Assembly: GCA_030998225.1 (NCBI GenBank)
Contig: JAPYXD010000696.1
Coordinates: 868,001-932,000 of the forward strand
Direction of reading: 5' to 3'
Length of the DNA stretch: 64,000 nucleotides
From: Diplolepis rosae
Lineage: Eukaryota > Arthropoda > Insecta > Hymenoptera > Diplolepididae
Shown one piece after another: positions 1 through 64,000 of the stretch (position 1 is the first letter of the stretch; every line of letters begins with the position of its first letter). The position numbers and the translations under genes are program-made. A model generated the notes under the pieces. That model made no database searches, was not told where the DNA came from, and saw only the letters and a list, made by a program, of their open reading frames with translations.

Positions 1-589
1 AGTTGTAAAATTAACAGCATTTTCGTATTTCTCAAAAAAACTTTTATTTTCCAGTTAAGGTAGTATTGTCAGTACGTAGCTAATCAAATGAGTGCTTTTT
101 CTCATTTGCTTCACGTAGTATTTAAATTTATCAACGTCACATAAGAAAGCGACTATACATGTGTTTATAGCAGATGACTTCTTATGATACGTGAATGGCG
201 CGCGCTTCCACTTATTCTGCGACGTTGCCACATCTATTTAATCGCCGTTGGTTACTGGAGAAAAATTATATTTTTGCTAACTTAATTGGATTTTAAATGT
301 ATCCAATTGAGATGTTTTAACTTGCAAAATGAGGTTTATATTATCAATCAATGCACCATTCATTTTTATTGAAATCTGAACGGTAGTTATGGCAGGATTT
401 GTAAATGAACTCGGTTTCCCATAAGGTTAGGTGTTAATCGTCTCAAAATGTAATTACTAATTACTGCCCTCCAGTGTACCCTAGGTCCGCAAAAATTTAA
501 CTGAGTCATTTCTGGCTTAATCTTCACCACTAATTCCAATTTTATCAATATCTGAACGGTATTTCCATTTACGACAGTACTATCTTAAA
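1..589. other. AT-rich stretch without a gene
   Basis: I see no coding frame, RNA gene or clear repeat boundary here. The DNA is AT-rich with short open frames only. It runs into the dispersed repeat that starts near 590. Confidence 0.5.
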
Positions 590-1430
590 CTATAGGAGAT
601 GTGAAAAGAACTTTATGATTCAAAATTGTCTATTACAAAAAGATCTAAAAACTTGAATTGCAACATTTTTTTATCAGAAGTATATATTTCTTTTCAATTA
701 ACCAGGGGGCTTGGCCCCGGGTTTGCTTCACTCGCCAAACCCCCCGGGTCGCTTCGCTTTGTTCGTGCCTCGCACGAACTCGCTCCACTCCTCGGCAGTT
801 CCTGAACATGACGGTGACGCGGGGGGGGGGGGGGGGTGAATTGGGATGGGTCCCCGGCAGCGCCATCTGTGATCGAATCGTTGATTAAGACTGCCACCGG
901 CGCGGCGCCCATCCCAGTGATCCCAGAAGGTGGGACCTGGCAGACCCCACCACGGACCACTGGCCAGTTGCGGCGAGAATAAAAGTTTTGCCGTCACGAA
1001 AACTTTTTTATGTGCCTCCGGCTTCGTCTCGGCTACACCTAGACTAGGCCTCACCTACGCCTCGACTACGCCTTGGCTTCGATCTCCTGAGAGCATTGTC
1101 GCTCGTCACGCAATAACCTTCATTGTGCGCCTAGGCACGTAATATAATATTGTATTATGGAGAGAAAAAAAATACTATTGAAAATAAAAAATTCAATTTT
1201 TTAACTAAAATCTGTAAAATACGAAAAAACGTGAGAATACGAAAATGTTTGTTTCAATAAAGTCTACCAATTTTGTTTGGCACAGTTTCTGATAAAATGA
1301 GTATTTTTCGTTTTGTTTTTGATGCAAATGTGGCTCAAATATATATAAAGTATAAAAATTGAGTGCGAAGCGCGAATATTATGATAAGAGTGTGTTCCTT
1401 GACACTAGATCTACTAGACCAGTCAAAACT
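590..1430 (+). repeat. Dispersed AT-rich repeat, copy 1, interrupted by a GC-rich insert
   Basis: Blocks at about 590-700 and 1160-1430 match blocks at 10080-10735 and 58790-59424. Shared pieces are the tract containing 'gatctaaaaacttg', the tract 'tattgaaaat', the 'gcgaagcgcgaa' hairpin-like motif, and the ending 'gataagagtgtgttcctt'. The GC-rich piece at 701-1160 is absent from the other copies and so looks like a later insertion. No coding frame is seen. I infer a non-autonomous element family. Confidence 0.5.
701..1160. repeat. GC-rich insertion with a 16-G run
   Basis: The base composition changes abruptly to GC-rich, with CCCGGG blocks, repeated 'tcgcttcgct'-like words and an uninterrupted run of 16 G at 821-836. 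The flanking repeat is continuous in other copies, which defines the insert. The left edge carries ttaacc. The short open frames on both strands have biased composition and no recognisable domain, so no gene is called. Confidence 0.4.
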
Positions 1431-1984
1431 ACTGGTGATATGTTTAATTAAAAATTTGAAAAAATGTTTATATATTAACATATTGTATAGCTTTTAAAGC
1501 AACATATAAATTAATAAATAGAAAAATAAAATAAGATGAAATAGATAATGAGAATGGAATGAATGAAATATACATATATAAAACCCTGGTATTTCTAGTC
1601 TTAAGGTAGTACACTGGCGAAAATTAGGCCTCAAGCAAAAATTTAGCAATCAAATTTTTCTACTTTGATGCAAAAAACAATAACTACTTCCGCAATATTT
1701 ACATTTCCACGTATCTAATTCAACATTATTTGAAAATAAAAACGTCTCTCAAATGTGTTCGCCTCAGTCGGAAAATTTCAACTGTAGGCTTCTCAACTTG
1801 GAAATCAGAGAGACAAACATAAGTATCCCCTTAGACTATCGTCTTTCTGCACAGGAAAAGAAGTTAATCTTGTTAGATGTGGTTAGATCTAGTTTCCCAG
1901 ACCTGATCAGATCTTCCTAGATCTACTTATTTAACCAGTTTTTAACTTTTTCGAGATCTGTGAAGTTAGATCTAACAAGATTAA
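1431..1984. other. Unassigned AT-rich DNA
   Basis: No gene is seen. The words around 1605-1650 resemble the segment near 34556 and 55436 inside the large TIR element (a 'gtagt...aaaattag...caggcaaaaat' pattern), so a diverged fragment of that element may lie here. Confidence 0.3.
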
Positions 1985-2381
1985 CTTTTTTTTCATGAGT
2001 GTGGCAGTCCAACGTCCACAAAAGACGGAGCCGATTGTGGAATACCCACCTCCGGAAACTTTGAAGCAGCTCAGGCGCTTCCTAGGGATGGTGTCTTGGT
2101 ATCGGCGATAGATTCTTATGAGGCCAAGAACAGCAAAAAGCTTTCGAAGTTTTGAAACAAACTTTAACAGCAGCTCCCATTTTAGTTCGTCCAGAATTTG
2201 AATCGCCATTTAACTTACAGACAGACTTACTTACAGTCTAGGAGCCGCCCTGACACAAGTGTTGGACGGGGAGGAACTATCAATCGCGTATGTTAGTCGT
2301 ACCATGACTCCTGCCGAAAGAAACTATACAGTTACCAAGCAAGAATGCTTAGCAGTAAAGAAATTCCGCGCGTATAAAGGA
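1985..2381 (+). pseudogene. Ty3/Gypsy pol remnant: RT thumb and RNase H
   Basis: Read on the plus strand with frameshifts, this gives the segment that follows Gypsy RT (VEYPPPETLKQLRRFLGMVS, then a stop in place of the usual continuation). The RNase H start follows, with LGAALTQVLDGEELSIAYVS and TPAERNYTVTKQECLAVKKF. These words are characteristic of Gypsy RNase H, whose YxxxxQECLAV segment carries a catalytic Glu. There are stops at about 2110 and near 2240 plus at least one frameshift, so it is dead. It ends abruptly at the next gag fragment, which is not collinear with it, so the two come from different elements or a rearrangement. Confidence 0.75.
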
Positions 2382-2400
2382 CCTAAAACACTACTGGTAA

Positions 2401-2930
2401 GCAGATCCTAAGTATATTGATAGTATAAATATTCCTTTCAGATCTATAGACGCGGATAAGTCACCTGCGACTAACACTGGTCAGGGTCTTCCCGAGCTGC
2501 AATGGAATGCTCGGACGACCACAGTATGTGCCGATAGAGGAGGTGCCCAGGATCACTACGAGCCCATCGACCAGAGGGATCGCTACCAAAAGAAGCTGGT
2601 ACGTAAGGAAGCGAAGAGGTCGACGGAGACGAAGAAGCGCCAAGAAGGACTGCCCCAGTCAGGGCATAAGCTCTCGCTTAGATCCGCTCCACCGCCATTA
2701 CCAATAAGGAAGGTACAGTCAGCCGTGGGAATCGGACGTGGTAGGGGCTTTCAAGCGCGGAAGATGAAGACGTCAGAGCTTTCTCGAGACGTCACTCAGC
2801 CAAAAGGAAGGGTCATGGGCAAAAGACGGGGCTGCTGCAACTGCCATAGGGAGGATCTTCGATATCAACGGTGCCCCTATTAGAGGGGCATGTTATGCTT
2901 TGGCTGAGGTAGGCCCACAGTAAGGCTGAG
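2401..2930 (+). pseudogene. Retrotransposon gag remnant with zinc knuckle
   Basis: A frame without stops runs from 2401 to the TAG at 2880. It is rich in Lys, Arg and Gln and ends in CCNCHREDLRYQRCP, which resembles a gag zinc knuckle of the CWNC..GH....C type with the conserved Gly-His region altered. After the stop, the frame continues with RGMLCFG, resembling the second half of a knuckle array. No start codon for a complete gag is present and the capsid part is missing. The family is probably Ty3/Gypsy or BEL-like; I cannot decide which. Confidence 0.5.
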
Positions 2931-3164
2931 CCACTGTTCAAGATGCGTCCATGCTTGGCGCAGGGGCGAGATTGGCCCACATGTTCCCCCTAGGTAGGAA
3001 CTACGCTTACCGCCAGCGGAAATTGTCTAGGCAAAGCCGGATACAGCCCCGCTGCCCCCGATGGATCGTAGGTTACGCTAGTCAATTCCATTAGGGTACC
3101 CTTCTGCGTTAGTTATGTGTTAGTTATGTGAGTCCATCCCGTACAGATTAGTTGACTCGGCTAG
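2931..3164. other. Unassigned spacer, possibly 3' continuation of the gag remnant
   Basis: No domain is recognised. Its composition is GC-richer than the surroundings and similar to the gag fragment before it. It ends where mariner sequence begins. Confidence 0.3.
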
Positions 3165-3285
3165 TTATCTTAATTATGATAGTCTCAAAAGATGAACAGT
3201 TTTGCCGTAACGGTATTCGAGCTCTACCAGAAAGATGGGAAAAATTTGTAACTAATGATAAGCAATACTTTGAATGTTTCATTTA
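3165..3285 (+). pseudogene. Mariner transposase, C-terminal fragment
   Basis: The translation contains DEQFCRNGIRALPERWEKFV followed by a QYFE ending, the usual C-terminus of a mariner transposase. Everything upstream is missing, and the fragment is cut by the second mariner starting at 3286. It is therefore the older of two stacked mariner copies. Confidence 0.7.
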
Positions 3286-4336
3286 CCAGGGGTGTTACTT
3301 AAAATGTGCCAGGTTTACTCATAGATGTCGCTAGAGATATGTATACATTTCTATGATTTGGCATCTATGTCATATTTTTCTATGGACAATAACCGTCAAA
3401 AATATAAAATTACATTCTGACAAAATAATAGCATCATAGTTGTTTACCTCAGAGAATATGTCGAGATTCGTTCCAAGTAAATCGCATTTGCGGTATTCGT
3501 TGCTTTCTTATTTCATCAAAAGAAAAAAGCAGTTGAAGCTCATCAAATGCTGGTAGAAACTTATGGTGAACATGCTCTAGTGATTAGAACATGTGACACA
3601 TGGTTTCGTCAATTTAAAAGTGGAGATTTCGATTTAACAGACAATGAACATCCCAGTGCAGCAAAAAAGTTCGAAGACGAGGAATTTCAGGCGTTATTAG
3701 ATGAAGACCCTGCCCAATCGCGGAAAAACTCATGGGTTTCACCTGGTGAGGTCGGCCCATCGACTCCAAGGCCAAATCCCTTTGGCAGTAAGACAATGCT
3801 CTGTGTTTGGTGGTACCAGTGTGGTGTGGTGTACTTCGAGTTATTAAAACCTGGTGAGACGGCGAATACGGATCGCTACCGATAACAAATTATCAATTTG
3901 AATCATGCGTTGATCGAAAAACGGCCGGAATGGGCCCGAAGACATGTCAAAGTTATCCTACAACATGACAACGCACCGTCTCATACCGCTAAAGTGGTGA
4001 AGAACACATTAAAAGCATTGAATTGGGAAATATTATCGCACCCGCCGTACTCTCCAGACCTCGCCCCGTCCGACTGTCACCTTTTCGCATCGTGGGACAC
4101 TCACTCGCAGAGCAGCGCTTCGCCAATTTTGAAGAAGTCGAAAAATGGCTCGTCGAATGGTTTGCCTTTTAAAGAGAAAAAGTTTTTTTGGAATGGTATC
4201 CATGATTTCCCTGAAAGATGGGCAAAATGTGTAGAATCCAATGGTCAATACTTTGAATAAAATTTTTTTGAGCTCCCTTTAGAATTAAGTTTTTTCTTTA
4301 TTGAAAAAACCGGCAAACTTCAACTAACACCCCTGA
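3286..4336 (+). mobile_element. Mariner element with TA target duplication
   Basis: The terminal inverted repeats are imperfect: the left end begins ccaggggtgtta, and the right end read in reverse begins tcaggggtgtta. Both are flanked by TA (3284-3285 and 4337-4338), the target duplication of Tc1/mariner transposons. At 1051 bp it is shorter than the usual 1.28 kb, which fits an internal deletion in the transposase gene. Confidence 0.8.
3458..4260 (+). pseudogene. Mariner transposase, inactive
   Basis: The frame starts with MSRFVPSKSHLRYSLL and shifts near 3515. The helix-turn-helix part follows (GEHALVIRTCDTWFRQFKSG, FEDEEFQALLDED), then a deletion. The catalytic half shows VWWYQCGVVYFELLKPGETA, HDNAPSHTA and YSPDLAPSDCHLF. 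Mariner catalysis uses a DD34D triad. The second and third Asp are visible (HDNAP, PSD), but the first, normally in WWDQ, is replaced by Tyr. With this substitution, the deletion, stops and frameshifts it cannot be active. It is the only transposase of the 3286-4336 element. Confidence 0.8.
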
Positions 4337-4439
4337 TATAACCATTTTTTCACAATAAAGTTGCATTTTCATAAAAAAAAAGTAGAGAACTTAGTCGCGC
4401 ACCTAATATATCACTATACTCGTATTGTGTCCACCAATA

Positions 4440-4985
4440 GGAACTGAGAAATCTACTCAAGATAAAAATAAAAATGTACAACTTATCAAAATTTCACGTC
4501 GAACTTTCCAGATCCTCCGCACGATTCAAGATCCGAAGGACCTTAGTGGAGCCCTCGAAAATACCCTCCACATAGAGGAATGACTAAGGCAAACAGGAAG
4601 AGTAAGTCCCTCCACGTTATTTTACCACATCATGCTCTCTCGGAACGCGCGCGATCACCTAGCCCTTATACAAGGCAAATGGTCAAGCCACACTAAGCAG
4701 ACAAGATAAAATGTGAAGTTGCATCAGGAGTTCCCAGCCCTCGCAATCCGACACCTCCACATCAACAATTTCATCAATACCCGCCACAGTATTCTTTATA
4801 CCCATCACAGATTCCCTAATATTATCCCCCACCATACCATACCCAACAAGTTCGCCGCTCAGACGCGGCAACGAACCAGACTTACCGAGAGCGTCAAAAG
4901 AAAGTCCACTTTCAGGAGAGCTCAGCAGGATCTTTCGAACAAGGTCAAAAACCAAAGACTCACCTTTAGTTGAGTTGAATGCTCC
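4440..4985 (+). pseudogene. Ty3/Gypsy gag remnant
   Basis: The plus-strand reading gives RTIQDPKDLSGALENTLHIE, typical of the C-terminal part of errantivirus-like capsids. A Gln/Pro/Tyr-rich tail (HQQFHQYPPQYSLYPSQ) and a basic segment follow (TYRERQKKVHFQESSAGSFE). Frameshifts and stops are frequent. It lies directly upstream of an RT fragment in the same orientation, so both probably belong to one degraded element spanning about 4440-5519. Confidence 0.5.
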
Positions 4986-5189
4986 TAAACCTGCATCTTT
5001 CTCATTGAAAGGAAAAAGAGGAGGACTATATCCTTCGATAGGCAGATGACTATGCTGATATTTTCCACCTAAATGGCGAGAGACTTAGCAGCACTCATCC
5101 AATCAAACACCGAATTCCATAATTGGATAATGAGGTGATCGCAAAGAAGCAATATAGATACTCTCATGATGCGACAGACCATGTCATCC

Positions 5190-5519
5190 TGCAAACTGAA
5201 AGACAATACAATAGCGGGATTATTGGTGACTCTAAATCTCCTTACAATTCTCCACTTTGGATTGTTCCAAAGAAACTCGGCGCCTCTGGAGAGAAGAAGT
5301 GAAGAGTTGTTATTGATTTTAGAGCTGTAAACGAAAAGGTAATGGGGGATGCCAACCTCTTGCCTAGTATCAGAGATATTCTAGACCACTTGGGGAATGC
5401 ACAGTACTCTTCTGTGTTGCATCTAGCCAGCGGCTTCAATCAAGTTTGATCAATCCCGATGATAGATTAAAAACGTCGTTTTCAACCCCCCGTGGACACT
5501 TTGAGTATCTGTAGATGCC
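5190..5519 (+). pseudogene. Ty3/Gypsy reverse transcriptase, N-terminal fragment
   Basis: The translation reads SKSPYNSPLWIVPKKLGASG, then RVVIDFRAVNEKVMGDANLL, IRDILDHLGNAQYSS and SFSTPRGHFEYL. These are the ordered motifs of Gypsy RT before the YxDD catalytic loop. Two in-frame stops are present (after EKK and after FNQV). The fragment ends at 5519 before the catalytic Asp pair, so the element is dead. The protease region expected before it is not recognisable. Confidence 0.75.
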
Positions 5520-6060
5520 AATGTACACAGTAAATAAATTTGAAACTTACTTTTAATTCTCTTTGACTCATTCCTTGGTTCATTATTAAAATAATTCCTT
5601 GAGGAGATGATGATGAACTTTAAAGAACCTTTTGTAAAGTACCCAGAAAACAAAGTATCTACATAATGCGGGGCATGACGCACGCACGCGTGAGGAACAA
5701 TCCACACGGGTGAACTCAGGAGGTCACACAGTTGCGTGTGACATTGCCAAGCATATGTCTCGTATTTCGTGGTTCGCACGCGTGCTCTCAGAATCCGCAA
5801 TCCCAAAAAATATATATACTTATTTTGATATTAATTTTATCAGAGAAAATGATGGGAAAGTAAATTACGCATGTAATATTTTACGTACTCAAATCATATA
5901 TTTATACGACTTCCTTATATTCGTTTTTGTGTATCTCTTACCATTTTATAAATATCTCTAAATGTATGGCATGAAAAAATATTTAATTTACAAAATATTA
6001 TTAGTGGATAATTAAAATTAATCACTTAAATCGAATTTTGCCAAAAATTGATTATTTTTT
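5520..6060. other. Unassigned AT-rich DNA
   Basis: No domain or repeat boundary is recognised. It lies between the Gypsy RT fragment and the 3' end of the R1-like element and may include that element's 3' untranslated region. Confidence 0.3.
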
Positions 6061-6071
6061 GATCACTAGGT

Positions 6072-6392
6072 TTACGAATGACTCGATAAGCATCCATATC
6101 TGTTCATACTGGGCATGAGAGAGACTATCGTGTCAGGAGTGAGTTGTGCGCCCACTGCCCGACTGACAGCCTCCCTTTCCGCGCCCCAGCTGGCACAGAC
6201 AAAGAGTGTATGTTCTGCATTTTCCACAAGGGAACCGCAGTAGTTACACAAGTCATCGTCTTTTTTCTTGAAGCGCTTCAGGTACGCATTAAAGCAGCTA
6301 TGGCCCGAAAGCGCTGGCGCCAGGTAAAAGCCGATTTGACCGTGCTTTCTATCCAGCCAGGTGGCGAGCTCCGAAATTAGCAGAGTGTCCAT
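6072..6392 (-). pseudogene. R1-like ORF2, C-terminal zinc-finger region
   Basis: The 106-codon frame ends the ORF2 product. It contains FKKKDDDLCNYCGSLVENAE followed by HTLFVCASW, a C-x2-C...H-x4-C finger typical of R1/LOA-clade ORF2 ends. It is separated from the RT frame by a frameshift near 6385. Confidence 0.7.
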
Positions 6393-7552
6393 CTCCCGGA
6401 TTGGTCACCATGCCATCCGGTCTGCCATTGCTCGGAGAGTCTGCGCCTTCCATCCTTGCGGATAGCCTCCTTCATGCGAGCCAATTGCTGCAGGTCTGTT
6501 AAGCAGGTGAGCCCCTTATGGAGCTGAAAGGTCGACTTCCTTTGCTCCGCCAATAAATCTATTGGTGGGACGCTCGCGAGGACCAGCACAGCGCTCGTCG
6601 ACACAGTTTGGTATGCTGAGACAATTCTCATCACCACACCTCTCTGTGCCGAGAACAGCTTCTTCAGGATAGCATGGTTGTTAAGGGCACATGTCCAGAT
6701 CGGAGCTGCATTAAGCAGCTTTGAATTTACCACGCTCGCCACCAGCCTTCTCTTAACTTCCCTGGGTCCACCAATGTTGGGCATGCGCCAGGTCAGGGCG
6801 GCCCCAAATTGGATGGCTTTGGCAGTCGCGATCTGAAGGTGTTCGCCGAAGCTAAGCCTTCGATCCAATTGCACACTCAGGTACTTAATGCTCTTTTTCC
6901 ACTCGATTTTATGCTCCCCGAGAACGATCCTCGGGTATTTGAAGGATCTCCTTTCTGTGACCAGCAAAGCCTCGCTCTTTTCAGGGGCCATTTTCAGGCA
7001 TCTGCGACCCAACCAAGGCTTTACCCGCTCCAGGATCTCGACGTCGTCAGTGGCGGACATGACAAATGCGTCATCCGCGAAGCCGATGACGCTCGTTCTA
7101 GCAGGCAAGTCCATGCACAGGAAATCATCATACATGACGTTCCAAACGAGTGGACACACCCGCGACTCTTGAGGGGCGCCACATGTCATCTCTTCCTTGA
7201 AAGACCATTTGTCGCCCTCGTATATCACCCACCTCTCGCTTAGATAGTCATCTATCGTTCGCAACAGGTAGTCTGGAACCTTTTTCCGTGCCATCGCCTC
7301 GATGCAGATGTTCCATCTCGCGGTATTGAACGCATTGCGTATGTCAATGCTGATCAACGCGCAGAATCCCTTACGCTTACCAGTTCCTCTTCTTGCTTTA
7401 TTGGCGATGTCCACCACTGCCTGGATGGCGTCAATTGTGGACCTGCGATTCCGAAAGCCGAACTGGTTATCCGAGAGACCATTCTCGCGAACCATGTGAC
7501 CCTGTAGTCTTTGTAGGATCATTTCCTCCAGAAGTTTCCCCATCGTATCCAA
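6377..7552 (-). pseudogene. R1-like reverse transcriptase domain
   Basis: This 391-codon frame is the longest part of ORF2. It contains NQFGFRNRRSTIDAI (template contact), SIDIRNAFNTARW (motif A with the first catalytic Asp), CGAPQESRVCPLVWN (motif B, where the usual PQGS is PQES) and VIGFADDAFVMS (motif C, FADD). The thumb region follows. Upstream coding sequence continues in other frames through 7783-8040, so the first Met at 7552 is not the real start. The change in motif B together with the frameshifts argues against activity. Confidence 0.8.
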
Positions 7553-8046
7553 CAGACATATTGGTCAAAAGGATGGAGGCATCCCCTAGAGGTTTGTTGC
7601 CCTTCCTCAGCAGGACCAACCTCTGCCTCTTCCAGTCTGCGATGAATCTCCCCTCCCGAAGACAGGAGTAAAGACTTCTAGGAGGATCTCCGGGTATGCC
7701 CCGATCACCTCTTTCAGGATCTCGTTCGGCAACCCGTTGATCCCTGGTGCTGTATTTGCCTTGAGCCTTCCACCCGCTCTCTTTAGTTCTTCAAAGTGAA
7801 GAGTTCTTCACGCCGGACCACGCAGGAGTGTCTGTCCTGTCTTTGGAACGGCTCTACATGCGGAAACAAGCTTCGCACGACGTACTTGACTCGATCGGGA
7901 TTATCCAGGCGCGGGGTCTTTCTTCTAGTCACCAATCTTTTGGTAACTATTTTGAAGGCGAGACCCCATGGGTCCTTCTCGACCTCACCGATCAAGTTTT
8001 TCCAACATTGAAGTCGGATTTTTTTCATGCCTCTTCTCAAAGCTAA

Positions 8047-8919
8047 TTATGCTTTTTTCCATGCCTCGCTCAGCAGAGAATCACCCTTTGAGCGGGTGAA
8101 TCTCCACCGCGCTGCGAGGCGTTCCTGACGCAGGACAGACAACTGGTCGGTCCACCAGTACATTGAGTCCCCGGTATGCCCGCATCCGCGTTGAGGCATG
8201 GAGTGGTCATAGGCTGCATCCACTTTCCGCCTCGCCACCCGCACAGTGTTCTCCAACGAACCAGCAGACTTTGACCAACCAAGCTCATCTATGAGCCTGG
8301 TTTCTTCGAGATGTTCGCGAAGCGTGTCTTTGCTAAGTCGTTTTGTGTTCAAGGAGGGGCTCCTCACCTTGCTGTCCCTTCCCACATTCAGTGGGTGACT
8401 CCCTTCCTGGATGCTGAACCCAATGCACTGGTGGTCACTCACGGTTATTACCTCGAGGACACACCAGTTGCCTAACCTTGAGGCAAGACGGGGCGCGGCA
8501 ATCGTGAGGTCGATAATCGACCTCCCCGCTCCTCGTCTCAACGTAAAATCCCTGCCCCGATACAATACAATCAGGTCATTTCTAGCGACCATCTGACCGA
8601 CAAATATTCCCCTCCTGTCCAGACGGACTTCTTCCTACTCGGGTGACTTACTGCTAATGTCGCCCGCAATAAGGGAGCACCCACTAGCCTCTCTGAGGCT
8701 TTCCTCACGGAGGAGGATCTAGGTCTTGAAGATCTCGAAAGGATCGTTGGGAGAAAAGTAGCAGCTGTACACACGTACCCCCGCCACCTGCACCCAAACG
8801 AACCCCTCGTCGGTCTCCAGAAAATCCCCGATGCTTAAATCAGGGCCACAAACAAGGATCCCAGCCCTCCGTGATGCATCCTGGTACCAACCAGAGTCTT
8901 TTTCGCCCCTTATCAGCAC
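8047..8919 (-). pseudogene. R1-like apurinic endonuclease domain
   Basis: Two frames cover the endonuclease. The first (8919-8719) gives GWYQDASRRAGILVCGPDLS, FLETDEGFVWVQVAGVRVYS and CYFSPNDPFEIF. The second (8592-8047) gives DLIVLYRGRDFTLRRGAGRS, DLTIAAPRL and VSDHQCIGFSI. The SDH near the end is the conserved catalytic motif of this nuclease family. The region around the usual DFNA motif (about 8600-8720) is scrambled by frameshifts. Confidence 0.75.
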
Positions 8920-9343
8920 AAGTCAGGCACCTAGGTGCAGACTTGCACTCCTTGGCCACGTGCGACGCCCCCCCCCCCCCCACCTCCAGCAGGCATCCTT
9001 CCTGCCTGGAAGCGTGCAGTCGCGCGACACATGGCCATATCCCTGGCACCTTTTTCGAGGCGGGGTGGGATTCCAGCCTCTTCTGGATTTCCTCCCCGCT
9101 TTATAGAAGGCAATTGTGAGTATTGAGCATTCCGCTCAACACTTCCGTGGCCACGTTCACACTGTCCTTCACGTGGCCAAGGTTATTTCTGAGCATACCC
9201 TGCAGAATAACGCTGAGAGCCCTGGCCAATTTTTCCATTTTATTACTTTGCTCCCTCAGGAGCTGAAGGACGTCCTTCCATCCCTCAGCTCCTGGAGGAG
9301 CACCCAAGTTCATTTTCCCCATCGTTTTATTTAGAAAATACAT
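8840..9343 (-). pseudogene. R1-like ORF1 remnant
   Basis: An 80-codon frame (9343-9101) carries a helical segment (GWKDVLQLLREQSNKMEKLA), like the coiled-coil part of ORF1 proteins. Downstream, in shifted frames, HVAKECKSAPRCLTCADKG fits the zinc-knuckle array of R1 ORF1. A run of 14 C at 8968-8981 sits between the knuckles and breaks the frame. Typical ORF1 is several hundred residues, so most of the protein is missing. Assignment rests on position upstream of the endonuclease and the knuckle residues. Confidence 0.5.
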
Positions 9344-9590
9344 AAATCTTTTTACCAGCGCATCGTGCGTAGAGGAGCGGGTCGGAATAATTGGGAACGG
9401 GTATACCCTCGGGCCGAAGTCCTAACCCAGTTCCCTGAGGCCCAACCCCTGTTACCCGGTTCGGGAATGCGCGGACACACCGGACTCACTCGAAGCAACA
9501 CAGGCTCCGACACCTGTGTTCAATACGCACTACCTGATCACGGTCTCGAAGACGCTGGCTCCTGATCTCTTTAACACCTTAAAAGATTCA
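9344..9590 (-). other. Probable 5' part of the R1-like element
   Basis: The base composition is the same as in the element downstream and differs sharply from the AT-rich DNA beyond 9590. No clear coding frame is seen. I infer a 5' leader or decayed ORF1 start. Confidence 0.35.
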
Positions 9591-9614
9591 ACACTCTTAA
9601 TTATTATTGTCGAC

Positions 9615-10735
9615 TAGTTACATTCTTATCATGGATGAGAAGGTATTGGTTTTATGTGAAAAATGACTTTTGACATTTTCATCAAATCTTTACGTTTTGA
9701 GACCCCCTGAGTCAGAAAAAAGCGTTTTTACGAAAGTGTCTGTCTGTCTGTCTGTCTGTATGTAGGTCGTCTGCGGCATAACTCTCGATAGAATTATTAG
9801 ATTGAATTGAGCTTTAGCACACTTTATCAGTGCCAAAAAAGTAAGGACAAGTTCGTTAACCAGCCACATCCAATCAAAATTGAGGGATTGAGCACTACTT
9901 TTGTGATTTTGAAAATAACTTTTTGAAAAAATCAAAAATTCCAATACTGGTTTTTGATAGTGCTCATAAATCTCTACAAATTATCACGATAACATTTTTC
10001 GATTAAATCAAAATTAGAAATGTTACAGCATATTCAAATTCGAAAAAAGTCAATATCAAAATTCCATTTTCCAGTTACATTATACGAGATACGAAAAAAC
10101 GTTATGATACAATATTATTTACTACATAAAGTCCTACAAATTTGAAATGTAACATTTTTTCATAAGTTGCATATTTTTCTTTTTAATTCAAAAAAAACTA
10201 TTGAAAATCCAAAATTCAATTTTTTAACAATAATATACGAAATACAAAAAAAAACGTAAGAATACAAAGTTGTTCGTTTCAAAAGGATCTACAAATTTTG
10301 TCTGCGCAGTTTCTGATAAAACATATATTCTTCGTTTCAATTCCAAAAAATACGATTAAATTTCAAAAATTCCACTTTTTAGACAAAATATGTGAGATAC
10401 AAAAAAACGTTTAGATGGAAAATTGTTTGCCTAAATGAGGCCTACAAATTTGCATTAAGGCATTTCGGGACAGGATGTATATTTTATGTTTTGATTTTTA
10501 ATATTAAAAAAATTCGATTTTTTTCACCAAAATATGTGAGATACGAAATAAGCGTTGTTCTGCAAAATCGTTTCCTTAAATAAAGTCTACGATTGTTTTT
10601 TCTTTTTGAGAGATTTGGAAGAAAATAAATTATTTTAATCATGTAATTTATTAAAAAGTTACTGAAATGTACACAGAAACTCGAGCGCGAAGCGCGAGTG
10701 TCATGATGAGAATGTGTTCCTTAAGGCTGATAGAG
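9615..10735 (+). repeat. Dispersed AT-rich repeat, full-looking copy
   Basis: This shares with 35985-36540 and 56845-59424 the opening tract (attttggttttatg...aaaatgac pattern), 'gtcaaatctttacgttttga', a (TCTG)n microsatellite at 9737-9757 and the tract 'acaagttcgttaaccagc'. It ends in the motif containing gcgcgaagcgcga and 'gatgagaatgtgttcctta'. The left end (acattcttatcatg) resembles the reverse complement of the right end (acacattctcatcatg), suggesting short terminal inverted repeats. No protein is encoded. Confidence 0.5.
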
Positions 10736-12240
10736 CCTTAAGTGGTCTATTCGTTCATATTTTTTTTTATATCATTAGTTTATTTTACAAACTTTTATTA
10801 ATTATAAACTTAGTAGATTATTTTATATTTCGAGTCAAAGCTCGTGTAGGATTTTCTCTATACTCTCCTCTCTTCATTTGTCTCGTGTTCTCTATCAGCT
10901 GTTATCGTCACGAGGTGGTCACTTACTCGTAGTCTAGGATCATGCGCACAAAGCTTACATACATTTCCAATATGAATACTGACATGAACTATGATTCGAA
11001 CCAGAGCTTTTAGATATTTGAATTGCTATTATATCTTGCGCTTTTACAATATTTATGTATATTATAACCCCTATGCTTAATTTCTACTAAAGGTTATAAT
11101 AATTAACGTTGATTAAAGTTATCAAGAAACTAATGGACGTCAGGTTGTTTCACCTTAATTTAAACTCCTGAACAACCAAAGGATTCTACTATTGAAAATA
11201 AATTAATTATTAATATTTATTGTAAAAATAGAACTCAGTATTATTGCACCCAATTACCATTTTTAACTAACTCAACTAGGTGAAGGGTCAGGGTAAGGAG
11301 ACTCAATTTAAGTCAAATCAAATTCGATGAAAACAAGTCATATTGAAGTGGTAAAATTAATAATCACATTTATTGAATGGATAGATTGACACCATTGGTA
11401 AATACTCTTCATGACAAAGAAAATCTAAAATAAGAATCTCCAAAATGGCTTTTGAGAAAATTAAGAATGTATTACTGACATTTTGAAAATTTACCTCCTA
11501 TCTTTAGGAGATATAGCTTTTGTAATTAAACATAATAGCAGAATATCAAAAGGCCGACATATCATCAACATCGCTTCAAAATCACATTTTAATTAAGTAA
11601 ACATAATTAATACACATCAGAAAAGTTATAGCCCGTTTGGAGATCGCAAGAACCCAAATGAAGAACGAGGTGAGAGACATACCTTGAATTGAACTAGTAG
11701 TTATCGGAGTACAATAAAGGCACACGCCCAATTAAAAATTCTCAACAGGTCGTAACTCGGAATAGTCCTTTTAACGTCAGAACTTATCCCACAAATCTGA
11801 ACACTTATCAATCCAAAATGTTTTTAAGATACCAGCACGCATGTGCATTTAAACTAGGTCGAGAACCGCATGGCGATCGGGGTTTCACCTTCCGTCTTGT
11901 CAGCTATCAGACGGAGATGACGTATGAGGGACGCTCACCAAAGTCCCAGCTGATTGGCTATCGAAAACTGGATCTGTCCTCAGCCTTCCTTTGATGTTGG
12001 ATAAGTAGATTGAACGAACGACCAAAAACGACCTCATCCTTCTGACATTGAAATAGGGCCAGCCGGCCCTATTGGCTCTATTTAACAAAAAATAAACAAG
12101 TCTTTGGAATTAATAATGATTTCAGTTTACAAAAATGGCCCAGTCAAATAGAGTTTCGGAGTTAGCTTTTCTTTTTACAGGATATTTAATTGGTCAATAT
12201 GGTATCAATACCACCCAATTAAATTAAAAGATTGTGATTC
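10736..12240. other. Unassigned AT-rich DNA
   Basis: I see no gene, RNA or clear repeat here. The 62-codon minus-strand frame at 11900-12088 has no recognisable domain. Confidence 0.4.
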
Positions 12241-12278
12241 CGTACTCGACCAGATTTACTTTATTTAAGTTACTGAGT

Positions 12279-12535
12279 TTAGTAAATATTAACTATCTCC
12301 TCATTTATTTCAATTGAGTTACTCTCAATTGAGTCACCTATTCGGTTAGATAAATTTTCAGATTTATTAATATTTAGTTCGACTGAGTTATTCTCAGTCA
12401 TTGACTTATTTGGTTCATTTGTCATAGTCGGGATTATTATGCCACTTCTTAGGACATTTTCTCCATTCATGATCATTACCCTTACAATTAAAGCAAGGTG
12501 GTTCCGCCTTAGATTTTATTTTCGGCTTTACAGTG
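12279..12535 (-). pseudogene. Zinc-knuckle fragment, probable retroelement gag
   Basis: Read on the minus strand from about 12535, the sequence gives a Lys-rich stretch and then CFNCKGNDHEWRKC, an exact C-x2-C-x4-H-x4-C zinc knuckle, followed by PKKWHNNPDYDK and a stop. A second frame downstream (12476-12279) is Asn/Ser/Glu-rich. Only this small piece is recognisable. A gag origin is inferred from the knuckle and the surrounding retroelements; a host CCHC protein fragment cannot be excluded. Confidence 0.4.
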
Positions 12536-12828
12536 AATTCAAAGTTTTGTGAAATGTGTGATATTTTTAATATATATTTTCGTATAAATTATAAACGGGC
12601 ATTTTTCTTCCGTACATAAATCTTTGTAACATTAAGCGTGAATTAGTAGTATTTCTGGCCATAAAATAAACATTTTTCAATATAAAATCACTATTTCAAA
12701 TAAATTTGAGCCGGATTCTTATGTCGATAATCATTTATTGAAAATCCTAATTATTGGAGTTAACTACAAATAAGATTAATAAGATAAATACTTGAATCGA
12801 AAGTTTACGATCTGCGCTTCGAGAAAAT

Positions 12829-13743
12829 AGTAGAATTAGTTTTATTACTATTTGAATTACTGAAATTCACTGTTTGAAATAGTGATATGGACTATTTGAG
12901 TTAGTGAAACCCACTATTCAAATTAGTAAAATCCACTATTTCAAATAGTCTATTTTGTTATTTTTAAAATGAACTATTTTCTTTCAATTCCAATAATGAA
13001 ATTTCACTATAAAATATTGAAATTCATTATTTAAAAGTAGTACTTGCTTGTATAGTTTTTGACTAGATTTTTGAAATTTGGTAACAACGTTCCTTTAATG
13101 TCGACCATCGCAGGAGTATTATTTTAGAATTTTTGATTGTCCCATTTTTGAGTAATCAATCGTCAAAGTTGCGAATTCGCATATCAATCACTAAGGAGAG
13201 AAAAAGAGGGAAGTTGTAAGGTCTTTAACCTAGAATTTCAGATACCTTTTATCGCGACTCTCTTTGGTAATTGCCTATGCCAATTCGCAACATTGACGAT
13301 TTGTTACTCAAAAATGGGACAATCCGAAATTCTAAAATAATGTAATTTATTAATTTGGTAATTTACTAAAATAGTAAAATACTAATAATTTGATAATTGC
13401 CTATGTTAATTCGCAATTTTGAGAATTGATTACTTAAAAATTCTAAAATAATGCTCACGGGATGTTCGACATTGAAGGAACGTTTTTACCAAATTTCAAA
13501 AAAATCTAGTTAAACACTATACACGCAAGTACTACTACTAAATAATGAATTTCACTATTTCATAGTGAAATTCCATTATTGGAGTTAAAAGAAAATAGAT
13601 CACTTTAAAAATAGCAATATTGACTATTTGAAATAGTGGATTTTACTAATTAGAATAGTGGGTTTCACTAATTCAAAAAGTCCATTTCACTATTTCAAAC
13701 AGTGGATTTCAGTAATTCAAAAAGTGAAAAAACTAATTCTACC
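12829..13743. repeat. Foldback element with arms of about 370-490 bp
   Basis: The left half (12829 to about 13200) and the right half (about 13255-13743) are reverse complements along their length. For example, the left arm contains tagaattagttttattac and the right arm, reversed, tagaattagttttttcac. The arms are themselves built from degenerate short repeats of the type actatttcaaatagtg. The right arm has roughly 110 bp extra near the centre. There is no coding frame. It lies next to the broken end of Gypsy copy A. Confidence 0.75.
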
Positions 13744-13826
13744 ATTTCAATAGTGAAATAATTTTCACTAATTCATATGTTGAAATTTTCACTATAATAG
13801 ATTTGATAACAGGGGGGAAGAACAAG

Positions 13827-14216
13827 TCACGGCAATACCGCTTTTCGAATCGTTAGAATATATAAGTTACCAGATTTTGTCTCAGGTAGTGGACCAACAA
13901 TGTCCATTGATATTTTTTCAAAAGCAGTAGTGGGTGTGTCAGTGATTACCATAGGATTTTTTGTTTTGACTCTGATTAATTTTTTCAGTTGACATTGTAA
14001 ACAGCCTTGAATATATTTTTGAATGTTTACTTTCATATTTTCCCAAAAAAATTTTTGGCGAATTCGGCTATAAGTTTTTGTAACGCCCTTATGGCTTCCT
14101 AATGCTGAAGAATGAGCTTCTTTAATTAAATGAGTCTGTTGTTCCTTTGTTGGATATTGCGTTATTCCATTGCAAACTATAATTTTTGTAGTTGAATTTG
14201 AAAAAAATTGAATCAA
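13827..14216 (-). pseudogene. Copy A integrase, N-terminal part
   Basis: The reading frame carries the zinc-binding H...H...C..C region (HLIKEAHSSALGSHKGVTKT, then GCLQCQ) and the first catalytic Asp motif MDIVGPLP. The frame breaks immediately afterwards, and no second Asp or Glu is present, so no integrase activity is possible. It corresponds to residues about 1230-1335 of the copy C pol. Confidence 0.8.
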
Positions 14217-15692
14217 AAATTGATTTCACTTCTTCCCAAGGTATATGATTGATTCTGGAAGTTTTTGAAATACTAATTGATCGTAATCTAAATTTTTGAG
14301 ATAATTCATGTAATGAGTGAATTGATAATTTTATATTATTAAAAGTTTCTGATAAATTGTGCTTAGTTTCTTCTTCAATTGGAAGTGAAAAATGGTAGTA
14401 GTTTCCTTTTTTAGTTTCTTTTGCTATTCCCTTTTGTAAATTTTTAAATTTTGTTAAAGTTTCACGTTTTTCTAAAGTTTTTGATCCGTTGTCACGAGGA
14501 GTTCCATTTGTTGTAACAAAATATGCATAATTATCTTTTTGCATAGTTAATTGATCGTGACATTCAACTAAATTTTTCCTTGTTGTAATTTTTTCTGTTT
14601 GAGAGTTTATTGGAGGAGGTTCTGGGGGTGGACGATTATAATTATAATGATCATTATCGTTTTTTCCAGAATTTATTTGAGATCTTTGGTTTAGTTTCAA
14701 ATTTTCCTCAGAATAAGGCTCTTCAAATTCTTCTTCCAAATTTTCTTCTTGGTTTTCTTCAAACTTCTCGTCAAAATTTTACTCAAGAGATTGTCTTCAA
14801 AATTTTCTTCAAAATTCTGTTCGAAATTCTTTTCGAAATTGTCTTCAAGATCATCTTCAAAATTCTCTTCCAAATTTTCTTCATAAGTTTCTCCATCATT
14901 TTCTTTGTGTGAGGTTTCAATGTCGTTGATTTTATCTTCTGAGGTTGAAAAATAATTTTCACTTTCTTCGCTTTCAAATCCGTTAATTTTTTTTAGCTTC
15001 TTGGCATTCTTCTTTTTGTTTTTTGCTTGAGTTTGTTTCAAATAATCTAAATAATCAGGATCAGAGTCGGAATCTGATTCTACTTTTGTTCGGCTTTCTT
15101 TTTGCATACTTATTTCTGGTAATCCATTTTCATATATTTGTTTTCTTGGTCTACCTCTCTTTCTTTTTGTTTGAGAGGGAATATTTTTTAAATTTGTAAC
15201 TAGATTCTTTCTTGGCCTACCTCGTGGTTTTTTCACAAGAGGTTTAGAAGAAAAATTTTCGTCTAATTTTTCTTGAGTTTCATTTCGATTCAAATTTTTT
15301 GCTTTTTCTTGCTCTATTCTCTTTTGAGCTCTTGTAGTAATAGTTTTCCATGATAAATTTTCGTATTATGTGGAAAACATTGGACTTAATAAAAATATTG
15401 TCATAAAAATAAGTCTTGAAGCCATATTTTTGAATAAATTTGTATATTTCAAAATATTCTTACCAATCTCACTGAATGATTCTTTACTAAGGAATTCTTG
15501 AAAAAATTCTGGAATTTTTGAGTCAATATTTAATATTTGGGTTTCCGGAATTTCGCTAAAATGATCTAGGTCGTCTGGTACGATTTCTGGATTCAACTTT
15601 CTTCGTTTTGAAGGTTTTACCTCATTTTCAGAGTTTTCTTGTTTATTTCTTGTAAAGGTTTTCTTGGGAAACATTTTTTCTTGAGAAGTCAT
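14122..15692 (-). pseudogene. Copy A pol linker with AT-hooks and acidic repeat
   Basis: Three overlapping frames (14739-14122, 15293-14697 and 15692-15366) reproduce the unusual linker of the copy C pol. They include two RGRPRK AT-hooks, the SDSDSDPDYLDYLKQ segment, an E/N/F-rich acidic repeat and the hydrophobic MASRLIFMTIFLLSPMFS segment. The presence of these parts in a second, diverged copy shows the linker is a family trait and not a private insertion in copy C. Frameshifts at about 14200, 14760 and 15365 inactivate this copy. Confidence 0.75.
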
Positions 15693-16344
15693 AAAAGTAT
15701 CATTGTCATCACTTGTAAATATCTTGATTTCTCTTTGTTATCATCAATGGGGTTTCTTGAGAGAGCGTCTGCATTTACATTCATTTTTCCTGCTTTGTAA
15801 ATTACATCAAAATCATATTCTGCGAGTTTCAATCTCCAACGTGAAACTCGTGAACAAGGGTCTTTAGAATTTTGAAGCCAAACTAGAGGCTTGTGATCAG
15901 TCACTAAAGTAAATTTTCTTCCATACAAATAAGGACGAAAATGAGTTACACAAAATATTATAGCAAGAGCCTCTTTTTCTTATTCATCATATTTTTTCTC
16001 AGTATCACTTAGACTACGTGAAGCATATGCTATTGGTTTATCTTTACCTATTTTACCTTGTGATAAAATACCTCCTATTGCAAATTCTGAGGAATCTGTT
16101 GTGGGTATAAAAGGTTGAGAAAAAGCAGGTCGCTGTAAAAGTAGTTCTTCACATAATTTTGCTTTTAAAATATCGAAAGCTGCTTGTTGTTTTTCTGCCC
16201 AATTAAAAGGTATATTTTTTTCAGAAGTTGATTTAAAGGACTTGCAATTTTTGAAAATCCATCAATAAATTGTCTATAATATCCTGCTAAGCCTAGAAAT
16301 TGTTTAAGATTTTTCTGTGTTTTTGGGACTGGAAAGTTTTTTTC
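15689..16344 (-). pseudogene. Copy A RNase H
   Basis: The frame at 15928-15689 has MYGRKFTLVTDHKPLVWLQN, SRWRLKLAEYDFDVIYKAGK and NVNADALSR, the C-terminal RNase H motifs. The earlier part, up to about 16340, is the reverse-strand match to the copy C RNase H and RT thumb and contains stops. It is interrupted upstream at 16345 by a short inserted element. Confidence 0.75.
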
Positions 16345-16613
16345 ATAGCGCTTCTTTGAAAATCCGATTTTCGGTACCTGTAGAGCGGGTTGAAACTACG
16401 ATTTTCAACCTCAGGGTTGAAAGTCGCTGTTTCAACCCGCTCCAAAGTTACAGCCAATCAGATTCTCAAAAGAGTTGCTATGAAAAATAGTATATATTAC
16501 TCGAAACAAAACACAGCGAAAGCATTTCGTGTGATTGCAGCCCTCGTTTCACTCGGGCAGCAAACTTCACACTCATGCAATCGCTCTGTTTCGCCCCTTG
16601 TAATGTAATATAC
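16345..16613. mobile_element. Short compound insertion with two hairpins
   Basis: Copy C reads straight through this point (ggaaagttttttacagct), whereas copy A has about 268 extra bases. The first part (16349-16487) has inverted ends: catagcgcttctttgaaaat at the left, and catagcaactcttttgagaa when the right is reversed. The second part (16488-16613) is bounded by aatagtatatattac and gtaatatactatt. No protein is encoded. This may be one MITE with a complex fold or two nested elements. Confidence 0.5.
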
Positions 16614-16796
16614 TATTACAGCTATTATCTTTTTTGGATCTGGACATACTCCATTTTTATCAATTATATGACCTAAATATCCTACTTCGGGTCGTAAAAA
16701 TTCGCATTTGTCTGGTTGTAAGTGAAGATTTGCTTTTCTAAGTCTTTCTGCTAAATTGTTAAATTTAATTTCGTGCTCTTCTAGAGTATTTGCATA

Positions 16797-17720
16797 CCAG
16801 GTGTACAAGTATGAAACCGGTAATGACATCTATGTGTCGCTAGGTAAAACTATACGCTCTGTCAAACCAAATCATTGACGCCATTTGTCATGCCATTTGC
16901 CGTTCTGTCAACAATATTCAGTTCATAAACAATCAAGTTTCATACAACAACTAATTTTTTTCGCTAGTAGAAATGTCGATTTTTGTGCCTTCAAACTACG
17001 ATTTGCGGACATCATTGATTTTCTGTTACCAATTGATGAAATCTGCTTTTGAAGCCCATCGAATGCTTGTGGAAGCTTACGGCCAGCATGCTTCAGGCAA
17101 AACACAGTGCAGCGAGTGGTTCAATAAGTTTAAAAGTGGCGATTTCGATGTGAGAAACGAAGAACGTGGAAAACCACCGAAAAAGTTTGAAGATGCCGAA
17201 TTGCAAGCATTATTGGATGAAGATGATGGTCAAACGCAACAACAACTTGCAGAACAATTAAATGTGACCCAACAATGCATTTCTCAACGTTTAAAAGCCA
17301 TGGGATTGATTTTGAAGGTCGGAAGATGGGTGCCGCATGAATTGACTGAAAGACAATGCACCAGCACATCGAACAAAAAAGACTCGGGAATTGTTAAATT
17401 CGTACAGTTGGGAAGCCCTCCCCCATGCGGCTTATTCACCAGACTTGGCTCCATCTGACTACCACTTATTTTCATCAATGGGGCACGCACTTGCTGAACA
17501 GAGCTTCGATTCGTACGAAAATGTGAAAAAATGGCTCGATGACTGGTTTGACTCAAAAAACGAACAATTTTTTTGGCGAGGCATACACAAATTGCCAGAG
17601 AAATGGGAAAAATGTGTGGCTAGCAATGGCCATTACTTTGAAGATTGAATGTATAACCATTTTTATTAAATAAACGTGTATTTTCTCAAAAAATTACCGG
17701 TTTTATACTTGTACACCTGG
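16797..17720 (+). mobile_element. Mariner, internally deleted, inside copy A RT
   Basis: The terminal inverted repeats match over about 28 bp with few changes (ccaggtgtacaagtat at both ends). TA duplications lie at 16795-16796 and 17721-17722. The undisturbed target is seen in copy C (tgcatatgtaac). The length of 924 bp shows loss of about a third of a normal mariner. The transposase reads into the Gypsy element on the opposite strand. Confidence 0.9.
16973..17648 (+). pseudogene. Mariner transposase with internal deletion
   Basis: The first frame (16973-17458) has MSIFVPSNYDLRTSLIFCYQ and the DNA-binding half through QLNVTQQCISQRLKAMG and RWVPHELTERQ. A deletion at about 17350-17390 then removes the first two catalytic Asp residues. 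A second frame (to 17648) resumes with YSPDLAPSDYHLF, which holds the third Asp, and ends normally with the C-terminal KWEKCVASNGHYFED. Two thirds of the DD34D triad are gone, so the element can only have moved with help from another copy. Confidence 0.85.
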
Positions 17721-17939
17721 TATATAACTATGTCATCAAGATATACAAAAAGTTCCGTTCCGATTAATCCAGTTAATGTTAAATCCATTAATCTCTGAAA
17801 TGTGGCTGGTGCAGTTTTTAAACCGAAAGGCATTCTATCGAATTCGTAATGACCGTGAGGTGTAGAAAATGCGGTTTTATGCGAGTCTTTTGGATCCATT
17901 TTTATATGGTGAAAACCGGTAGCTAAATCAAACACTGAA

Positions 17940-18447
17940 AAATATTTTTCTTGATCTCCTAGCCGAAAGTACGGTACTCCCGGCCGCATTTCACTCCAGA
18001 AAGAACGACTTTTGTTTGTTTAATTTAATTTAATGTGACTTCATGCAATTGCACGAAAGAGTAACTCTTAAAAAGAAAAACAAAAAATTTATGTACATGG
18101 TTTATTTTATATTAAAATTATATTAATAAAAGTAATAATAATTATTGTAATAAGATTAGTATTACTGGATGTGTGATGTTAAAGTTCCTGTTGATAAATA
18201 TTAATATTGTTATCGAAGAATAAATTTTCTCTGGTATTTGTTAATTTTTAAAAAATTTTTGATTAAAAATTTTTTTTTGCGGTTATTGTATGATAGATTT
18301 TTATTTTAAAGTTTCTAATGCCCGCCCCGACCAGCAAAAACCTTGGCTTCGCCTTGGTTTTGGGCATACTTTCGGCTGGAGATCAGGAAAAATAGTATAC
18401 AACCCACGGCCAGAATGTTTGATGCCCTAGGGTCGCAATATACTATT
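17940..18447. mobile_element. Compound insertion II in copy A RT
   Basis: Copy C has aaaatattttgctgatccta at this point. Copy A has about 500 extra bases. Inverted ends are visible: cttgatctcctagccgaaag near 17950, and reversed ctgatctccagccgaaag near 18390. They are followed by a small palindrome, atagtatacaaccc...gggtcgcaatatactat (about 18393-18447). This is the same arrangement as at 16345-16613: a TIR unit followed by an (a)atagtata-bounded hairpin. No protein is encoded. Confidence 0.5.
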
Positions 18448-19073
18448 CCTGATCCTAAAGAATCAAATATATCGTTTATATTAGGTAAAGGATACGAATC
18501 GCCAATTGTTTTTTCATTTAATTTACGAAAATCAAGAACCATTCTCCTTTTTCTTTGAGAATCAGGTTTTTTAGGAACTATCCACACTGGGGTGTTATAT
18601 GGTGATTGTGAGGGCTTGATTATTTTATTTTTCAATAATTCATCGACTTGTCTTGTAATTTCTTCCATGTGAACTGGGGGAAATCTATATTGTCTTGAAA
18701 AAATTGGAGCGTCATCTACAGTAGGAATTGAATGTTGTAATACATTAGTAGCTTCAAGTGGTTCTCCTGGGATTTGAAATCTGTCTGCAATATTTTAAAT
18801 TAATTTTTCTACATGTTCATATTCATCTTGATTTAAATGGTTTAATCGAAACAGTTTTATAATACATTCTACTCTGTCTTCGTCTGTTACATTACAAATT
18901 TTGTGCGAGTTAATTAGAGAATTGTCAGTTCTTATAAAGTTATTTAATATTTTACTTGATAAATCTTCGTTATTTGATTGTTGAAAATTATGTAATTTTT
19001 CAATTTGTTTATAACATTCTTGTTCTTCAAAATCTTATATATTATCTATTGGGACGGATAATGTTATTGATAT

Positions 19074-19556
19074 TTAATTTGTATTTGCAAATTTTAAATA
19101 AGCTTTTCCCTTGTGGTTTTTTACAACTGCGTCACCTACGTAGACGCCATCTTGGATATGTAATCGAGGTACATACCCTTCACTCCTTTCTGTATTTTTT
19201 ATATTAACATAAAATGTTGTTATTGTTCGAGCTGGAATAGTAAATGTATTGGTAGATTTAAAAGGGTAACAGTGGTTCTCAATTTCTAAGCTTTTTGAAG
19301 TATAGTTTATATTTACACTATTATCTTGAAAAAATTCTGATCCTAATACTCCATCTTCTTCTACTGGGACTTCATTCGGAATAATGTTAAATATTGTTGG
19401 ATAACCAAAAATGTTTATTTTTACCTGTCCTAATGTGTAAAGTGGTAAATAATTAATTCCTGTAAGTTTCAATACATTTTGGCTATTTATTGGTACTTCA
19501 GGGTTGAGAACCCTTTGCTTAATTAAATTTCGAGCAGCGCCAGTATCAATCATCAT
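19074..19556 (-). pseudogene. Copy A protease
   Basis: The 160-codon frame begins MMIDTGAARNLI with the aspartic protease DTGA motif and continues through the flap-like and C-terminal parts (VLGSEFFQDNSVNINYTSKS, VPRLHIQDGVYVGDAVVKNH), nearly as in copy C. The frame ends at 19074, where copy C continues into RT, because of a frameshift or stop. About 18670-19070 is the decayed protease-RT junction. Confidence 0.8.
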
Positions 19557-19675
19557 GTGTGTTGTATTTTTTAAAAATTCCGTTGATATTATAATTGATG
19601 GAATTTAAGTGGACCTTGAAATATTTATTGTTGTTGTTGTATGATTATTGGAAGTGGATGCCAGTGGTTCTCGAT

Positions 19676-20874
19676 TTATGCTTTCCTCAGTGCACCCGTG
19701 CTGGGGAGAGCTTTGGAGTTTTCCTGATGAGCTGTTTGTGATTGGCTATTTGGTCGTATCTTGCAGTCTCGTACTAAATGACCGGGTTTTTTACAGTAAT
19801 TGCAAACTATTTCAGTATAATTTAAATTTTGTTGAGTGTTATTATTCTGTAAAAATCTATTTTCATATGATTTATTTCTATTTTGGAACTGTTCTGAGTT
19901 AAAGTTTCCATACTGTCCTGGATTCCATTGTCTATTATTATTATTAACACTATTGTTATTACTGTACAAATTTCTAGGAAAATTATTATTATTGTTGTAT
20001 CTCTGTTGTTAAAAATTATTATTATTGTTTCTATAATTATTATTTCTATTTTGCAAATTATTATTGTTATTAAAATTAAAATTTTTATTTCTTAACAAAT
20101 TTTTATTCGGAAAATTATTGTAATTGTTTCTTGAAAAATTATTATTATTACTTCTTTGACCATTTAAATTACTATATCTTTGTTGGTTAGGATGCAAAAC
20201 ATTTTTTTGTTTATTATTAAGAACTGCATCTTGAGCTTTACTCAAATGAAAACATTTTTCAGTTGTGTGACCTGGTTTTTTACAAATTAAACAAATAGTT
20301 TTGTTTTCAAATGCTACGTGAAATCGGGTTGTTTTATTACTTTTATTATTAGTTGATTCGTCACTTTTTGAATAATCCATGTTTTTACTTCTTCGTATTT
20401 CGGAATTTGTAGCTAATCTTCGTTCTATATCAATACTGTCGCTAATAACTTCTTTAAAAGTATCCTTTTCTTCAAGACGAATTTCTAACTCAGGGCGCAA
20501 ACCGCGTATAAAACATTGTATTACATCTTTTTCTAAAGGACATTTTCTCTTTCCCACATAAATGTGTTACCTAATTATCCCTGTAACTGGTACACGCTTT
20601 TCGCAGGGGCATATACTCTTTTCAATTTTTCTATCAATTCCTCTATTGTTACATAAGTTGAACCAAAAATGCATTTTCTAGCTTCTCCAGTTAATTTACC
20701 TCTTAATAACCTTGCGAAGTTTTCTTGAGCTGCAGGTGTCGGTAGCACTGCCTTTGCCTGCATGGAACCCTCAATAAAATGTGACAATGGGAGGTTACTT
20801 CCGTCGAACAATGGGACCACCTCTAGCGCGTCGCGTAAGGATACCTGCTGGCTGTTGGGTATGACTACGGCCAT
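19676..20874 (-). pseudogene. Copy A gag (capsid and nucleocapsid)
   Basis: Three frames tile gag. 20874-20575 starts MAVVIPNSQQVSLRDALEVV and holds the N-terminal capsid (PLFDGSNLPLSHFIEG). 20557-20009 has the capsid C-terminus, a knuckle CLICKKPGHTTEKC and the Asn-rich tail. 19969-19676 has the second knuckle CNYCKKPGHLVRDC and the end LPSTGALRKA. Frameshifts near 20565 and 19990 break it. Copy A keeps the capsid N-terminus that copy C has lost. Confidence 0.8.
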
Positions 20875-20876
20875 TT

Positions 20877-21636
20877 ATTCGTTATTTACTATTACTGGAT
20901 TATCTTGATTTATGACTTCTGTGTCGCTTTTGTCGTCGTCGCTGTCGTTGTTACTAATTATAGATTCGCGTGCCAATGAGGTTTCCAATTTTTCTTTTAA
21001 AGTTTTATTGTCTATTGTTATTACTGTTGAGCTTAGTAAATTGAATTCGTCAAAATAAGATAGTTCGTTCGTTAGAGTTTGATCTTGATTACTGGATGCT
21101 GTTACAATGCTTAAATCTGGTCAGAAACTTGAATAAAACCCGCTAGTTTTTTCTGAACTTTCACTTGATATACTTTTTTGCAATTAAAAATATTCTGTTC
21201 CTTAACAATATAATCACAAGCACTTCGAACTTAGCCTTACCCAATGATCGTAATCAATGGTGACCCTTCAACGTACCCGAAAAGGACTTATACTCTCGTG
21301 TGCTGTTTTTTATGTTTGTTTTAACTTAAATCAAAACTTAGTTAACAAATTAGAATAATTTTTTTAAATAAGATAAGTTACTTAATCACTTAGGTTAGCC
21401 TCAAGGTCAGATCCCTGCGTGATTTTTCAAACTTATTTTATTTTATACAATTTATATAAATTATAAAATTTCAAAGAAATGATTTGATTATTAAATCATT
21501 AAGGTTATCCTCAAGGTCAAATCCCTTTGTGATCTAACAAATCTATTTTATTGAAATTTCAAGTTACAAGTTGGAATAATATTTCGTAATCATTTATATA
21601 TTCACTATCAATGTGTTAAATTTCAATACCTTTCAG
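20877..21636 (-). other. Copy A gag N-terminal region and leader
   Basis: About 20940-21180 matches the gag N-terminal region of copy C (61776-62010), and 21304-21636 matches its leader (62790-63130). About 750 bp present in copy C, including the gag start, is missing. In its place near 21193-21303 is about 106 bp of foreign DNA between ctgtt words, which look like a 5-bp duplication. Confidence 0.5.
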
Positions 21637-22130
21637 TACCTTTATGATTTCCCTTTGTTTCTTTAAGTGTTCCTCACAGGTATGACTGCGATGCGATTCC
21701 CACAGGTGTGACTGTGAAGGAGTGAATATCCACAGGAGTGACAAGGACACAACAACTATTCACCCTTTTTGGCACTGAGTCTAAGATCCTTTCAAGGATA
21801 GTAAAACGGACCACAGTAAATTTATGACTCTCGGGTCTTCACACTGTCAAACTGCACGGTATAATTATCTCACGCTGAGAATCCTTTTTAGTTTTTTAGA
21901 AAATGCCGCCCTTAAATTCTGCTCACAAGACTAGTTTTCCCTTGGCGGCGTGTCCTTTTTATATTATAGTTTTTGGTGACGTCACGCATTGCGCAGTCTC
22001 CCGCAGCGTGTGACGTAGTTATACCTCTCTTTTCAATAGGTGGTTTTCTCTGTTTTAGTAATATTCCCAGATTTTTCTCTAGACCGAGCCTATGCCTATA
22101 GTACATTCTAATGCATCGCGGGACGTGACA
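21637..22130 (-). repeat. Copy A 5' LTR, partial
   Basis: This matches 63430-63925 of the copy C LTR, including the terminal cgggacgtgaca end, the tgacgtca site and the ttttatattata TATA region. The gag-proximal 250 bp of the LTR and the primer-binding site are deleted: leader sequence (caatttcaatacc) joins directly to LTR interior (gtacctttatgattt). Confidence 0.8.
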
Positions 22131-23220
22131 GATCCATTTGGAAATTTTTTTTCAAATTAGGATTCTTGTGATCCTTTTTAGAATTTTATGATTTAGGATT
22201 CTTGTAATCGCATTTGATATTTTGAATTTTTGGAAATATTGAGAATTTTGTTTCTTTTGATGCTGTTTCGTCACAATTGAGTAAATACTTACTTTGATCA
22301 AAGGTTTCTCGTTTGAAGTTAGGATTGAATGATTCTCGCTTAGGGATAAGGATAAATCAATGAAACACACAACGATTATCAAAATAATACAAATTTAATT
22401 TACTTAATTGATTAAAAGGTCACCATACACATTTGTTAACACAATTGATATATAAATGTAGCACGATCACTTTTATGACTCCCGAACTTGGATTTTGAAT
22501 TGTCCCGGTCGAATTTTATTGATCTCAAAAAAGATATTTTCAGAGTTAAATTGGAAATACCGCACTGAACTGTTATCCCGAGACCAGTGATAATTCCGAA
22601 AGAAAATTTAAGAGACTTCGGTGCGGATACGAGTTTTTATACGTACACTCGAATCTAATCTAGTATTGTAGTTGTTTGCGGCGCTAGTCATTACACATGA
22701 TATTTCGCGAGTAGCCCCAGCCATTTTGATTTTATCGTTCTTGTGTAGTAGTAGCTTGTTGTAAAAGAGCATACGCAGTTCAAATGTACAAGGCTTTGTC
22801 AGTAGGGTGCTAACGCTGTACGAAGAAGAACAAGGATAAGAAGAAGATTCTGCTCCGCTGTAAGACTATATGCGCATGCGCAGTTCAATTTTTACATTAT
22901 ATTCCTCTGTGACGGAATACATAACATTCCGTTACTCTCAACTGTAACGGAAAAACGAGTTTCCGCGCCGGAGGCACATAAAACTATATGTACATTTCGT
23001 TTTTATTAATTTTAAGTAAATTTTCCGGCGGTGGAGCGTCAGGTTAAAGTCGACTTAAAGTTACTCAGACGATTAACAAAGATCAGCAAAGAATATTATG
23101 TTGAAGTTCTGAAAAGATTGCGTGATGCCGTGAGAACAAACGCGGAGATATGAACGTAGGTCGGATGCTTTTCGGACACACCTCATATTACTTCGAATTT
23201 AAGAAATATTTCTTAAACTT
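22131..23220 (+). repeat. Diverged LTR relative and flanking DNA
   Basis: From about 22262 (gtttcgtcacaattgagtaa) the sequence follows the first ~130 bp of the copy C LTR with changes, including the words ttaggattgaatgattctcg and taaggataaatcaatgaaac. After about 22400 the similarity fades. I infer a solo or truncated LTR of a related family. No gene is seen from 22540 to 23220. Confidence 0.5.
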
Positions 23221-23223
23221 CTG

Positions 23224-23770
23224 TTACGTCACAATTACGTAAATACTTACTTTGATCAAAGGTTCCTCGTTTTAAGTTAGGATCGAACGATCCTCGACTA
23301 GGGATGAGGATAAGTCAATGAAACACATGAAGATTATAAAAATAATACAAATTGTGTTTATTGAAATGATTAAAGTTACAATTGACAAATTTTTAATGTT
23401 GGTTACATTGCTTGGTAATCATTTGTTGGTACATTTGTTGGAAAGAGACAGAAAAATAGAGAGAGAGAAGTTTGGTACCTTTATAACAGTATAATTTCTT
23501 AATCTGGAATACGGGTTAATCCACACGGCGGTGAGTGCGTATTAGAAGGATCCCCACAGGTGCAGCTGTGATAAAATGATAGCTCCCACAAGGTGTGAGG
23601 AAGAGACAGAGATATGTTCCGAACAGGTATATTCGTAAATGCGGCAAACCTTATTTATGGCACAGTTCGAAGATCTTTACAAAGATCTATACCAGTCCAC
23701 GATGACTTTTCTGACATATTGACGGTCAGCGTTAAATTATATTATTCTAATATTAGAATTTTGTTATCAA
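23224..23770 (+). repeat. LTR of a related Gypsy subfamily
   Basis: The region begins tgttacgtcacaattacg and carries the shared LTR module (gttaggatcgaacgatcctc, gggatgaggataagtcaatg), then tccccacaggtgcagctgtg and related words. The part from about 23420 on is the reverse complement of 42440-42720, so a second copy exists in the opposite orientation. The right end is not clear. Confidence 0.6.
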
Positions 23771-24470
23771 TTGTTACATAGTTTTTGTAATAGTATGAAC
23801 ATAACACTAGTATAAGGTTACATATATATGATTTATTTTTGTTACTATACCTAAATACATCGTAATTGAGACATTTCGTATTATAACAACATGCTGTAAT
23901 AATTTATATGAACGTAATTTTATAATGTCGTAGATTAGTAATAATTTTTTAGGGTTATTTTTATACAAGTTTTTTTATAGTTGCTTATTTTGAAATAGTA
24001 TGTGATTTTTTGTATTATTATTAGTTGGATCAATCGCGAATTCGGTGGCTGCTTTCAGTCCTGGGGCGATTGTAAAGATAAATGTTTATGCCTGTTGTGA
24101 CTGATATATTTAACTTGTTATTATTAGTTTTAGATTAATATTTGTATGTATTTTTTTGTGATTGATGTTTTGTTTTTGTGTGTGAGTGTATTGCCATATG
24201 AATGTTTTTATATTAAATATATATTTTTCTTATGTATAATCGTGATAATTTTTTTTTATATGTATGAAGTTTGTATTTATGTTAAGTAAGATATTTTTCT
24301 TGTGTGTATTTTGTTTTTTTTTTTGTTTGAAATATTTAGTTATATTTATTATTATAATTGTTATTCGTTTTTTTTATTATAAAAAGCAATAACCACTTGT
24401 GATTTTAATGTAAGTCAGATCAGAGTTGTGTATTTTTCTGAATAGGTTTGGACTGTTTGTATTAGCTTTG
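23771..24470. other. Unassigned AT-rich DNA
   Basis: T-rich low-complexity sequence. No gene is seen; it forms the upstream flank of the candidate gene at 24482-25010. Confidence 0.4.
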
Positions 24471-24481
24471 TTAACCTTAGG

Positions 24482-24489
24482 TATAAATA
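24482..24489 (+). promoter_or_regulatory. TATA box upstream of the degraded acidic-protein gene
   Basis: tataaata lies 53 bp upstream of the ATG at 24535, a plausible distance for a TATA box plus short leader in an insect promoter. This is context-based; nothing else confirms the transcription start. Confidence 0.4.
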
Positions 24490-24534
24490 GGGATGTTTTG
24501 GATGGTCTGCTTGAGTGTTTCTCTAGCACTGAAC

Positions 24535-25010
24535 ATGGAGAACGATCGTCCTGAAGACTGAATCCCCTGTGAAGCGGTACGCTTGGGAAAATTTAGAGAA
24601 CTCAAGTGGTTCTGAGACCGAAGTAGGGGGAGTCAACGGATTCGGAGGTTGATATAGAAGAGTCATCTGATTCTGGGGCAGATGCAGAGGATTTTAAAAA
24701 TACAGTTTTCCGAGGATTTGTTTGCCATACCAACTGGGCAAACGAAATGTTGGACGACTGGGAAATGGATCGGAGGCGTCTAATACAAGAAGAGGAGGAT
24801 TTTCCTGACGAAGGAATAAGTATTAAATTTCTAGTACTCTTATATCTGGATGGAAAAATTAAATTTAATTGATTTGTTTATTTTTTTCAGTTTGAGTCAG
24901 CAGAGAATGAGGCTCGGATTAGCGAGGGAAGAGATTTATGGCCGCTGCCCATTATACCTTCAGACCCAGAGGACGTCATTGCCCCTGATTTTCATGAGGA
25001 TTGGGAATAA
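24535..25010 (+). pseudogene. Two-exon gene for a small acidic protein, degraded
   Basis: Exon 1 (24535-24815) starts at ATG after a TATA box. After two single-base frameshifts, one in a GGGGG run at 24626-24630, it gives KRYAWENLENSSGSETEV, EESSDSGADAEDFKNTVFRG and WEMDRRRLIQEEEDFPDEG. The intron would run 24816-24890: it ends in tttttttcag, but the donor is ataagt, one base from the consensus gtaagt. Exon 2 (24891-25010) keeps the frame (FESAENEARISEGRDLWPLP, ending HEDWE). The product would be about 130 residues and highly acidic. I do not recognise the family; a transposon accessory gene or a host gene remnant are both possible. Confidence 0.35.
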
Positions 25011-25400
25011 ACTATCCTCCCTTCTATGACGATCCAAATTTTTTTATGGTGACGGTGCGACGTTTGCGTCTTTTTGGAGATTCTATGTATGGTTAAAAAT
25101 AAATGGCGTTTAATATTTAAGTTATTATAATTGTAATGTATATATATTTAATTTTTAGATTGTATAGTTTTATTTTATATTATATTTTGTAAATTTTGTG
25201 TTTAAGATGTTAAATATACTATTTTTAATGGATTTAACATCCCTACTTTCCTCCTGGTTGCCAGACGCTTCAGCCAGCCAAGGTTCGATAGGAGTGGGGG
25301 AGTAGGTAATGAAATAATCGATTAACGGTCGTACACAATTTAGAAGATCAATTTATTATAATAGATAATAATAAAAATGCAATTAAATATAAATACATAG
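25011..25400. other. Unassigned DNA downstream of the acidic-protein gene
   Basis: AT-rich, with several aataaa-like words just after the stop at 25010 that could serve polyadenylation. From about 25316 a new sequence type starts (ataatcgattaacggtcgta). No gene is seen. Confidence 0.3.
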
Positions 25401-25412
25401 ATTAAGACGGAA

Positions 25413-25455
25413 GTGTGTGTGTGCGTGTGTGTGTGTTAGTGAGTGAGTGAGTGAA
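25413..25455 (+). repeat. GT and GAGT microsatellite
   Basis: Alternating gt units (25413-25436) are followed by gtgagtgagtgagtgagt-type repeats. Low complexity only. Confidence 0.8.
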
Positions 25456-25854
25456 ATGCCGAAATGCGTGAGAATGTACGTGATCGGAAGCGTGGAAACG
25501 GAGATGGAAGTGTGCGGTAAGTTGGGCACTGGCCTATTGGTTTGTGTTATGTTTCTGGAATAAAAATACAGAGGAATGGTTAGAGTTGTTATTTTGCGTG
25601 GCGGCATACAATTTGTCCGGAGCTCAGGGTACCGATTAGTGCTAGTAACCACCTTTGTCCCCTTTCCTTTGGGTACGTATGGTCTGTCTAGTCAGGGTCG
25701 AGTCAGTGTCGTCATAGGCGAGGGCGCTCCCAGCGGTATCTGGGTCTGCGCCCTGCCATCGGGTCTCGGGCCATGGCGGTATCCAGGGGGCCGGGGTTCA
25801 GGTGTGTCGGTCGGTCAGGTCGGTCGCTAAACGGAGGGGGGAGGCGGTGGTGTC

Positions 25855-26040
25855 ACGCGATTAGTGGAGCCCGGTATCGGTGATGTTTTGTAGCGCGTTC
25901 GGTCAAGTTCGGCAGTGTTACATTCAAGTGCGGGTCAAGCACGCGTCTAGTGCAGGTCAAGTACAGGTGGAGTTCGGGACAAGTTCGCGTTGAAGCACGG
26001 GTCAAGTGCCGGTTAAGTTCGCGTTAAAACACAGGTCAAG
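25855..26040 (+). repeat. Degenerate ~20-bp tandem repeats
   Basis: Variants of 'gggtcaagt(g/t)c(g/a)(c)g' recur about eight times, for example gcgggtcaagcacgcgt, gcaggtcaagtacaggt and cacgggtcaagtgccgg. No gene is seen. It leads into larger tandem units downstream in GC-rich DNA. Confidence 0.5.
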
Positions 26041-26089
26041 TTCATTATCTGGGTCCCCAGGGGTCCAAGGCCCATTAAATGCCCCAGAT

Positions 26090-26540
26090 GAGGCTCGATC
26101 AGGGGCAGCTGAAGTCGAGCCCCAGGCTGCGCAGAGGGCAAGTCATGAGAGCGCCCATTCTCTGGCACTCTACGTGGGAGTCGCGTAGCCTGAAGCTGAT
26201 TCCCAGCCCATGTCGAAAGCCGACTATGGGAGCGCCCATTCGTCGGTGTTCGACGCGGCATCCTCTAGGGATTAGTCCGGTCGGGGTGTGATCAGCCAGG
26301 ATCAGTCAGGGGCACCGGAAGCTGATTCCCAGCCCATATCGAAAACCGACCATGGGAGCACCCATTCGTCGGTGATCGACGCGGCATCCTCTGGATATTA
26401 GTCCGGTTGGGGAGTTGCCACATCCTGGTGAAGCCTGAGAACCACCTAGTCAGGGGCACCTGAAGTTAGGCGCGGGCTCCAACCGAGAGCTGGCCATGGG
26501 AGCACCCATTCGCCAGCGCTCGGTCTGGCTCCACTAGGTA
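26090..26540 (+). repeat. GC-rich tandem repeat, unit about 126 bp
   Basis: The unit containing gaagctgattcccagccca, gggagc(g/a)cccattcgtcgg and gacgcggcatcctct starts at 26192 and again at 26318. More diverged units begin near 26100 and 26450. Open frames on both strands here are by-products of the GC content and repeats, with no recognisable domain. Confidence 0.7.
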
Positions 26541-26559
26541 TGGACGTCGGAGGGTACTG

Positions 26560-26850
26560 GCAGTGTCCAGATTTGACACGCGAACATTACGCACACAGCG
26601 CCAACAGCAGTACGTACGTGAGAATGTTTGCGCGCGCAACGTAGTGTGTCTGCTGTTCGCAGTGGTTCTCTGAGTTTTCTCTGGTTGAAGGCTCCTCGTC
26701 AAGGAGAGAAAAGAAGAGAAAAGGAGAGAAATCTCAGAGAACCAACGCGAACAGCAGACACACTACCCTGCACGCGCAACCATTCTCACGTACGTAATGC
26801 TGTTGGCGTTGTGTGCGTAACGTTCGCGTGTCAAATCTGGACACACTGGG
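26560..26850. repeat. Inverted repeat with ~115-bp arms
   Basis: The left arm (agtgtccagatttgacacgc ... tggttctctgag) is repeated in reverse complement on the right (ctcagagaacca ... gcgtgtcaaatctggacac), with a purine-rich spacer of about 70 bases around 26680-26730. The RNA would form a long near-perfect hairpin. No protein-coding frame fits. Confidence 0.75.
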
Positions 26851-27479
26851 TACTGGAGATACCTTCCTGTGGAAGTATTTATCAGGAAAGGCATCTCCTT
26901 GCTGTTCGTCCAGTGCGACGCTACGGTGTGACGCGACTCGCCGCGCCGGGCAAACTGTCCTTTCTCGGCTCTCCGGCCTCCCCTTTATTCCTGTCCGCGC
27001 GTGGTGAGGGAAGGCGGAGAATAGTGGGGGACGCTGTTGCGCACGCTGTTCCGTATGCTGGTGGGGGAGAACGTGACTGAGTGTGCAGCCGTGTACAGCC
27101 CGTCACATGGATTTGCTGTTTATTTATTTGCATACTAGTGGTTAGAGTTTGAATTTGAAATCACTTAGAAATGGTTTTGTTGTTAGGCTAAGGTTTTTTT
27201 TTTGAACTAGCTTAATTTTTTTTGTATTTTTATTAGTTTTTTTTTAAATTTTTTGGATTTTAATTAGTATTATCAATAGAATAAGTATTATAAGAAAAGT
27301 CGATTTACTAAGTGGAATTGAGTTATCCATTATTTTTGGATAATTTTAAATAACATAGTATTGTAGTAATATTGCAGTAAGATTCGTTATTCGGAGAAAT
27401 TGCGATATAAGAAATTAGAGATTTTATGAATATAGGTGTGATATAATCAGTATTAAATTCACAATATATTGGGGTTAAA
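26851..27479. other. Unassigned DNA, GC-rich then AT-rich
   Basis: GC-rich until about 27120, then T-rich. No gene is seen. From its position beside the env/gag remnants at 27480-29110, all or part of 25316-27120 could be a long LTR, but no matching partner lies in the window. Confidence 0.25.
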
Positions 27480-28190
27480 TGGGGTGCCATAAATTTGTAG
27501 CGGCATGGGTTATAGCTTTCGTAAGTTGTGCTAGGAGTGATAGAAAGGATTGGGATATTTCAGGCAAGTGCATTAGCCAATTTGCTCCAAGAATTCCATA
27601 AATGTGAAAATCTGGGTTAATTTGTAATTTATGTCAGTCTTTGTACATTGTAACGTTGTCGAGATAGGATGAAAGATTTTCAAGTTGTTCAAAAAATGGA
27701 TTTGGAAGTAGGAACAAATTTTCTTTAGGCCAATAAAGAGAAGTTTTTTGTCTTATTTATGACTGATGTAGAAGAACTTTTTGAATTTAGTGTAAAAATG
27801 TATCACTATTTTTGGGAATATTAGTGATATTACGAGCTTGTCTGGATATAAATAAAATTTCTTCGAGAAAGTAATTTATACTTTTCTTCATAAATTCAAG
27901 CTGAGTGTGGTGATTATCTATATTACAGTTATTTGCAATATTTGTAAGTACACAATGTTCATAAAGTTTGTGAGAAATGTCTACTATTTTATATTTTAAG
28001 TTTTCTGATTGCAAAATGTCAAAATAAGAGGTGAGATTATAATTTTCGGAAAATAGACGTATTTTGGAATTGGTTCAAAATAAATACCAGATGAGGAATA
28101 AAATTGTGAATTGATATAAAATTGTTCTGCGTCAGAAGTAGAAAACAGAATCAACATCAAGTATACGCCAGAAGGTAGTTGGTATAGGTA
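27480..28190 (-). pseudogene. Fragment of an F-type (baculovirus F-like) retroelement envelope
   Basis: On the minus strand, in several frames, a hydrophobic leader (GVYLMLILFSTS) precedes DAEQFYINSQFYSSSGIYFE, the N-terminal motif seen in errantivirus env proteins related to baculovirus F. QSENLKYKIVDISHKLYEHC, NNCNIDNHHTQLEFMKKSIN and, further downstream, HIYGILGANWLMHLPE follow. Frameshifts and stops are frequent and the fusion/TM half is absent. It differs from the glycoprotein type of copies C and D, so a second Gypsy lineage is represented. The family call is by motif only. Confidence 0.45.
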
Positions 28191-28249
28191 TTTTATTATG
28201 CTTCTCGAATGGCTGAAAAAGAAAAAAGGATTAGTATTGGATAAAATTG

Positions 28250-29175
28250 GATGTTTACATATGGTTGGATTTAGGTCTAGAAGTTTCTTGGAAAAAAGGG
28301 GAAAATGAAGTACTGAATGCTGACGACTTTCGTGGTGGAATTGGAGGTGGAAATTGTGTTAATTTATCAGCTTCAAAAACATTCCGTCTACGGCACTCTT
28401 TTGTACCATGCATTTGAGTGTTACAATATCTACATCAATTTTTTCATGAAACTAATTTCGGTCTTGCATCAGTTTGATCACTTTGATCCTTTGTTTTTCT
28501 TGTCCCTTTACAAGTATTATTGTAAAAATCCTCATCGCAAAATTCAGAAGATCTTACCAATAGTTGTAGTACTTTTAAAGCAGCTCTATTTTCGGCTTAC
28601 TCGCTGGTACGACCCGCTTGTAAAACAAAATGAACGTTTATGTTAACTTGAGCAAGAAAAAATTATTTTGTTTTTGAATTTAGATCAGGATATACTAGGT
28701 ATTGTGGTAACGGTAATCCATTGCAGATGATTTCCTGAGTCAGTATGGAATTTTTATATTAGAATTTATTCTACTGATTGTGGGGTCTATACCCGCATTT
28801 GAAACATTTTTTAAAGCTTTTTCCGGAATAAGGCGATGTAGTAGAAATATTATTTCTTTTTATTGTGTAAGGATTTGTATTTTTAAAATGACTGTTATTG
28901 GATGTACTAGGTTTTGTTATCTGAACACTTGTTGAAGGTTTTGGATCATTTATAGATGATTCTTGGATTGTGACATCGAAATGTTCTAGTGAGTTTATTG
29001 TATTTATTTCACATTTTTTATCTTTTTGCAAAAGAGAATTCATTATTTTTATTGCAGCGAAATTCATTGCTGATTTTATCGTGTTTGCAATTCCTATCCG
29101 TTTAATGTCATTAATAAAAAAAATTGCTATGCATGTTGAGTCTTCTAATGAGGTTTTTATTACTAACTATTACTA
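28250..29175 (-). pseudogene. Gag remnant with zinc knuckles, upstream of the F-type env fragment
   Basis: The frame at 29067-28771 (extending upstream in register to about 29160) has a Ser/Thr/Asn-rich middle and ends in KKCFKCGYRPHNQ, the start of a zinc knuckle. After decayed sequence, CRYCNTQMHGTKECRRRNVF at about 28435-28380 is a complete C-x2-C-x4-H-x4-C knuckle, followed by a Pro/Ser-rich end. The order gag then env on the minus strand, with pol missing, suggests a deletion derivative of one element. Confidence 0.45.
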
Positions 29176-29195
29176 ATAGAATTCGGGTGGACGTT

Positions 29196-29618
29196 TTAAT
29201 TTATTCCTTTTGATTCATAAATTAAAGTATTATATAAATTTTCTGCTACCTTTTCCTTTACGTTTTCTTTATCTTTGCCACTACTCATTATTATATAATT
29301 TTTATATTGTAAATTAACGTGAAATAGATATTCATAATTATTAGTTTGTTCAATGAGTATCTTATAATTGAGGGGTGGATCTCCTCTTTGTTGAATAATT
29401 TTGTTTAATAAGGTTGTAAAAGGAACATGCGACATTCTTAAGATGTTAGTTTGGATAGAATAATGTGATCCACTAAGTTCTTCTTTTAGTTCAGAGTGAG
29501 GATAAAGAGTAGTTTTTGTACTATTATGATTTTTACCTGAGTTGGCATTGTAGTTATGTGTTGAATTTTTAGGTTCCTGTATAGAGGTTTGTGTTGCTGA
29601 AGCTGTAAGCAGTGGTGA
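29196..29618 (-). pseudogene. Env cytoplasmic-tail frame ending in a dsRBD-like domain
   Basis: One open frame runs from at least 29603 to the stop at 29196. Its first part aligns with the tail of the copy C Env and is in the same frame at the shared TTLYP codons. The last 80 codons (from an internal Met at 29435) have a dsRNA-binding-domain pattern: helix PFTTLLNKIIQQRG, strands LNYKILIEQ and YLFHVNLQYKN, and a basic final helix SGKDKENVKEKVAENLYNTL. In dsRBDs this last segment binds the dsRNA phosphates. Length (about 70 aa) fits the family. It may be an Env fusion or separately initiated. Frameshifts at about 29617 and 29826 break this copy. Confidence 0.55.
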
Positions 29619-30032
29619 TGACTCTCAGCGGGAGGTCCAGCATGTCGGTTGTTACCTAAGTGTAACATGAGGTTAGTGATCGAGTCCCAGAAGGCGTCTA
29701 GTAGATGGAGACATCATCCAAATAACCTAGTTAATGCATATTCATGAATAATGGTATCTGCTATTAATTTGATCCCTCTAATTATTATAATTAATCCGAT
29801 TAGACCTGCACTTGTGGTTCCAAAATTTTAAAAATTGTCCAAAATCTACCCCCAGCGGATTCAACAATTTTATCAATTACTTCTTGGTTGAACAAATTTG
29901 TTAATGATATTCCTTGATTAATAGTTGGATGTCCTTTTATTTCTCTAGCTAAATAATTTAAAATCATCGATTTTTCTGCTGGAAACATAACATGATCTCG
30001 TAGTTTATCAAAGTCAGATTCAGAATAAATGT
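29619..30032 (-). pseudogene. Copy D env fragment (membrane-proximal region)
   Basis: A frame at 29988-29800 (FPAEKSMILNYLAREIKGHP, INQGISLTNLFNQEVIDKIV) and the following shifted frames match residues about 490-620 of the copy C env, including the transmembrane region. A frameshift near 29826 and another near 29617 inactivate it. It joins protease sequence at about 30033, where the central pol has been lost. Confidence 0.75.
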
Positions 30033-30784
30033 CCTAATGTGTAAAGTGGTAAATCATTAATTCCTGTAAGTTTTTATACATTTTGGCTATTTATTGGTAC
30101 TTCAGGGTTGAGAACCTCTTGTTTAATTAAATATCGAGCAGCACCAGTATCAATCATCATGTGTGTTGGATTTTTTAGAACTTCTGTTGATATTATAATT
30201 GATGGGATTGCAGTAGATTTTGAGATATTTATCGTCGTTGTTGTAATTGCTAGAAGTGGATGCCAGTGGTTCTCGATGCCAATTGTCTATTATTATTGAT
30301 AACATTGTTGTTATTATTGTACAAATTTCCAGGAAAATTATTATTATTGTTTCTATAATTGTTATTTCTATTTTGTAAAAAATGGTTGTTGTTATTGACC
30401 AATGATTCTCCGATAATGTAGGCAGTGCATAAATTTCAAACTCAACTAATTAATTGAAATTATAATTTTCAATTCATAAAAAATTGTTATTTGAAAAATT
30501 ATTGTAAATGGTTCTTGCAAAATTATTATTACTATTTCTGTGACCATTGAAATTATTGTATCTTTGTTGGTTAGGGTACGACAAATTTTGTTGTTCATTA
30601 AGAACTATTCCTTGAGCTTTACTTAAATGAAAACATTTTTCAGTTGCATGATCTGGCTTTTTACAAATTAAATAAACTATTTTATGTTTACATGCTACAT
30701 TAAACTGAGTAACTTTATTATTTTTATTATTGGATCTATAACTTAATTCGTGCGGTTTTGTAAGAGATGGCGTAAATTGATTAT
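30033..30784 (-). pseudogene. Copy D protease start and gag nucleocapsid
   Basis: 30033-30165 matches the protease start of copy C. 30260-30784 matches gag, including the knuckle region: the Cys/His pattern is partly lost (CKHKIVYLICKKPDHATEKC), then HLSKAQGIVLNEQQ, and an Asn-rich tail follows. A foreign stretch near 30390-30480 interrupts the tail. Confidence 0.65.
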
Positions 30785-30938
30785 TATCCCATCGTTCCAA
30801 TATCATCGTATTTTGGTGGAAGTTTATGGTGAACAGGCTCTAGCTGAGCGAACGTGCCAAAAGTGGTTTGCACGATTTAAAAATGGTGATTTTGGCTTGG
30901 AAGACGAAGAACGTCCTGGGCGGCCAAAAATATATAAG
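30785..30938 (+). mobile_element. Mariner N-terminal fragment inside copy D gag
   Basis: The plus-strand reading gives FQYHRILVEVYGEQALAERT, CQKWFARFKNGDFGLEDEER and PGRPK, the helix-turn-helix part of a mariner transposase. No terminal repeats remain, so how it arrived is unclear. The gag sequence resumes at 30939. Confidence 0.7.
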
Positions 30939-31099
30939 CTTTTCGCAAGGGCATATACTCTTTTCAGTTTTTCTATTAATTCCTCTATTATTGCATACGT
31001 TGACCCAAAAATACATTTTCGTGCCTCACCAGACAATTTACCTCTCAACAGACATGCAAAGTATTATTGGGCAGCAGGTGTCGGCAGCATTGCCTTCGC
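30939..31099 (-). pseudogene. Copy D gag capsid fragment
   Basis: The minus-strand frame reads MRGKLSGEARKCIFGSTYAI and IEELIEKLKRVYALAKS, matching the capsid part of copy A (GKLTGEARKCIFGSTYVTIE). It is cut at 31099 by the LTR element, and resumes at 33783. Confidence 0.75.
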
Positions 31100-31607
31100 T
31101 GTAGGCCGTTAGTAGTCACTTTAGGATGCCTACCATCCTAGGCCTGTCTGCTTATATGTAATAAATAATTGTACACTACTCATTCAACAGCAGTAAAATT
31201 TATTGAAAATGAATATGTAACGAACTTAAGAACGCCGTGTCGCGAGAACGATCTGTTACCAACTGTCGAACATGGCCGCCGCTGCAGCATAGAATATGTG
31301 CACATGAGAAGGTAGATTCGTTCGACCAATCACGTGTCTTCATTCCCTACAGTACTCCCCCCAAGCAAGAGTGGTCAATAAAGGTGAGCTCACAAAGGTT
31401 ATATATAGTTCGCGGTGCGTACAATATAACGCGATAAGGGTTTTTGTAAAAAAAACTTTTTGTTAACAATATTATAAAAATTGATAAGTTTTCGCTGCGC
31501 ACAGGTACAATAGTAAATCGTAGACTAGACAAACACATTTACAATAGTTCCAAGAGCACGGTTGGACACATTTTTCGCGTTTTTACCAAAGCGCTGGTGA
31601 TAATATC

Positions 31608-32430
31608 AACGTTTATTTAAGCCTCGATTGCGAGACCGATCGCGACTGTGTAAATGACGTGAAGTAGAACGGCTTCGAGTCTGACATGGCGATTTCAAAT
31701 CGCGTATCTCGTGAGATAACTTCACGAATTGACGAGTTAAAATTTCCGTCAGAGTTGTAAATGAATCCGCAGGAGCCGGTAAGGCAAAGTTTTTAGGTGT
31801 ATGGTTAGTTGTCGCGGAAGTTGATGCAACCTGGTAAGTGATAGGCTGAGAAGCCTCAGAAACCTTGTCTGCTAGGTTAGCTAGCTCTTGAAGGTCTTCA
31901 ACGTTGGACATTGCTAAAATTGCCCGAACATAAGAAGGCATCTGCTCGAGAAACACGCTCTTTAAAATCACGTCCGAACAACTACCGTCGTTAAGAGCTC
32001 AAAGCCGAGTTAAAAGCAGAGAGGGTTTTCCATCTGAAATAATCTTACCCCTTAAAAGTCGGCGGAGACGAGTTTCCGCTGAAATGGAAAAACCGGAGAT
32101 TAACCGATTTTTGATTTGTGTATATAGTAAACGTCCGCCGGACGTGGTTCTACTTCCATGATATGTCTGATATGTGGAACGAGATCGTGATCGAGACTTG
32201 CGATTAAGTAATCCGCCTTAGTTGTTTCAGTACAAATGTGTGCGCGCCTAAATGCCGGTTCTGCAACGATGAAAAAAGAAGTAGGATCTTTAAAAACTTT
32301 AGGTAGTTTAACTGCACGTTAAACATCTGCCCGTTGGTTTTCGACCGAAGCTGATATGTCGTTATTTACAGGGTCGCTTAACCCTCCCGGAAATTTTACG
32401 CCGTTAGAAATGGTTAAATGTAACGGATGG
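31608..32430 (-). pseudogene. Gag of the Mag/CsRN1-like element
   Basis: The minus-strand translation gives VFKDPTSFFIVAEPAFRRAH, TKADYLIASLDHDLVPHISD, RLRRLLRGKIISDGKPSLLL, VFLEQMPSYVRAILAMSNVE and LQELANLADKVSEAS. This is the ordered capsid of arthropod Ty3/Gypsy gag proteins of the Mag/CsRN1 type. The product ends in an Arg/Ser-rich stretch without the usual zinc knuckle. Stops (near 31997 and about 32320) and one frameshift (near 32150) inactivate it. The start is not clear. Confidence 0.7.
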
Positions 32431-33627
32431 AGCAAAAACTGAAAAAATATCAACGAAACGATAAAGCAAAGCAATGCAGTGCAAATATAATAATCAATAT
32501 TTGAATTATGGTAAAATCAGTTTGAAATTAAAAATGTTGAATACTCATATATATTCTAGGCGAGCGCACCAGATGTTTCCAGACGATTTAATGCGATAGA
32601 TGAAATTCGAAAATCCAAACGGATATAAACCGGATACGTCACGACGACGACATCGATCATCAGCAGGACAAACTGCGAAAAATATGTTCATAAATATCGA
32701 ATAATAATGTCTCACAATACTGATGAAAAATATATTATTATAAAACATAATTGTTCGAAAAACAGATAAATTTAAATTACAAATATCAAATATAATAATC
32801 GATAAAATTGACAATTTTTGGAGAAGGAGAGCTTAATAGATTAGAAAAATACACATTTAAAAACAAATATCAACTTGGGAATAGCAGAAGTAGAATCGGT
32901 GTGTGTAAATATGTCGAACCCCGAGTCGATGTATGTCAATGTCATTATATAATAATTAATCTCTTAAATTCATTTCGATTTGTGACGCTACACTGCTTTT
33001 AATACATCGAAAATTATTCAAACAATTTAAAGTGATTTAATCGAAAAATAAGTAATCGCCAATTTTAGTTATTAGTGTCCCTGAGACATCGTAATATATT
33101 GGTAGTTCCAGGTTTTAAATTTACATAATTGAAATTTCAGTTGAGTATTATTGGTGAAGGTATTCAATAATAGAAATGAACAAAATTGTTCAACGATATT
33201 CTTGGTTCTCAACAATAAAGGTGTCCTTCATCGACCCAGACACAAGTTGAAAAACTGTTAATTTGAATATAAACAAAGAACGGTTTAGTTATAAATTACT
33301 TAGCTAACCTTGATCCGATGATTTACACTGGTGATGTTGTCCATGTCAGAAAATTCTGGAACAATTTCTAGTTGTCTCAAGAAACGCAGTCATGGATTTG
33401 GCTGGATGGCGAATATTTTCAAGCGGCTTTATCAAAAAATGCAGTCACCCTGTCTGGCGGTACATGGAGAAAAATCCAATGTCTAAAATATCAGAAAAAA
33501 TGTTGGCAAATGAGTAGATAGTTTTGCATTTGGAGTTGGGTCGTTCCCGCTGTTGGAGTGTTAGCAAGTAAGTTGTTGCTGTCCACAGCAGTCATTAAAA
33601 GACACAGTGTCGCTTTTAACGTGAAAT

Positions 33628-33645
33628 ATCACGTCGGGGCCACCA
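33628..33645 (-). other. Primer-binding site, tRNA-Trp type
   Basis: On the plus strand the sequence atcacgtcggggccacca lies 4 bp inside the 5' LTR (33650). It matches the 3' end of insect tRNA-Trp including CCA with one difference, so reverse transcription would be primed by that tRNA. The tRNA match is from general knowledge of the tRNA sequence. Confidence 0.55.
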
Positions 33646-33833
33646 ATTTTGTAGGCCGTTAGTAGTCACTTTACACAGTAAAAAAATTGATTGAAAATGA
33701 TTATGTGACGAACTTAAGAACATCGTCTCGTGGGAAAGACCTGTAGATTCGTTCGACCAATCACGTATCGTCGTTCCCCACATCGCTTCCATGCAACCCT
33801 CAATAAAGTGTGACAATGGGAGGTTAGTTCTGT

Positions 33834-36106
33834 CAGAGATGAGTTGGGAGATTGCTAAAGTAATGTATTTAATTTCGAGTGATTTTCCGCAGCGCGCCCT
33901 ATTGCGAAATGCTCTTGGGAACTAAAATGAAAGGTTCATGCTACTACTTGAAGGGTAAAACAGAGCTACTGTTTATCACTTTTGCAGCGCCCCCAATTGC
34001 GTAAAGCTTTTTTCGTGGCTTTTTCGAACTAAAATTAAAGGTCCGCACTGCTACAATAATATGTGGGAGCACACACAATGAAGCGCGTCATGTCAGTGTA
34101 TCCCCACTAACTCGCTTCGATTTCACGCTGTCTGTTGTCGAGTTAAAATCAGAAATTGTATTTTTCTCGACTTCATGCAAAGGAGGCGTGAATAGACACA
34201 GAATTCAAAATTACGGAATATAACATTAAGAAAATTACACTTTTTTTCTATATACTTTGAAAAATATTGATCTGAAATAAGTATCTAAAAGATTTTGTGA
34301 AATTTTAAGATGATTTAAATACTTGGAAAATAATTATTTAATGAAATTTAAAGTCAATAAATGCTTAAATATTCGAAACAAAATATCGATATCAGCATTT
34401 TTTTAAAAATTATGTAGAGAATATTTTATAATAAGATATCATTCAAGATGAGATACAAGTTTCAAAAATGAAGGGTTTGAACATTTTCATAATAGGTAAC
34501 CACTTTTGTAAGAAAATTTCGATAAATAAATGTAAATAAAGTGTTTGCTGATTTAAGGTAGTTCATCCACAAAAATTAGACTTCAGGCAAAAATAGATAA
34601 ATTTTTTTTCAAGAATAGCAATATTATTATTGAAGAGATCATTTGGAAGAAAAGAGATTAGTTTCCAAGAAAAAAAATTTAAACATAAACAAATAATGCA
34701 TTTAACAAATTTTATTTTTACCCGGACTTGTTTTCTTATCGCTTCGAGCCAAATTTTAAAAAATGATGTGATTCTGTGAAATCACGGATAATTTTTTTAA
34801 GAAAAAATAAATTTTCCAAAACAAAATTCTTGTAAAAAAATTACTGAATTTGGTAAAAACTTATTCATTTTAGAAATATGGAAACGGCTAGGTTGTATTA
34901 GGTCTTTTGCCTGAAAAAAACGATTCTTGATTTATTTGTATCACATCATTTTTTTAAAAATTGGTATGAAACAATAAGAAAAAAAGTCTGGGTAAAAATA
35001 AAATTTGTTAAATTTATTTTTTCTAATGCTTCAAATATTTTTCTTGGAAATTAATCTCTTTTCTTTGAAATGATCTCTTCAATAATAATTTTTCTATATT
35101 TGGAAGAAAAATTAGCTTTTTTTATCTAAGATCTAATTTTTGAAGATAAACTACGAAGGAAGTACATAAATTATATCTGAATTCGCAATATGAATTTACA
35201 CCTTAAATTTTTTGAAGTATGAAACATCTTATACATATGGCAATTTCAATAGATGAATGTAAATGAAGTGTATGCTGATTTAAGAAAATACATAAATTAT
35301 TTGTGAAGTTACACCTCAAACTTTTCTTGATATGAAGCTAAGTCGACAAACCTTTACTAAAAAATAAAATACATTGAATAAAATGTTTTGGAATTTAACA
35401 TCTTTTACATGACAATTCGTATATATATATAAACTACCATCGGAAATTACAGAGGGACCTGGAGTTTCAACTTTCGTCGAAGTGTTTTATTTTATAGAAA
35501 AATATTGCAAAAGAAATTTCTATTTAGATTTAGATTTCAAAAGGTTTTTTTCAGTATGTCTTCATAGTGATTTCTTAACCTAATCAAAATATTTTTAGAA
35601 ATTCTTTCCTGGATTCTATCTTGAGGTTGAACAGAATTTAAAAAAATCATGCAATTTTTAAAATATGTAGCTTCTTCAAGAAGTTTTTAAAAATCGATGT
35701 ATATCATATTTTAATAAATTTAGAAATTTTTATCAAAATATTGATAGTTTGAATTTTTTGAATTCTTCAAATGAATGTAGTACAATCATCATTTGAAATT
35801 TGATTATTTTTCATTACCATGTTTGATTCTAGAGCAGAATCTAGCAGAAAAATTCCAAAAACATCTTAATTAGTTAGAAAAATACTATGAAAACTTACCT
35901 TTGAAATGAGACTACAGACTTTTCACAATGTTAATTAATTTTAGAGTTATTAATATTATTAAGAAAGATCTAAATTTGATGTCTTTTAGATTCTCATGAT
36001 ATGAGAATTAAAGTTTTGGTTTTATGCGAAAAATCATTTGTGGAATTTTCGTCAAATCTTTACGTTTTGAGATCCCTTGAGTCAGAAAAAACGGTTTTTA
36101 CGAAAG

Positions 36107-36137
<31 letters not shown>

Positions 36138-36796
36138 TCATCTGCAGTAGTAATAGGTCATATACTCAATAACTCTGGATAGAAAAAAATTGTCGGATTG
36201 AATTGAGCTTTGGCATACATTATCGCAGCTGAAAAAGTAAGGACAAGTTCGTTAACCAGCTACATCTGACAAAAATTGTCAAAATAGGAGCATTTTTTGT
36301 GTTTTTGAAAAAAACTTTATGAAAAAATCAAAAATTTTAAGACTGGTTTCTGATAATTCTCGTAAAGCTCTACTAATTATTCTCATAATATTATGCAATT
36401 AAAATAAAATTAAGAAAGTCACAGTATATTAAAACTTGAAAAAAGTCAATATCCATTTTCCAGTTAAATTATACGAGATACGAATAAAAGTTATGATAAA
36501 AAGTGGTTTACTACATAAAGATCTACAAGAGTAATAACTGTAAAGTGACATGCTTGATGACATGTCTGCTATTATATTGACCCAAAATTTACAGAATTTT
36601 TGTTAATTTTTTTGGCATTGGGTCAGCCTCTTTTTATTTTCTTCTATTAATATTATCAATGTTACTTACGATAAAAAACGCAAAAAAAGAGAGAAGGCAA
36701 ACGTTTCGGCTACATATGCGGGAGCCTTCTTCAGTGCCATAAATTAAAATATTAATTCAAAATTTTCGTAAAAGATAAAAATGTAAAAGATACCCA
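33834..36796 (+). mobile_element. Large TIR element, copy B (left part)
   Basis: It starts with cagagatgagttgggagatt, the same 32-bp end as the 7-kb element at 54711, and remains closely similar to 54711-57640 up to about 36796, including the (TCTG)n repeat at 36108-36136. Its right terminal repeat is not found in the window. The left end lies inside the gag of copy D. No transposase is encoded in this part. Confidence 0.75.
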
Positions 36797-37791
36797 GGTA
36801 GAAATGTCTTAAGTTCTACTTGACAGTTGATTAGTGAATAGTATGTCAAAACTAGTAAGAATATATTCGTAAGGAATTTGCTAATTATTTGTAAGTTTAA
36901 CTATTACAAGCTAAACTGGAGTAAAACTTGTCTAGTTTCCCCCGTGATTAACTTTTGAATATTGCTTGTAAGTAATTGTTGAGGCATTTGTAAGCGAAAA
37001 CTTGCAATCATTTCATTTAATGTGTGCGTACTAAAAATACAAGTTAAATGTCAACCTAAAATTTAGTGCGTTTGTAAGGTGTTGGGAAAAAACTTTTGCA
37101 TATCGTAAAATGGACCGAAAAAGGGGAGAAAACAGAAACTGAGTGAAACGATTTCGTAAAAGGAGAAAAATTAGCCAAAAGTATCAGTATGAGTCTGGTA
37201 AGTATTCGCCGCAGTACGTCTATATTTTATGGGTTATGACATTAGTTTTTCAATAAAATTCGCCTTTACCTTGTTTTGTTTCTTGGCCAAAATGTTGAAA
37301 AAGCGTGTCACGTACAATTTATTTTTTAATCTACAAAGTCCTTTGATTACTTTCTTACTTAATCTGTAAATTCCTCGAGATCCCGCATAAGTTTTCTTTA
37401 CCTGGTTTTCAAAAGCTTTTTTGTATTCTCATTTTTGGTATTAGGTTTTTATATAACAATTTTTGTGACAGACGGATCAACTAATGCCGACAAATTTTTT
37501 GAATTGACTTTCAAGGCCCATCAACATTAGATTTTATTGCTCAAAACCTTCACTCAGATTTGTGTACATATGTCAGATTTCAATTTTTAACAAAGAACTG
37601 TCTATTGACTTAAAAATAACTAGAGAGTGCCTTAACAATACTTAAAAAGTTTAGATTCACTAATAACTTAAATGGCGTAGCGTTACATTTCTTCTGAATA
37701 CCTTACAAGTTTCCCTCAAGAGGTCCTCACTAGTTGAAAAGGAAAACTTACGAGTATCTCAAATAAAACTTTTGAAAATTTCAACTTGGGT
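36797..37791. mobile_element. Putative 1-kb element with short TIRs
   Basis: This stretch is absent from the otherwise similar 7-kb element. Its ends are inverted (tacccaggtagaaat at the left and tacccaagttgaaat reversed at the right). No coding frame is seen. The right end touches the foldback at 37792, so nested insertion is likely. Confidence 0.4.
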
Positions 37792-39272
37792 AGATGGCCG
37801 ATGTAGCAGTATTTTTTGGGAAAATTTTTACTCCAAATTTAATGATAAAAAAAATGTTTTTTTCAAACAAATTGATTTTTTGAAAAAACCCCATCTTTGA
37901 AAAATCTGAAAAAATTCATAGTGATAGCCGCAAGTATTACGCAAATTTTAGGTATATAATTAAGGTGCGCACTCAAAAATTGTGTGAAATATGAATTTTT
38001 TGTAAAGTGATGCGCGTTGAATCACGATGTTCGATCGGCGGTGTCGGACGCAATTTCCACTATCAAAAAGTGATGGGAAGTGATTATTAATTGTTCAATT
38101 ACCGCCTTATACTCATAACATATGAATAATATAATGAGTTTTATAATTATACATAAATTTTCAAAAAAATAATTTTTTTTATTATCATAAAAATAAATTA
38201 GTTGGCAAAAAATCCACGAGAGTTTATTTTCAAAGAGCAGTTGACATGATTCGACAAAAAAGGAAACATTGTTGTAATCCATACAAAAAAAACCGTAAGT
38301 GAATATTACGTGATTTTTCACTTTCGATACAAATAGAAATATAGTGTGATCATCACGTGCTGATCTATAAATAATTTATCAAGCCTCAGCTTAAAAATCA
38401 TTTTCCTCTTAATAGATTATACTGGCAGATCCAAATGAAAGCAGTTTAAGGGCATTCCCAGAGCATCTTCTCAATAAATTCAAAGAATTCAAAAAAAATG
38501 CTCTCCTTTGCAACACATACAGGATAAGAGTTATAAAAGATGAAGTTTTAGAAGAACGATAGAAAATAATAAGATTTGTTCCTCCTAGCATTTATGTTTT
38601 CTTTCTTAATTGTTAAAATTACCAGAAATCGGTGAATAACTCGCAAAATCTTCCTTCTCACGGCCTCCAGGTACCATCCGGTTCCAAAAATCTCTCGAAG
38701 ACAATAATATTGACGAAAAATCAGAGTCCTTGCGATTTATCACATTCTCATGAACGTACAATTCAAAAAATCACTCTTCATACTTTCTGACGTAAAAAAT
38801 TTGTTCGTGGTTTTTTTACGAACACATTGATTTTCATGACAATAGAAAAAATTATTTTTTTGATAATTTATGAATAATCATAAAACTCATTACATTATTC
38901 ATATGTTACGAGTATAAAGCGATAATTAAACAATTAACCATCACTTCCGATCACTTTTTGATAATAACGTTTTCGAAAAAGCAGATAGTAATAGAACGTT
39001 AGTGGAACTTGCGCCCGACACCGTCGATCGAAGATCGTGATTCCACGCGCATCACTTTACAAAAAAATTCATATTTTGCACAATTTTTTATTTCGCACCT
39101 TAATTATATACCTAAAATTTGCGTAATACTTGCAGCTATCACTATGATTTTTTTCAGATTTTTCAAAGATGGCGTTTTTTCAAAAAATTAATTTGTTTGA
39201 AAAAAAAAATTTTTTATCATTAAATTTGGAGTAAAAATTTTCCCAAAAAATACTGCTACATCGGCCATCTAA
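37792..39272. repeat. Foldback element, arms about 430-480 bp
   Basis: The left arm starts tagatggccgatgtagcagt and the right arm ends in its exact reverse complement at 39272. The arms match over about 450 bp with scattered changes and are separated by about 560 bp. Short open frames on the minus strand in the arms are low-complexity and mirror one another. No transposase is present. Confidence 0.8.
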
Positions 39273-39519
39273 TGATACGTTTGTGTAATTTTTTTCAGAA
39301 TTTTTCCTAGTTTCAGTTTTTAAATAATTGAAAAAGAACAAAAACAATTTTTTTGTTTTGTTTATCTCATAACTTTTTAAATAATGCATGAAATAATCTC
39401 AAATTTTGGGTTTCTTCATTATTTATGTTAGTCTATCAATCCTTGAAATTTCAAGTAAATCGTAAACATGGAGTCCTGAACCCGTCCGATTTGCCATGGA
39501 ACCCACCATATTTTCTTTT
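39273..39519. other. Unassigned AT-rich DNA
   Basis: No gene is seen. It may belong to the right part of the TIR element copy B, whose right end was not identified. Confidence 0.3.
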
Positions 39520-39836
39520 CTTTTTTATTATTAATCTTTGTGTTGTCTTCTTGACTGACTTGTGATTTCCCGGCCGATGCACCAGAAAAAAAGAAGTACG
39601 TTACGTGGCAAATACGTAAATACTTTCTTTGATTGACGGTTCCTTGTTTTAAGTTAGGATCAAGTGATCCTCGCTTAGGGATGAGGATAGGTCAGTAAAG
39701 AACACAATGATCAGTAAAGTGAAACATATTGGTCAAAATAACAAAACAAGAGAGGTTTGGTAGCGAGAGAGAGAGATCTAAAATATCTAAAGAAGATATC
39801 TAAAAAACTATTAAGGTTCCATAAAAATTGTATCAA
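39520..39836 (-). repeat. Gypsy leader, tRNA-Gly primer site and LTR start, probably of copy D
   Basis: The order is as at 63100-63450 of copy C: leader, ttcccggccgatgcacca (39568-39585), then gttacgtggcaaatacgtaa and the shared LTR module (gttaggatcaagtgatcctc). The LTR is cut at 39836 by the TTAA-flanked foldback. Position and orientation fit the upstream end of copy D, separated from its gag by the TIR element. Confidence 0.65.
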
Positions 39837-41177
39837 CCCGTTTCCGCCGAAAACGCCACTCGCGGCACATCGGTCTTCGGGAGCTCATAACTAATGCTGT
39901 AGACTTTAAAAAAAATTCAGAGAGACATATTTTTAAAGTTTAAGACCTGCCCTTCTCCATAGCAAACTCAAAATTGCTTCGACATATCATTAATTATGAA
40001 AAAATGTTGTTTAAACAAAAAAAGCATGATTTTTCCACTCTCTTTTTTTCAAAAACTGAATTTTCAAGAGCTTTCCTGTCAGCAATCAACCTGGAACCTT
40101 TTCAATCGGTGGAATGAATATCTGAAATTTAAGAATCCATGGTTCAAAGTTTGATTTTAGGCCTTGGTATTTTCAAAGTGGTGCCCTAACCGCAACATTT
40201 TTGCAAATACATTCATGATTTTTTAAATCGAAAACTATGAACTTTCGGAGAAAATACTAAGAGTGAAAAAGTTTTTAGAATTAGTCAAAGAATGCACTTA
40301 AATTTTTCTAACTGCCATTGAGAACATTTATAATTTTTTGTATATGCTTAATTTTTGCAAAAGCCAAAAATTGTTCAAAACGCTTCCAAAAGATTATGTT
40401 GGATTCTTTGGCTAATTCGTAAAACATTTTATGCTTTCCAGTTTTCGTTTTGAGTTTATTGCTGTCAAAAAAAATTTCAAATTTTAAAATACTATTATCA
40501 AAATGCTCCTATGGTCTGTCTGCCGTAAACAAAGTTTATGTTGCCCAACTATCACCATCCTGAAGGTCGACGAATATAGATAGTCTTTTTCGTTTTTTTC
40601 ATTAGAATTTAGTAATTTTCTGTTTTTTTTTTTTTTTTGAAGCGCTTTAGACAATTTTTTGATTTTTCAGAAATTAACCATTTACAAAAATTTTCTCGAC
40701 AGCAGTTGGAAAAATTTAAGTGCATTCTTTGACTAATTTTAAGAACTTTTTCACTCTTGGTGTTTTCTTCGAAAGTGCATAGTTTTCGATTAAAAAAATC
40801 ATGAATGTATTTGAAAAAATTTTGCGGTTAGGGCGCCATTTTGAAAATACCAAGGCCTAAAATCGAACTTTGAACCATGGATTCTTAAAGTTCAGACATT
40901 TATTCCACAGATTGAAAAGGTTACAGGTTAATTGCTGACAGGGAAGCTCTTGGAAACTGAGTTTTTGAAAAAAAAAGAGTGGAAAAATCATGCTTTTTTT
41001 GTTTAAACAACATTTTTTCATAATTAATGATATGTCGGAGCAATTTTGAGTTCGCTATGGAGAATAGCAGGTCTTAAACTATAAAAATATGTGTCTGAAT
41101 TTTTTTGAAGCCTACAGCATTAGTTATGAGCTCCCGAAGACTGATGTGCCGCGAGTGGCGTTTTTGGCGGAAACGGG
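39837..41177. mobile_element. Foldback element flanked by TTAA (piggyBac-type MITE)
   Basis: The left arm begins cccgtttccgccgaaaacgc and the right arm ends in the reverse complement. The arms of about 540 bp match along most of their length. Outside the ends lie tcaa (39833-39836) and ttaa (41178-41181), fitting a TTAA target duplication with one change. TTAA duplication with CCC...GGG ends is typical of piggyBac-family elements. No transposase is encoded, so it is non-autonomous. Confidence 0.6.
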
Positions 41178-41181
41178 TTAA

Positions 41182-42430
41182 GATAAAAAATGCGTCGTGA
41201 CAAATTCTACAAAACGGTATTTTTGTTTTTGTTCATGACCAGAAAAAAATGTGTGTCATGATTTTCGTGCGCGGACAATAGTGTTCTGCGATTTTAAGCG
41301 CTCGGGGAGTTATTGCTGGTGGCCCTTCAATTATATTCTTATGTGTCTTAACCTTTTAGCTGCGGGGAAATTTCAGTACAAATCGACCAGTTATAAAATG
41401 CAAAATTTATACATAAAATCACTGGATATCTCACGTAGAGTTCCCGACCTGACTGCTGGTCGATATATCGACCAGCCCCGTAGGCAACGTAAAGTGTAAT
41501 GTAAAAAATTTGTCTTATTTGTCATGAAGGTTTGAGAGGGTATTTCTATGTAATTTCACGCGCTGAATATGAAAAAAATAGTAAAAAAATTTCCGCAGAC
41601 ACCCTTGACCTCTAAAATCGCCAATTCAAAATCAAATTTTATTTCTAATATGAGCCAAGTTTTTTAGAAGGTTTCTACTAGAAATTAAATTTGCTTGGAA
41701 ATACCGATTTTTAAGAACAACAATCTTTTGAGGAATTTTAAAACTATTTTTTACGTATTAAAAGCATGAAATTTTCCCTAAAAACATTAAATATTTTGTT
41801 GAGGATGATGGCCTTTCTGGTATTTTCTATATATATTTTCTATACTTCAGTCCTTATCAAGACTAAAAAATACAACACAAACATGTATTATACAAAAAGA
41901 GAGATAACAAACATAAAGTCCAAACTTATAGTAAAAAATATCAAAATGTTTTTACCTTTAAGAAATCGTTGCGTAGGATTAAAATTTGTTTAATAATTCA
42001 GACATAAAATGGGTATGAATATAACAATAACTAACATAGTTGAACATTAATTCTTCGTAATAAAAAATTGTACATTTCTTATGTTTTTTCTCCTTTTTAT
42101 TTTGAAAAGTTTTTGCTAGGCATAGTAGAAATCTATGAGAATATCAATGAAGGGGAATCAGGAGTAAGGAGAAGTAGGGAGAAGCAAAGGGGCCCTTTTC
42201 TTCTAAGAAAATATGACTACGTCAGAATTAACGCTAACCGTCAATTTGTAAAGAAAAATATAGAAGAGGCCCCCACCAACAGCAAGCAGTCAGTTAATTC
42301 TTCGTCTAGCTCGTCTCTTGAATTTTCCTTTCAAATTATCACCGGTCTCGCGACAATAGTGCAGTGTGGTATTTTCAATCAAAACTCCGAAAATCTCTTG
42401 CTTTAAGATCAATAAAATTCGACAGTGGCA
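41182..42430. other. Unassigned DNA with two unrecognised short frames
   Basis: Plus-strand frames at 41251-41499 and 41766-41993 have no domain I recognise, and there is no other support for a gene. A perfect 22-bp palindrome made of gctggtcgata and its complement lies at 41454-41475. Otherwise it is AT-rich. Confidence 0.35.
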
Positions 42431-42439
42431 ATTTAAAAT

Positions 42440-42850
42440 CCAAGTTCAGGAAACATAAAAGTCATCCTGGACGTGTATAGATCTTTGTAAAGATCTTTGA
42501 ACTGTGCCATAAATAAGGATCACCGCATTTGCGGATATATCTGTTCGGAATATATCTCTGTCTCTTTCTCACACCTTGTGGGAGCTATCATTTGATCGTA
42601 GCTACACCTGTGGGGGTCCTTCTAATACGCACTGGCCGCCGTAACCCGTATTCCAGATTAAGAAATTATAAAGGTACCGAACTTCTCTCTCTATTGATCT
42701 ATCTTTTTCCAACAAATGTACCAACCAGCCTGTGCCTACATTCGGATGTCAATTGTATTAAAAATTTGTCAATTGCAACTTTAATCATTTGAATACATAA
42801 AATCAAACAATAAAATAAATATTTTCGAATTACCTGTCGTTACAAAATAA
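42440..42850 (-). repeat. LTR relative, reverse orientation to 23224-23770
   Basis: This reads as the reverse complement of the 23224-23770 LTR: tagatctttgtaaagatctt, ggaatatatctctgtctctt, gggagctatca and ccagattaagaaattataaa all match in reverse. Boundaries are approximate. No gene is carried; the 87-codon frame over it is an LTR shadow. Confidence 0.6.
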
Positions 42851-43028
42851 CATTCACAAAACAAACATCACAAAAATAGTCGAAGATGTCAAACAAAAAC
42901 TTGGTCAGAACAACTATACATAATGTTTCAAAATTTGTAATAAGAAACATAACTGGAAATTATGTCACAATTATTAATATCAAAAACAAATTGCAGTCAA
43001 ATTTTTAATTTATAATTGACATTGATAG

Positions 43029-44050
43029 TGTTACGTCAGAAACGTAACATTTCTCTTCTTAAAAGATCTCCTCGTTTTATGTAAGGATCGGAAGGATCCT
43101 CTCTAAGGGATGAGGAATAGTCAGTGATTGAGAAGGGTTAGGTATATAAAATATATTTATTGACAATTAAAATTATATCGGGTAAGCACCATGGAAATGT
43201 AAATAGAGTCGAAATTGAAATACCCTCGTAGTTACCCTGAGTTGTGAATTGGTTGATGATTAATTGAGTCCAGTAAACGAATGTGGTCAGTTGAGTCTTC
43301 CTTGTAACCTTGAGATAGTTGCTGTTGTATAGTAAATTCGTAGTCCAGACGGTTGATCTAGTTGATTCTTTGATCCCAGTTTCGAGAGAATTTGGAAGGC
43401 GATTCCCCTTCACTTTTAAGAGTCGTTGAACTCAGCGTCGAGTTAGAATTTGGGTGGAGTAGCGATAGAAGTCTGGTGAAGCTGGACTAGAATGACTGGA
43501 TTGCACTCGTGGTATAGATTCGATGGCACTGGACTCGCGTTGGTTACATTGTAGAAATCGGACGTTAACTAACTAACTGAACTCGCGGTGTAAATATGAT
43601 GGTACTGGACTGGACTCGCGTTGGTCACATTGTAGAAATCGGACGTTGACTAACTAACTGAACTCGCGGTGTAAAGATGATGGTACTGGACTGACTTCTC
43701 TTGGAACTTTCGCTTTCTATAGAACTTTGAAAGGTCAAGTATGACAAGTAACATGCTATGACCAGTCGCATGATATTACAAGTCAAATGCTATTACAAGT
43801 CGCATGTTGTGACGGTAGTTTGTTGGTATTGTAGGGCTTCATTCACTTTCTCTCTGGGCCAGTCGATTTGTGATCATGTGTGGGTATTATAACGACACAT
43901 GGTAATTTCATATTGATCATCCTATTGATCTGTAGATTTGTCTATAACTTGCGTCGATAAAATCACACTCGCTGTAATGCTGTCTTGAACCCTTTATTGG
44001 TTTCTTATGGGGAGGTTCTCCTCTTTTTAGCCGAAAATGAAGCGGAATTT
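43029..44050 (+). repeat. Third LTR type with internal tandem repeats
   Basis: It begins tgttacgtcagaaacgtaac and shares the LTR module (taaggatcggaaggatcctc, gggatgaggaatagtcagtg), but the rest differs. It contains a ~100-bp unit repeated at about 43520-43690 (acattgtagaaatcggacgt, ctaactaactgaactcgcgg). The right boundary is uncertain and no partner LTR is seen. Confidence 0.45.
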
Positions 44051-45716
44051 GATAATTTACTGTCGGATAATGAAAAGACATACGAACAAACGGTTATGAT
44101 GGTTTATGAAGCCATCTTTTTAAAATATAAAAGAAAATTCTTTATGACAATAATCTAATATGGTGGCCCCAAAATGGCGGGTCTTGTCATCCTTTGAAAG
44201 CGAGACGTTGTTCGATAACGTCAAGGTTGTAGCCACTTGTAGTGAACTGAAATCAAAAATTTGTTTTTTATAGTCAAGTTAATAAAATTCCCTACGACTT
44301 GTACCTATTTCTAGAGAATTTTCATTAAAAATTATCCAATTCATGCATAATCAAAGAAAAAGTTCGATTTTACCCTCTTTTTATTAAAGTTTTTTCTTAT
44401 CAAACGACTATTATTTAACAATTGCTTATGTTTATTTTAGGTATAAGTCATACAAAAAATCATACTCTTCCAGGAACATTTCAGATCAAGTAAATCGGAT
44501 CAGTAGATCATGAGCTATGCTTGACGTTAGGATAAACAAAAAGGATTTCGAGATAAACGCGTTTAAAGTTGTAAGTCTCACATACACGTTCCAAGAGAAC
44601 CATCATCACTGGATACTCGAGTACTCAAGAAAAACCTTGCAATTGGCAAGCGAAAAATTCACCCCACCTTTTGTTATATTTCCAAGAGTGCTCTTTACGA
44701 TAGTGCCATATTAATTTTGACGAAATCATTTTTTTAAACAAATCTTGTCGAAATGACATTATAAACGTTCGGCGCATCAAAGACGCTTTAATAAGATAAA
44801 TATGCTGCGGATCGAAAAATCCTTTTGCACAAATATTCTAGGCATTCATACCTTTTATTTGATAAAAAAGAAAAAAAATCGATTATTTGAAAAAAAAAAA
44901 GAGGATATTACAATCGTTGATTACATGTGTTATAGTGGTAGTTAGGTAATTTGACAATTTTTTTTTTGATTGATAATAAATATTCAAACTTACAACATAA
45001 TGATTGTTGATGAAAAGAAGGTCAAACATTGTAAAATCTTATCGCTTAGATATAAAATAGTAAAGAGTAATTTCCAAGAATTACGATTGTTAATTGTATA
45101 CATTAGTAAAAATAAAATCTAAAAAGCCTTATAAATTATTGATTATACATAAAAGAAATTGACATATATAATATTAATAGAGATTAAAAATAATATTTAA
45201 GATCGTTGATTACATATATTAATTAATAGACGTCGTAACTTGGTACATCAAAGAGAAAAAACTTGGTTAAGTCTGAAATTGATTTCTTCAAATCATGGCA
45301 TTGCGATTGCTTATTATTACCTGTACAGGTTTCTGAAAATTAATTTCATGTACTTCAATTTGATTAGTGTATTAGGGTAAGTGTGGGTATTACTGTGGAT
45401 GCCCCAGTTACTGCGCTTTCAAATAAAACTAATGATATACATTGTTTTAAAGATATATAACGCTACAGAACAACTAAAAACAATCAATTTCTAATCCAAG
45501 CATAATAAGTATCAACGACTTATCAATAGTTACGATATTTGTAGCTAATTGATTGCAATTTGAAACTCTCATGTTCCCGATTCCCATAGTTTTAATGCTT
45601 AGATTTGTTGACAGGCCATGAACACATTCTGAAAAACTTGTTATAATTCCGTTTCTGAAAGTAAAATATTTATTGTGATATTACTTTCTGCAAAGTAAAT
45701 ATTTTATTTTTCTAAA
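44051..45716. other. Unassigned AT-rich DNA
   Basis: No gene or RNA is seen. The frame at 44517-44714 shows no recognisable domain. The region ends in the target site of copy C (tatt at 45717-45720). Confidence 0.4.
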
Positions 45717-45720
45717 TATT

Positions 45721-46163
45721 TGTTACGTCACAAGTACGTAAATACTTACCTTGATCGAAGATTCCTCGTTTTAAGTTAGGATCGAATGATCCTCGCTTAA
45801 GGATGAGGATAAGTCAATGAAAAGACACAATGATTATCAAATAATAAAAATTGAATTTATTAAAATAATTATAAATTGAAAATATTAAATTGCCGATACA
45901 ATTGATTTATAATTGGAGGCACAGGCTGGTTGGTTGGAAAGAGACAGAACATATATATAGAGAGAGAGAAGAGTTCGGTACCTTTATGATTTCCCTTTGT
46001 TTCCTTAAATATTCCTCACAGGTATGACTGCGATGCGATTCCCACAGGTGTGACTGCGAAGGAGTGAATATCCACAGGTGTGATAAGGACACAACAACTA
46101 TTCACTCTTTTTGGCACTGAGTCTAAGATCCTTTCAAGGATTGAAAAACGGACCACGGTAAAT
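45721..46163 (-). repeat. Copy C 3' LTR, truncated
   Basis: It matches 63172-63614 of the full LTR with a single visible difference (cttaaggat against cttagggat). The remaining 311 bp, which include the tgacgtca and TATA region, are missing, and the sequence passes directly into the env tail. A short shared word (cagag) near the junction suggests deletion by microhomology. The target duplication tatt lies just outside. Confidence 0.85.
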
Positions 46164-48143
46164 CAGAGGATAAAGAGTTGTGTTTGTATTATTGTGATCT
46201 TTACCTGAAGTAGTATTTGCGTAATACGAAGGACTTTTAGGTGCCTCTTTTGAGCTTTGTGGCGCTGAAGCTGTTAGCAGTTCTTGATGACTCTCAGCAG
46301 GAGGTCCAGGAGGTCGATGGGTACCTAAGTGTAATAAGAGGTTAGTGACCGAATCCCAGAAGGCGCCTAGTAGATGGAGAGACCATCCAAATAATCTGTG
46401 TAGCGCATATCCATGAATAATGGTATCAGCTATCAATTTAATCCCTCTAATTATTATTATTAATCCAATTAGGCCTGCACTAGTAGTTCCAAAACTTGTA
46501 AAAATTGTCCAAAATCTACCCCATGCGGATTCAGCAATTTTATCAATTACATCTTCATTAAATAAATTCGTTAATGATATTCCTTGATTAATAGTTGGAT
46601 GTCCTGTTATTTCTCTAGCTAAAGAATTTAGAATCATTGGTTTTTCTGCTGGAAACATAATATGATCTCGCAGTTTATCAAGATCAGATTGAGAATAAAT
46701 GCCACTTGTTGCTAAGGATGAAGGATTTGTGTATTTCCAGGTTGCTTTTGTGAGAGGTTTAACTATAGTTGGTGCTATGGATTCGACAGGATTTGGAAGT
46801 AATTTGTACCACGTTTCTCCAAAAAGGTACATTGGTGGAAGGAAAGAATTGCAATTTGTTTGGATACTTGATTTTGTTAATATATGAGTTCGTGGAGAAA
46901 GGAAAAAGGATTGATTTCCTCTAAATATTGGTAGTTGTAGATAACATTCTTCAGTTTTGCGATATTTTACTTCAACCGGTATACATTTTACGATATGTAC
47001 TACTTCTCCTGCAATTACTGACATATATCCTGGGCCTTTCATTAAATGATATGCAAATTCGTCTGGTGATTGGGTTGCTAAGGTTAATGTATTTCTAAAA
47101 ACTTGCTGTTCAAGTATGCATCGTTGAGTAAGAACATCGTGATAAAGTCTATTTACTTCAGTGCGTATGTGTCGTTCTACATATATAAATTTAGAATTGA
47201 CGTATGTGAAAATGTCCATATTTTGAACTTCTAAATGTTTATTTTCTAAAAATGAATTCCCAGGTCTGGTTTCAAAAATTAATAATTTTGGATGCTCAGT
47301 TTGTATTAAAACGTAACTGCAAACTGGTTTTCTTGTTTTTTCAGCCAGTACGAAGGTTATATCTTCAGTCGTTAAAGAATAAAAGGTTTCAGAATTGTCT
47401 GTCGTGTTGTCATATGTTTTATTTGCTGGTCCTTCATAAATAATTTCATATTTGTTAAAATTACATACGTCATTAGGTAATGTATCCCAGAATGTTTGTC
47501 CATATTCTACGTCTGTACAGAATGTGTCTGAAAGTGTGCATATTATTCCAGATCTTAATTGAATATTATTTGAATTTAAATGAATAGTCGCGTAATGTTC
47601 TTGTAAAGTTATTTTGAATATTGCTTGGACTACGACATTATTCCATGTTCCATATGGGTCAGAAAATTGTGTACCAGTACAGTCTCCGTTAGGTGTTACA
47701 GAACCTGCTAAAGTAACGCTATGAAATGAAGTTTCGTTTACTTTTAACTTTGATATCTGAAGAGAAGGGGTTACTAAAAATGTTCCTATTGTGTGCATTT
47801 GATTACATTGATCTCGTGTAACATCATGTATATATTCACTGTGGCCATTTGCTACTATGGAACTGTGAGAATGCATACCACAATGAGAGATAGCGCCTCG
47901 AATTTCTATTTTGCATTGTATTACTTTTGTATTTGAAAATCCAGTCAATTGTAAAAGTTGTATATAAGTTCTTTCAACATGTACTTGAGATCGAGGTAAA
48001 TCACATTCTCCTACCTCTAGTAAAGATAATGTCGTAATATTTGATTGATTTGAACCGCAATCGAATCCTATGATGGCGTAGACTGTTGTTATATAGTTGA
48101 AGTTGAAAGTGAGCAGTGCCAAAAGGAAGCCTCGTAATCCCAT
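46134..48143 (-). CDS. env: Envelope glycoprotein, chuvirid/mononegavirus-like, C-terminally truncated
   Basis: 669 residues. A signal peptide (MGLRGFLLALLTFN...) precedes IGFDCGSNQ and LSLLEVGECDLP, an N-terminal motif shared with chuvirid glycoproteins and env genes of some insect LTR elements. The ectodomain is rich in Cys and N-glycosylation sequons (NQS, NITT). A transmembrane helix near residues 549-575 (GLIGLIIIIRGIKLIAD) is followed by a hydrophobic stretch (583-606) and a cytoplasmic tail. The last residues are encoded by LTR sequence after the deletion, so the natural tail, which in copy D ends in a dsRBD-like domain, is gone. Role inferred: membrane fusion and entry. The family call is by motif. 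Confidence 0.7.
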   Translation of the reverse strand: MGLRGFLLALLTFNFNYITTVYAIIGFDCGSNQSNITTLSLLEVGECDLPRSQVHVERTYIQLLQLTGFSNTKVIQCKIEIRGAISHCGMHSHSSIVANGHSEYIHDVTRDQCNQMHTIGTFLVTPSLQISKLKVNETSFHSVTLAGSVTPNGDCTGTQFSDPYGTWNNVVVQAIFKITLQEHYATIHLNSNNIQLRSGIICTLSDTFCTDVEYGQTFWDTLPNDVCNFNKYEIIYEGPANKTYDNTTDNSETFYSLTTEDITFVLAEKTRKPVCSYVLIQTEHPKLLIFETRPGNSFLENKHLEVQNMDIFTYVNSKFIYVERHIRTEVNRLYHDVLTQRCILEQQVFRNTLTLATQSPDEFAYHLMKGPGYMSVIAGEVVHIVKCIPVEVKYRKTEECYLQLPIFRGNQSFFLSPRTHILTKSSIQTNCNSFLPPMYLFGETWYKLLPNPVESIAPTIVKPLTKATWKYTNPSSLATSGIYSQSDLDKLRDHIMFPAEKPMILNSLAREITGHPTINQGISLTNLFNEDVIDKIAESAWGRFWTIFTSFGTTSAGLIGLIIIIRGIKLIADTIIHGYALHRLFGWSLHLLGAFWDSVTNLLLHLGTHRPPGPPAESHQELLTASAPQSSKEAPKSPSYYANTTSGKDHNNTNTTLYPLIYRGPFFNP

Positions 48144-48160
48144 CTCTGGAAAAAGGAGGT
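48144..48160 (-). other. Candidate splice acceptor before env
   Basis: On the minus strand a pyrimidine tract (cctcctttttccag) ends in CAG, two bases before the env ATG. Errantivirus env genes are expressed from spliced RNA, so this is a plausible acceptor. The matching donor was not identified. Confidence 0.4.
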
Positions 48161-48254
48161 TCCAATTAGCAGCTTGCTTTGTAATATGAGAATAGAAAAA
48201 TGTTTTATATGTATATTTTTGGAGTTATTGATTTACTTTTTGTATTTTGCGTTC

Positions 48255-48536
48255 CTAGTTCATTATATCCAACATGTCGGCTATGACAATGTGATTTGAT
48301 AGCCGTAAACTGAGAATTAAATTTTTGTATGCGTCCGGTCCTCTTGTTTTGATTGTTGAAAAAATGTCTTTTATTATTTCTGGATTGTTTAGATTTCTGC
48401 TCCATGTGGGAATATTACAGTCGTCTTGATTAAAAATTCCGGTTTGAATTAAATATGGCCAGAGAGCTACCATGTCGATAAAACAGGGAACTATTTCAAT
48501 GAGATCATCTATGCGTTTGCGATGAATTTGTTCCAT
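48255..48536 (-). CDS. CARD-like small protein between pol and env
   Basis: The 93-residue product has the size of one caspase recruitment domain and its helix pattern. Helix 1 holds HRKRIDDLIEIV, helix 2 CFIDMVALWPYLIQTGIFNQ, helices 3 and 4 NPEIIKDIFSTIKTRG, and helix 5 PDAYKNLILSLR; a short helix 6 follows. The RGPxAYxxLIxxLR segment is close to the CARD of insect initiator caspases (Dronc type). CARDs pair with one another in apoptosome and immune complexes, so this could be a captured decoy or adaptor. It sits 241 bp after pol and 111 bp before env. Acceptor-like ttttcag and ttccag lie just upstream (48570-48541). No other copy is in the window. Confidence 0.65.
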   Translation of the reverse strand: MEQIHRKRIDDLIEIVPCFIDMVALWPYLIQTGIFNQDDCNIPTWSRNLNNPEIIKDIFSTIKTRGPDAYKNLILSLRLSNHIVIADMLDIMN

Positions 48537-48777
48537 TATATCTGGAATAATGTGTTATGTCTGAAAATTCATTTTTATTTTGTTTTATATATATTTTTTA
48601 TTTTATATATAAAACATATATTTTCATAAAAAAAAAATTTTATTTTTTATATTTTTACTATTTATCGACAAAATAAAATTTCTATATCTTATTTAAGTTG
48701 TATATGTATATATATAAATATATATGTATTTTTTTTTATAATTAAGGTACAGATATTTTGTTTCTATTTTTATTTAT
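48537..48777. other. AT-rich spacer between pol and the CARD-like ORF
   Basis: Low-complexity A/T sequence with (ta)n runs. It contains no gene but holds possible acceptor sites for a spliced CARD-like mRNA on the minus strand. Confidence 0.5.
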
Positions 48778-51700
48778 TTACTTTTGTACTTGCACATGTG
48801 AGCGTTTTAGTCTATTAATGTGGACAACAGTAGGTTTGCCTTTATAGCTTATTTTGACATTCCCTTTTCCTAACACTTCCAATATTTCATAAGGCCCTGT
48901 ATAATGGCTGTCAAGTTTTTTAATTTTTCCTCCTTTTAATAAAAACACGTAATCTCCAATTTTTACTTCTAAAGGACTTATTTTTTTGTCATAATATAAT
49001 TTCGATTTTTCTATTGCTGAAATAAGATTTTCTCTTGCTTGTGTTCGCATTTCATGTAGTTGTGTTACGAAATTAATTAAATAATCGTCATATGTTTGTA
49101 ATTTTTCTTGTTGTGATAAAGGTTCACTGGAAGGTTCACGAGCTAGTTTACCAAAAACCAATTCATAGGGTGTGCATTTTGTGCCTTCATGTACACTAGT
49201 ATTATATGAGAACATTGCTAGTTCAAGCCAATCATCCCATTCTGAATTTTTTGTAACAAATTGTTTGAGATATTCTCCTAAAACATGATGTGAACGTTCC
49301 AATGACCCGTTTGATTGAGGGTGAAATTCTGTGGTACGAAATTGTTTAATTCTAAAACGTTTTGCCAATCTTTTTAATAAATTACTTAAAAAATCTCTGC
49401 CTTGGTCAGTAAGTACTCCTTTCGGTGATCCAAATATGCAAATAAATTTTTTCACGAAAGCATCTGCTATCGTACTAGCTTGGTGATTAGGAAGAGGTAT
49501 TGCTAAGGAATATTTGGTAAAATTGTCTTGTATCGTTAGAATATATAAGTTACCAGATTTTGTTTCAGGTAGTGGACCAACAATGTCCATTGATATTTTT
49601 TCAAAAGCAGTAGTGGGTGTGTCAGTGATTACCATAGGGTTTTTTGTTTTGACTCTTATTAATTTTTTCAGTTGACATTGTAAACAGCCTTGAATATATT
49701 TTTGAATGTCTACTTTCATATTTTCCCAAAAAAATTTTTGGCGAATTCGGCTATAAGTTTTTGTAACGCCTTTATGGCCTCCTAATGCTGAAGAATGAGC
49801 TTCTTCAATTAAATGAGTTCGTTGTTCCTTTGTTGGATATTGCGTTATTCCATTGCAAACTATAATTTTTGTAGTTGAATTTGAAAAAATTGAATCGAAA
49901 ATTGATTTCACTTCTTCCCAAAGTATATGATTAATTATGGAAGTTTTTGATATACTAATAGATCGTAATTTAAATTTTTGAGATAATTCATGTAATGAAT
50001 GAATTGATAATTTTATATTATTTAAAGTTTCAGATAAATTATCTTTAGTTTCTTCTTCAATTGGAAGTGCAAAATGGTAGTAGTTTCCTTTTTTAATCTC
50101 TTTTGCTATCCCCTTTTGTAAATTTTTAAATTTTGGTAAAGTTTCACGTTTTTCTAAAGTTTTTGATCCGTTGTCGCGAGGAGTTCCATTTGTTGTAACA
50201 AAATATGCATAATTATCTTTTCGCATAGTTAATTGATCGCGACATTCAACTAAATTTTTCTTTGTTATAATTTTTTCTGTTTGAGGGTTTATAGGAGGAG
50301 GTTCTGGGGGTGGACGATTATAATTATCATGATCTTTATCGATTTTTTCAGGATTTATTTGAGATCTTCGGTTTAATCTCAAATTTTCTTCAAAATAAGG
50401 CTCTTCAAATTCTTCTTCCAATTTTTCTTCTTGGTTTTCTTCAAACTTCTCTTCAAAATTTTCCTCAAGATTGTCTTCAAAATTTTCTTCAAAATTCTGT
50501 TCGAAATTCTTTTCAAAATCGTCTTCAAGATCATCTTCAAAATTCTCTTCCCAATTTTCTTCATAATTTTCTCCATCATTTCCTTCATGTGAGGTTTCAA
50601 TGTCGTTGATTTCATCTTCTGAGGTTGAAAAATAATTCTCACTTTCTTCACTTTCAAATTCATTAATATTTTTTGGCTTCTTGGCATTCTTCTTCTTTTT
50701 ATTTTTTGCTTGAGATTGTTTCAAATAATCTAAATAATCAGGATCAGAGTCGGAATCTGATTCTACTTTTGTTCGGCTTCCCTTTTGCACATTTATTTCT
50801 GGTAATTCGTTTTCAAACATTTGTTTTCTTGGCCTACCTCTCTTTCTTTTTGTTTGAGAGGGAATATTTTTCAATTTTGTAAGTAGATTTTTTCTTGGCC
50901 TACCTCGTGGTTTTTTCATAAGAGGTTTAGAAGAAAAATTTTCGGCTAATTTTTCTTGAGTTTCGTTTCGATTCAAATTTTTTTCATTTTCTTGCTCTAT
51001 TCTCTTTTGAGCTCTCGTAGTAATAGTTTTCCATGATAAATTTTCGTATTTTTTGGAAAACACTGGACTTAATAAAAATATTGTCATAAAAATAAGTCTT
51101 GAAGCCATATTTTTGAATAAATTTGTGTATTTTAAAATATTCTTACCAATCTCACTGAGTGATTCTTCACTAAGGAATTCCGGAAAATATTCTGGAATTT
51201 TTGAGTCAATATTTAATATTTGGGCTTCCGGAATTTCGCTAAAATGATCTACGTCGTCTGGTACGATTTCTGGATTCAAGTTTCTTCGTTTTGAAGGTTT
51301 TACCTCATTTTTAGAGTTTTCTTGTTTTTTTCTTGTAAAAGTTTTCTTGGAAAACATTTTTTCTTGGGAAGTCATAAAAGTATCATTGGCGTCAACTTGT
51401 AAATATCTTGATTTCTCTTTGTTATCATCAATAGGGTTTCTTGAGAGAGCGTCTGCATTTACATTCATTTTTCCTGCTTTGTAAATTACATCAAAATCAT
51501 ATTCTGCGAGTTTCAATCTCCAACGTGAAACTCGTGAACAAGGGTCTTTAGAATTTTGAAACCAAACTAGAGGTTTGTGATCAGTCACGAAAGTAAATTT
51601 TCTCCCATACAAATAAGGACGAAAATGAGTTACACAAAATATTATAGCAAGAGCTTCTTTCTCATATGTATCATATTTTTTCTCAGTATCACTTAGACTA

Positions 51701-53547
51701 CGTGAAGCATATGCTATTGGCTCATCTTTACCTATTTTACCTTGTGATAAAATACCTCCTATTGCAAATCCTGAGGCATCTGTTGTGAGTATAAAAGGTT
51801 GAGAAAAATCAGGTCGTTGTAAAAGTGGTTCTTCACATAATTTTGCTTTTAAAATTTCGAAAGCTGCTTGTTGTTTTTCTGTCCAATTAAAAGGCGTATC
51901 TTTTTTCAGAAGTTGATTTAAAGGACTTGCAATTTTTGAAAATCCATCAATAAATCTTCTATAATATCCTGCTAAGCCTAAAAATTGTTTAACATTTTTC
52001 TGTGTTTTTGGGACTGGAAAGTTTTTTACAGCTATTATCTTTTTTGGATCTGGACGTACTCCATTTTTATCATTTATATGACCCAAATATCCTACTTCAG
52101 GTCGTAAAAATTCGCATTTGTCTGGTTGTAAGTGAAGCTTTGCTTTTCTAAGTCTTTCTGCTAAATTGTTGAATTTAATTTCGTGCTCTTCTAGAGTATT
52201 TGCATATGTAACTATGTCATCAAGATATACAAAAAGTTCCGTTCCAATTAATCCAGTTAATGTTAAATCCATTAATCTCTGAAATGTGGCAGGTGCAGTT
52301 TTTAAACCGAAAGGCATTCTATCGAATTCGTAATGACCGTGAGGTGTAGAAAACGCGGTTTTATGTGAGTCTTTTGGGTTCATTATTATATGGTGAAAAC
52401 CGGTAGCTAAATCAAACACTGAAAAATATTTTGCTGATCCTAAAGAATCAAGTATATCGTTTATATTAGGTAAAGGATACGAATCGCCAATTGTTTTTTC
52501 ATTTAATTTACGAAAATCAAGAACCATTCTCCATTTTATTTTTCCTTGAGAATCAGGTTTTTTAGGAACTATCCACACTGGAGTGTTATATGGTGATTGT
52601 GAGGGCTTGATTATTTTATTTTTTAATAATTCATCGACTTGTCTTGTAATTTCTTCCTTGTGAACTGGGGGAAATCTATATTGTCTTGAAAAAATTGGAG
52701 CGTCATCTACAGTTGGAATTGAATGTTGTAATACATTAGTAGCTTCAAGTGGTTCTCCTGGGATTTGAAATCTGTCTGCATTATTTTTAATTAATTTTTC
52801 TACATGTTCATATTCATCTTGATTTAAATGGTCTAATCGAAGAAGTTTTTTAATACATTCTACTCTGTCTTCGTCTGTTACATTATAAAATTTGCATGAG
52901 TTAATTAGAGAATTGTCAGTTTTTAAAAAGTTATTTAATATTTTACTTGATAAATCTTCGTTATTTGTTTGTTTGAAAGTAATTAAATTTCCAATTTGTT
53001 TATAACATTCTTGTTCTTCAAAGTCTTCTAAATTAACTAATGGGACGGATAATGTAATTGGGATTTCATTTGTGTTTGCAAATTTTAAATAGGCTTTTCC
53101 CTTGTGATTTTTTACAACTGCGTCACCTACGTAGACGCCATCTTGGATATGCAATCGAGGTACATACCCTTCACTCTTTTCTGTATTTTTTATATTAACA
53201 TAAAATGTTATAACTGTTCGAGCTGGAATAGTAAATGATTTGGTAGATTTAAAAGGGTAACAGTGGTTCTCAATTTCTAAGCATTTTGAAGTATAGTTTA
53301 CATTCACACTATTATCTTGAAAAAATTCTGATCCTAATACTCCATCTTCTTCTACTGTGACTTCATTCGGAATAATGTTAAATATCGTTGGATAACCAAA
53401 AATGTTTATTTTTACCTGTCCTAACGTGTAAAGTGGTAAATCATTAATTCCTGTAAGTTTCAATACGTTATGCCTATTTATTGGTACTTCAGGGTTGAGA
53501 ACCTTTTGTTTAATTAAATTTCGAGCAGCACCAGTATCAATCATCAT
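48778..53547 (-). CDS. pol: Gypsy Pol polyprotein with AT-hook/acidic linker
   Basis: 1589 residues without interruption. Protease has DTGA at 4-7. RT has QSPYNTPVWIVPKK and the catalytic YLDD at 441-444. RNase H has TTDASG near 587 and DHKPLVWF near 660. A linker of about 500 residues follows, with a hydrophobic MASRLIFMTIFLLSPVFS (about 814-831), AT-hooks RGRPRK at 881-886 and 903-908, and an E/F/N-rich acidic repeat (about 990-1055). Integrase has an HHCC region near 1250 and D1321, D1381 and E1417 (D-x35-E), then a GPY/F module near 1549. The linker is far longer than usual for Gypsy. All catalytic residues are present, so the enzyme part may be functional. The real start may lie upstream of Met1. 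Confidence 0.9.
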   Translation of the reverse strand: MMIDTGAARNLIKQKVLNPEVPINRHNVLKLTGINDLPLYTLGQVKINIFGYPTIFNIIPNEVTVEEDGVLGSEFFQDNSVNVNYTSKCLEIENHCYPFKSTKSFTIPARTVITFYVNIKNTEKSEGYVPRLHIQDGVYVGDAVVKNHKGKAYLKFANTNEIPITLSVPLVNLEDFEEQECYKQIGNLITFKQTNNEDLSSKILNNFLKTDNSLINSCKFYNVTDEDRVECIKKLLRLDHLNQDEYEHVEKLIKNNADRFQIPGEPLEATNVLQHSIPTVDDAPIFSRQYRFPPVHKEEITRQVDELLKNKIIKPSQSPYNTPVWIVPKKPDSQGKIKWRMVLDFRKLNEKTIGDSYPLPNINDILDSLGSAKYFSVFDLATGFHHIIMNPKDSHKTAFSTPHGHYEFDRMPFGLKTAPATFQRLMDLTLTGLIGTELFVYLDDIVTYANTLEEHEIKFNNLAERLRKAKLHLQPDKCEFLRPEVGYLGHINDKNGVRPDPKKIIAVKNFPVPKTQKNVKQFLGLAGYYRRFIDGFSKIASPLNQLLKKDTPFNWTEKQQAAFEILKAKLCEEPLLQRPDFSQPFILTTDASGFAIGGILSQGKIGKDEPIAYASRSLSDTEKKYDTYEKEALAIIFCVTHFRPYLYGRKFTFVTDHKPLVWFQNSKDPCSRVSRWRLKLAEYDFDVIYKAGKMNVNADALSRNPIDDNKEKSRYLQVDANDTFMTSQEKMFSKKTFTRKKQENSKNEVKPSKRRNLNPEIVPDDVDHFSEIPEAQILNIDSKIPEYFPEFLSEESLSEIGKNILKYTNLFKNMASRLIFMTIFLLSPVFSKKYENLSWKTITTRAQKRIEQENEKNLNRNETQEKLAENFSSKPLMKKPRGRPRKNLLTKLKNIPSQTKRKRGRPRKQMFENELPEINVQKGSRTKVESDSDSDPDYLDYLKQSQAKNKKKKNAKKPKNINEFESEESENYFSTSEDEINDIETSHEGNDGENYEENWEENFEDDLEDDFEKNFEQNFEENFEDNLEENFEEKFEENQEEKLEEEFEEPYFEENLRLNRRSQINPEKIDKDHDNYNRPPPEPPPINPQTEKIITKKNLVECRDQLTMRKDNYAYFVTTNGTPRDNGSKTLEKRETLPKFKNLQKGIAKEIKKGNYYHFALPIEEETKDNLSETLNNIKLSIHSLHELSQKFKLRSISISKTSIINHILWEEVKSIFDSIFSNSTTKIIVCNGITQYPTKEQRTHLIEEAHSSALGGHKGVTKTYSRIRQKFFWENMKVDIQKYIQGCLQCQLKKLIRVKTKNPMVITDTPTTAFEKISMDIVGPLPETKSGNLYILTIQDNFTKYSLAIPLPNHQASTIADAFVKKFICIFGSPKGVLTDQGRDFLSNLLKRLAKRFRIKQFRTTEFHPQSNGSLERSHHVLGEYLKQFVTKNSEWDDWLELAMFSYNTSVHEGTKCTPYELVFGKLAREPSSEPLSQQEKLQTYDDYLINFVTQLHEMRTQARENLISAIEKSKLYYDKKISPLEVKIGDYVFLLKGGKIKKLDSHYTGPYEILEVLGKGNVKISYKGKPTVVHINRLKRSHVQVQK

Positions 53548-53665
53548 GTGTGTTGAATTTTTAGGCCTTCCGTTGATATTATAATTGATGGAATTGAAGT
53601 GGACTTTGAAATATTTATTGTTGTTGTTGTATGATCGTTAGAAGTGGATGCCAGTGGTTCTCGAT
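53548..53665 (-). other. Gag-pol junction
   Basis: Gag ends with a stop at 53666-53668. Pol is in the +1 frame relative to gag. Its open frame begins only after a stop at about 53637, so gag and pol do not overlap. Copy A has the same arrangement, which argues that it is a family feature and not a recent mutation. Confidence 0.5.
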
Positions 53666-54655
53666 TTATGCTTTCCTCAGTGCACCCGTGCTGGGGAGAG
53701 CTTTGGAGTTTTCCCGATGAGCTGTTTGTGATTGGCTATTTGGTCGTATCTTGCAGTCTCGTACTAAATGACCGGGTTTTTTACAATAATTGCAAACTAC
53801 TTCAGTATAATTTGAATTTTGTTGATTATTATTATTTTGTAAAAACCTATATTCATATGGTTTATTTCGATTTTGAGACTGTCCTAAGTTAAAGTTTTGA
53901 TACTGTCCTGGATTCCATTGTCTATTATTATTATTAACATTATTGTTATTATTGTAAAAATTTCTAGGAAAATTATTATTATTGTTGTATCTTTGTTGTA
54001 AAACATTATTATTATTGTTTTTATAATTATTATTTCTATTTTGCAAATTATTATTGTTATTGTTATTAAAATTATAATTTTTATTTCTTAAAAAATTGTT
54101 ATTCGGAAAATTATTGTAATTGTTTCTTGCAAAATTATTATTATTATTACTTCTTTGACCATTGAAATTACTATATCCTTGTTGGTTAGGACGCAAAAAA
54201 TTTTTTTGTTTATTATTAAAAACTGCATCTTGAGCTTTACTTAAATGAAAACATTTTTCAGTTGTGTGACCTGGTTTTTTACAAATTAAACAAATAGTTT
54301 TGTTTTCAAGTGCTACGTTAAATCGGGTTGTTTTATTATTTTTATTATTAGATGATTCGTCACTTTTTGAATAATCCATATTTTTATTTCTTCGTAGTGC
54401 GGAATTTGCAGCTAATCTTCGTTCTATATCAATACTGTCGCTAATAACTTCTTTAAAAGTATCCTTTTCTTCAACACGAATTTCTAACTCAGGACGCAAA
54501 CCACGTATAAAACATTGAATTACGTCTTTTTCAAGGTTTACTTTAAAATTATTATCTACCTGACCATTATTATTGAGCCTGTGAGCATCTTCGATTTTGT
54601 CGGCAATTTCTTTTATCCTAGCAGCATAGGAAAGTACATTTTCTCTTTCCCACAT
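53666..54655 (-). pseudogene. gag: Copy C gag, capsid C-terminus and nucleocapsid
   Basis: 329 residues. The capsid C-terminal part (VIQCFIRGLRPELEIRVEEK, DSIDIERRLAANS) is followed by a first knuckle CLICKKPGHTTEKC, a very Asn-rich region (runs of N with R, F and Y) and a second knuckle CNYCKKPGHLVRDC. The Met at 54655 is internal. The N-terminal capsid present in copy A (PLFDGSNLPLSHFIEG) has been deleted here between about 54680 and 54690, and the 7-kb TIR element then separates this part from the gag start at 62260. Confidence 0.8.
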
Positions 54656-56844
54656 AAATGTATTACCTAATTCTCCCTGTAACTTTTGTCGTCGTGGCTA
54701 TCGTTGTTACCAGAGATGAGTTGGGAGATTGCTAAAGTAATGTATTTGATTTCGAGTGATTTTCCGCAGCGCGCCCTATTGCGAAATGCTCTTGGGAACT
54801 AAAATGAAAAGTTCATGCTACTACTTGAAGGGTAAAACAGAGCTACTGTTTATCACTTTTGCAGCGCCCCCAATTGCGTACAGCTTTTTCGGATCTTTTT
54901 CGAACTAAAATTAAAGGTCCGCGCTGTTATAATAACATGTGGGAGCACACACAATGAAGCGCGTCATGTCAGTGTATCCCCACTAACTTGCTTCGATTTC
55001 ACGCTGTCGGTTGTCGAGTTAAAATCAGAAATTGTATTTTTCTCGACTTCATGCAAAGGAGGCGCGAAATAGACTCAGAATTCAAAATTACGGAATATAA
55101 CATTAAAAAAATTACACTTTTTTCTATATACTTTGAAAAATATTGATCTGAAATAAGTATCTAAAAGATTTTGTGAAATTTTAAGATGATTTAAATACTT
55201 GAAAAATAATTTTTTAATGAAATTTAAAATCAATAAATGCTTAAAGATTCGAAATAAAATATCGATTTCAGCATTTTTTTTTAAATTATGTAGAGAATAT
55301 TTTATAATAAGATATCATTCAAGATGAAATACAAGTTTAAAAAATGAAGGGTTTGAACATTTTTGTAATAGGTAACATCTTTGGCATGAAAATTTCGATA
55401 AATAAATGTAAATGAAGTTTTTGCTGATTTCAGGTAGTTCATCCACAAAAATTAGACTTCAGGCAAAAATAGATAAATTTTTTTCATGAATAGCAATATT
55501 ATGATTGAAGAGATCATTTGGAAGAAAAGAGATTAGTTTCCAAGAAAAAAAATTAAAACATAAAAAAATAATTCATTTAACAAATTTTATTTTTAGCCGG
55601 ACTTGATTTCTTATCGCTTCATACCAAATTTTAGAAAATGATGTGATTCTGTGAAATCACGGATAATTTTTTTAAGAAAAAGGCTTTCTACAACTTAACC
55701 GTTTCCATTTTTTGGAAATTATAATAAATTCTTTAATGGCTAAAAGCATTAAAAATAAAATTTCCAAAACAAAATTCTTGTAAAAAAATTACTGAATTTG
55801 GTAAAAACTTATTCATTTTAGAAATATGGAAACGGCTAGGTTGTATTAGGTCTTTTTCCTGAAAAAACGATTCTTGATTTATTTGAATCACATCATTTTT
55901 TTTTTTAATTTGGTTTGAAGCGATAAGAAAAAAAGTCGGGGTAAAAATAAAATTTGTTAAATTTATTTTTTCTTATGCTTCAAATATTTTTCTTGGAAAT
56001 TAATCTCTTTTCTTTGAAAATGATCTCTTCAATAATAATTTTTCTATTTTTGGAAGCAAAATTATCTTTTCTTACCTAAGACATATGGCAATTTCAATAG
56101 ATGAATGTAAATGAAGTGTTTGCTGATTTAAGAAAATACATAAATTGTATGTGAATTTACACCTCAAACTTTTCTTGATATGAAGCTAAGTCGACAAACG
56201 GTTGCTAAAAAATAAAATACATTGAATACAATTTTTTGGAATTTAACATCTTTTACATGACAATTCGTATGTATACATATATATAAACTACCATCGGAAA
56301 TTACAGATTGACCTGGAGTTTCAACTTTCGTCAAAGTGTTTTATTTTATAGAAAGATATTACAAAAGAAATTTTAATTTAGATTTAGATTTCAAAAGGTT
56401 TTTTCAGTATGTCTTCATAGTGATTTCTTAACCTAATCAAAATATTTTTAGAAATTCTTTTCTGGATTCTATCTTGGGGTTGAACAGAATTCAAAAAAGT
56501 CATGCAATTTTTAAAATATGTAGCTTCTTCAGAAGTTTTTAAAAATCGACGTATATCATATTTTAATAAATTTAGAAATTTTTATCAAAATATTGATAGT
56601 TTGGATTTTTTGAATTCTTCAAATGAATGTAGTACAATCATCATTTGAAATTTGATGATTTTTCATTACCATCTTTGATTCTAGAGCAGAATCTAGCAGA
56701 AAAATTCCAAAAACATCTTAATTAGTTAGAAAAATAATATGCAAACTTACCTTTGAAATGAGACTACAGACTTTTGACAATGTTAATTAATTTTAGAGTT
56801 ATTAATATTATTAAGAAAGATCTAAATTTGATGTCTTCTAGAGT

Positions 56845-56959
56845 CTCATCATATGAGAATTAAGGTTTTGGTTTTATGTGAAAAATAATTTTCGGAATTT
56901 TCGTCAAATCTTTACGTTTTGAAATCCCCTGAGTCAGAAAAAACGGTTTTTTCGAAAGT

Positions 56960-56992
<33 letters not shown>

Positions 56993-57373
56993 CAGTAGTA
57001 ATAGGTCATATACTCGATAACTCTGGATAGAAAAAAATTGTCGGATTGAATTGAGCTTATGCATACATTATCGCAGCTGAAAAAGTAAAGACAAGTTCGT
57101 TAACCAGCTACATCCGACAAAAATTGTCAAAATAGGAGCATTTTTTGTGTTTTTGAAAAAAACTTTATGAAAAAACCAAAACTTTTAAGACTGGTTTCTG
57201 ATAATTCTCGTAAATCTCTACTAATTATCCTGATAATATTTTGCAATTAAAATAAATTTAAGAAAGTTACAGTATATTAAAACTTGAAAAAAGTCAATAT
57301 CCATTTTCCAGTTAAATTATACGAGATACGAATAAAAGTTATGATAAAAAATGGTTTACTACATAAAGATCTA
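56845..57373 (+). repeat. Dispersed AT-rich repeat, left half, with (TCTG)n
   Basis: It matches 9615-10140 and 35985-36540. It opens with atatgagaattaaggttttg, carries (TCTG)n at 56959-56987 and 'acaagttcgttaaccagcta'. It stops at ataaagatctacaa, which is repeated at 58791, where the right half resumes. About 1.4 kb has therefore been inserted with a duplication of about 13 bp. Confidence 0.55.
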
Positions 57374-57880
57374 CAACAGTAATAACTGTAAAGTGACATG
57401 TTTGATGACATGTCTGCTATTATATTGACCCAAAATTCACAGAATTTTTGTTAATTTCTCATTTTTTTGGCATTGGGTCAGCCTCTTTTTATTTTCTTCT
57501 ATTAATATTATCAATGCTACCTACGATAAAAAACGCAAAAAAAGAGAGAAGGCAAACGTTTCGGCCGCATATGGGGGCCCTCTTCAGTGCCATAAATTAA
57601 AAGATTAATTCAAAATTTTCGTAAAAGATAAAAATGTAGAAGATAGTTAAAATAAGGATAATAATGAAACTCAAAATCTTATCTCATTGCTTGCAATTCA
57701 AAATGAAGAAGTCCAGTAAGCAACAACACGAATTGGAAAAAATATGTAGAATTCACTGTATATAGAAAACCGGATAAAATGAACGAAAAACTTAGAAATT
57801 TGTAAACAACAGGCTAGAATTTTTGTTTGTTTTTTTCCCTTTATAAAGAACGGATGACCATTTCTTCGACCGTTATATTA
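57374..57880. other. Inserted stretch with a 'gaaacgtttgcc' module
   Basis: This is shared with 36541-36796. On the minus strand it contains ctgaagagggccc...gcggccgaaacgtttgcc (about 57545-57595), similar to modules seen in the untranslated ends of Penelope-like elements. No reverse transcriptase is present. From about 57650 to 57880 nothing is recognised. Confidence 0.35.
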
Positions 57881-58794
57881 TTATATCATATATAGGTTTG
57901 GTTTCGTCGGTCTTAGGGTCAATAAAACAACATTAAAGAAAAATTATTGAATCAATTTATATCAATAAAAATATTATTTCAATAAATTGTAAGGCTGAAA
58001 TTATGAATATTAATCGAATTTGCCATGGCATTATTTAACATATGATTTTCAAGTTTGTATTCTCAAGCTTTAGCACGCTTTTCATTCACGGAGAAACTTT
58101 TTATATCAATTTTTACTATAGTATTTTTCAATTTAGGGAAAGACGTATCACTTTGAGGATTTTTTGTTAGTAAAAATACTAAACTTTATTATAATGATAT
58201 GAAACTTCAGCATAGTCCATAGCAAATTTTACTATAGTTTATACTAAAGTTTCATATCATTATTATAAAGTTTAGTATTTTTACTAACAAAAATTCCCAA
58301 AGTCATAAGTTTTTCCCTAAATTGAAAAATACTATAGTAAAAATTGATATAAAAAGTTTCTCCGTGTTGGTGAATTTAATTCAATTTATCGTATCTTCGT
58401 CTCTCTATCCTAAAGTTTGCGTTGCTTCATCGGATTGTACACACCGTATTATAATGTAATTTAAAATTATTGAAGCCCTCAATCTTTGAGGCTTTAATTT
58501 TAATAACATTTTCAAGAATAAGACTGAATCTTCATGTGTGTTTTCGTTTTTTTGTAATTTATGTAAGTACTTATTTATTATATCAACACAACATATAAAA
58601 TAGTTCTCTTTGGAAAAAGAATTTTGATGGTAAATTGATTTGTTCAATTTTTAGTGACATATATATTCCTTGAAAAAGACCCGCAGTGAGGTTGAAACAT
58701 AGGAGAATTTTTGACCAAATATAATGAAGGAGTTTTTTATAGAATGTTGTTTTATTGACCGCAAGACCGACGAAACCAAACCTATATGATATAA
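57881..58794. mobile_element. 0.9-kb TIR element with a central palindrome
   Basis: Ends of about 45 bp are inverted copies: ataggtttggtttcgtcggt near 57893, and its reverse complement ending near 58785. Inside, 58085-58366 is a near-perfect palindrome (arms about 128 bp, acggagaaactttttatatc at the outside). The 80-codon minus-strand frame at 58405-58647 has no recognised domain. It is inserted within the larger TIR element. Confidence 0.6.
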
Positions 58795-59424
58795 AGATCT
58801 ACAAGTTTGAACTGCAACATTTTTTCATAAGATGTATATTTTTCTTTTTAATTAAAAAAAAAATACCATTGAAAATCCGAAATTCAATTTTTTAACTAAA
58901 ATATGTGAAATACGAAAAAAACGTAAGAATGGAAAATTGTTCGTTTCAATAATATATACAAATATTTTCAGATATAGTTTCTAATAAAACGTATATTTTT
59001 CATTATAATTTTAAAAAATACGATTAAAATTCAAAAATTTCATTATTTGAACAAAATATGTAACATACGAAAAAAACGTTAAGCTAGAAAATTATTTGCC
59101 TAAATGAGGTCTACAAATTCTCAGTAGGACATTTTTTGGCAAGATATATATTTCATGTTTTGGTTTTAAAAAATACAATATTGAAAATAAAAAATTCCAT
59201 TTTTGAACCAAAATATGTGTGATACAAAATAAGCGATAATACAAAAATTCGTTTTCTCTAAAAGAGTCTATGAATTCTCCTCCTTTTTTAAATATTTGGA
59301 AGAAAATAGATTTTCTGTAATCTTGTAAATTATTAGAAAGTTACAGAAATGTATACAGAAAATCGAGCGCGAAGCGCAAGTTTCATGATAAGAATGTGTT
59401 CTTTAAGGCTGATAGAGCTTTAAG
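58794..59424 (+). repeat. Dispersed AT-rich repeat, right half
   Basis: This continues the repeat broken at 57373. Blocks match 10125-10735 and 1160-1430. It ends with gagcgcgaagcgcaagtttc and ttctttaaggctgatagagc. There is no coding frame. Confidence 0.55.
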
Positions 59425-60689
59425 TAAATTGAATTTCTTTTTTCATTTGAAATCAAAAACAAATTTAGTAACTTTGAGAAAATGTAATTCACATCGATAA
59501 TATTATAAAATTGACTTGAACTTAAGTATCAAATTACAAGTAATAAATTTAAATAATAATGAAACAGGACTTATATCGACCCTTAGTATTAATATTCAAA
59601 TATTGTTCATGTTCTTAGTTGGCTTTACGGTCCGAAGAATATAAGACCGAGTGCGACGAACGAATCGCGCGCCCCAGGCGCGCTCAAACTTGCAAGCGAA
59701 GCGCGCCATGAGAATGTGCCCACGAAGCGGGCAGATTTTTTGTAGTATATTTTTACAAAATTGATATTATGCTCTTAACTTGGGATTATTAGAAGCAAAA
59801 CTGTGTTAACTTTTATTTTAGCATCATGAAAAAATGTTAACCTTTTATTATAAAAATTAAGTTACTTTAACAATAGCTTAAATAACATATGAACCTCTAA
59901 TTTCCGATGGAAGTGTCTGTGTAAAGAAAGGTTTTAAATATTACAAAAAAAGCATAAATTGTATTTGAATTCGCATGCGATCTTGCACTTTGAGATTTAT
60001 TCGGTGTGAAGTAAATTCGACAAATCATTACTATAAAGTAAAATACTTGAAAAAACATTTTCAAAATATTTAATATTTTTACACGAATGTACATACAGTC
60101 GACCGGCAATCGAAATACCCGGGCTTGAAACCCGGTGCATTCGAAAACGTCTTTTTTCCACAGAAAGATTTTAAATTCTTTAAACTTAAGTATGTAACTA
60201 TAAACGTATTAATATGTTTAATGTTTTTAAATTATTCAATGTTTTATTAAAAGAATTAAAATAGTAAATTGTAATGACCCTTGATTTAATTTATAATAGA
60301 CTTCTTCATTTACGGACCCTAAAGCCAATGCAATTTATTAAAACATTTTGAATTCAAAATAATACTGAATGTTTGAGTATAAAAGGTTTAAATATTTGAA
60401 AAATACATAAATTATATCAAAATTAGCACACGAAATCGTACACTAACTTTAATTTGGTATGAAGTAAAATTGAAAATAAATCCTTTAGAATAAAACATTT
60501 TGAAAAAAACTTTCAGAATACATAACATATTATAAATGAAAATTTCAATATATAAGTATAAATAAAAGGTTTGATTATTCAAAAGTAAAATATATTATAT
60601 CTAATATTTTATCGAACAGCACACTTTAAGATTTCATTGGTATGGGGATACACATTTTTAAAATTACACGACTTTTTGTAACATGTTCA
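59425..60689. other. Interior of the 7-kb TIR element without a gene
   Basis: AT-rich, with one GC-richer patch at about 59635-59735 containing another gcgaagcgcgccatgagaat motif. No gene or RNA is seen. The 70-codon frame at 59897-60109 shows no domain. Confidence 0.4.
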
Positions 60690-61743
60690 ACCCCAGCATA
60701 TAGAATCCAGAAAAGACTTTCTAAAAATATTTTAATTAGGTATACATATACATACTTATATACATACTTATTAATTTCCTTCAAAGAGATCTAAATTAAA
60801 ATTTCTTTTGTAATATCTTTCTATAAAATAAATCACTTTAACGAAAGTTGAAACTCCAGGTCAACCTCTGTAATTTCCGATGGTAGTTTATATATATATA
60901 CAAATTGTCATGTAGAAGATGTAAATTCCAAAAAATGTTATAGTTACAAAGCTTCAAAATTTTGTAATTAAAATTTTAATATAAAACTTTAAGCATTTAT
61001 TGACCTTGAATTCCATTGGAAAATTTGTTGTTTACTGTTCAAATCTTCCTCCGATTTCAGAAGAACAGACAAATTAAAAATTACAAAATATTTCATTAAA
61101 AAAATTGAACTCGAACTTGAATTTTATGTTTATCTCTTCTTAATAGAAAATATCTCTCTAACTAAAAAGTTTTTAAATGCACAAAATTGATAAGAAGTAT
61201 GGAAATTTGAATAGGAAAATATATATTGATTCAAATTTGGAACATTTATTGGCATCAAATTTTACTGAAAGTTTATTTTTGAAGTGTTTAAATGCTTATA
61301 AAATTTTACACGATATTTCAGATTTTTATTTTAGGCAGATTTTTTCCAAAATATCTGAAAAAAAGTGTTGTCTCTTAAATAACATATTTCGTAAATTTGA
61401 AATTGTCGTCTGCTTCGCGCCTCTTTTGCACGGTTTCGACAGAAATACACAATTCTCAATTCCGACTCGATAACCGAAATACCGAAAGCGTGAAATCTTA
61501 AAATAGCATTGCATGAAGGAAGCGAGGAGAATAAGGAGAAGTGGGACGTGTCGTTCTCGCGTGCAAGAGCGACGAGGAAGAAACAAGGGCACCGCGCGCC
61601 GCTGCCCCTCCATAGAAATTCTGATGGTAAATCATTTCTGGATTTTCTAACTTTCATTATTTACCGACGCGCAAAGTACACCTTTTGCGCAACGCGTTCA
61701 GAGGGCGCGTTTATCAGCCCACTTTTGTGAAATTCTCTTATTC
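60690..61743. other. Right subterminal region of the 7-kb TIR element
   Basis: About 60690-60960 is the reverse complement of 56220-56500 (for example ctccaggtcaacctctgtaa against the reverse of gacctggagtttc). 61380-61740 is GC-richer, with overlapping open frames on both strands but no recognisable domain. No transposase is found. Confidence 0.45.
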
Positions 61744-61775
61744 CATTACTTTAGCAATCTCCCAACTCATCTCTG

Positions 61776-62260
61776 TTGTTACTAATTATAGATTCGCGTG
61801 CCAATGAGGTTTCCAATCTTTCTTTCAAAGTTTTATTATCTACTGTTATTACTGTTGAGCTTAGCAAATTGAATTCGTCAAAATAAGATAATTCATTCGT
61901 TAGAGTTTGATCTTGATTACTGGATCCTGTTACAATGCTTAAATCTGGACAGAAACTTGAATGAAACCCGCTAGTTTTTTCTGAATTTTCACGTGATATA
62001 TTTTGACTATTAATTAGAGTCTTGTCTAAACTTGAATCATCTAACTTAAGAGTGTTATCTAATTCTTGTTCTGTAGGGATTGGATCAGGGATATTTTGGC
62101 ATTTATTATCAGTTGAATATTCTCTATTTCTAATTGGTTTTATTTTTAAATTACCCTTTTGATTCAAATCTACTATTTTTGCAAGCTGACTATCTTGTTT
62201 AGCTTGACTACGTGTTATAACTTTCGGGGTAGATTCTAAAGGGATATTTGGTTTTGACAT
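61776..62260 (-). pseudogene. gag: Copy C gag, N-terminal part
   Basis: The frame starts at Met 62260 (MSKPNIPLESTPKV) and runs about 160 residues of charged, Ser/Asn-rich sequence with no zinc knuckle, ending at the TIR element junction. Homologous sequence in copy A precedes the capsid, so this is the pre-capsid region of gag. The last few codons of the open frame (61775-61751) lie in the inserted element's terminal repeat and are not native. Confidence 0.7.
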
Positions 62261-63140
62261 TGAGTCATTATAAATTTACAATATTTTGTATTGAGCGTTG
62301 ATTGTTTATTGTTATTTTAAATTATTCAACTGCTTATAACAATAAAAAAAACTATATATAAAATTTGTTTTTTAAGAAAAATAAAATGAGATTAGTAAAA
62401 TTTATTTTTAATTTGTTTATTTATTTTTAATAACAATATAATTTGAAATGAAATTTGTATTTCGTCATTTGAAAATAAAATAATGATATAAAAATATAAT
62501 TATTTCAAATATTCAAATTAAATAAATAATCGCTCAATTGTTTGTAAATTTATAATTTTTAATAATAAATTTCTTAAAATAATAAAATATTTTTCTTTAC
62601 CAACTGCATGTGCCCTTTATGTAAAATCAAAATAATTTATTTTATTTATTTATAAATTGTTTATAACAATTAAACAAATTTGTTTATAACAATGATCATT
62701 CGAAATATTCATAAATTATTTTTATTATATTGGAAAAGGTAACTTAAGTGCAAATCTTTGGACAAAAATTTTTTTTTGCAAATAAAAATATTCTGTTTTT
62801 TATGTTTGTTTTAACTTAAATCAAAACTTGGTTAACAAATTAGAATATCTTTTTAAATAAGATAAGTTACTTAATCACTTAGGTTAGCCTCAAGGTCAGA
62901 TCCCTGCGTGATTTTTCAAACTTATTTTATTTTTAAACAATTTATATAAATTATAAAATTTCAAAGAAATGATTTGATTATTAAATCATTAAGGTTAGCC
63001 TCAAGGTCAAATCCCTTTGTGATCTAACAAATCTATTTTATTGAAATTTTAAGTTTTAAAGTTGAAATAATATTTCATAATCATTTATTTATTTATTTAT
63101 TATTAAGAACCAATGTGTTCAATTTCAATTGACTTGTGTT
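62261..63140 (-). other. Copy C 5' leader
   Basis: AT-rich untranslated leader between primer site and gag. It contains two diverged copies of a word (ttagcctcaaggtcagatcc at 62884 and ttagcctcaaggtcaaatcc at 62995) about 111 bp apart; both are also present in the copy A leader. A role in packaging is possible but not shown. Confidence 0.6.
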
Positions 63141-63157
63141 TCCCGGCCGATGCACCA
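63141..63157 (-). other. Primer-binding site, tRNA-Gly type
   Basis: Plus-strand tcccggccgatgcacca equals the 3' end of animal tRNA-Gly(GCC) including CCA (17 of 17 bases by recall). It lies 14 bp inside the 5' LTR. The same site occurs at 39569-39585. It indicates tRNA-Gly priming of minus-strand DNA. Confidence 0.7.
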
Positions 63158-63171
63158 GAAAAAAGGAAGTA

Positions 63172-63925
63172 TGTTACGTCACAAGTACGTAAATACTTAC
63201 CTTGATCGAAGATTCCTCGTTTTAAGTTAGGATCGAATGATCCTCGCTTAGGGATGAGGATAAGTCAATGAAAAGACACAATGATTATCAAATAATAAAA
63301 ATTGAATTTATTAAAATAATTATAAATTGAAAATATTAAATTGCCGATACAATTGATTTATAATTGGAGGCACAGGCTGGTTGGTTGGAAAGAGACAGAA
63401 CATATATATAGAGAGAGAGAAGAGTTCGGTACCTTTATGATTTCCCTTTGTTTCCTTAAATATTCCTCACAGGTATGACTGCGATGCGATTCCCACAGGT
63501 GTGACTGCGAAGGAGTGAATATCCACAGGTGTGATAAGGACACAACAACTATTCACTCTTTTTGGCACTGAGTCTAAGATCCTTTCAAGGATTGAAAAAC
63601 GGACCACGGTAAATTTATGACTCTCGGGTCTTTACACTGTCAAACTGCACGGTATAATTGTCTCACGCTGAGAATCCCTTTTAGTTTTTTAGAAAATCCC
63701 GCACTTAAATACTGCTCACAAGACTAGTTTTCCCTTGGCGGTGTGTCCTTTTTATATTATATTTTTTGGTGACGTCACGCGTTGCGCAGTCTCCCGCTGC
63801 GTGTGACGTAGTTATACCTCTCTTTTCAATAGGTGGTTTTCTCTCTCTTTTAGTAATTTCCCCAGATTTCTCTCTAGACCTAGCCTGTGCCTATAGTACA
63901 TTCGAATGCGTCGCGGGACGTGACA
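63172..63925 (-). repeat. Copy C 5' LTR, complete
   Basis: 754 bp. On the plus strand it runs from tgttacgtcaca to cgggacgtgaca, giving TG...CA ends. It contains three diverged copies of a 'cccacaggtgtgactgcgaa' word (63460-63540). Read on the minus strand, the promoter-like region near 63748-63777 precedes most of the LTR, so U3 is at the high-coordinate end. Short frames within it (for example 63543-63358) also occur in the 3' LTR and are not genes. Confidence 0.9.
63748..63777 (-). promoter_or_regulatory. LTR promoter: CRE-like site and TATA box
   Basis: On the minus strand tgacgtca (63770-63777), a CREB/ATF-type palindrome, is followed by tataatataaaaagg (TATA box, 63748-63762). A second half-site, tgacgta, lies at 63804-63810. 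Copy A conserves the arrangement (21951-21990). Transcription would start about 25-30 bp further on, near 63720. Confidence 0.5.
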
Positions 63926-63929
63926 TATT

Positions 63930-64000
63930 TATGCAAAATAACAAAAAATACGTTCTTTAATCATTTTTTTACCAAAACAGTATTTGGTACATGATTTTCA
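63930..64000. other. Right flank of copy C
   Basis: AT-rich sequence after the target duplication. Too short to assign. Confidence 0.5.

What the first reader, a model, noticed from the sequence alone, without database searches (positions are those of the whole stretch)
48255..48536. CARD-like death-fold ORF captured between pol and env of a Gypsy element
Seen: a 93-codon frame that fills most of the pol-env gap, with a six-helix pattern and RGPDAYKNLILSLR at the position of CARD helix 5. Established: CARDs assemble Apaf-1/Dronc-type apoptosomes and immune signalling complexes. Inference: the element may use a CARD-only protein to block or hijack cell death or antiviral signalling in infected cells. 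I do not know of a Gypsy/errantivirus with this gene.
Basis: partly seen in the sequence, partly recalled or inferred. Interest (0 to 1): 0.9.

Follow-up and report, generated by a model that had tools for sequence, protein, structure and literature searches.

The report
Captured CARD gene in insect retroelement
A virus-like jumping element in what is probably an insect genome carries, between its polymerase and envelope genes, a small gene for a CARD, the adaptor domain of cell-death machinery; it looks like a copy taken from the host's own cell-death genes and kept by selection, so the element may use it to interfere with cell suicide.

Summary
The 93-codon ORF is real (48255-48536, minus strand), lies between pol and env of a Ty3/Gypsy element with near-identical LTRs, and encodes a CARD: the best AlphaFold2 model (33 relatives, pLDDT 91) resembles caspase-9, Apaf-1 and Dronc CARDs, and a family profile hits CED-3, caspase-9 and Dronc. 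It is a family gene: of the 150 best-scoring copies in the own genome 146 are stop-free, and a diverged element family (CARD 57-62% identical) keeps it in the same slot. Of 19 copies chosen by env, 18 have the CARD, 12 intact; variants they share are depleted of amino-acid changes (13 synonymous, 11 nonsynonymous, P=0.0008), private ones not (2, 6). The genome also has two host-like CARD genes with an intron at one shared site that element copies lack; one is CARD-only, one lies 11.6 kb upstream of a CED-3-like caspase match. Best reading: a spliced host CARD was captured and serves as a CARD-only decoy of the insect apoptosome. Fold (predicted), slot and selection were tested; host-to-element direction is likely, not proven; the anti-death function is inferred. 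The env is Monjiviricetes-type, not errantivirus-type. My searches found no such element in print.

The parts
48255..48536 (-). CARD-only ORF, 93 aa plus stop
48542..48550 (-). candidate 3' splice acceptor TTATTCCAG just upstream of the CARD ATG (consensus only; splicing not shown)
   Evidence: sequence; CCAG|ATATAATG kept in 26 of 30 loci
48398..48399 (-). place (between codons 46 and 47) where the host-like relatives carry a phase-0 intron; uninterrupted in the element
48778..53547 (-). pol: reverse transcriptase, RNase H, integrase in Gypsy order
46134..48143 (-). env: full-length match to Monjiviricetes_fusion glycoprotein (PF24664), 669 aa
48146..48156 (-). candidate 3' splice acceptor CCTTTTTCCAG just upstream of the env ATG (consensus only)
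   Evidence: sequence; TTTTTCCAGAGATGGG found in 24 of 30 loci
53666..54655 (-). gag part with zinc knuckle
61751..62260 (-). probable gag N-terminal ORF, separated from the rest by an insertion
   Evidence: inferred from the second copy's alignment
45721..46163 (-). 3' LTR (as far as shared with the 5' copy)
   Evidence: 442 of 443 bases identical to 63172-63614
63172..63614 (-). 5' LTR (as far as shared with the 3' copy)

Best explanation
The ORF encodes a stand-alone CARD that an LTR retroelement with a viral-type envelope captured from its host, through a spliced transcript of an initiator-caspase-type CARD gene (Dronc/CED-3/caspase-9 kind or a CARD-only relative of it). It is likely made from its own spliced message (acceptor-like site at its ATG, as at env). 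Most likely the protein acts as a CARD-only decoy: it binds the CARD of the Apaf-1-type adaptor (Dark) or of the initiator caspase, keeps the apoptosome from recruiting or activating the caspase, and so keeps infected or expressing cells alive long enough for the element to spread. Shown here: the ORF, the fold by prediction, the same slot between pol and env in two diverged element families, purifying selection, intron-bearing host-like relatives. Inferred: direction of transfer, spliced message, CARD-CARD partner, anti-death effect.
Confidence: 0.5

Rival explanations
1. Captured CARD that works on another CARD assembly, not the apoptosome: it joins or caps some other host CARD complex in antiviral or stress signalling.
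Against: Sequence profiles rank CED-3, caspase-9 and Dronc first; the best other CARDs are RAIDD (0.08) and NLRC4 (0.23), not significant. The two host CARDs alone also rank caspase-9 first, at weak E-values of 0.05-0.06.
Confidence: 0.2
2. Pro-assembly use: the CARD nucleates caspase activation or helps particle or complex assembly of the element itself.
For: CARDs polymerise (general knowledge); nothing here excludes it.
Against: A mobile element would gain little from killing its cell; the gene sits between pol and env, as accessory genes do, not within gag. No direct test.
Confidence: 0.12
3. Reverse direction: the host CARD genes descend from the element gene and gained an intron later.
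For: The outgroup tree does not fix the direction. In the tree without outgroup, host-like and element rows fall on two sides of a branch (87/74, below the tool's star), which fits either direction.
Against: CARD is a widespread animal domain (general knowledge); two host-like loci in this genome have the intron at the same place, P0068 has an insert there, and further exon-2-like frames begin their similarity there; one locus precedes a caspase match on the same strand.
Confidence: 0.1
4. Passenger: a captured fragment without function that is carried along.
For: Some copies are broken: of 19 env-chosen copies 6 have small indels and 1 has no match; close copies look neutral after insertion (private variants).
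Against: Open frame in a family diverged to 57-62% identity, dN/dS 0.12-0.17, shared variants depleted of amino-acid changes.
Confidence: 0.05

Closest known systems
Viral CARD-only proteins of iridoviruses, such as grouper iridovirus GIV-CARD (91 aa), cod iridovirus and lymphocystis disease virus CARDs
   Same: Small CARD in a virus; BFVD hits to cod iridovirus and lymphocystis disease virus 3 (both probability 0.97, E 0.4); GIV-CARD reported to inhibit apoptosis (PMC4457926 abstract)
   Different: Large DNA viruses of fish; only 10% identity in the two best aligned models; no retroelement, no relation to a spliced host exon shown here
Gammaherpesvirus E10 (equine herpesvirus 2)
   Same: Viral CARD, BFVD hit with probability 0.90
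   Different: 311 aa, more than a CARD; vertebrate DNA virus
Anakin, a BEL-Pao retroelement of mosquitoes with a chuvirus glycoprotein (PMC7642597, abstract read)
   Same: LTR retroelement that took a glycoprotein from a negative-strand RNA virus
   Different: BEL-Pao, not Gypsy; the abstract mentions no CARD
Jingchuvirales glycoprotein EVEs next to Gypsy fragments in Hymenoptera (PMC10084718; abstract, Results and Discussion read)
   Same: Probably the same broad kind of glycoprotein, next to Gypsy sequence
   Different: That paper found no clear capture by Gypsy; here env lies inside the LTRs with an adjoining CARD gene
Insect Dronc, nematode CED-3, vertebrate caspase-9 prodomain CARD
   Same: Sequence and fold relatives
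   Different: Those are joined to a caspase domain; here the CARD stands alone

Membership tests
CARD (death-fold superfamily, PF00619) | six-helix bundle most like solved CARDs | tested here: met
   six helices; the 10 best rows are all CARD or CARD-containing chains (caspase-9, Apaf-1, Dronc); prediction only
CARD (death-fold superfamily, PF00619) | sequence homology to the CARD family | tested here: met
   Window copy alone 17.5 bits, below the 23.9 cut-off. Of the 9 relatives, 5 pass it: same-slot element copy L054 26.6, P0067 26.6, host-like L063 28.6, L065 27.8, P0058 25.1; P0041, P0057, P0064, P0066 do not. Profile A2 hits CED-3, caspase-9, Dronc
CARD (death-fold superfamily, PF00619) | homotypic CARD-CARD binding | not testable with these tools
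   needs a binding assay
viral CARD-only proteins | stand-alone CARD encoded by a virus or virus-like element | tested here: met
   93-aa frame with no other Pfam match; between pol and env
viral CARD-only proteins | inhibits caspase activation or CARD signalling | not testable with these tools
Ty3/Gypsy LTR elements | LTRs and pol order RT, RNase H, integrase | tested here: met
   LTRs 442/443 identical; Pfam order in pol
errantivirus proper | baculovirus-F-type env (recalled feature) | tested here: not met
   env matches only PF24664 Monjiviricetes_fusion at E<=1, E 9.2e-247; no RT tree was made
initiator caspase (Dronc/CED-3) | CARD followed by a caspase domain | tested here: not met
   stop after the CARD; next gene is env

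The most novel reading that the evidence does not exclude
A lineage of insect endogenous retroviruses that took its envelope from a negative-strand RNA virus also took a host initiator-caspase-type CARD as a spliced copy, and has kept it across diverged families as a dedicated inhibitor of the insect apoptosome: a death-fold immune-evasion gene in an LTR retroelement, implying that caspase-driven cell death is a real barrier to retroviruses in insects.
Probability: 0.45. Interest if true: 0.92.

Novelty: new variant of a known kind. Interest (0 to 1): 0.82.

Why it matters
Viral CARD proteins are known from large DNA viruses of vertebrates (PMC4457926 abstract); I found none described for an LTR retroelement or insect retrovirus (search listings, open-licence PMC papers only). 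If the decoy reading holds, it gives a concrete, testable case that programmed cell death restrains endogenous retroviruses in insects, and a natural probe for the Dark-Dronc apoptosome. The host side, a CARD-only gene and a CARD locus upstream of a caspase in the same genome, would be a second subject: a possible endogenous regulator.

Tried and rejected
Pol or env frame remnant: rejected, the frame aligns with host-like CARD genes. Chance ORF: rejected by conservation, although length alone would not suffice. Single-sequence model: too poor to use. Profile A1 against the PDB: the only natural hit was Dronc at E 1.1, not significant, and two designed repeat proteins scored better, which I take as chance; the wider profile A2, which includes host-type exon frames, reached significance. 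A longer host relative: the third protein search (P0057 with filler so that longer proteins counted as candidates) gave 33 candidates and none at E<=10; host-like loci were then found in the own genome. Viral contigs: no relative of the CARD or env confirmed. Rfam: nothing at gathering scores in 45000-64000. Tree with Dronc, caspase-9, CED-3: unresolved, long outgroup branches. Neutral simulation, 20 homologues of 93 aa: the close copies look mostly neutral; P0041, P0053 and P0056 keep similar residues and an open frame better than any of 1000 simulations, P0024 better than all but 1; P0060, P0079 and others do not stand out on residue similarity. Variant counts on the 30 loci chosen by CARD similarity (10 syn, 4 nonsyn shared; 16 and 17 private) are biased towards conservation; I rely on the env-chosen set. 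Target-site duplication: I saw no clear one at the LTR ends. In one search YN00 gave no value for the diverged pairs, some bootstraps were undefined (128-157 of 200 used there), and the script stopped on an error after 6 of 9 loci plus the first figure of a seventh; the sister-subfamily figures therefore rest on L055 and L057 (NG86 0.20 and 0.15; YN00 0.32 and 0.25) and NG86 of L061 (0.18). A paper listed with gypsy and caspase recruitment (PMC13228809, one passage) concerns sea cucumber gene families, not this.

Full report
What is there. On the minus strand the window holds an LTR retroelement: gag parts (53666-54655 and probably 61751-62260), pol (48778-53547), the 93-codon ORF (48255-48536) and env (46134-48143). 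LTR copies at 45721-46163 and 63172-63614 agree in 442 of 443 bases. Pol has RT, RNase H and integrase in Gypsy order; env is a full-length match to PF24664 Monjiviricetes_fusion, E 9.2e-247. A frame of 93 codons in the 634-base gap is not extreme by itself (10 of 5000 Markov sequences of gap composition, 167 of 5000 of ORF composition).

It belongs to the element family. The protein search found 52 relatives of 53 candidates at E<=0.1 and, with profile A1, 119 of 728 at E<=10, among them P0057 of Belonocnema kinseyi and P0058 of Leptopilina boulardi. Several are fusions with pol-like (P0045, P0048, P0055) or env-like (P0049, P0091) sequence, which points to the same neighbours in those contigs. 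In the own genome (757.7 Mb, 428 contigs) the 150 best of 1186 first-look candidates were scored; all 150 match over at least 92 of 93 residues and 146 have no stop; being the best-scoring, they favour intact copies. Around 30 of these, the window's own among them, env was beside the CARD in 30 and pol in 28; around 20 more, env in 20 and pol in 18. A CARD-blind sample, every eighth of the 150 best env N-terminal matches (of 1288 candidates) from the fourth on (19 stretches), has the CARD in 18 of 19: 12 open and gap-free, 6 with one or two bases gained or lost; 1 without a match.

A second, diverged family in the same genome (L053, L054, L058, L059) has a CARD 57-62% identical to the window's, with pol C-terminal pieces 73-87% and env N-terminal pieces 63-84% identical (the 63% is one short piece); pol was found in 3 of 4 and env in 3 of 4 loci. 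L053, L054 and L059 open with ATG; L058 has lost the start, and L053 reads on past the usual end. The CARD thus evolves faster than most of its neighbours but stays open in the same slot. These loci were picked by similarity to P0057, itself a CARD.

Selection. Window against the four diverged loci: dN 0.27-0.31, dS 1.8-2.4 (saturated), ratio 0.12-0.17, bootstrap limits between 0.07 and 0.40 (NG86). Against the sister subfamily 0.20 (0.08-0.55, L055) and 0.15 (0.05-0.34, L057) by NG86, 0.32 and 0.25 by YN00. In the env-chosen set, variants against the window carried by two or more of the 12 gap-free copies are 13 synonymous and 11 nonsynonymous (expected nonsynonymous share 0.77; P=0.0008), those in one copy 2 and 6 (P=0.57). 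This is what a gene needed while the element spreads, and decaying after insertion, should look like. The counts are small and shared variants are not fully independent.

Host-like relatives. A host-type exon query found, among 150 scored matches with 12 loci cut out, two loci unlike the element copies. L065 (contig C395) reads as a 101-aa CARD-only gene with an 89-base intron GTAAGC...TTTCAG; L063 (contig C95) as CARD exons with a 159-base intron GTGAGT...TTTACAG; both introns are phase 0 after codon 46. P0068 shows an in-frame insert of 27 residues at the same place, with P0057 as its uninterrupted counterpart, and the similarity of frames such as P0096, P0097, P0110 and P0115 begins at that boundary. 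Element copies have no insert there. No match to element pol, env or LTR lies in the 29 kb held around either locus. Both pass Pfam's CARD cut-off. Of the 8 caspase-domain matches in the genome (PF00656), two lie 11.6 kb downstream of L063 on the same strand; the stronger (103 bits) has four stop codons inside, which may be introns or decay; the p20 piece best matches CED-3 (1.3e-6). None lies on C395. I infer that L063 is the CARD of a Dronc/CED-3-like gene and L065 a CARD-only paralogue. That L063 is spliced to the caspase is not shown, and its second exon frame runs into a stop unless a donor lies before it. Identity to the window CARD is 46/93 for both, against 27/80 for fly Dronc.

Origin and direction. 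Without outgroup, the 15 host-like rows and the 22 element rows fall on two sides of a branch with support 87/74, below the tool's star; with Dronc, caspase-9 and CED-3 added the tree is unresolved. The labels host-like and element are mine. The shared intron, the nearby caspase and the animal-wide spread of CARDs make host-to-element capture of a spliced transcript the simplest reading; one or several captures cannot be told. That the genome is hymenopteran is inferred from its nearest named relatives (recalled taxonomy).

How it may work. Acceptor-like sites stand directly before the CARD ATG (CCAG|ATATAATG in 26 of 30 loci) and before the env ATG (24 of 30), so both may be made from spliced messages; no RNA was examined. 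A lone CARD of initiator-caspase type would be expected to compete for the CARD of the Apaf-1-type adaptor. Grouper iridovirus CARD, 91 aa, is reported to inhibit apoptosis and lower caspase-8 and -9 activity (PMC4457926, abstract); BFVD's best structural hits are iridovirus CARDs and herpesvirus E10, none at E<=0.001. Function here remains inference.

Novelty. Paper searches (search listings, open-licence PMC only) showed no CARD in an LTR retroelement. Chuvirus glycoprotein capture is described for BEL-Pao (PMC7642597, abstract), and PMC10084718 (abstract, Results, Discussion) reports Gypsy fragments next to such glycoproteins in Hymenoptera without clear evidence of capture by Gypsy; the present element has a Monjiviricetes-type env inside its LTRs. 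PMC13172572 (passages only) has no word beginning with card or caspase in its main text. The kind, a viral CARD-only protein, is known; the carrier, the insect setting and the traceable host-like genes are new to me.

Noticed in passing
window 46134-48143 within LTRs 45721-63614: A Gypsy-order LTR element with a Monjiviricetes-type env inside its LTRs; PMC10084718 reported no clear capture of such glycoproteins by Gypsy elements. Many of the 150 best env matches have long open frames.
   Followed up: partly
window about 54656-61750: About 7 kb of repetitive sequence splits gag in this copy; the second copy at about 13849-22130 lacks it (its 20533 and 20947 match 54532 and 61775). Parts of it also occur at 33834-36792.
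   Followed up: partly
window pol, residues about 684-1238 of 48778-53547: A long insert between RNase H and the integrase zinc finger with AT-hook-like and acidic repeats; the second copy has it too.
   Followed up: no
window 63140-63157: Sequence TGGTGCATCGGCCGGGAA (minus strand), 14 bases inside the 5' LTR, looks like a primer binding site for tRNA-Gly; the tRNA end is recalled, not tested.
   Followed up: no
L055, L057, L060-L062 and many rows: A sister subfamily with dozens of copies of equal CARD score, 89-91% identical to the window CARD in the five loci read: probably a recent burst.
   Followed up: partly
L065 1256-1650 and L063 1180-1737: Host-like two-exon CARD genes; L065 looks CARD-only, with relatives named uncharacterized protein in Belonocnema kinseyi and Leptopilina boulardi (P0057, P0058), so these wasps may have a CARD-only regulator of their own.
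   Followed up: partly
window 63615-63925 and 21822-22130: Sequence outside the 5' LTR is also shared with the flank of another copy, so the LTR may be longer than the part shared by the two ends, or the flank is itself repeated.
   Followed up: no
L080 about 2395-2649: The host-like caspase piece reads ...FIFQMCR and then a stop at the place of the usual QACRG active site (recalled motif).
   Followed up: no
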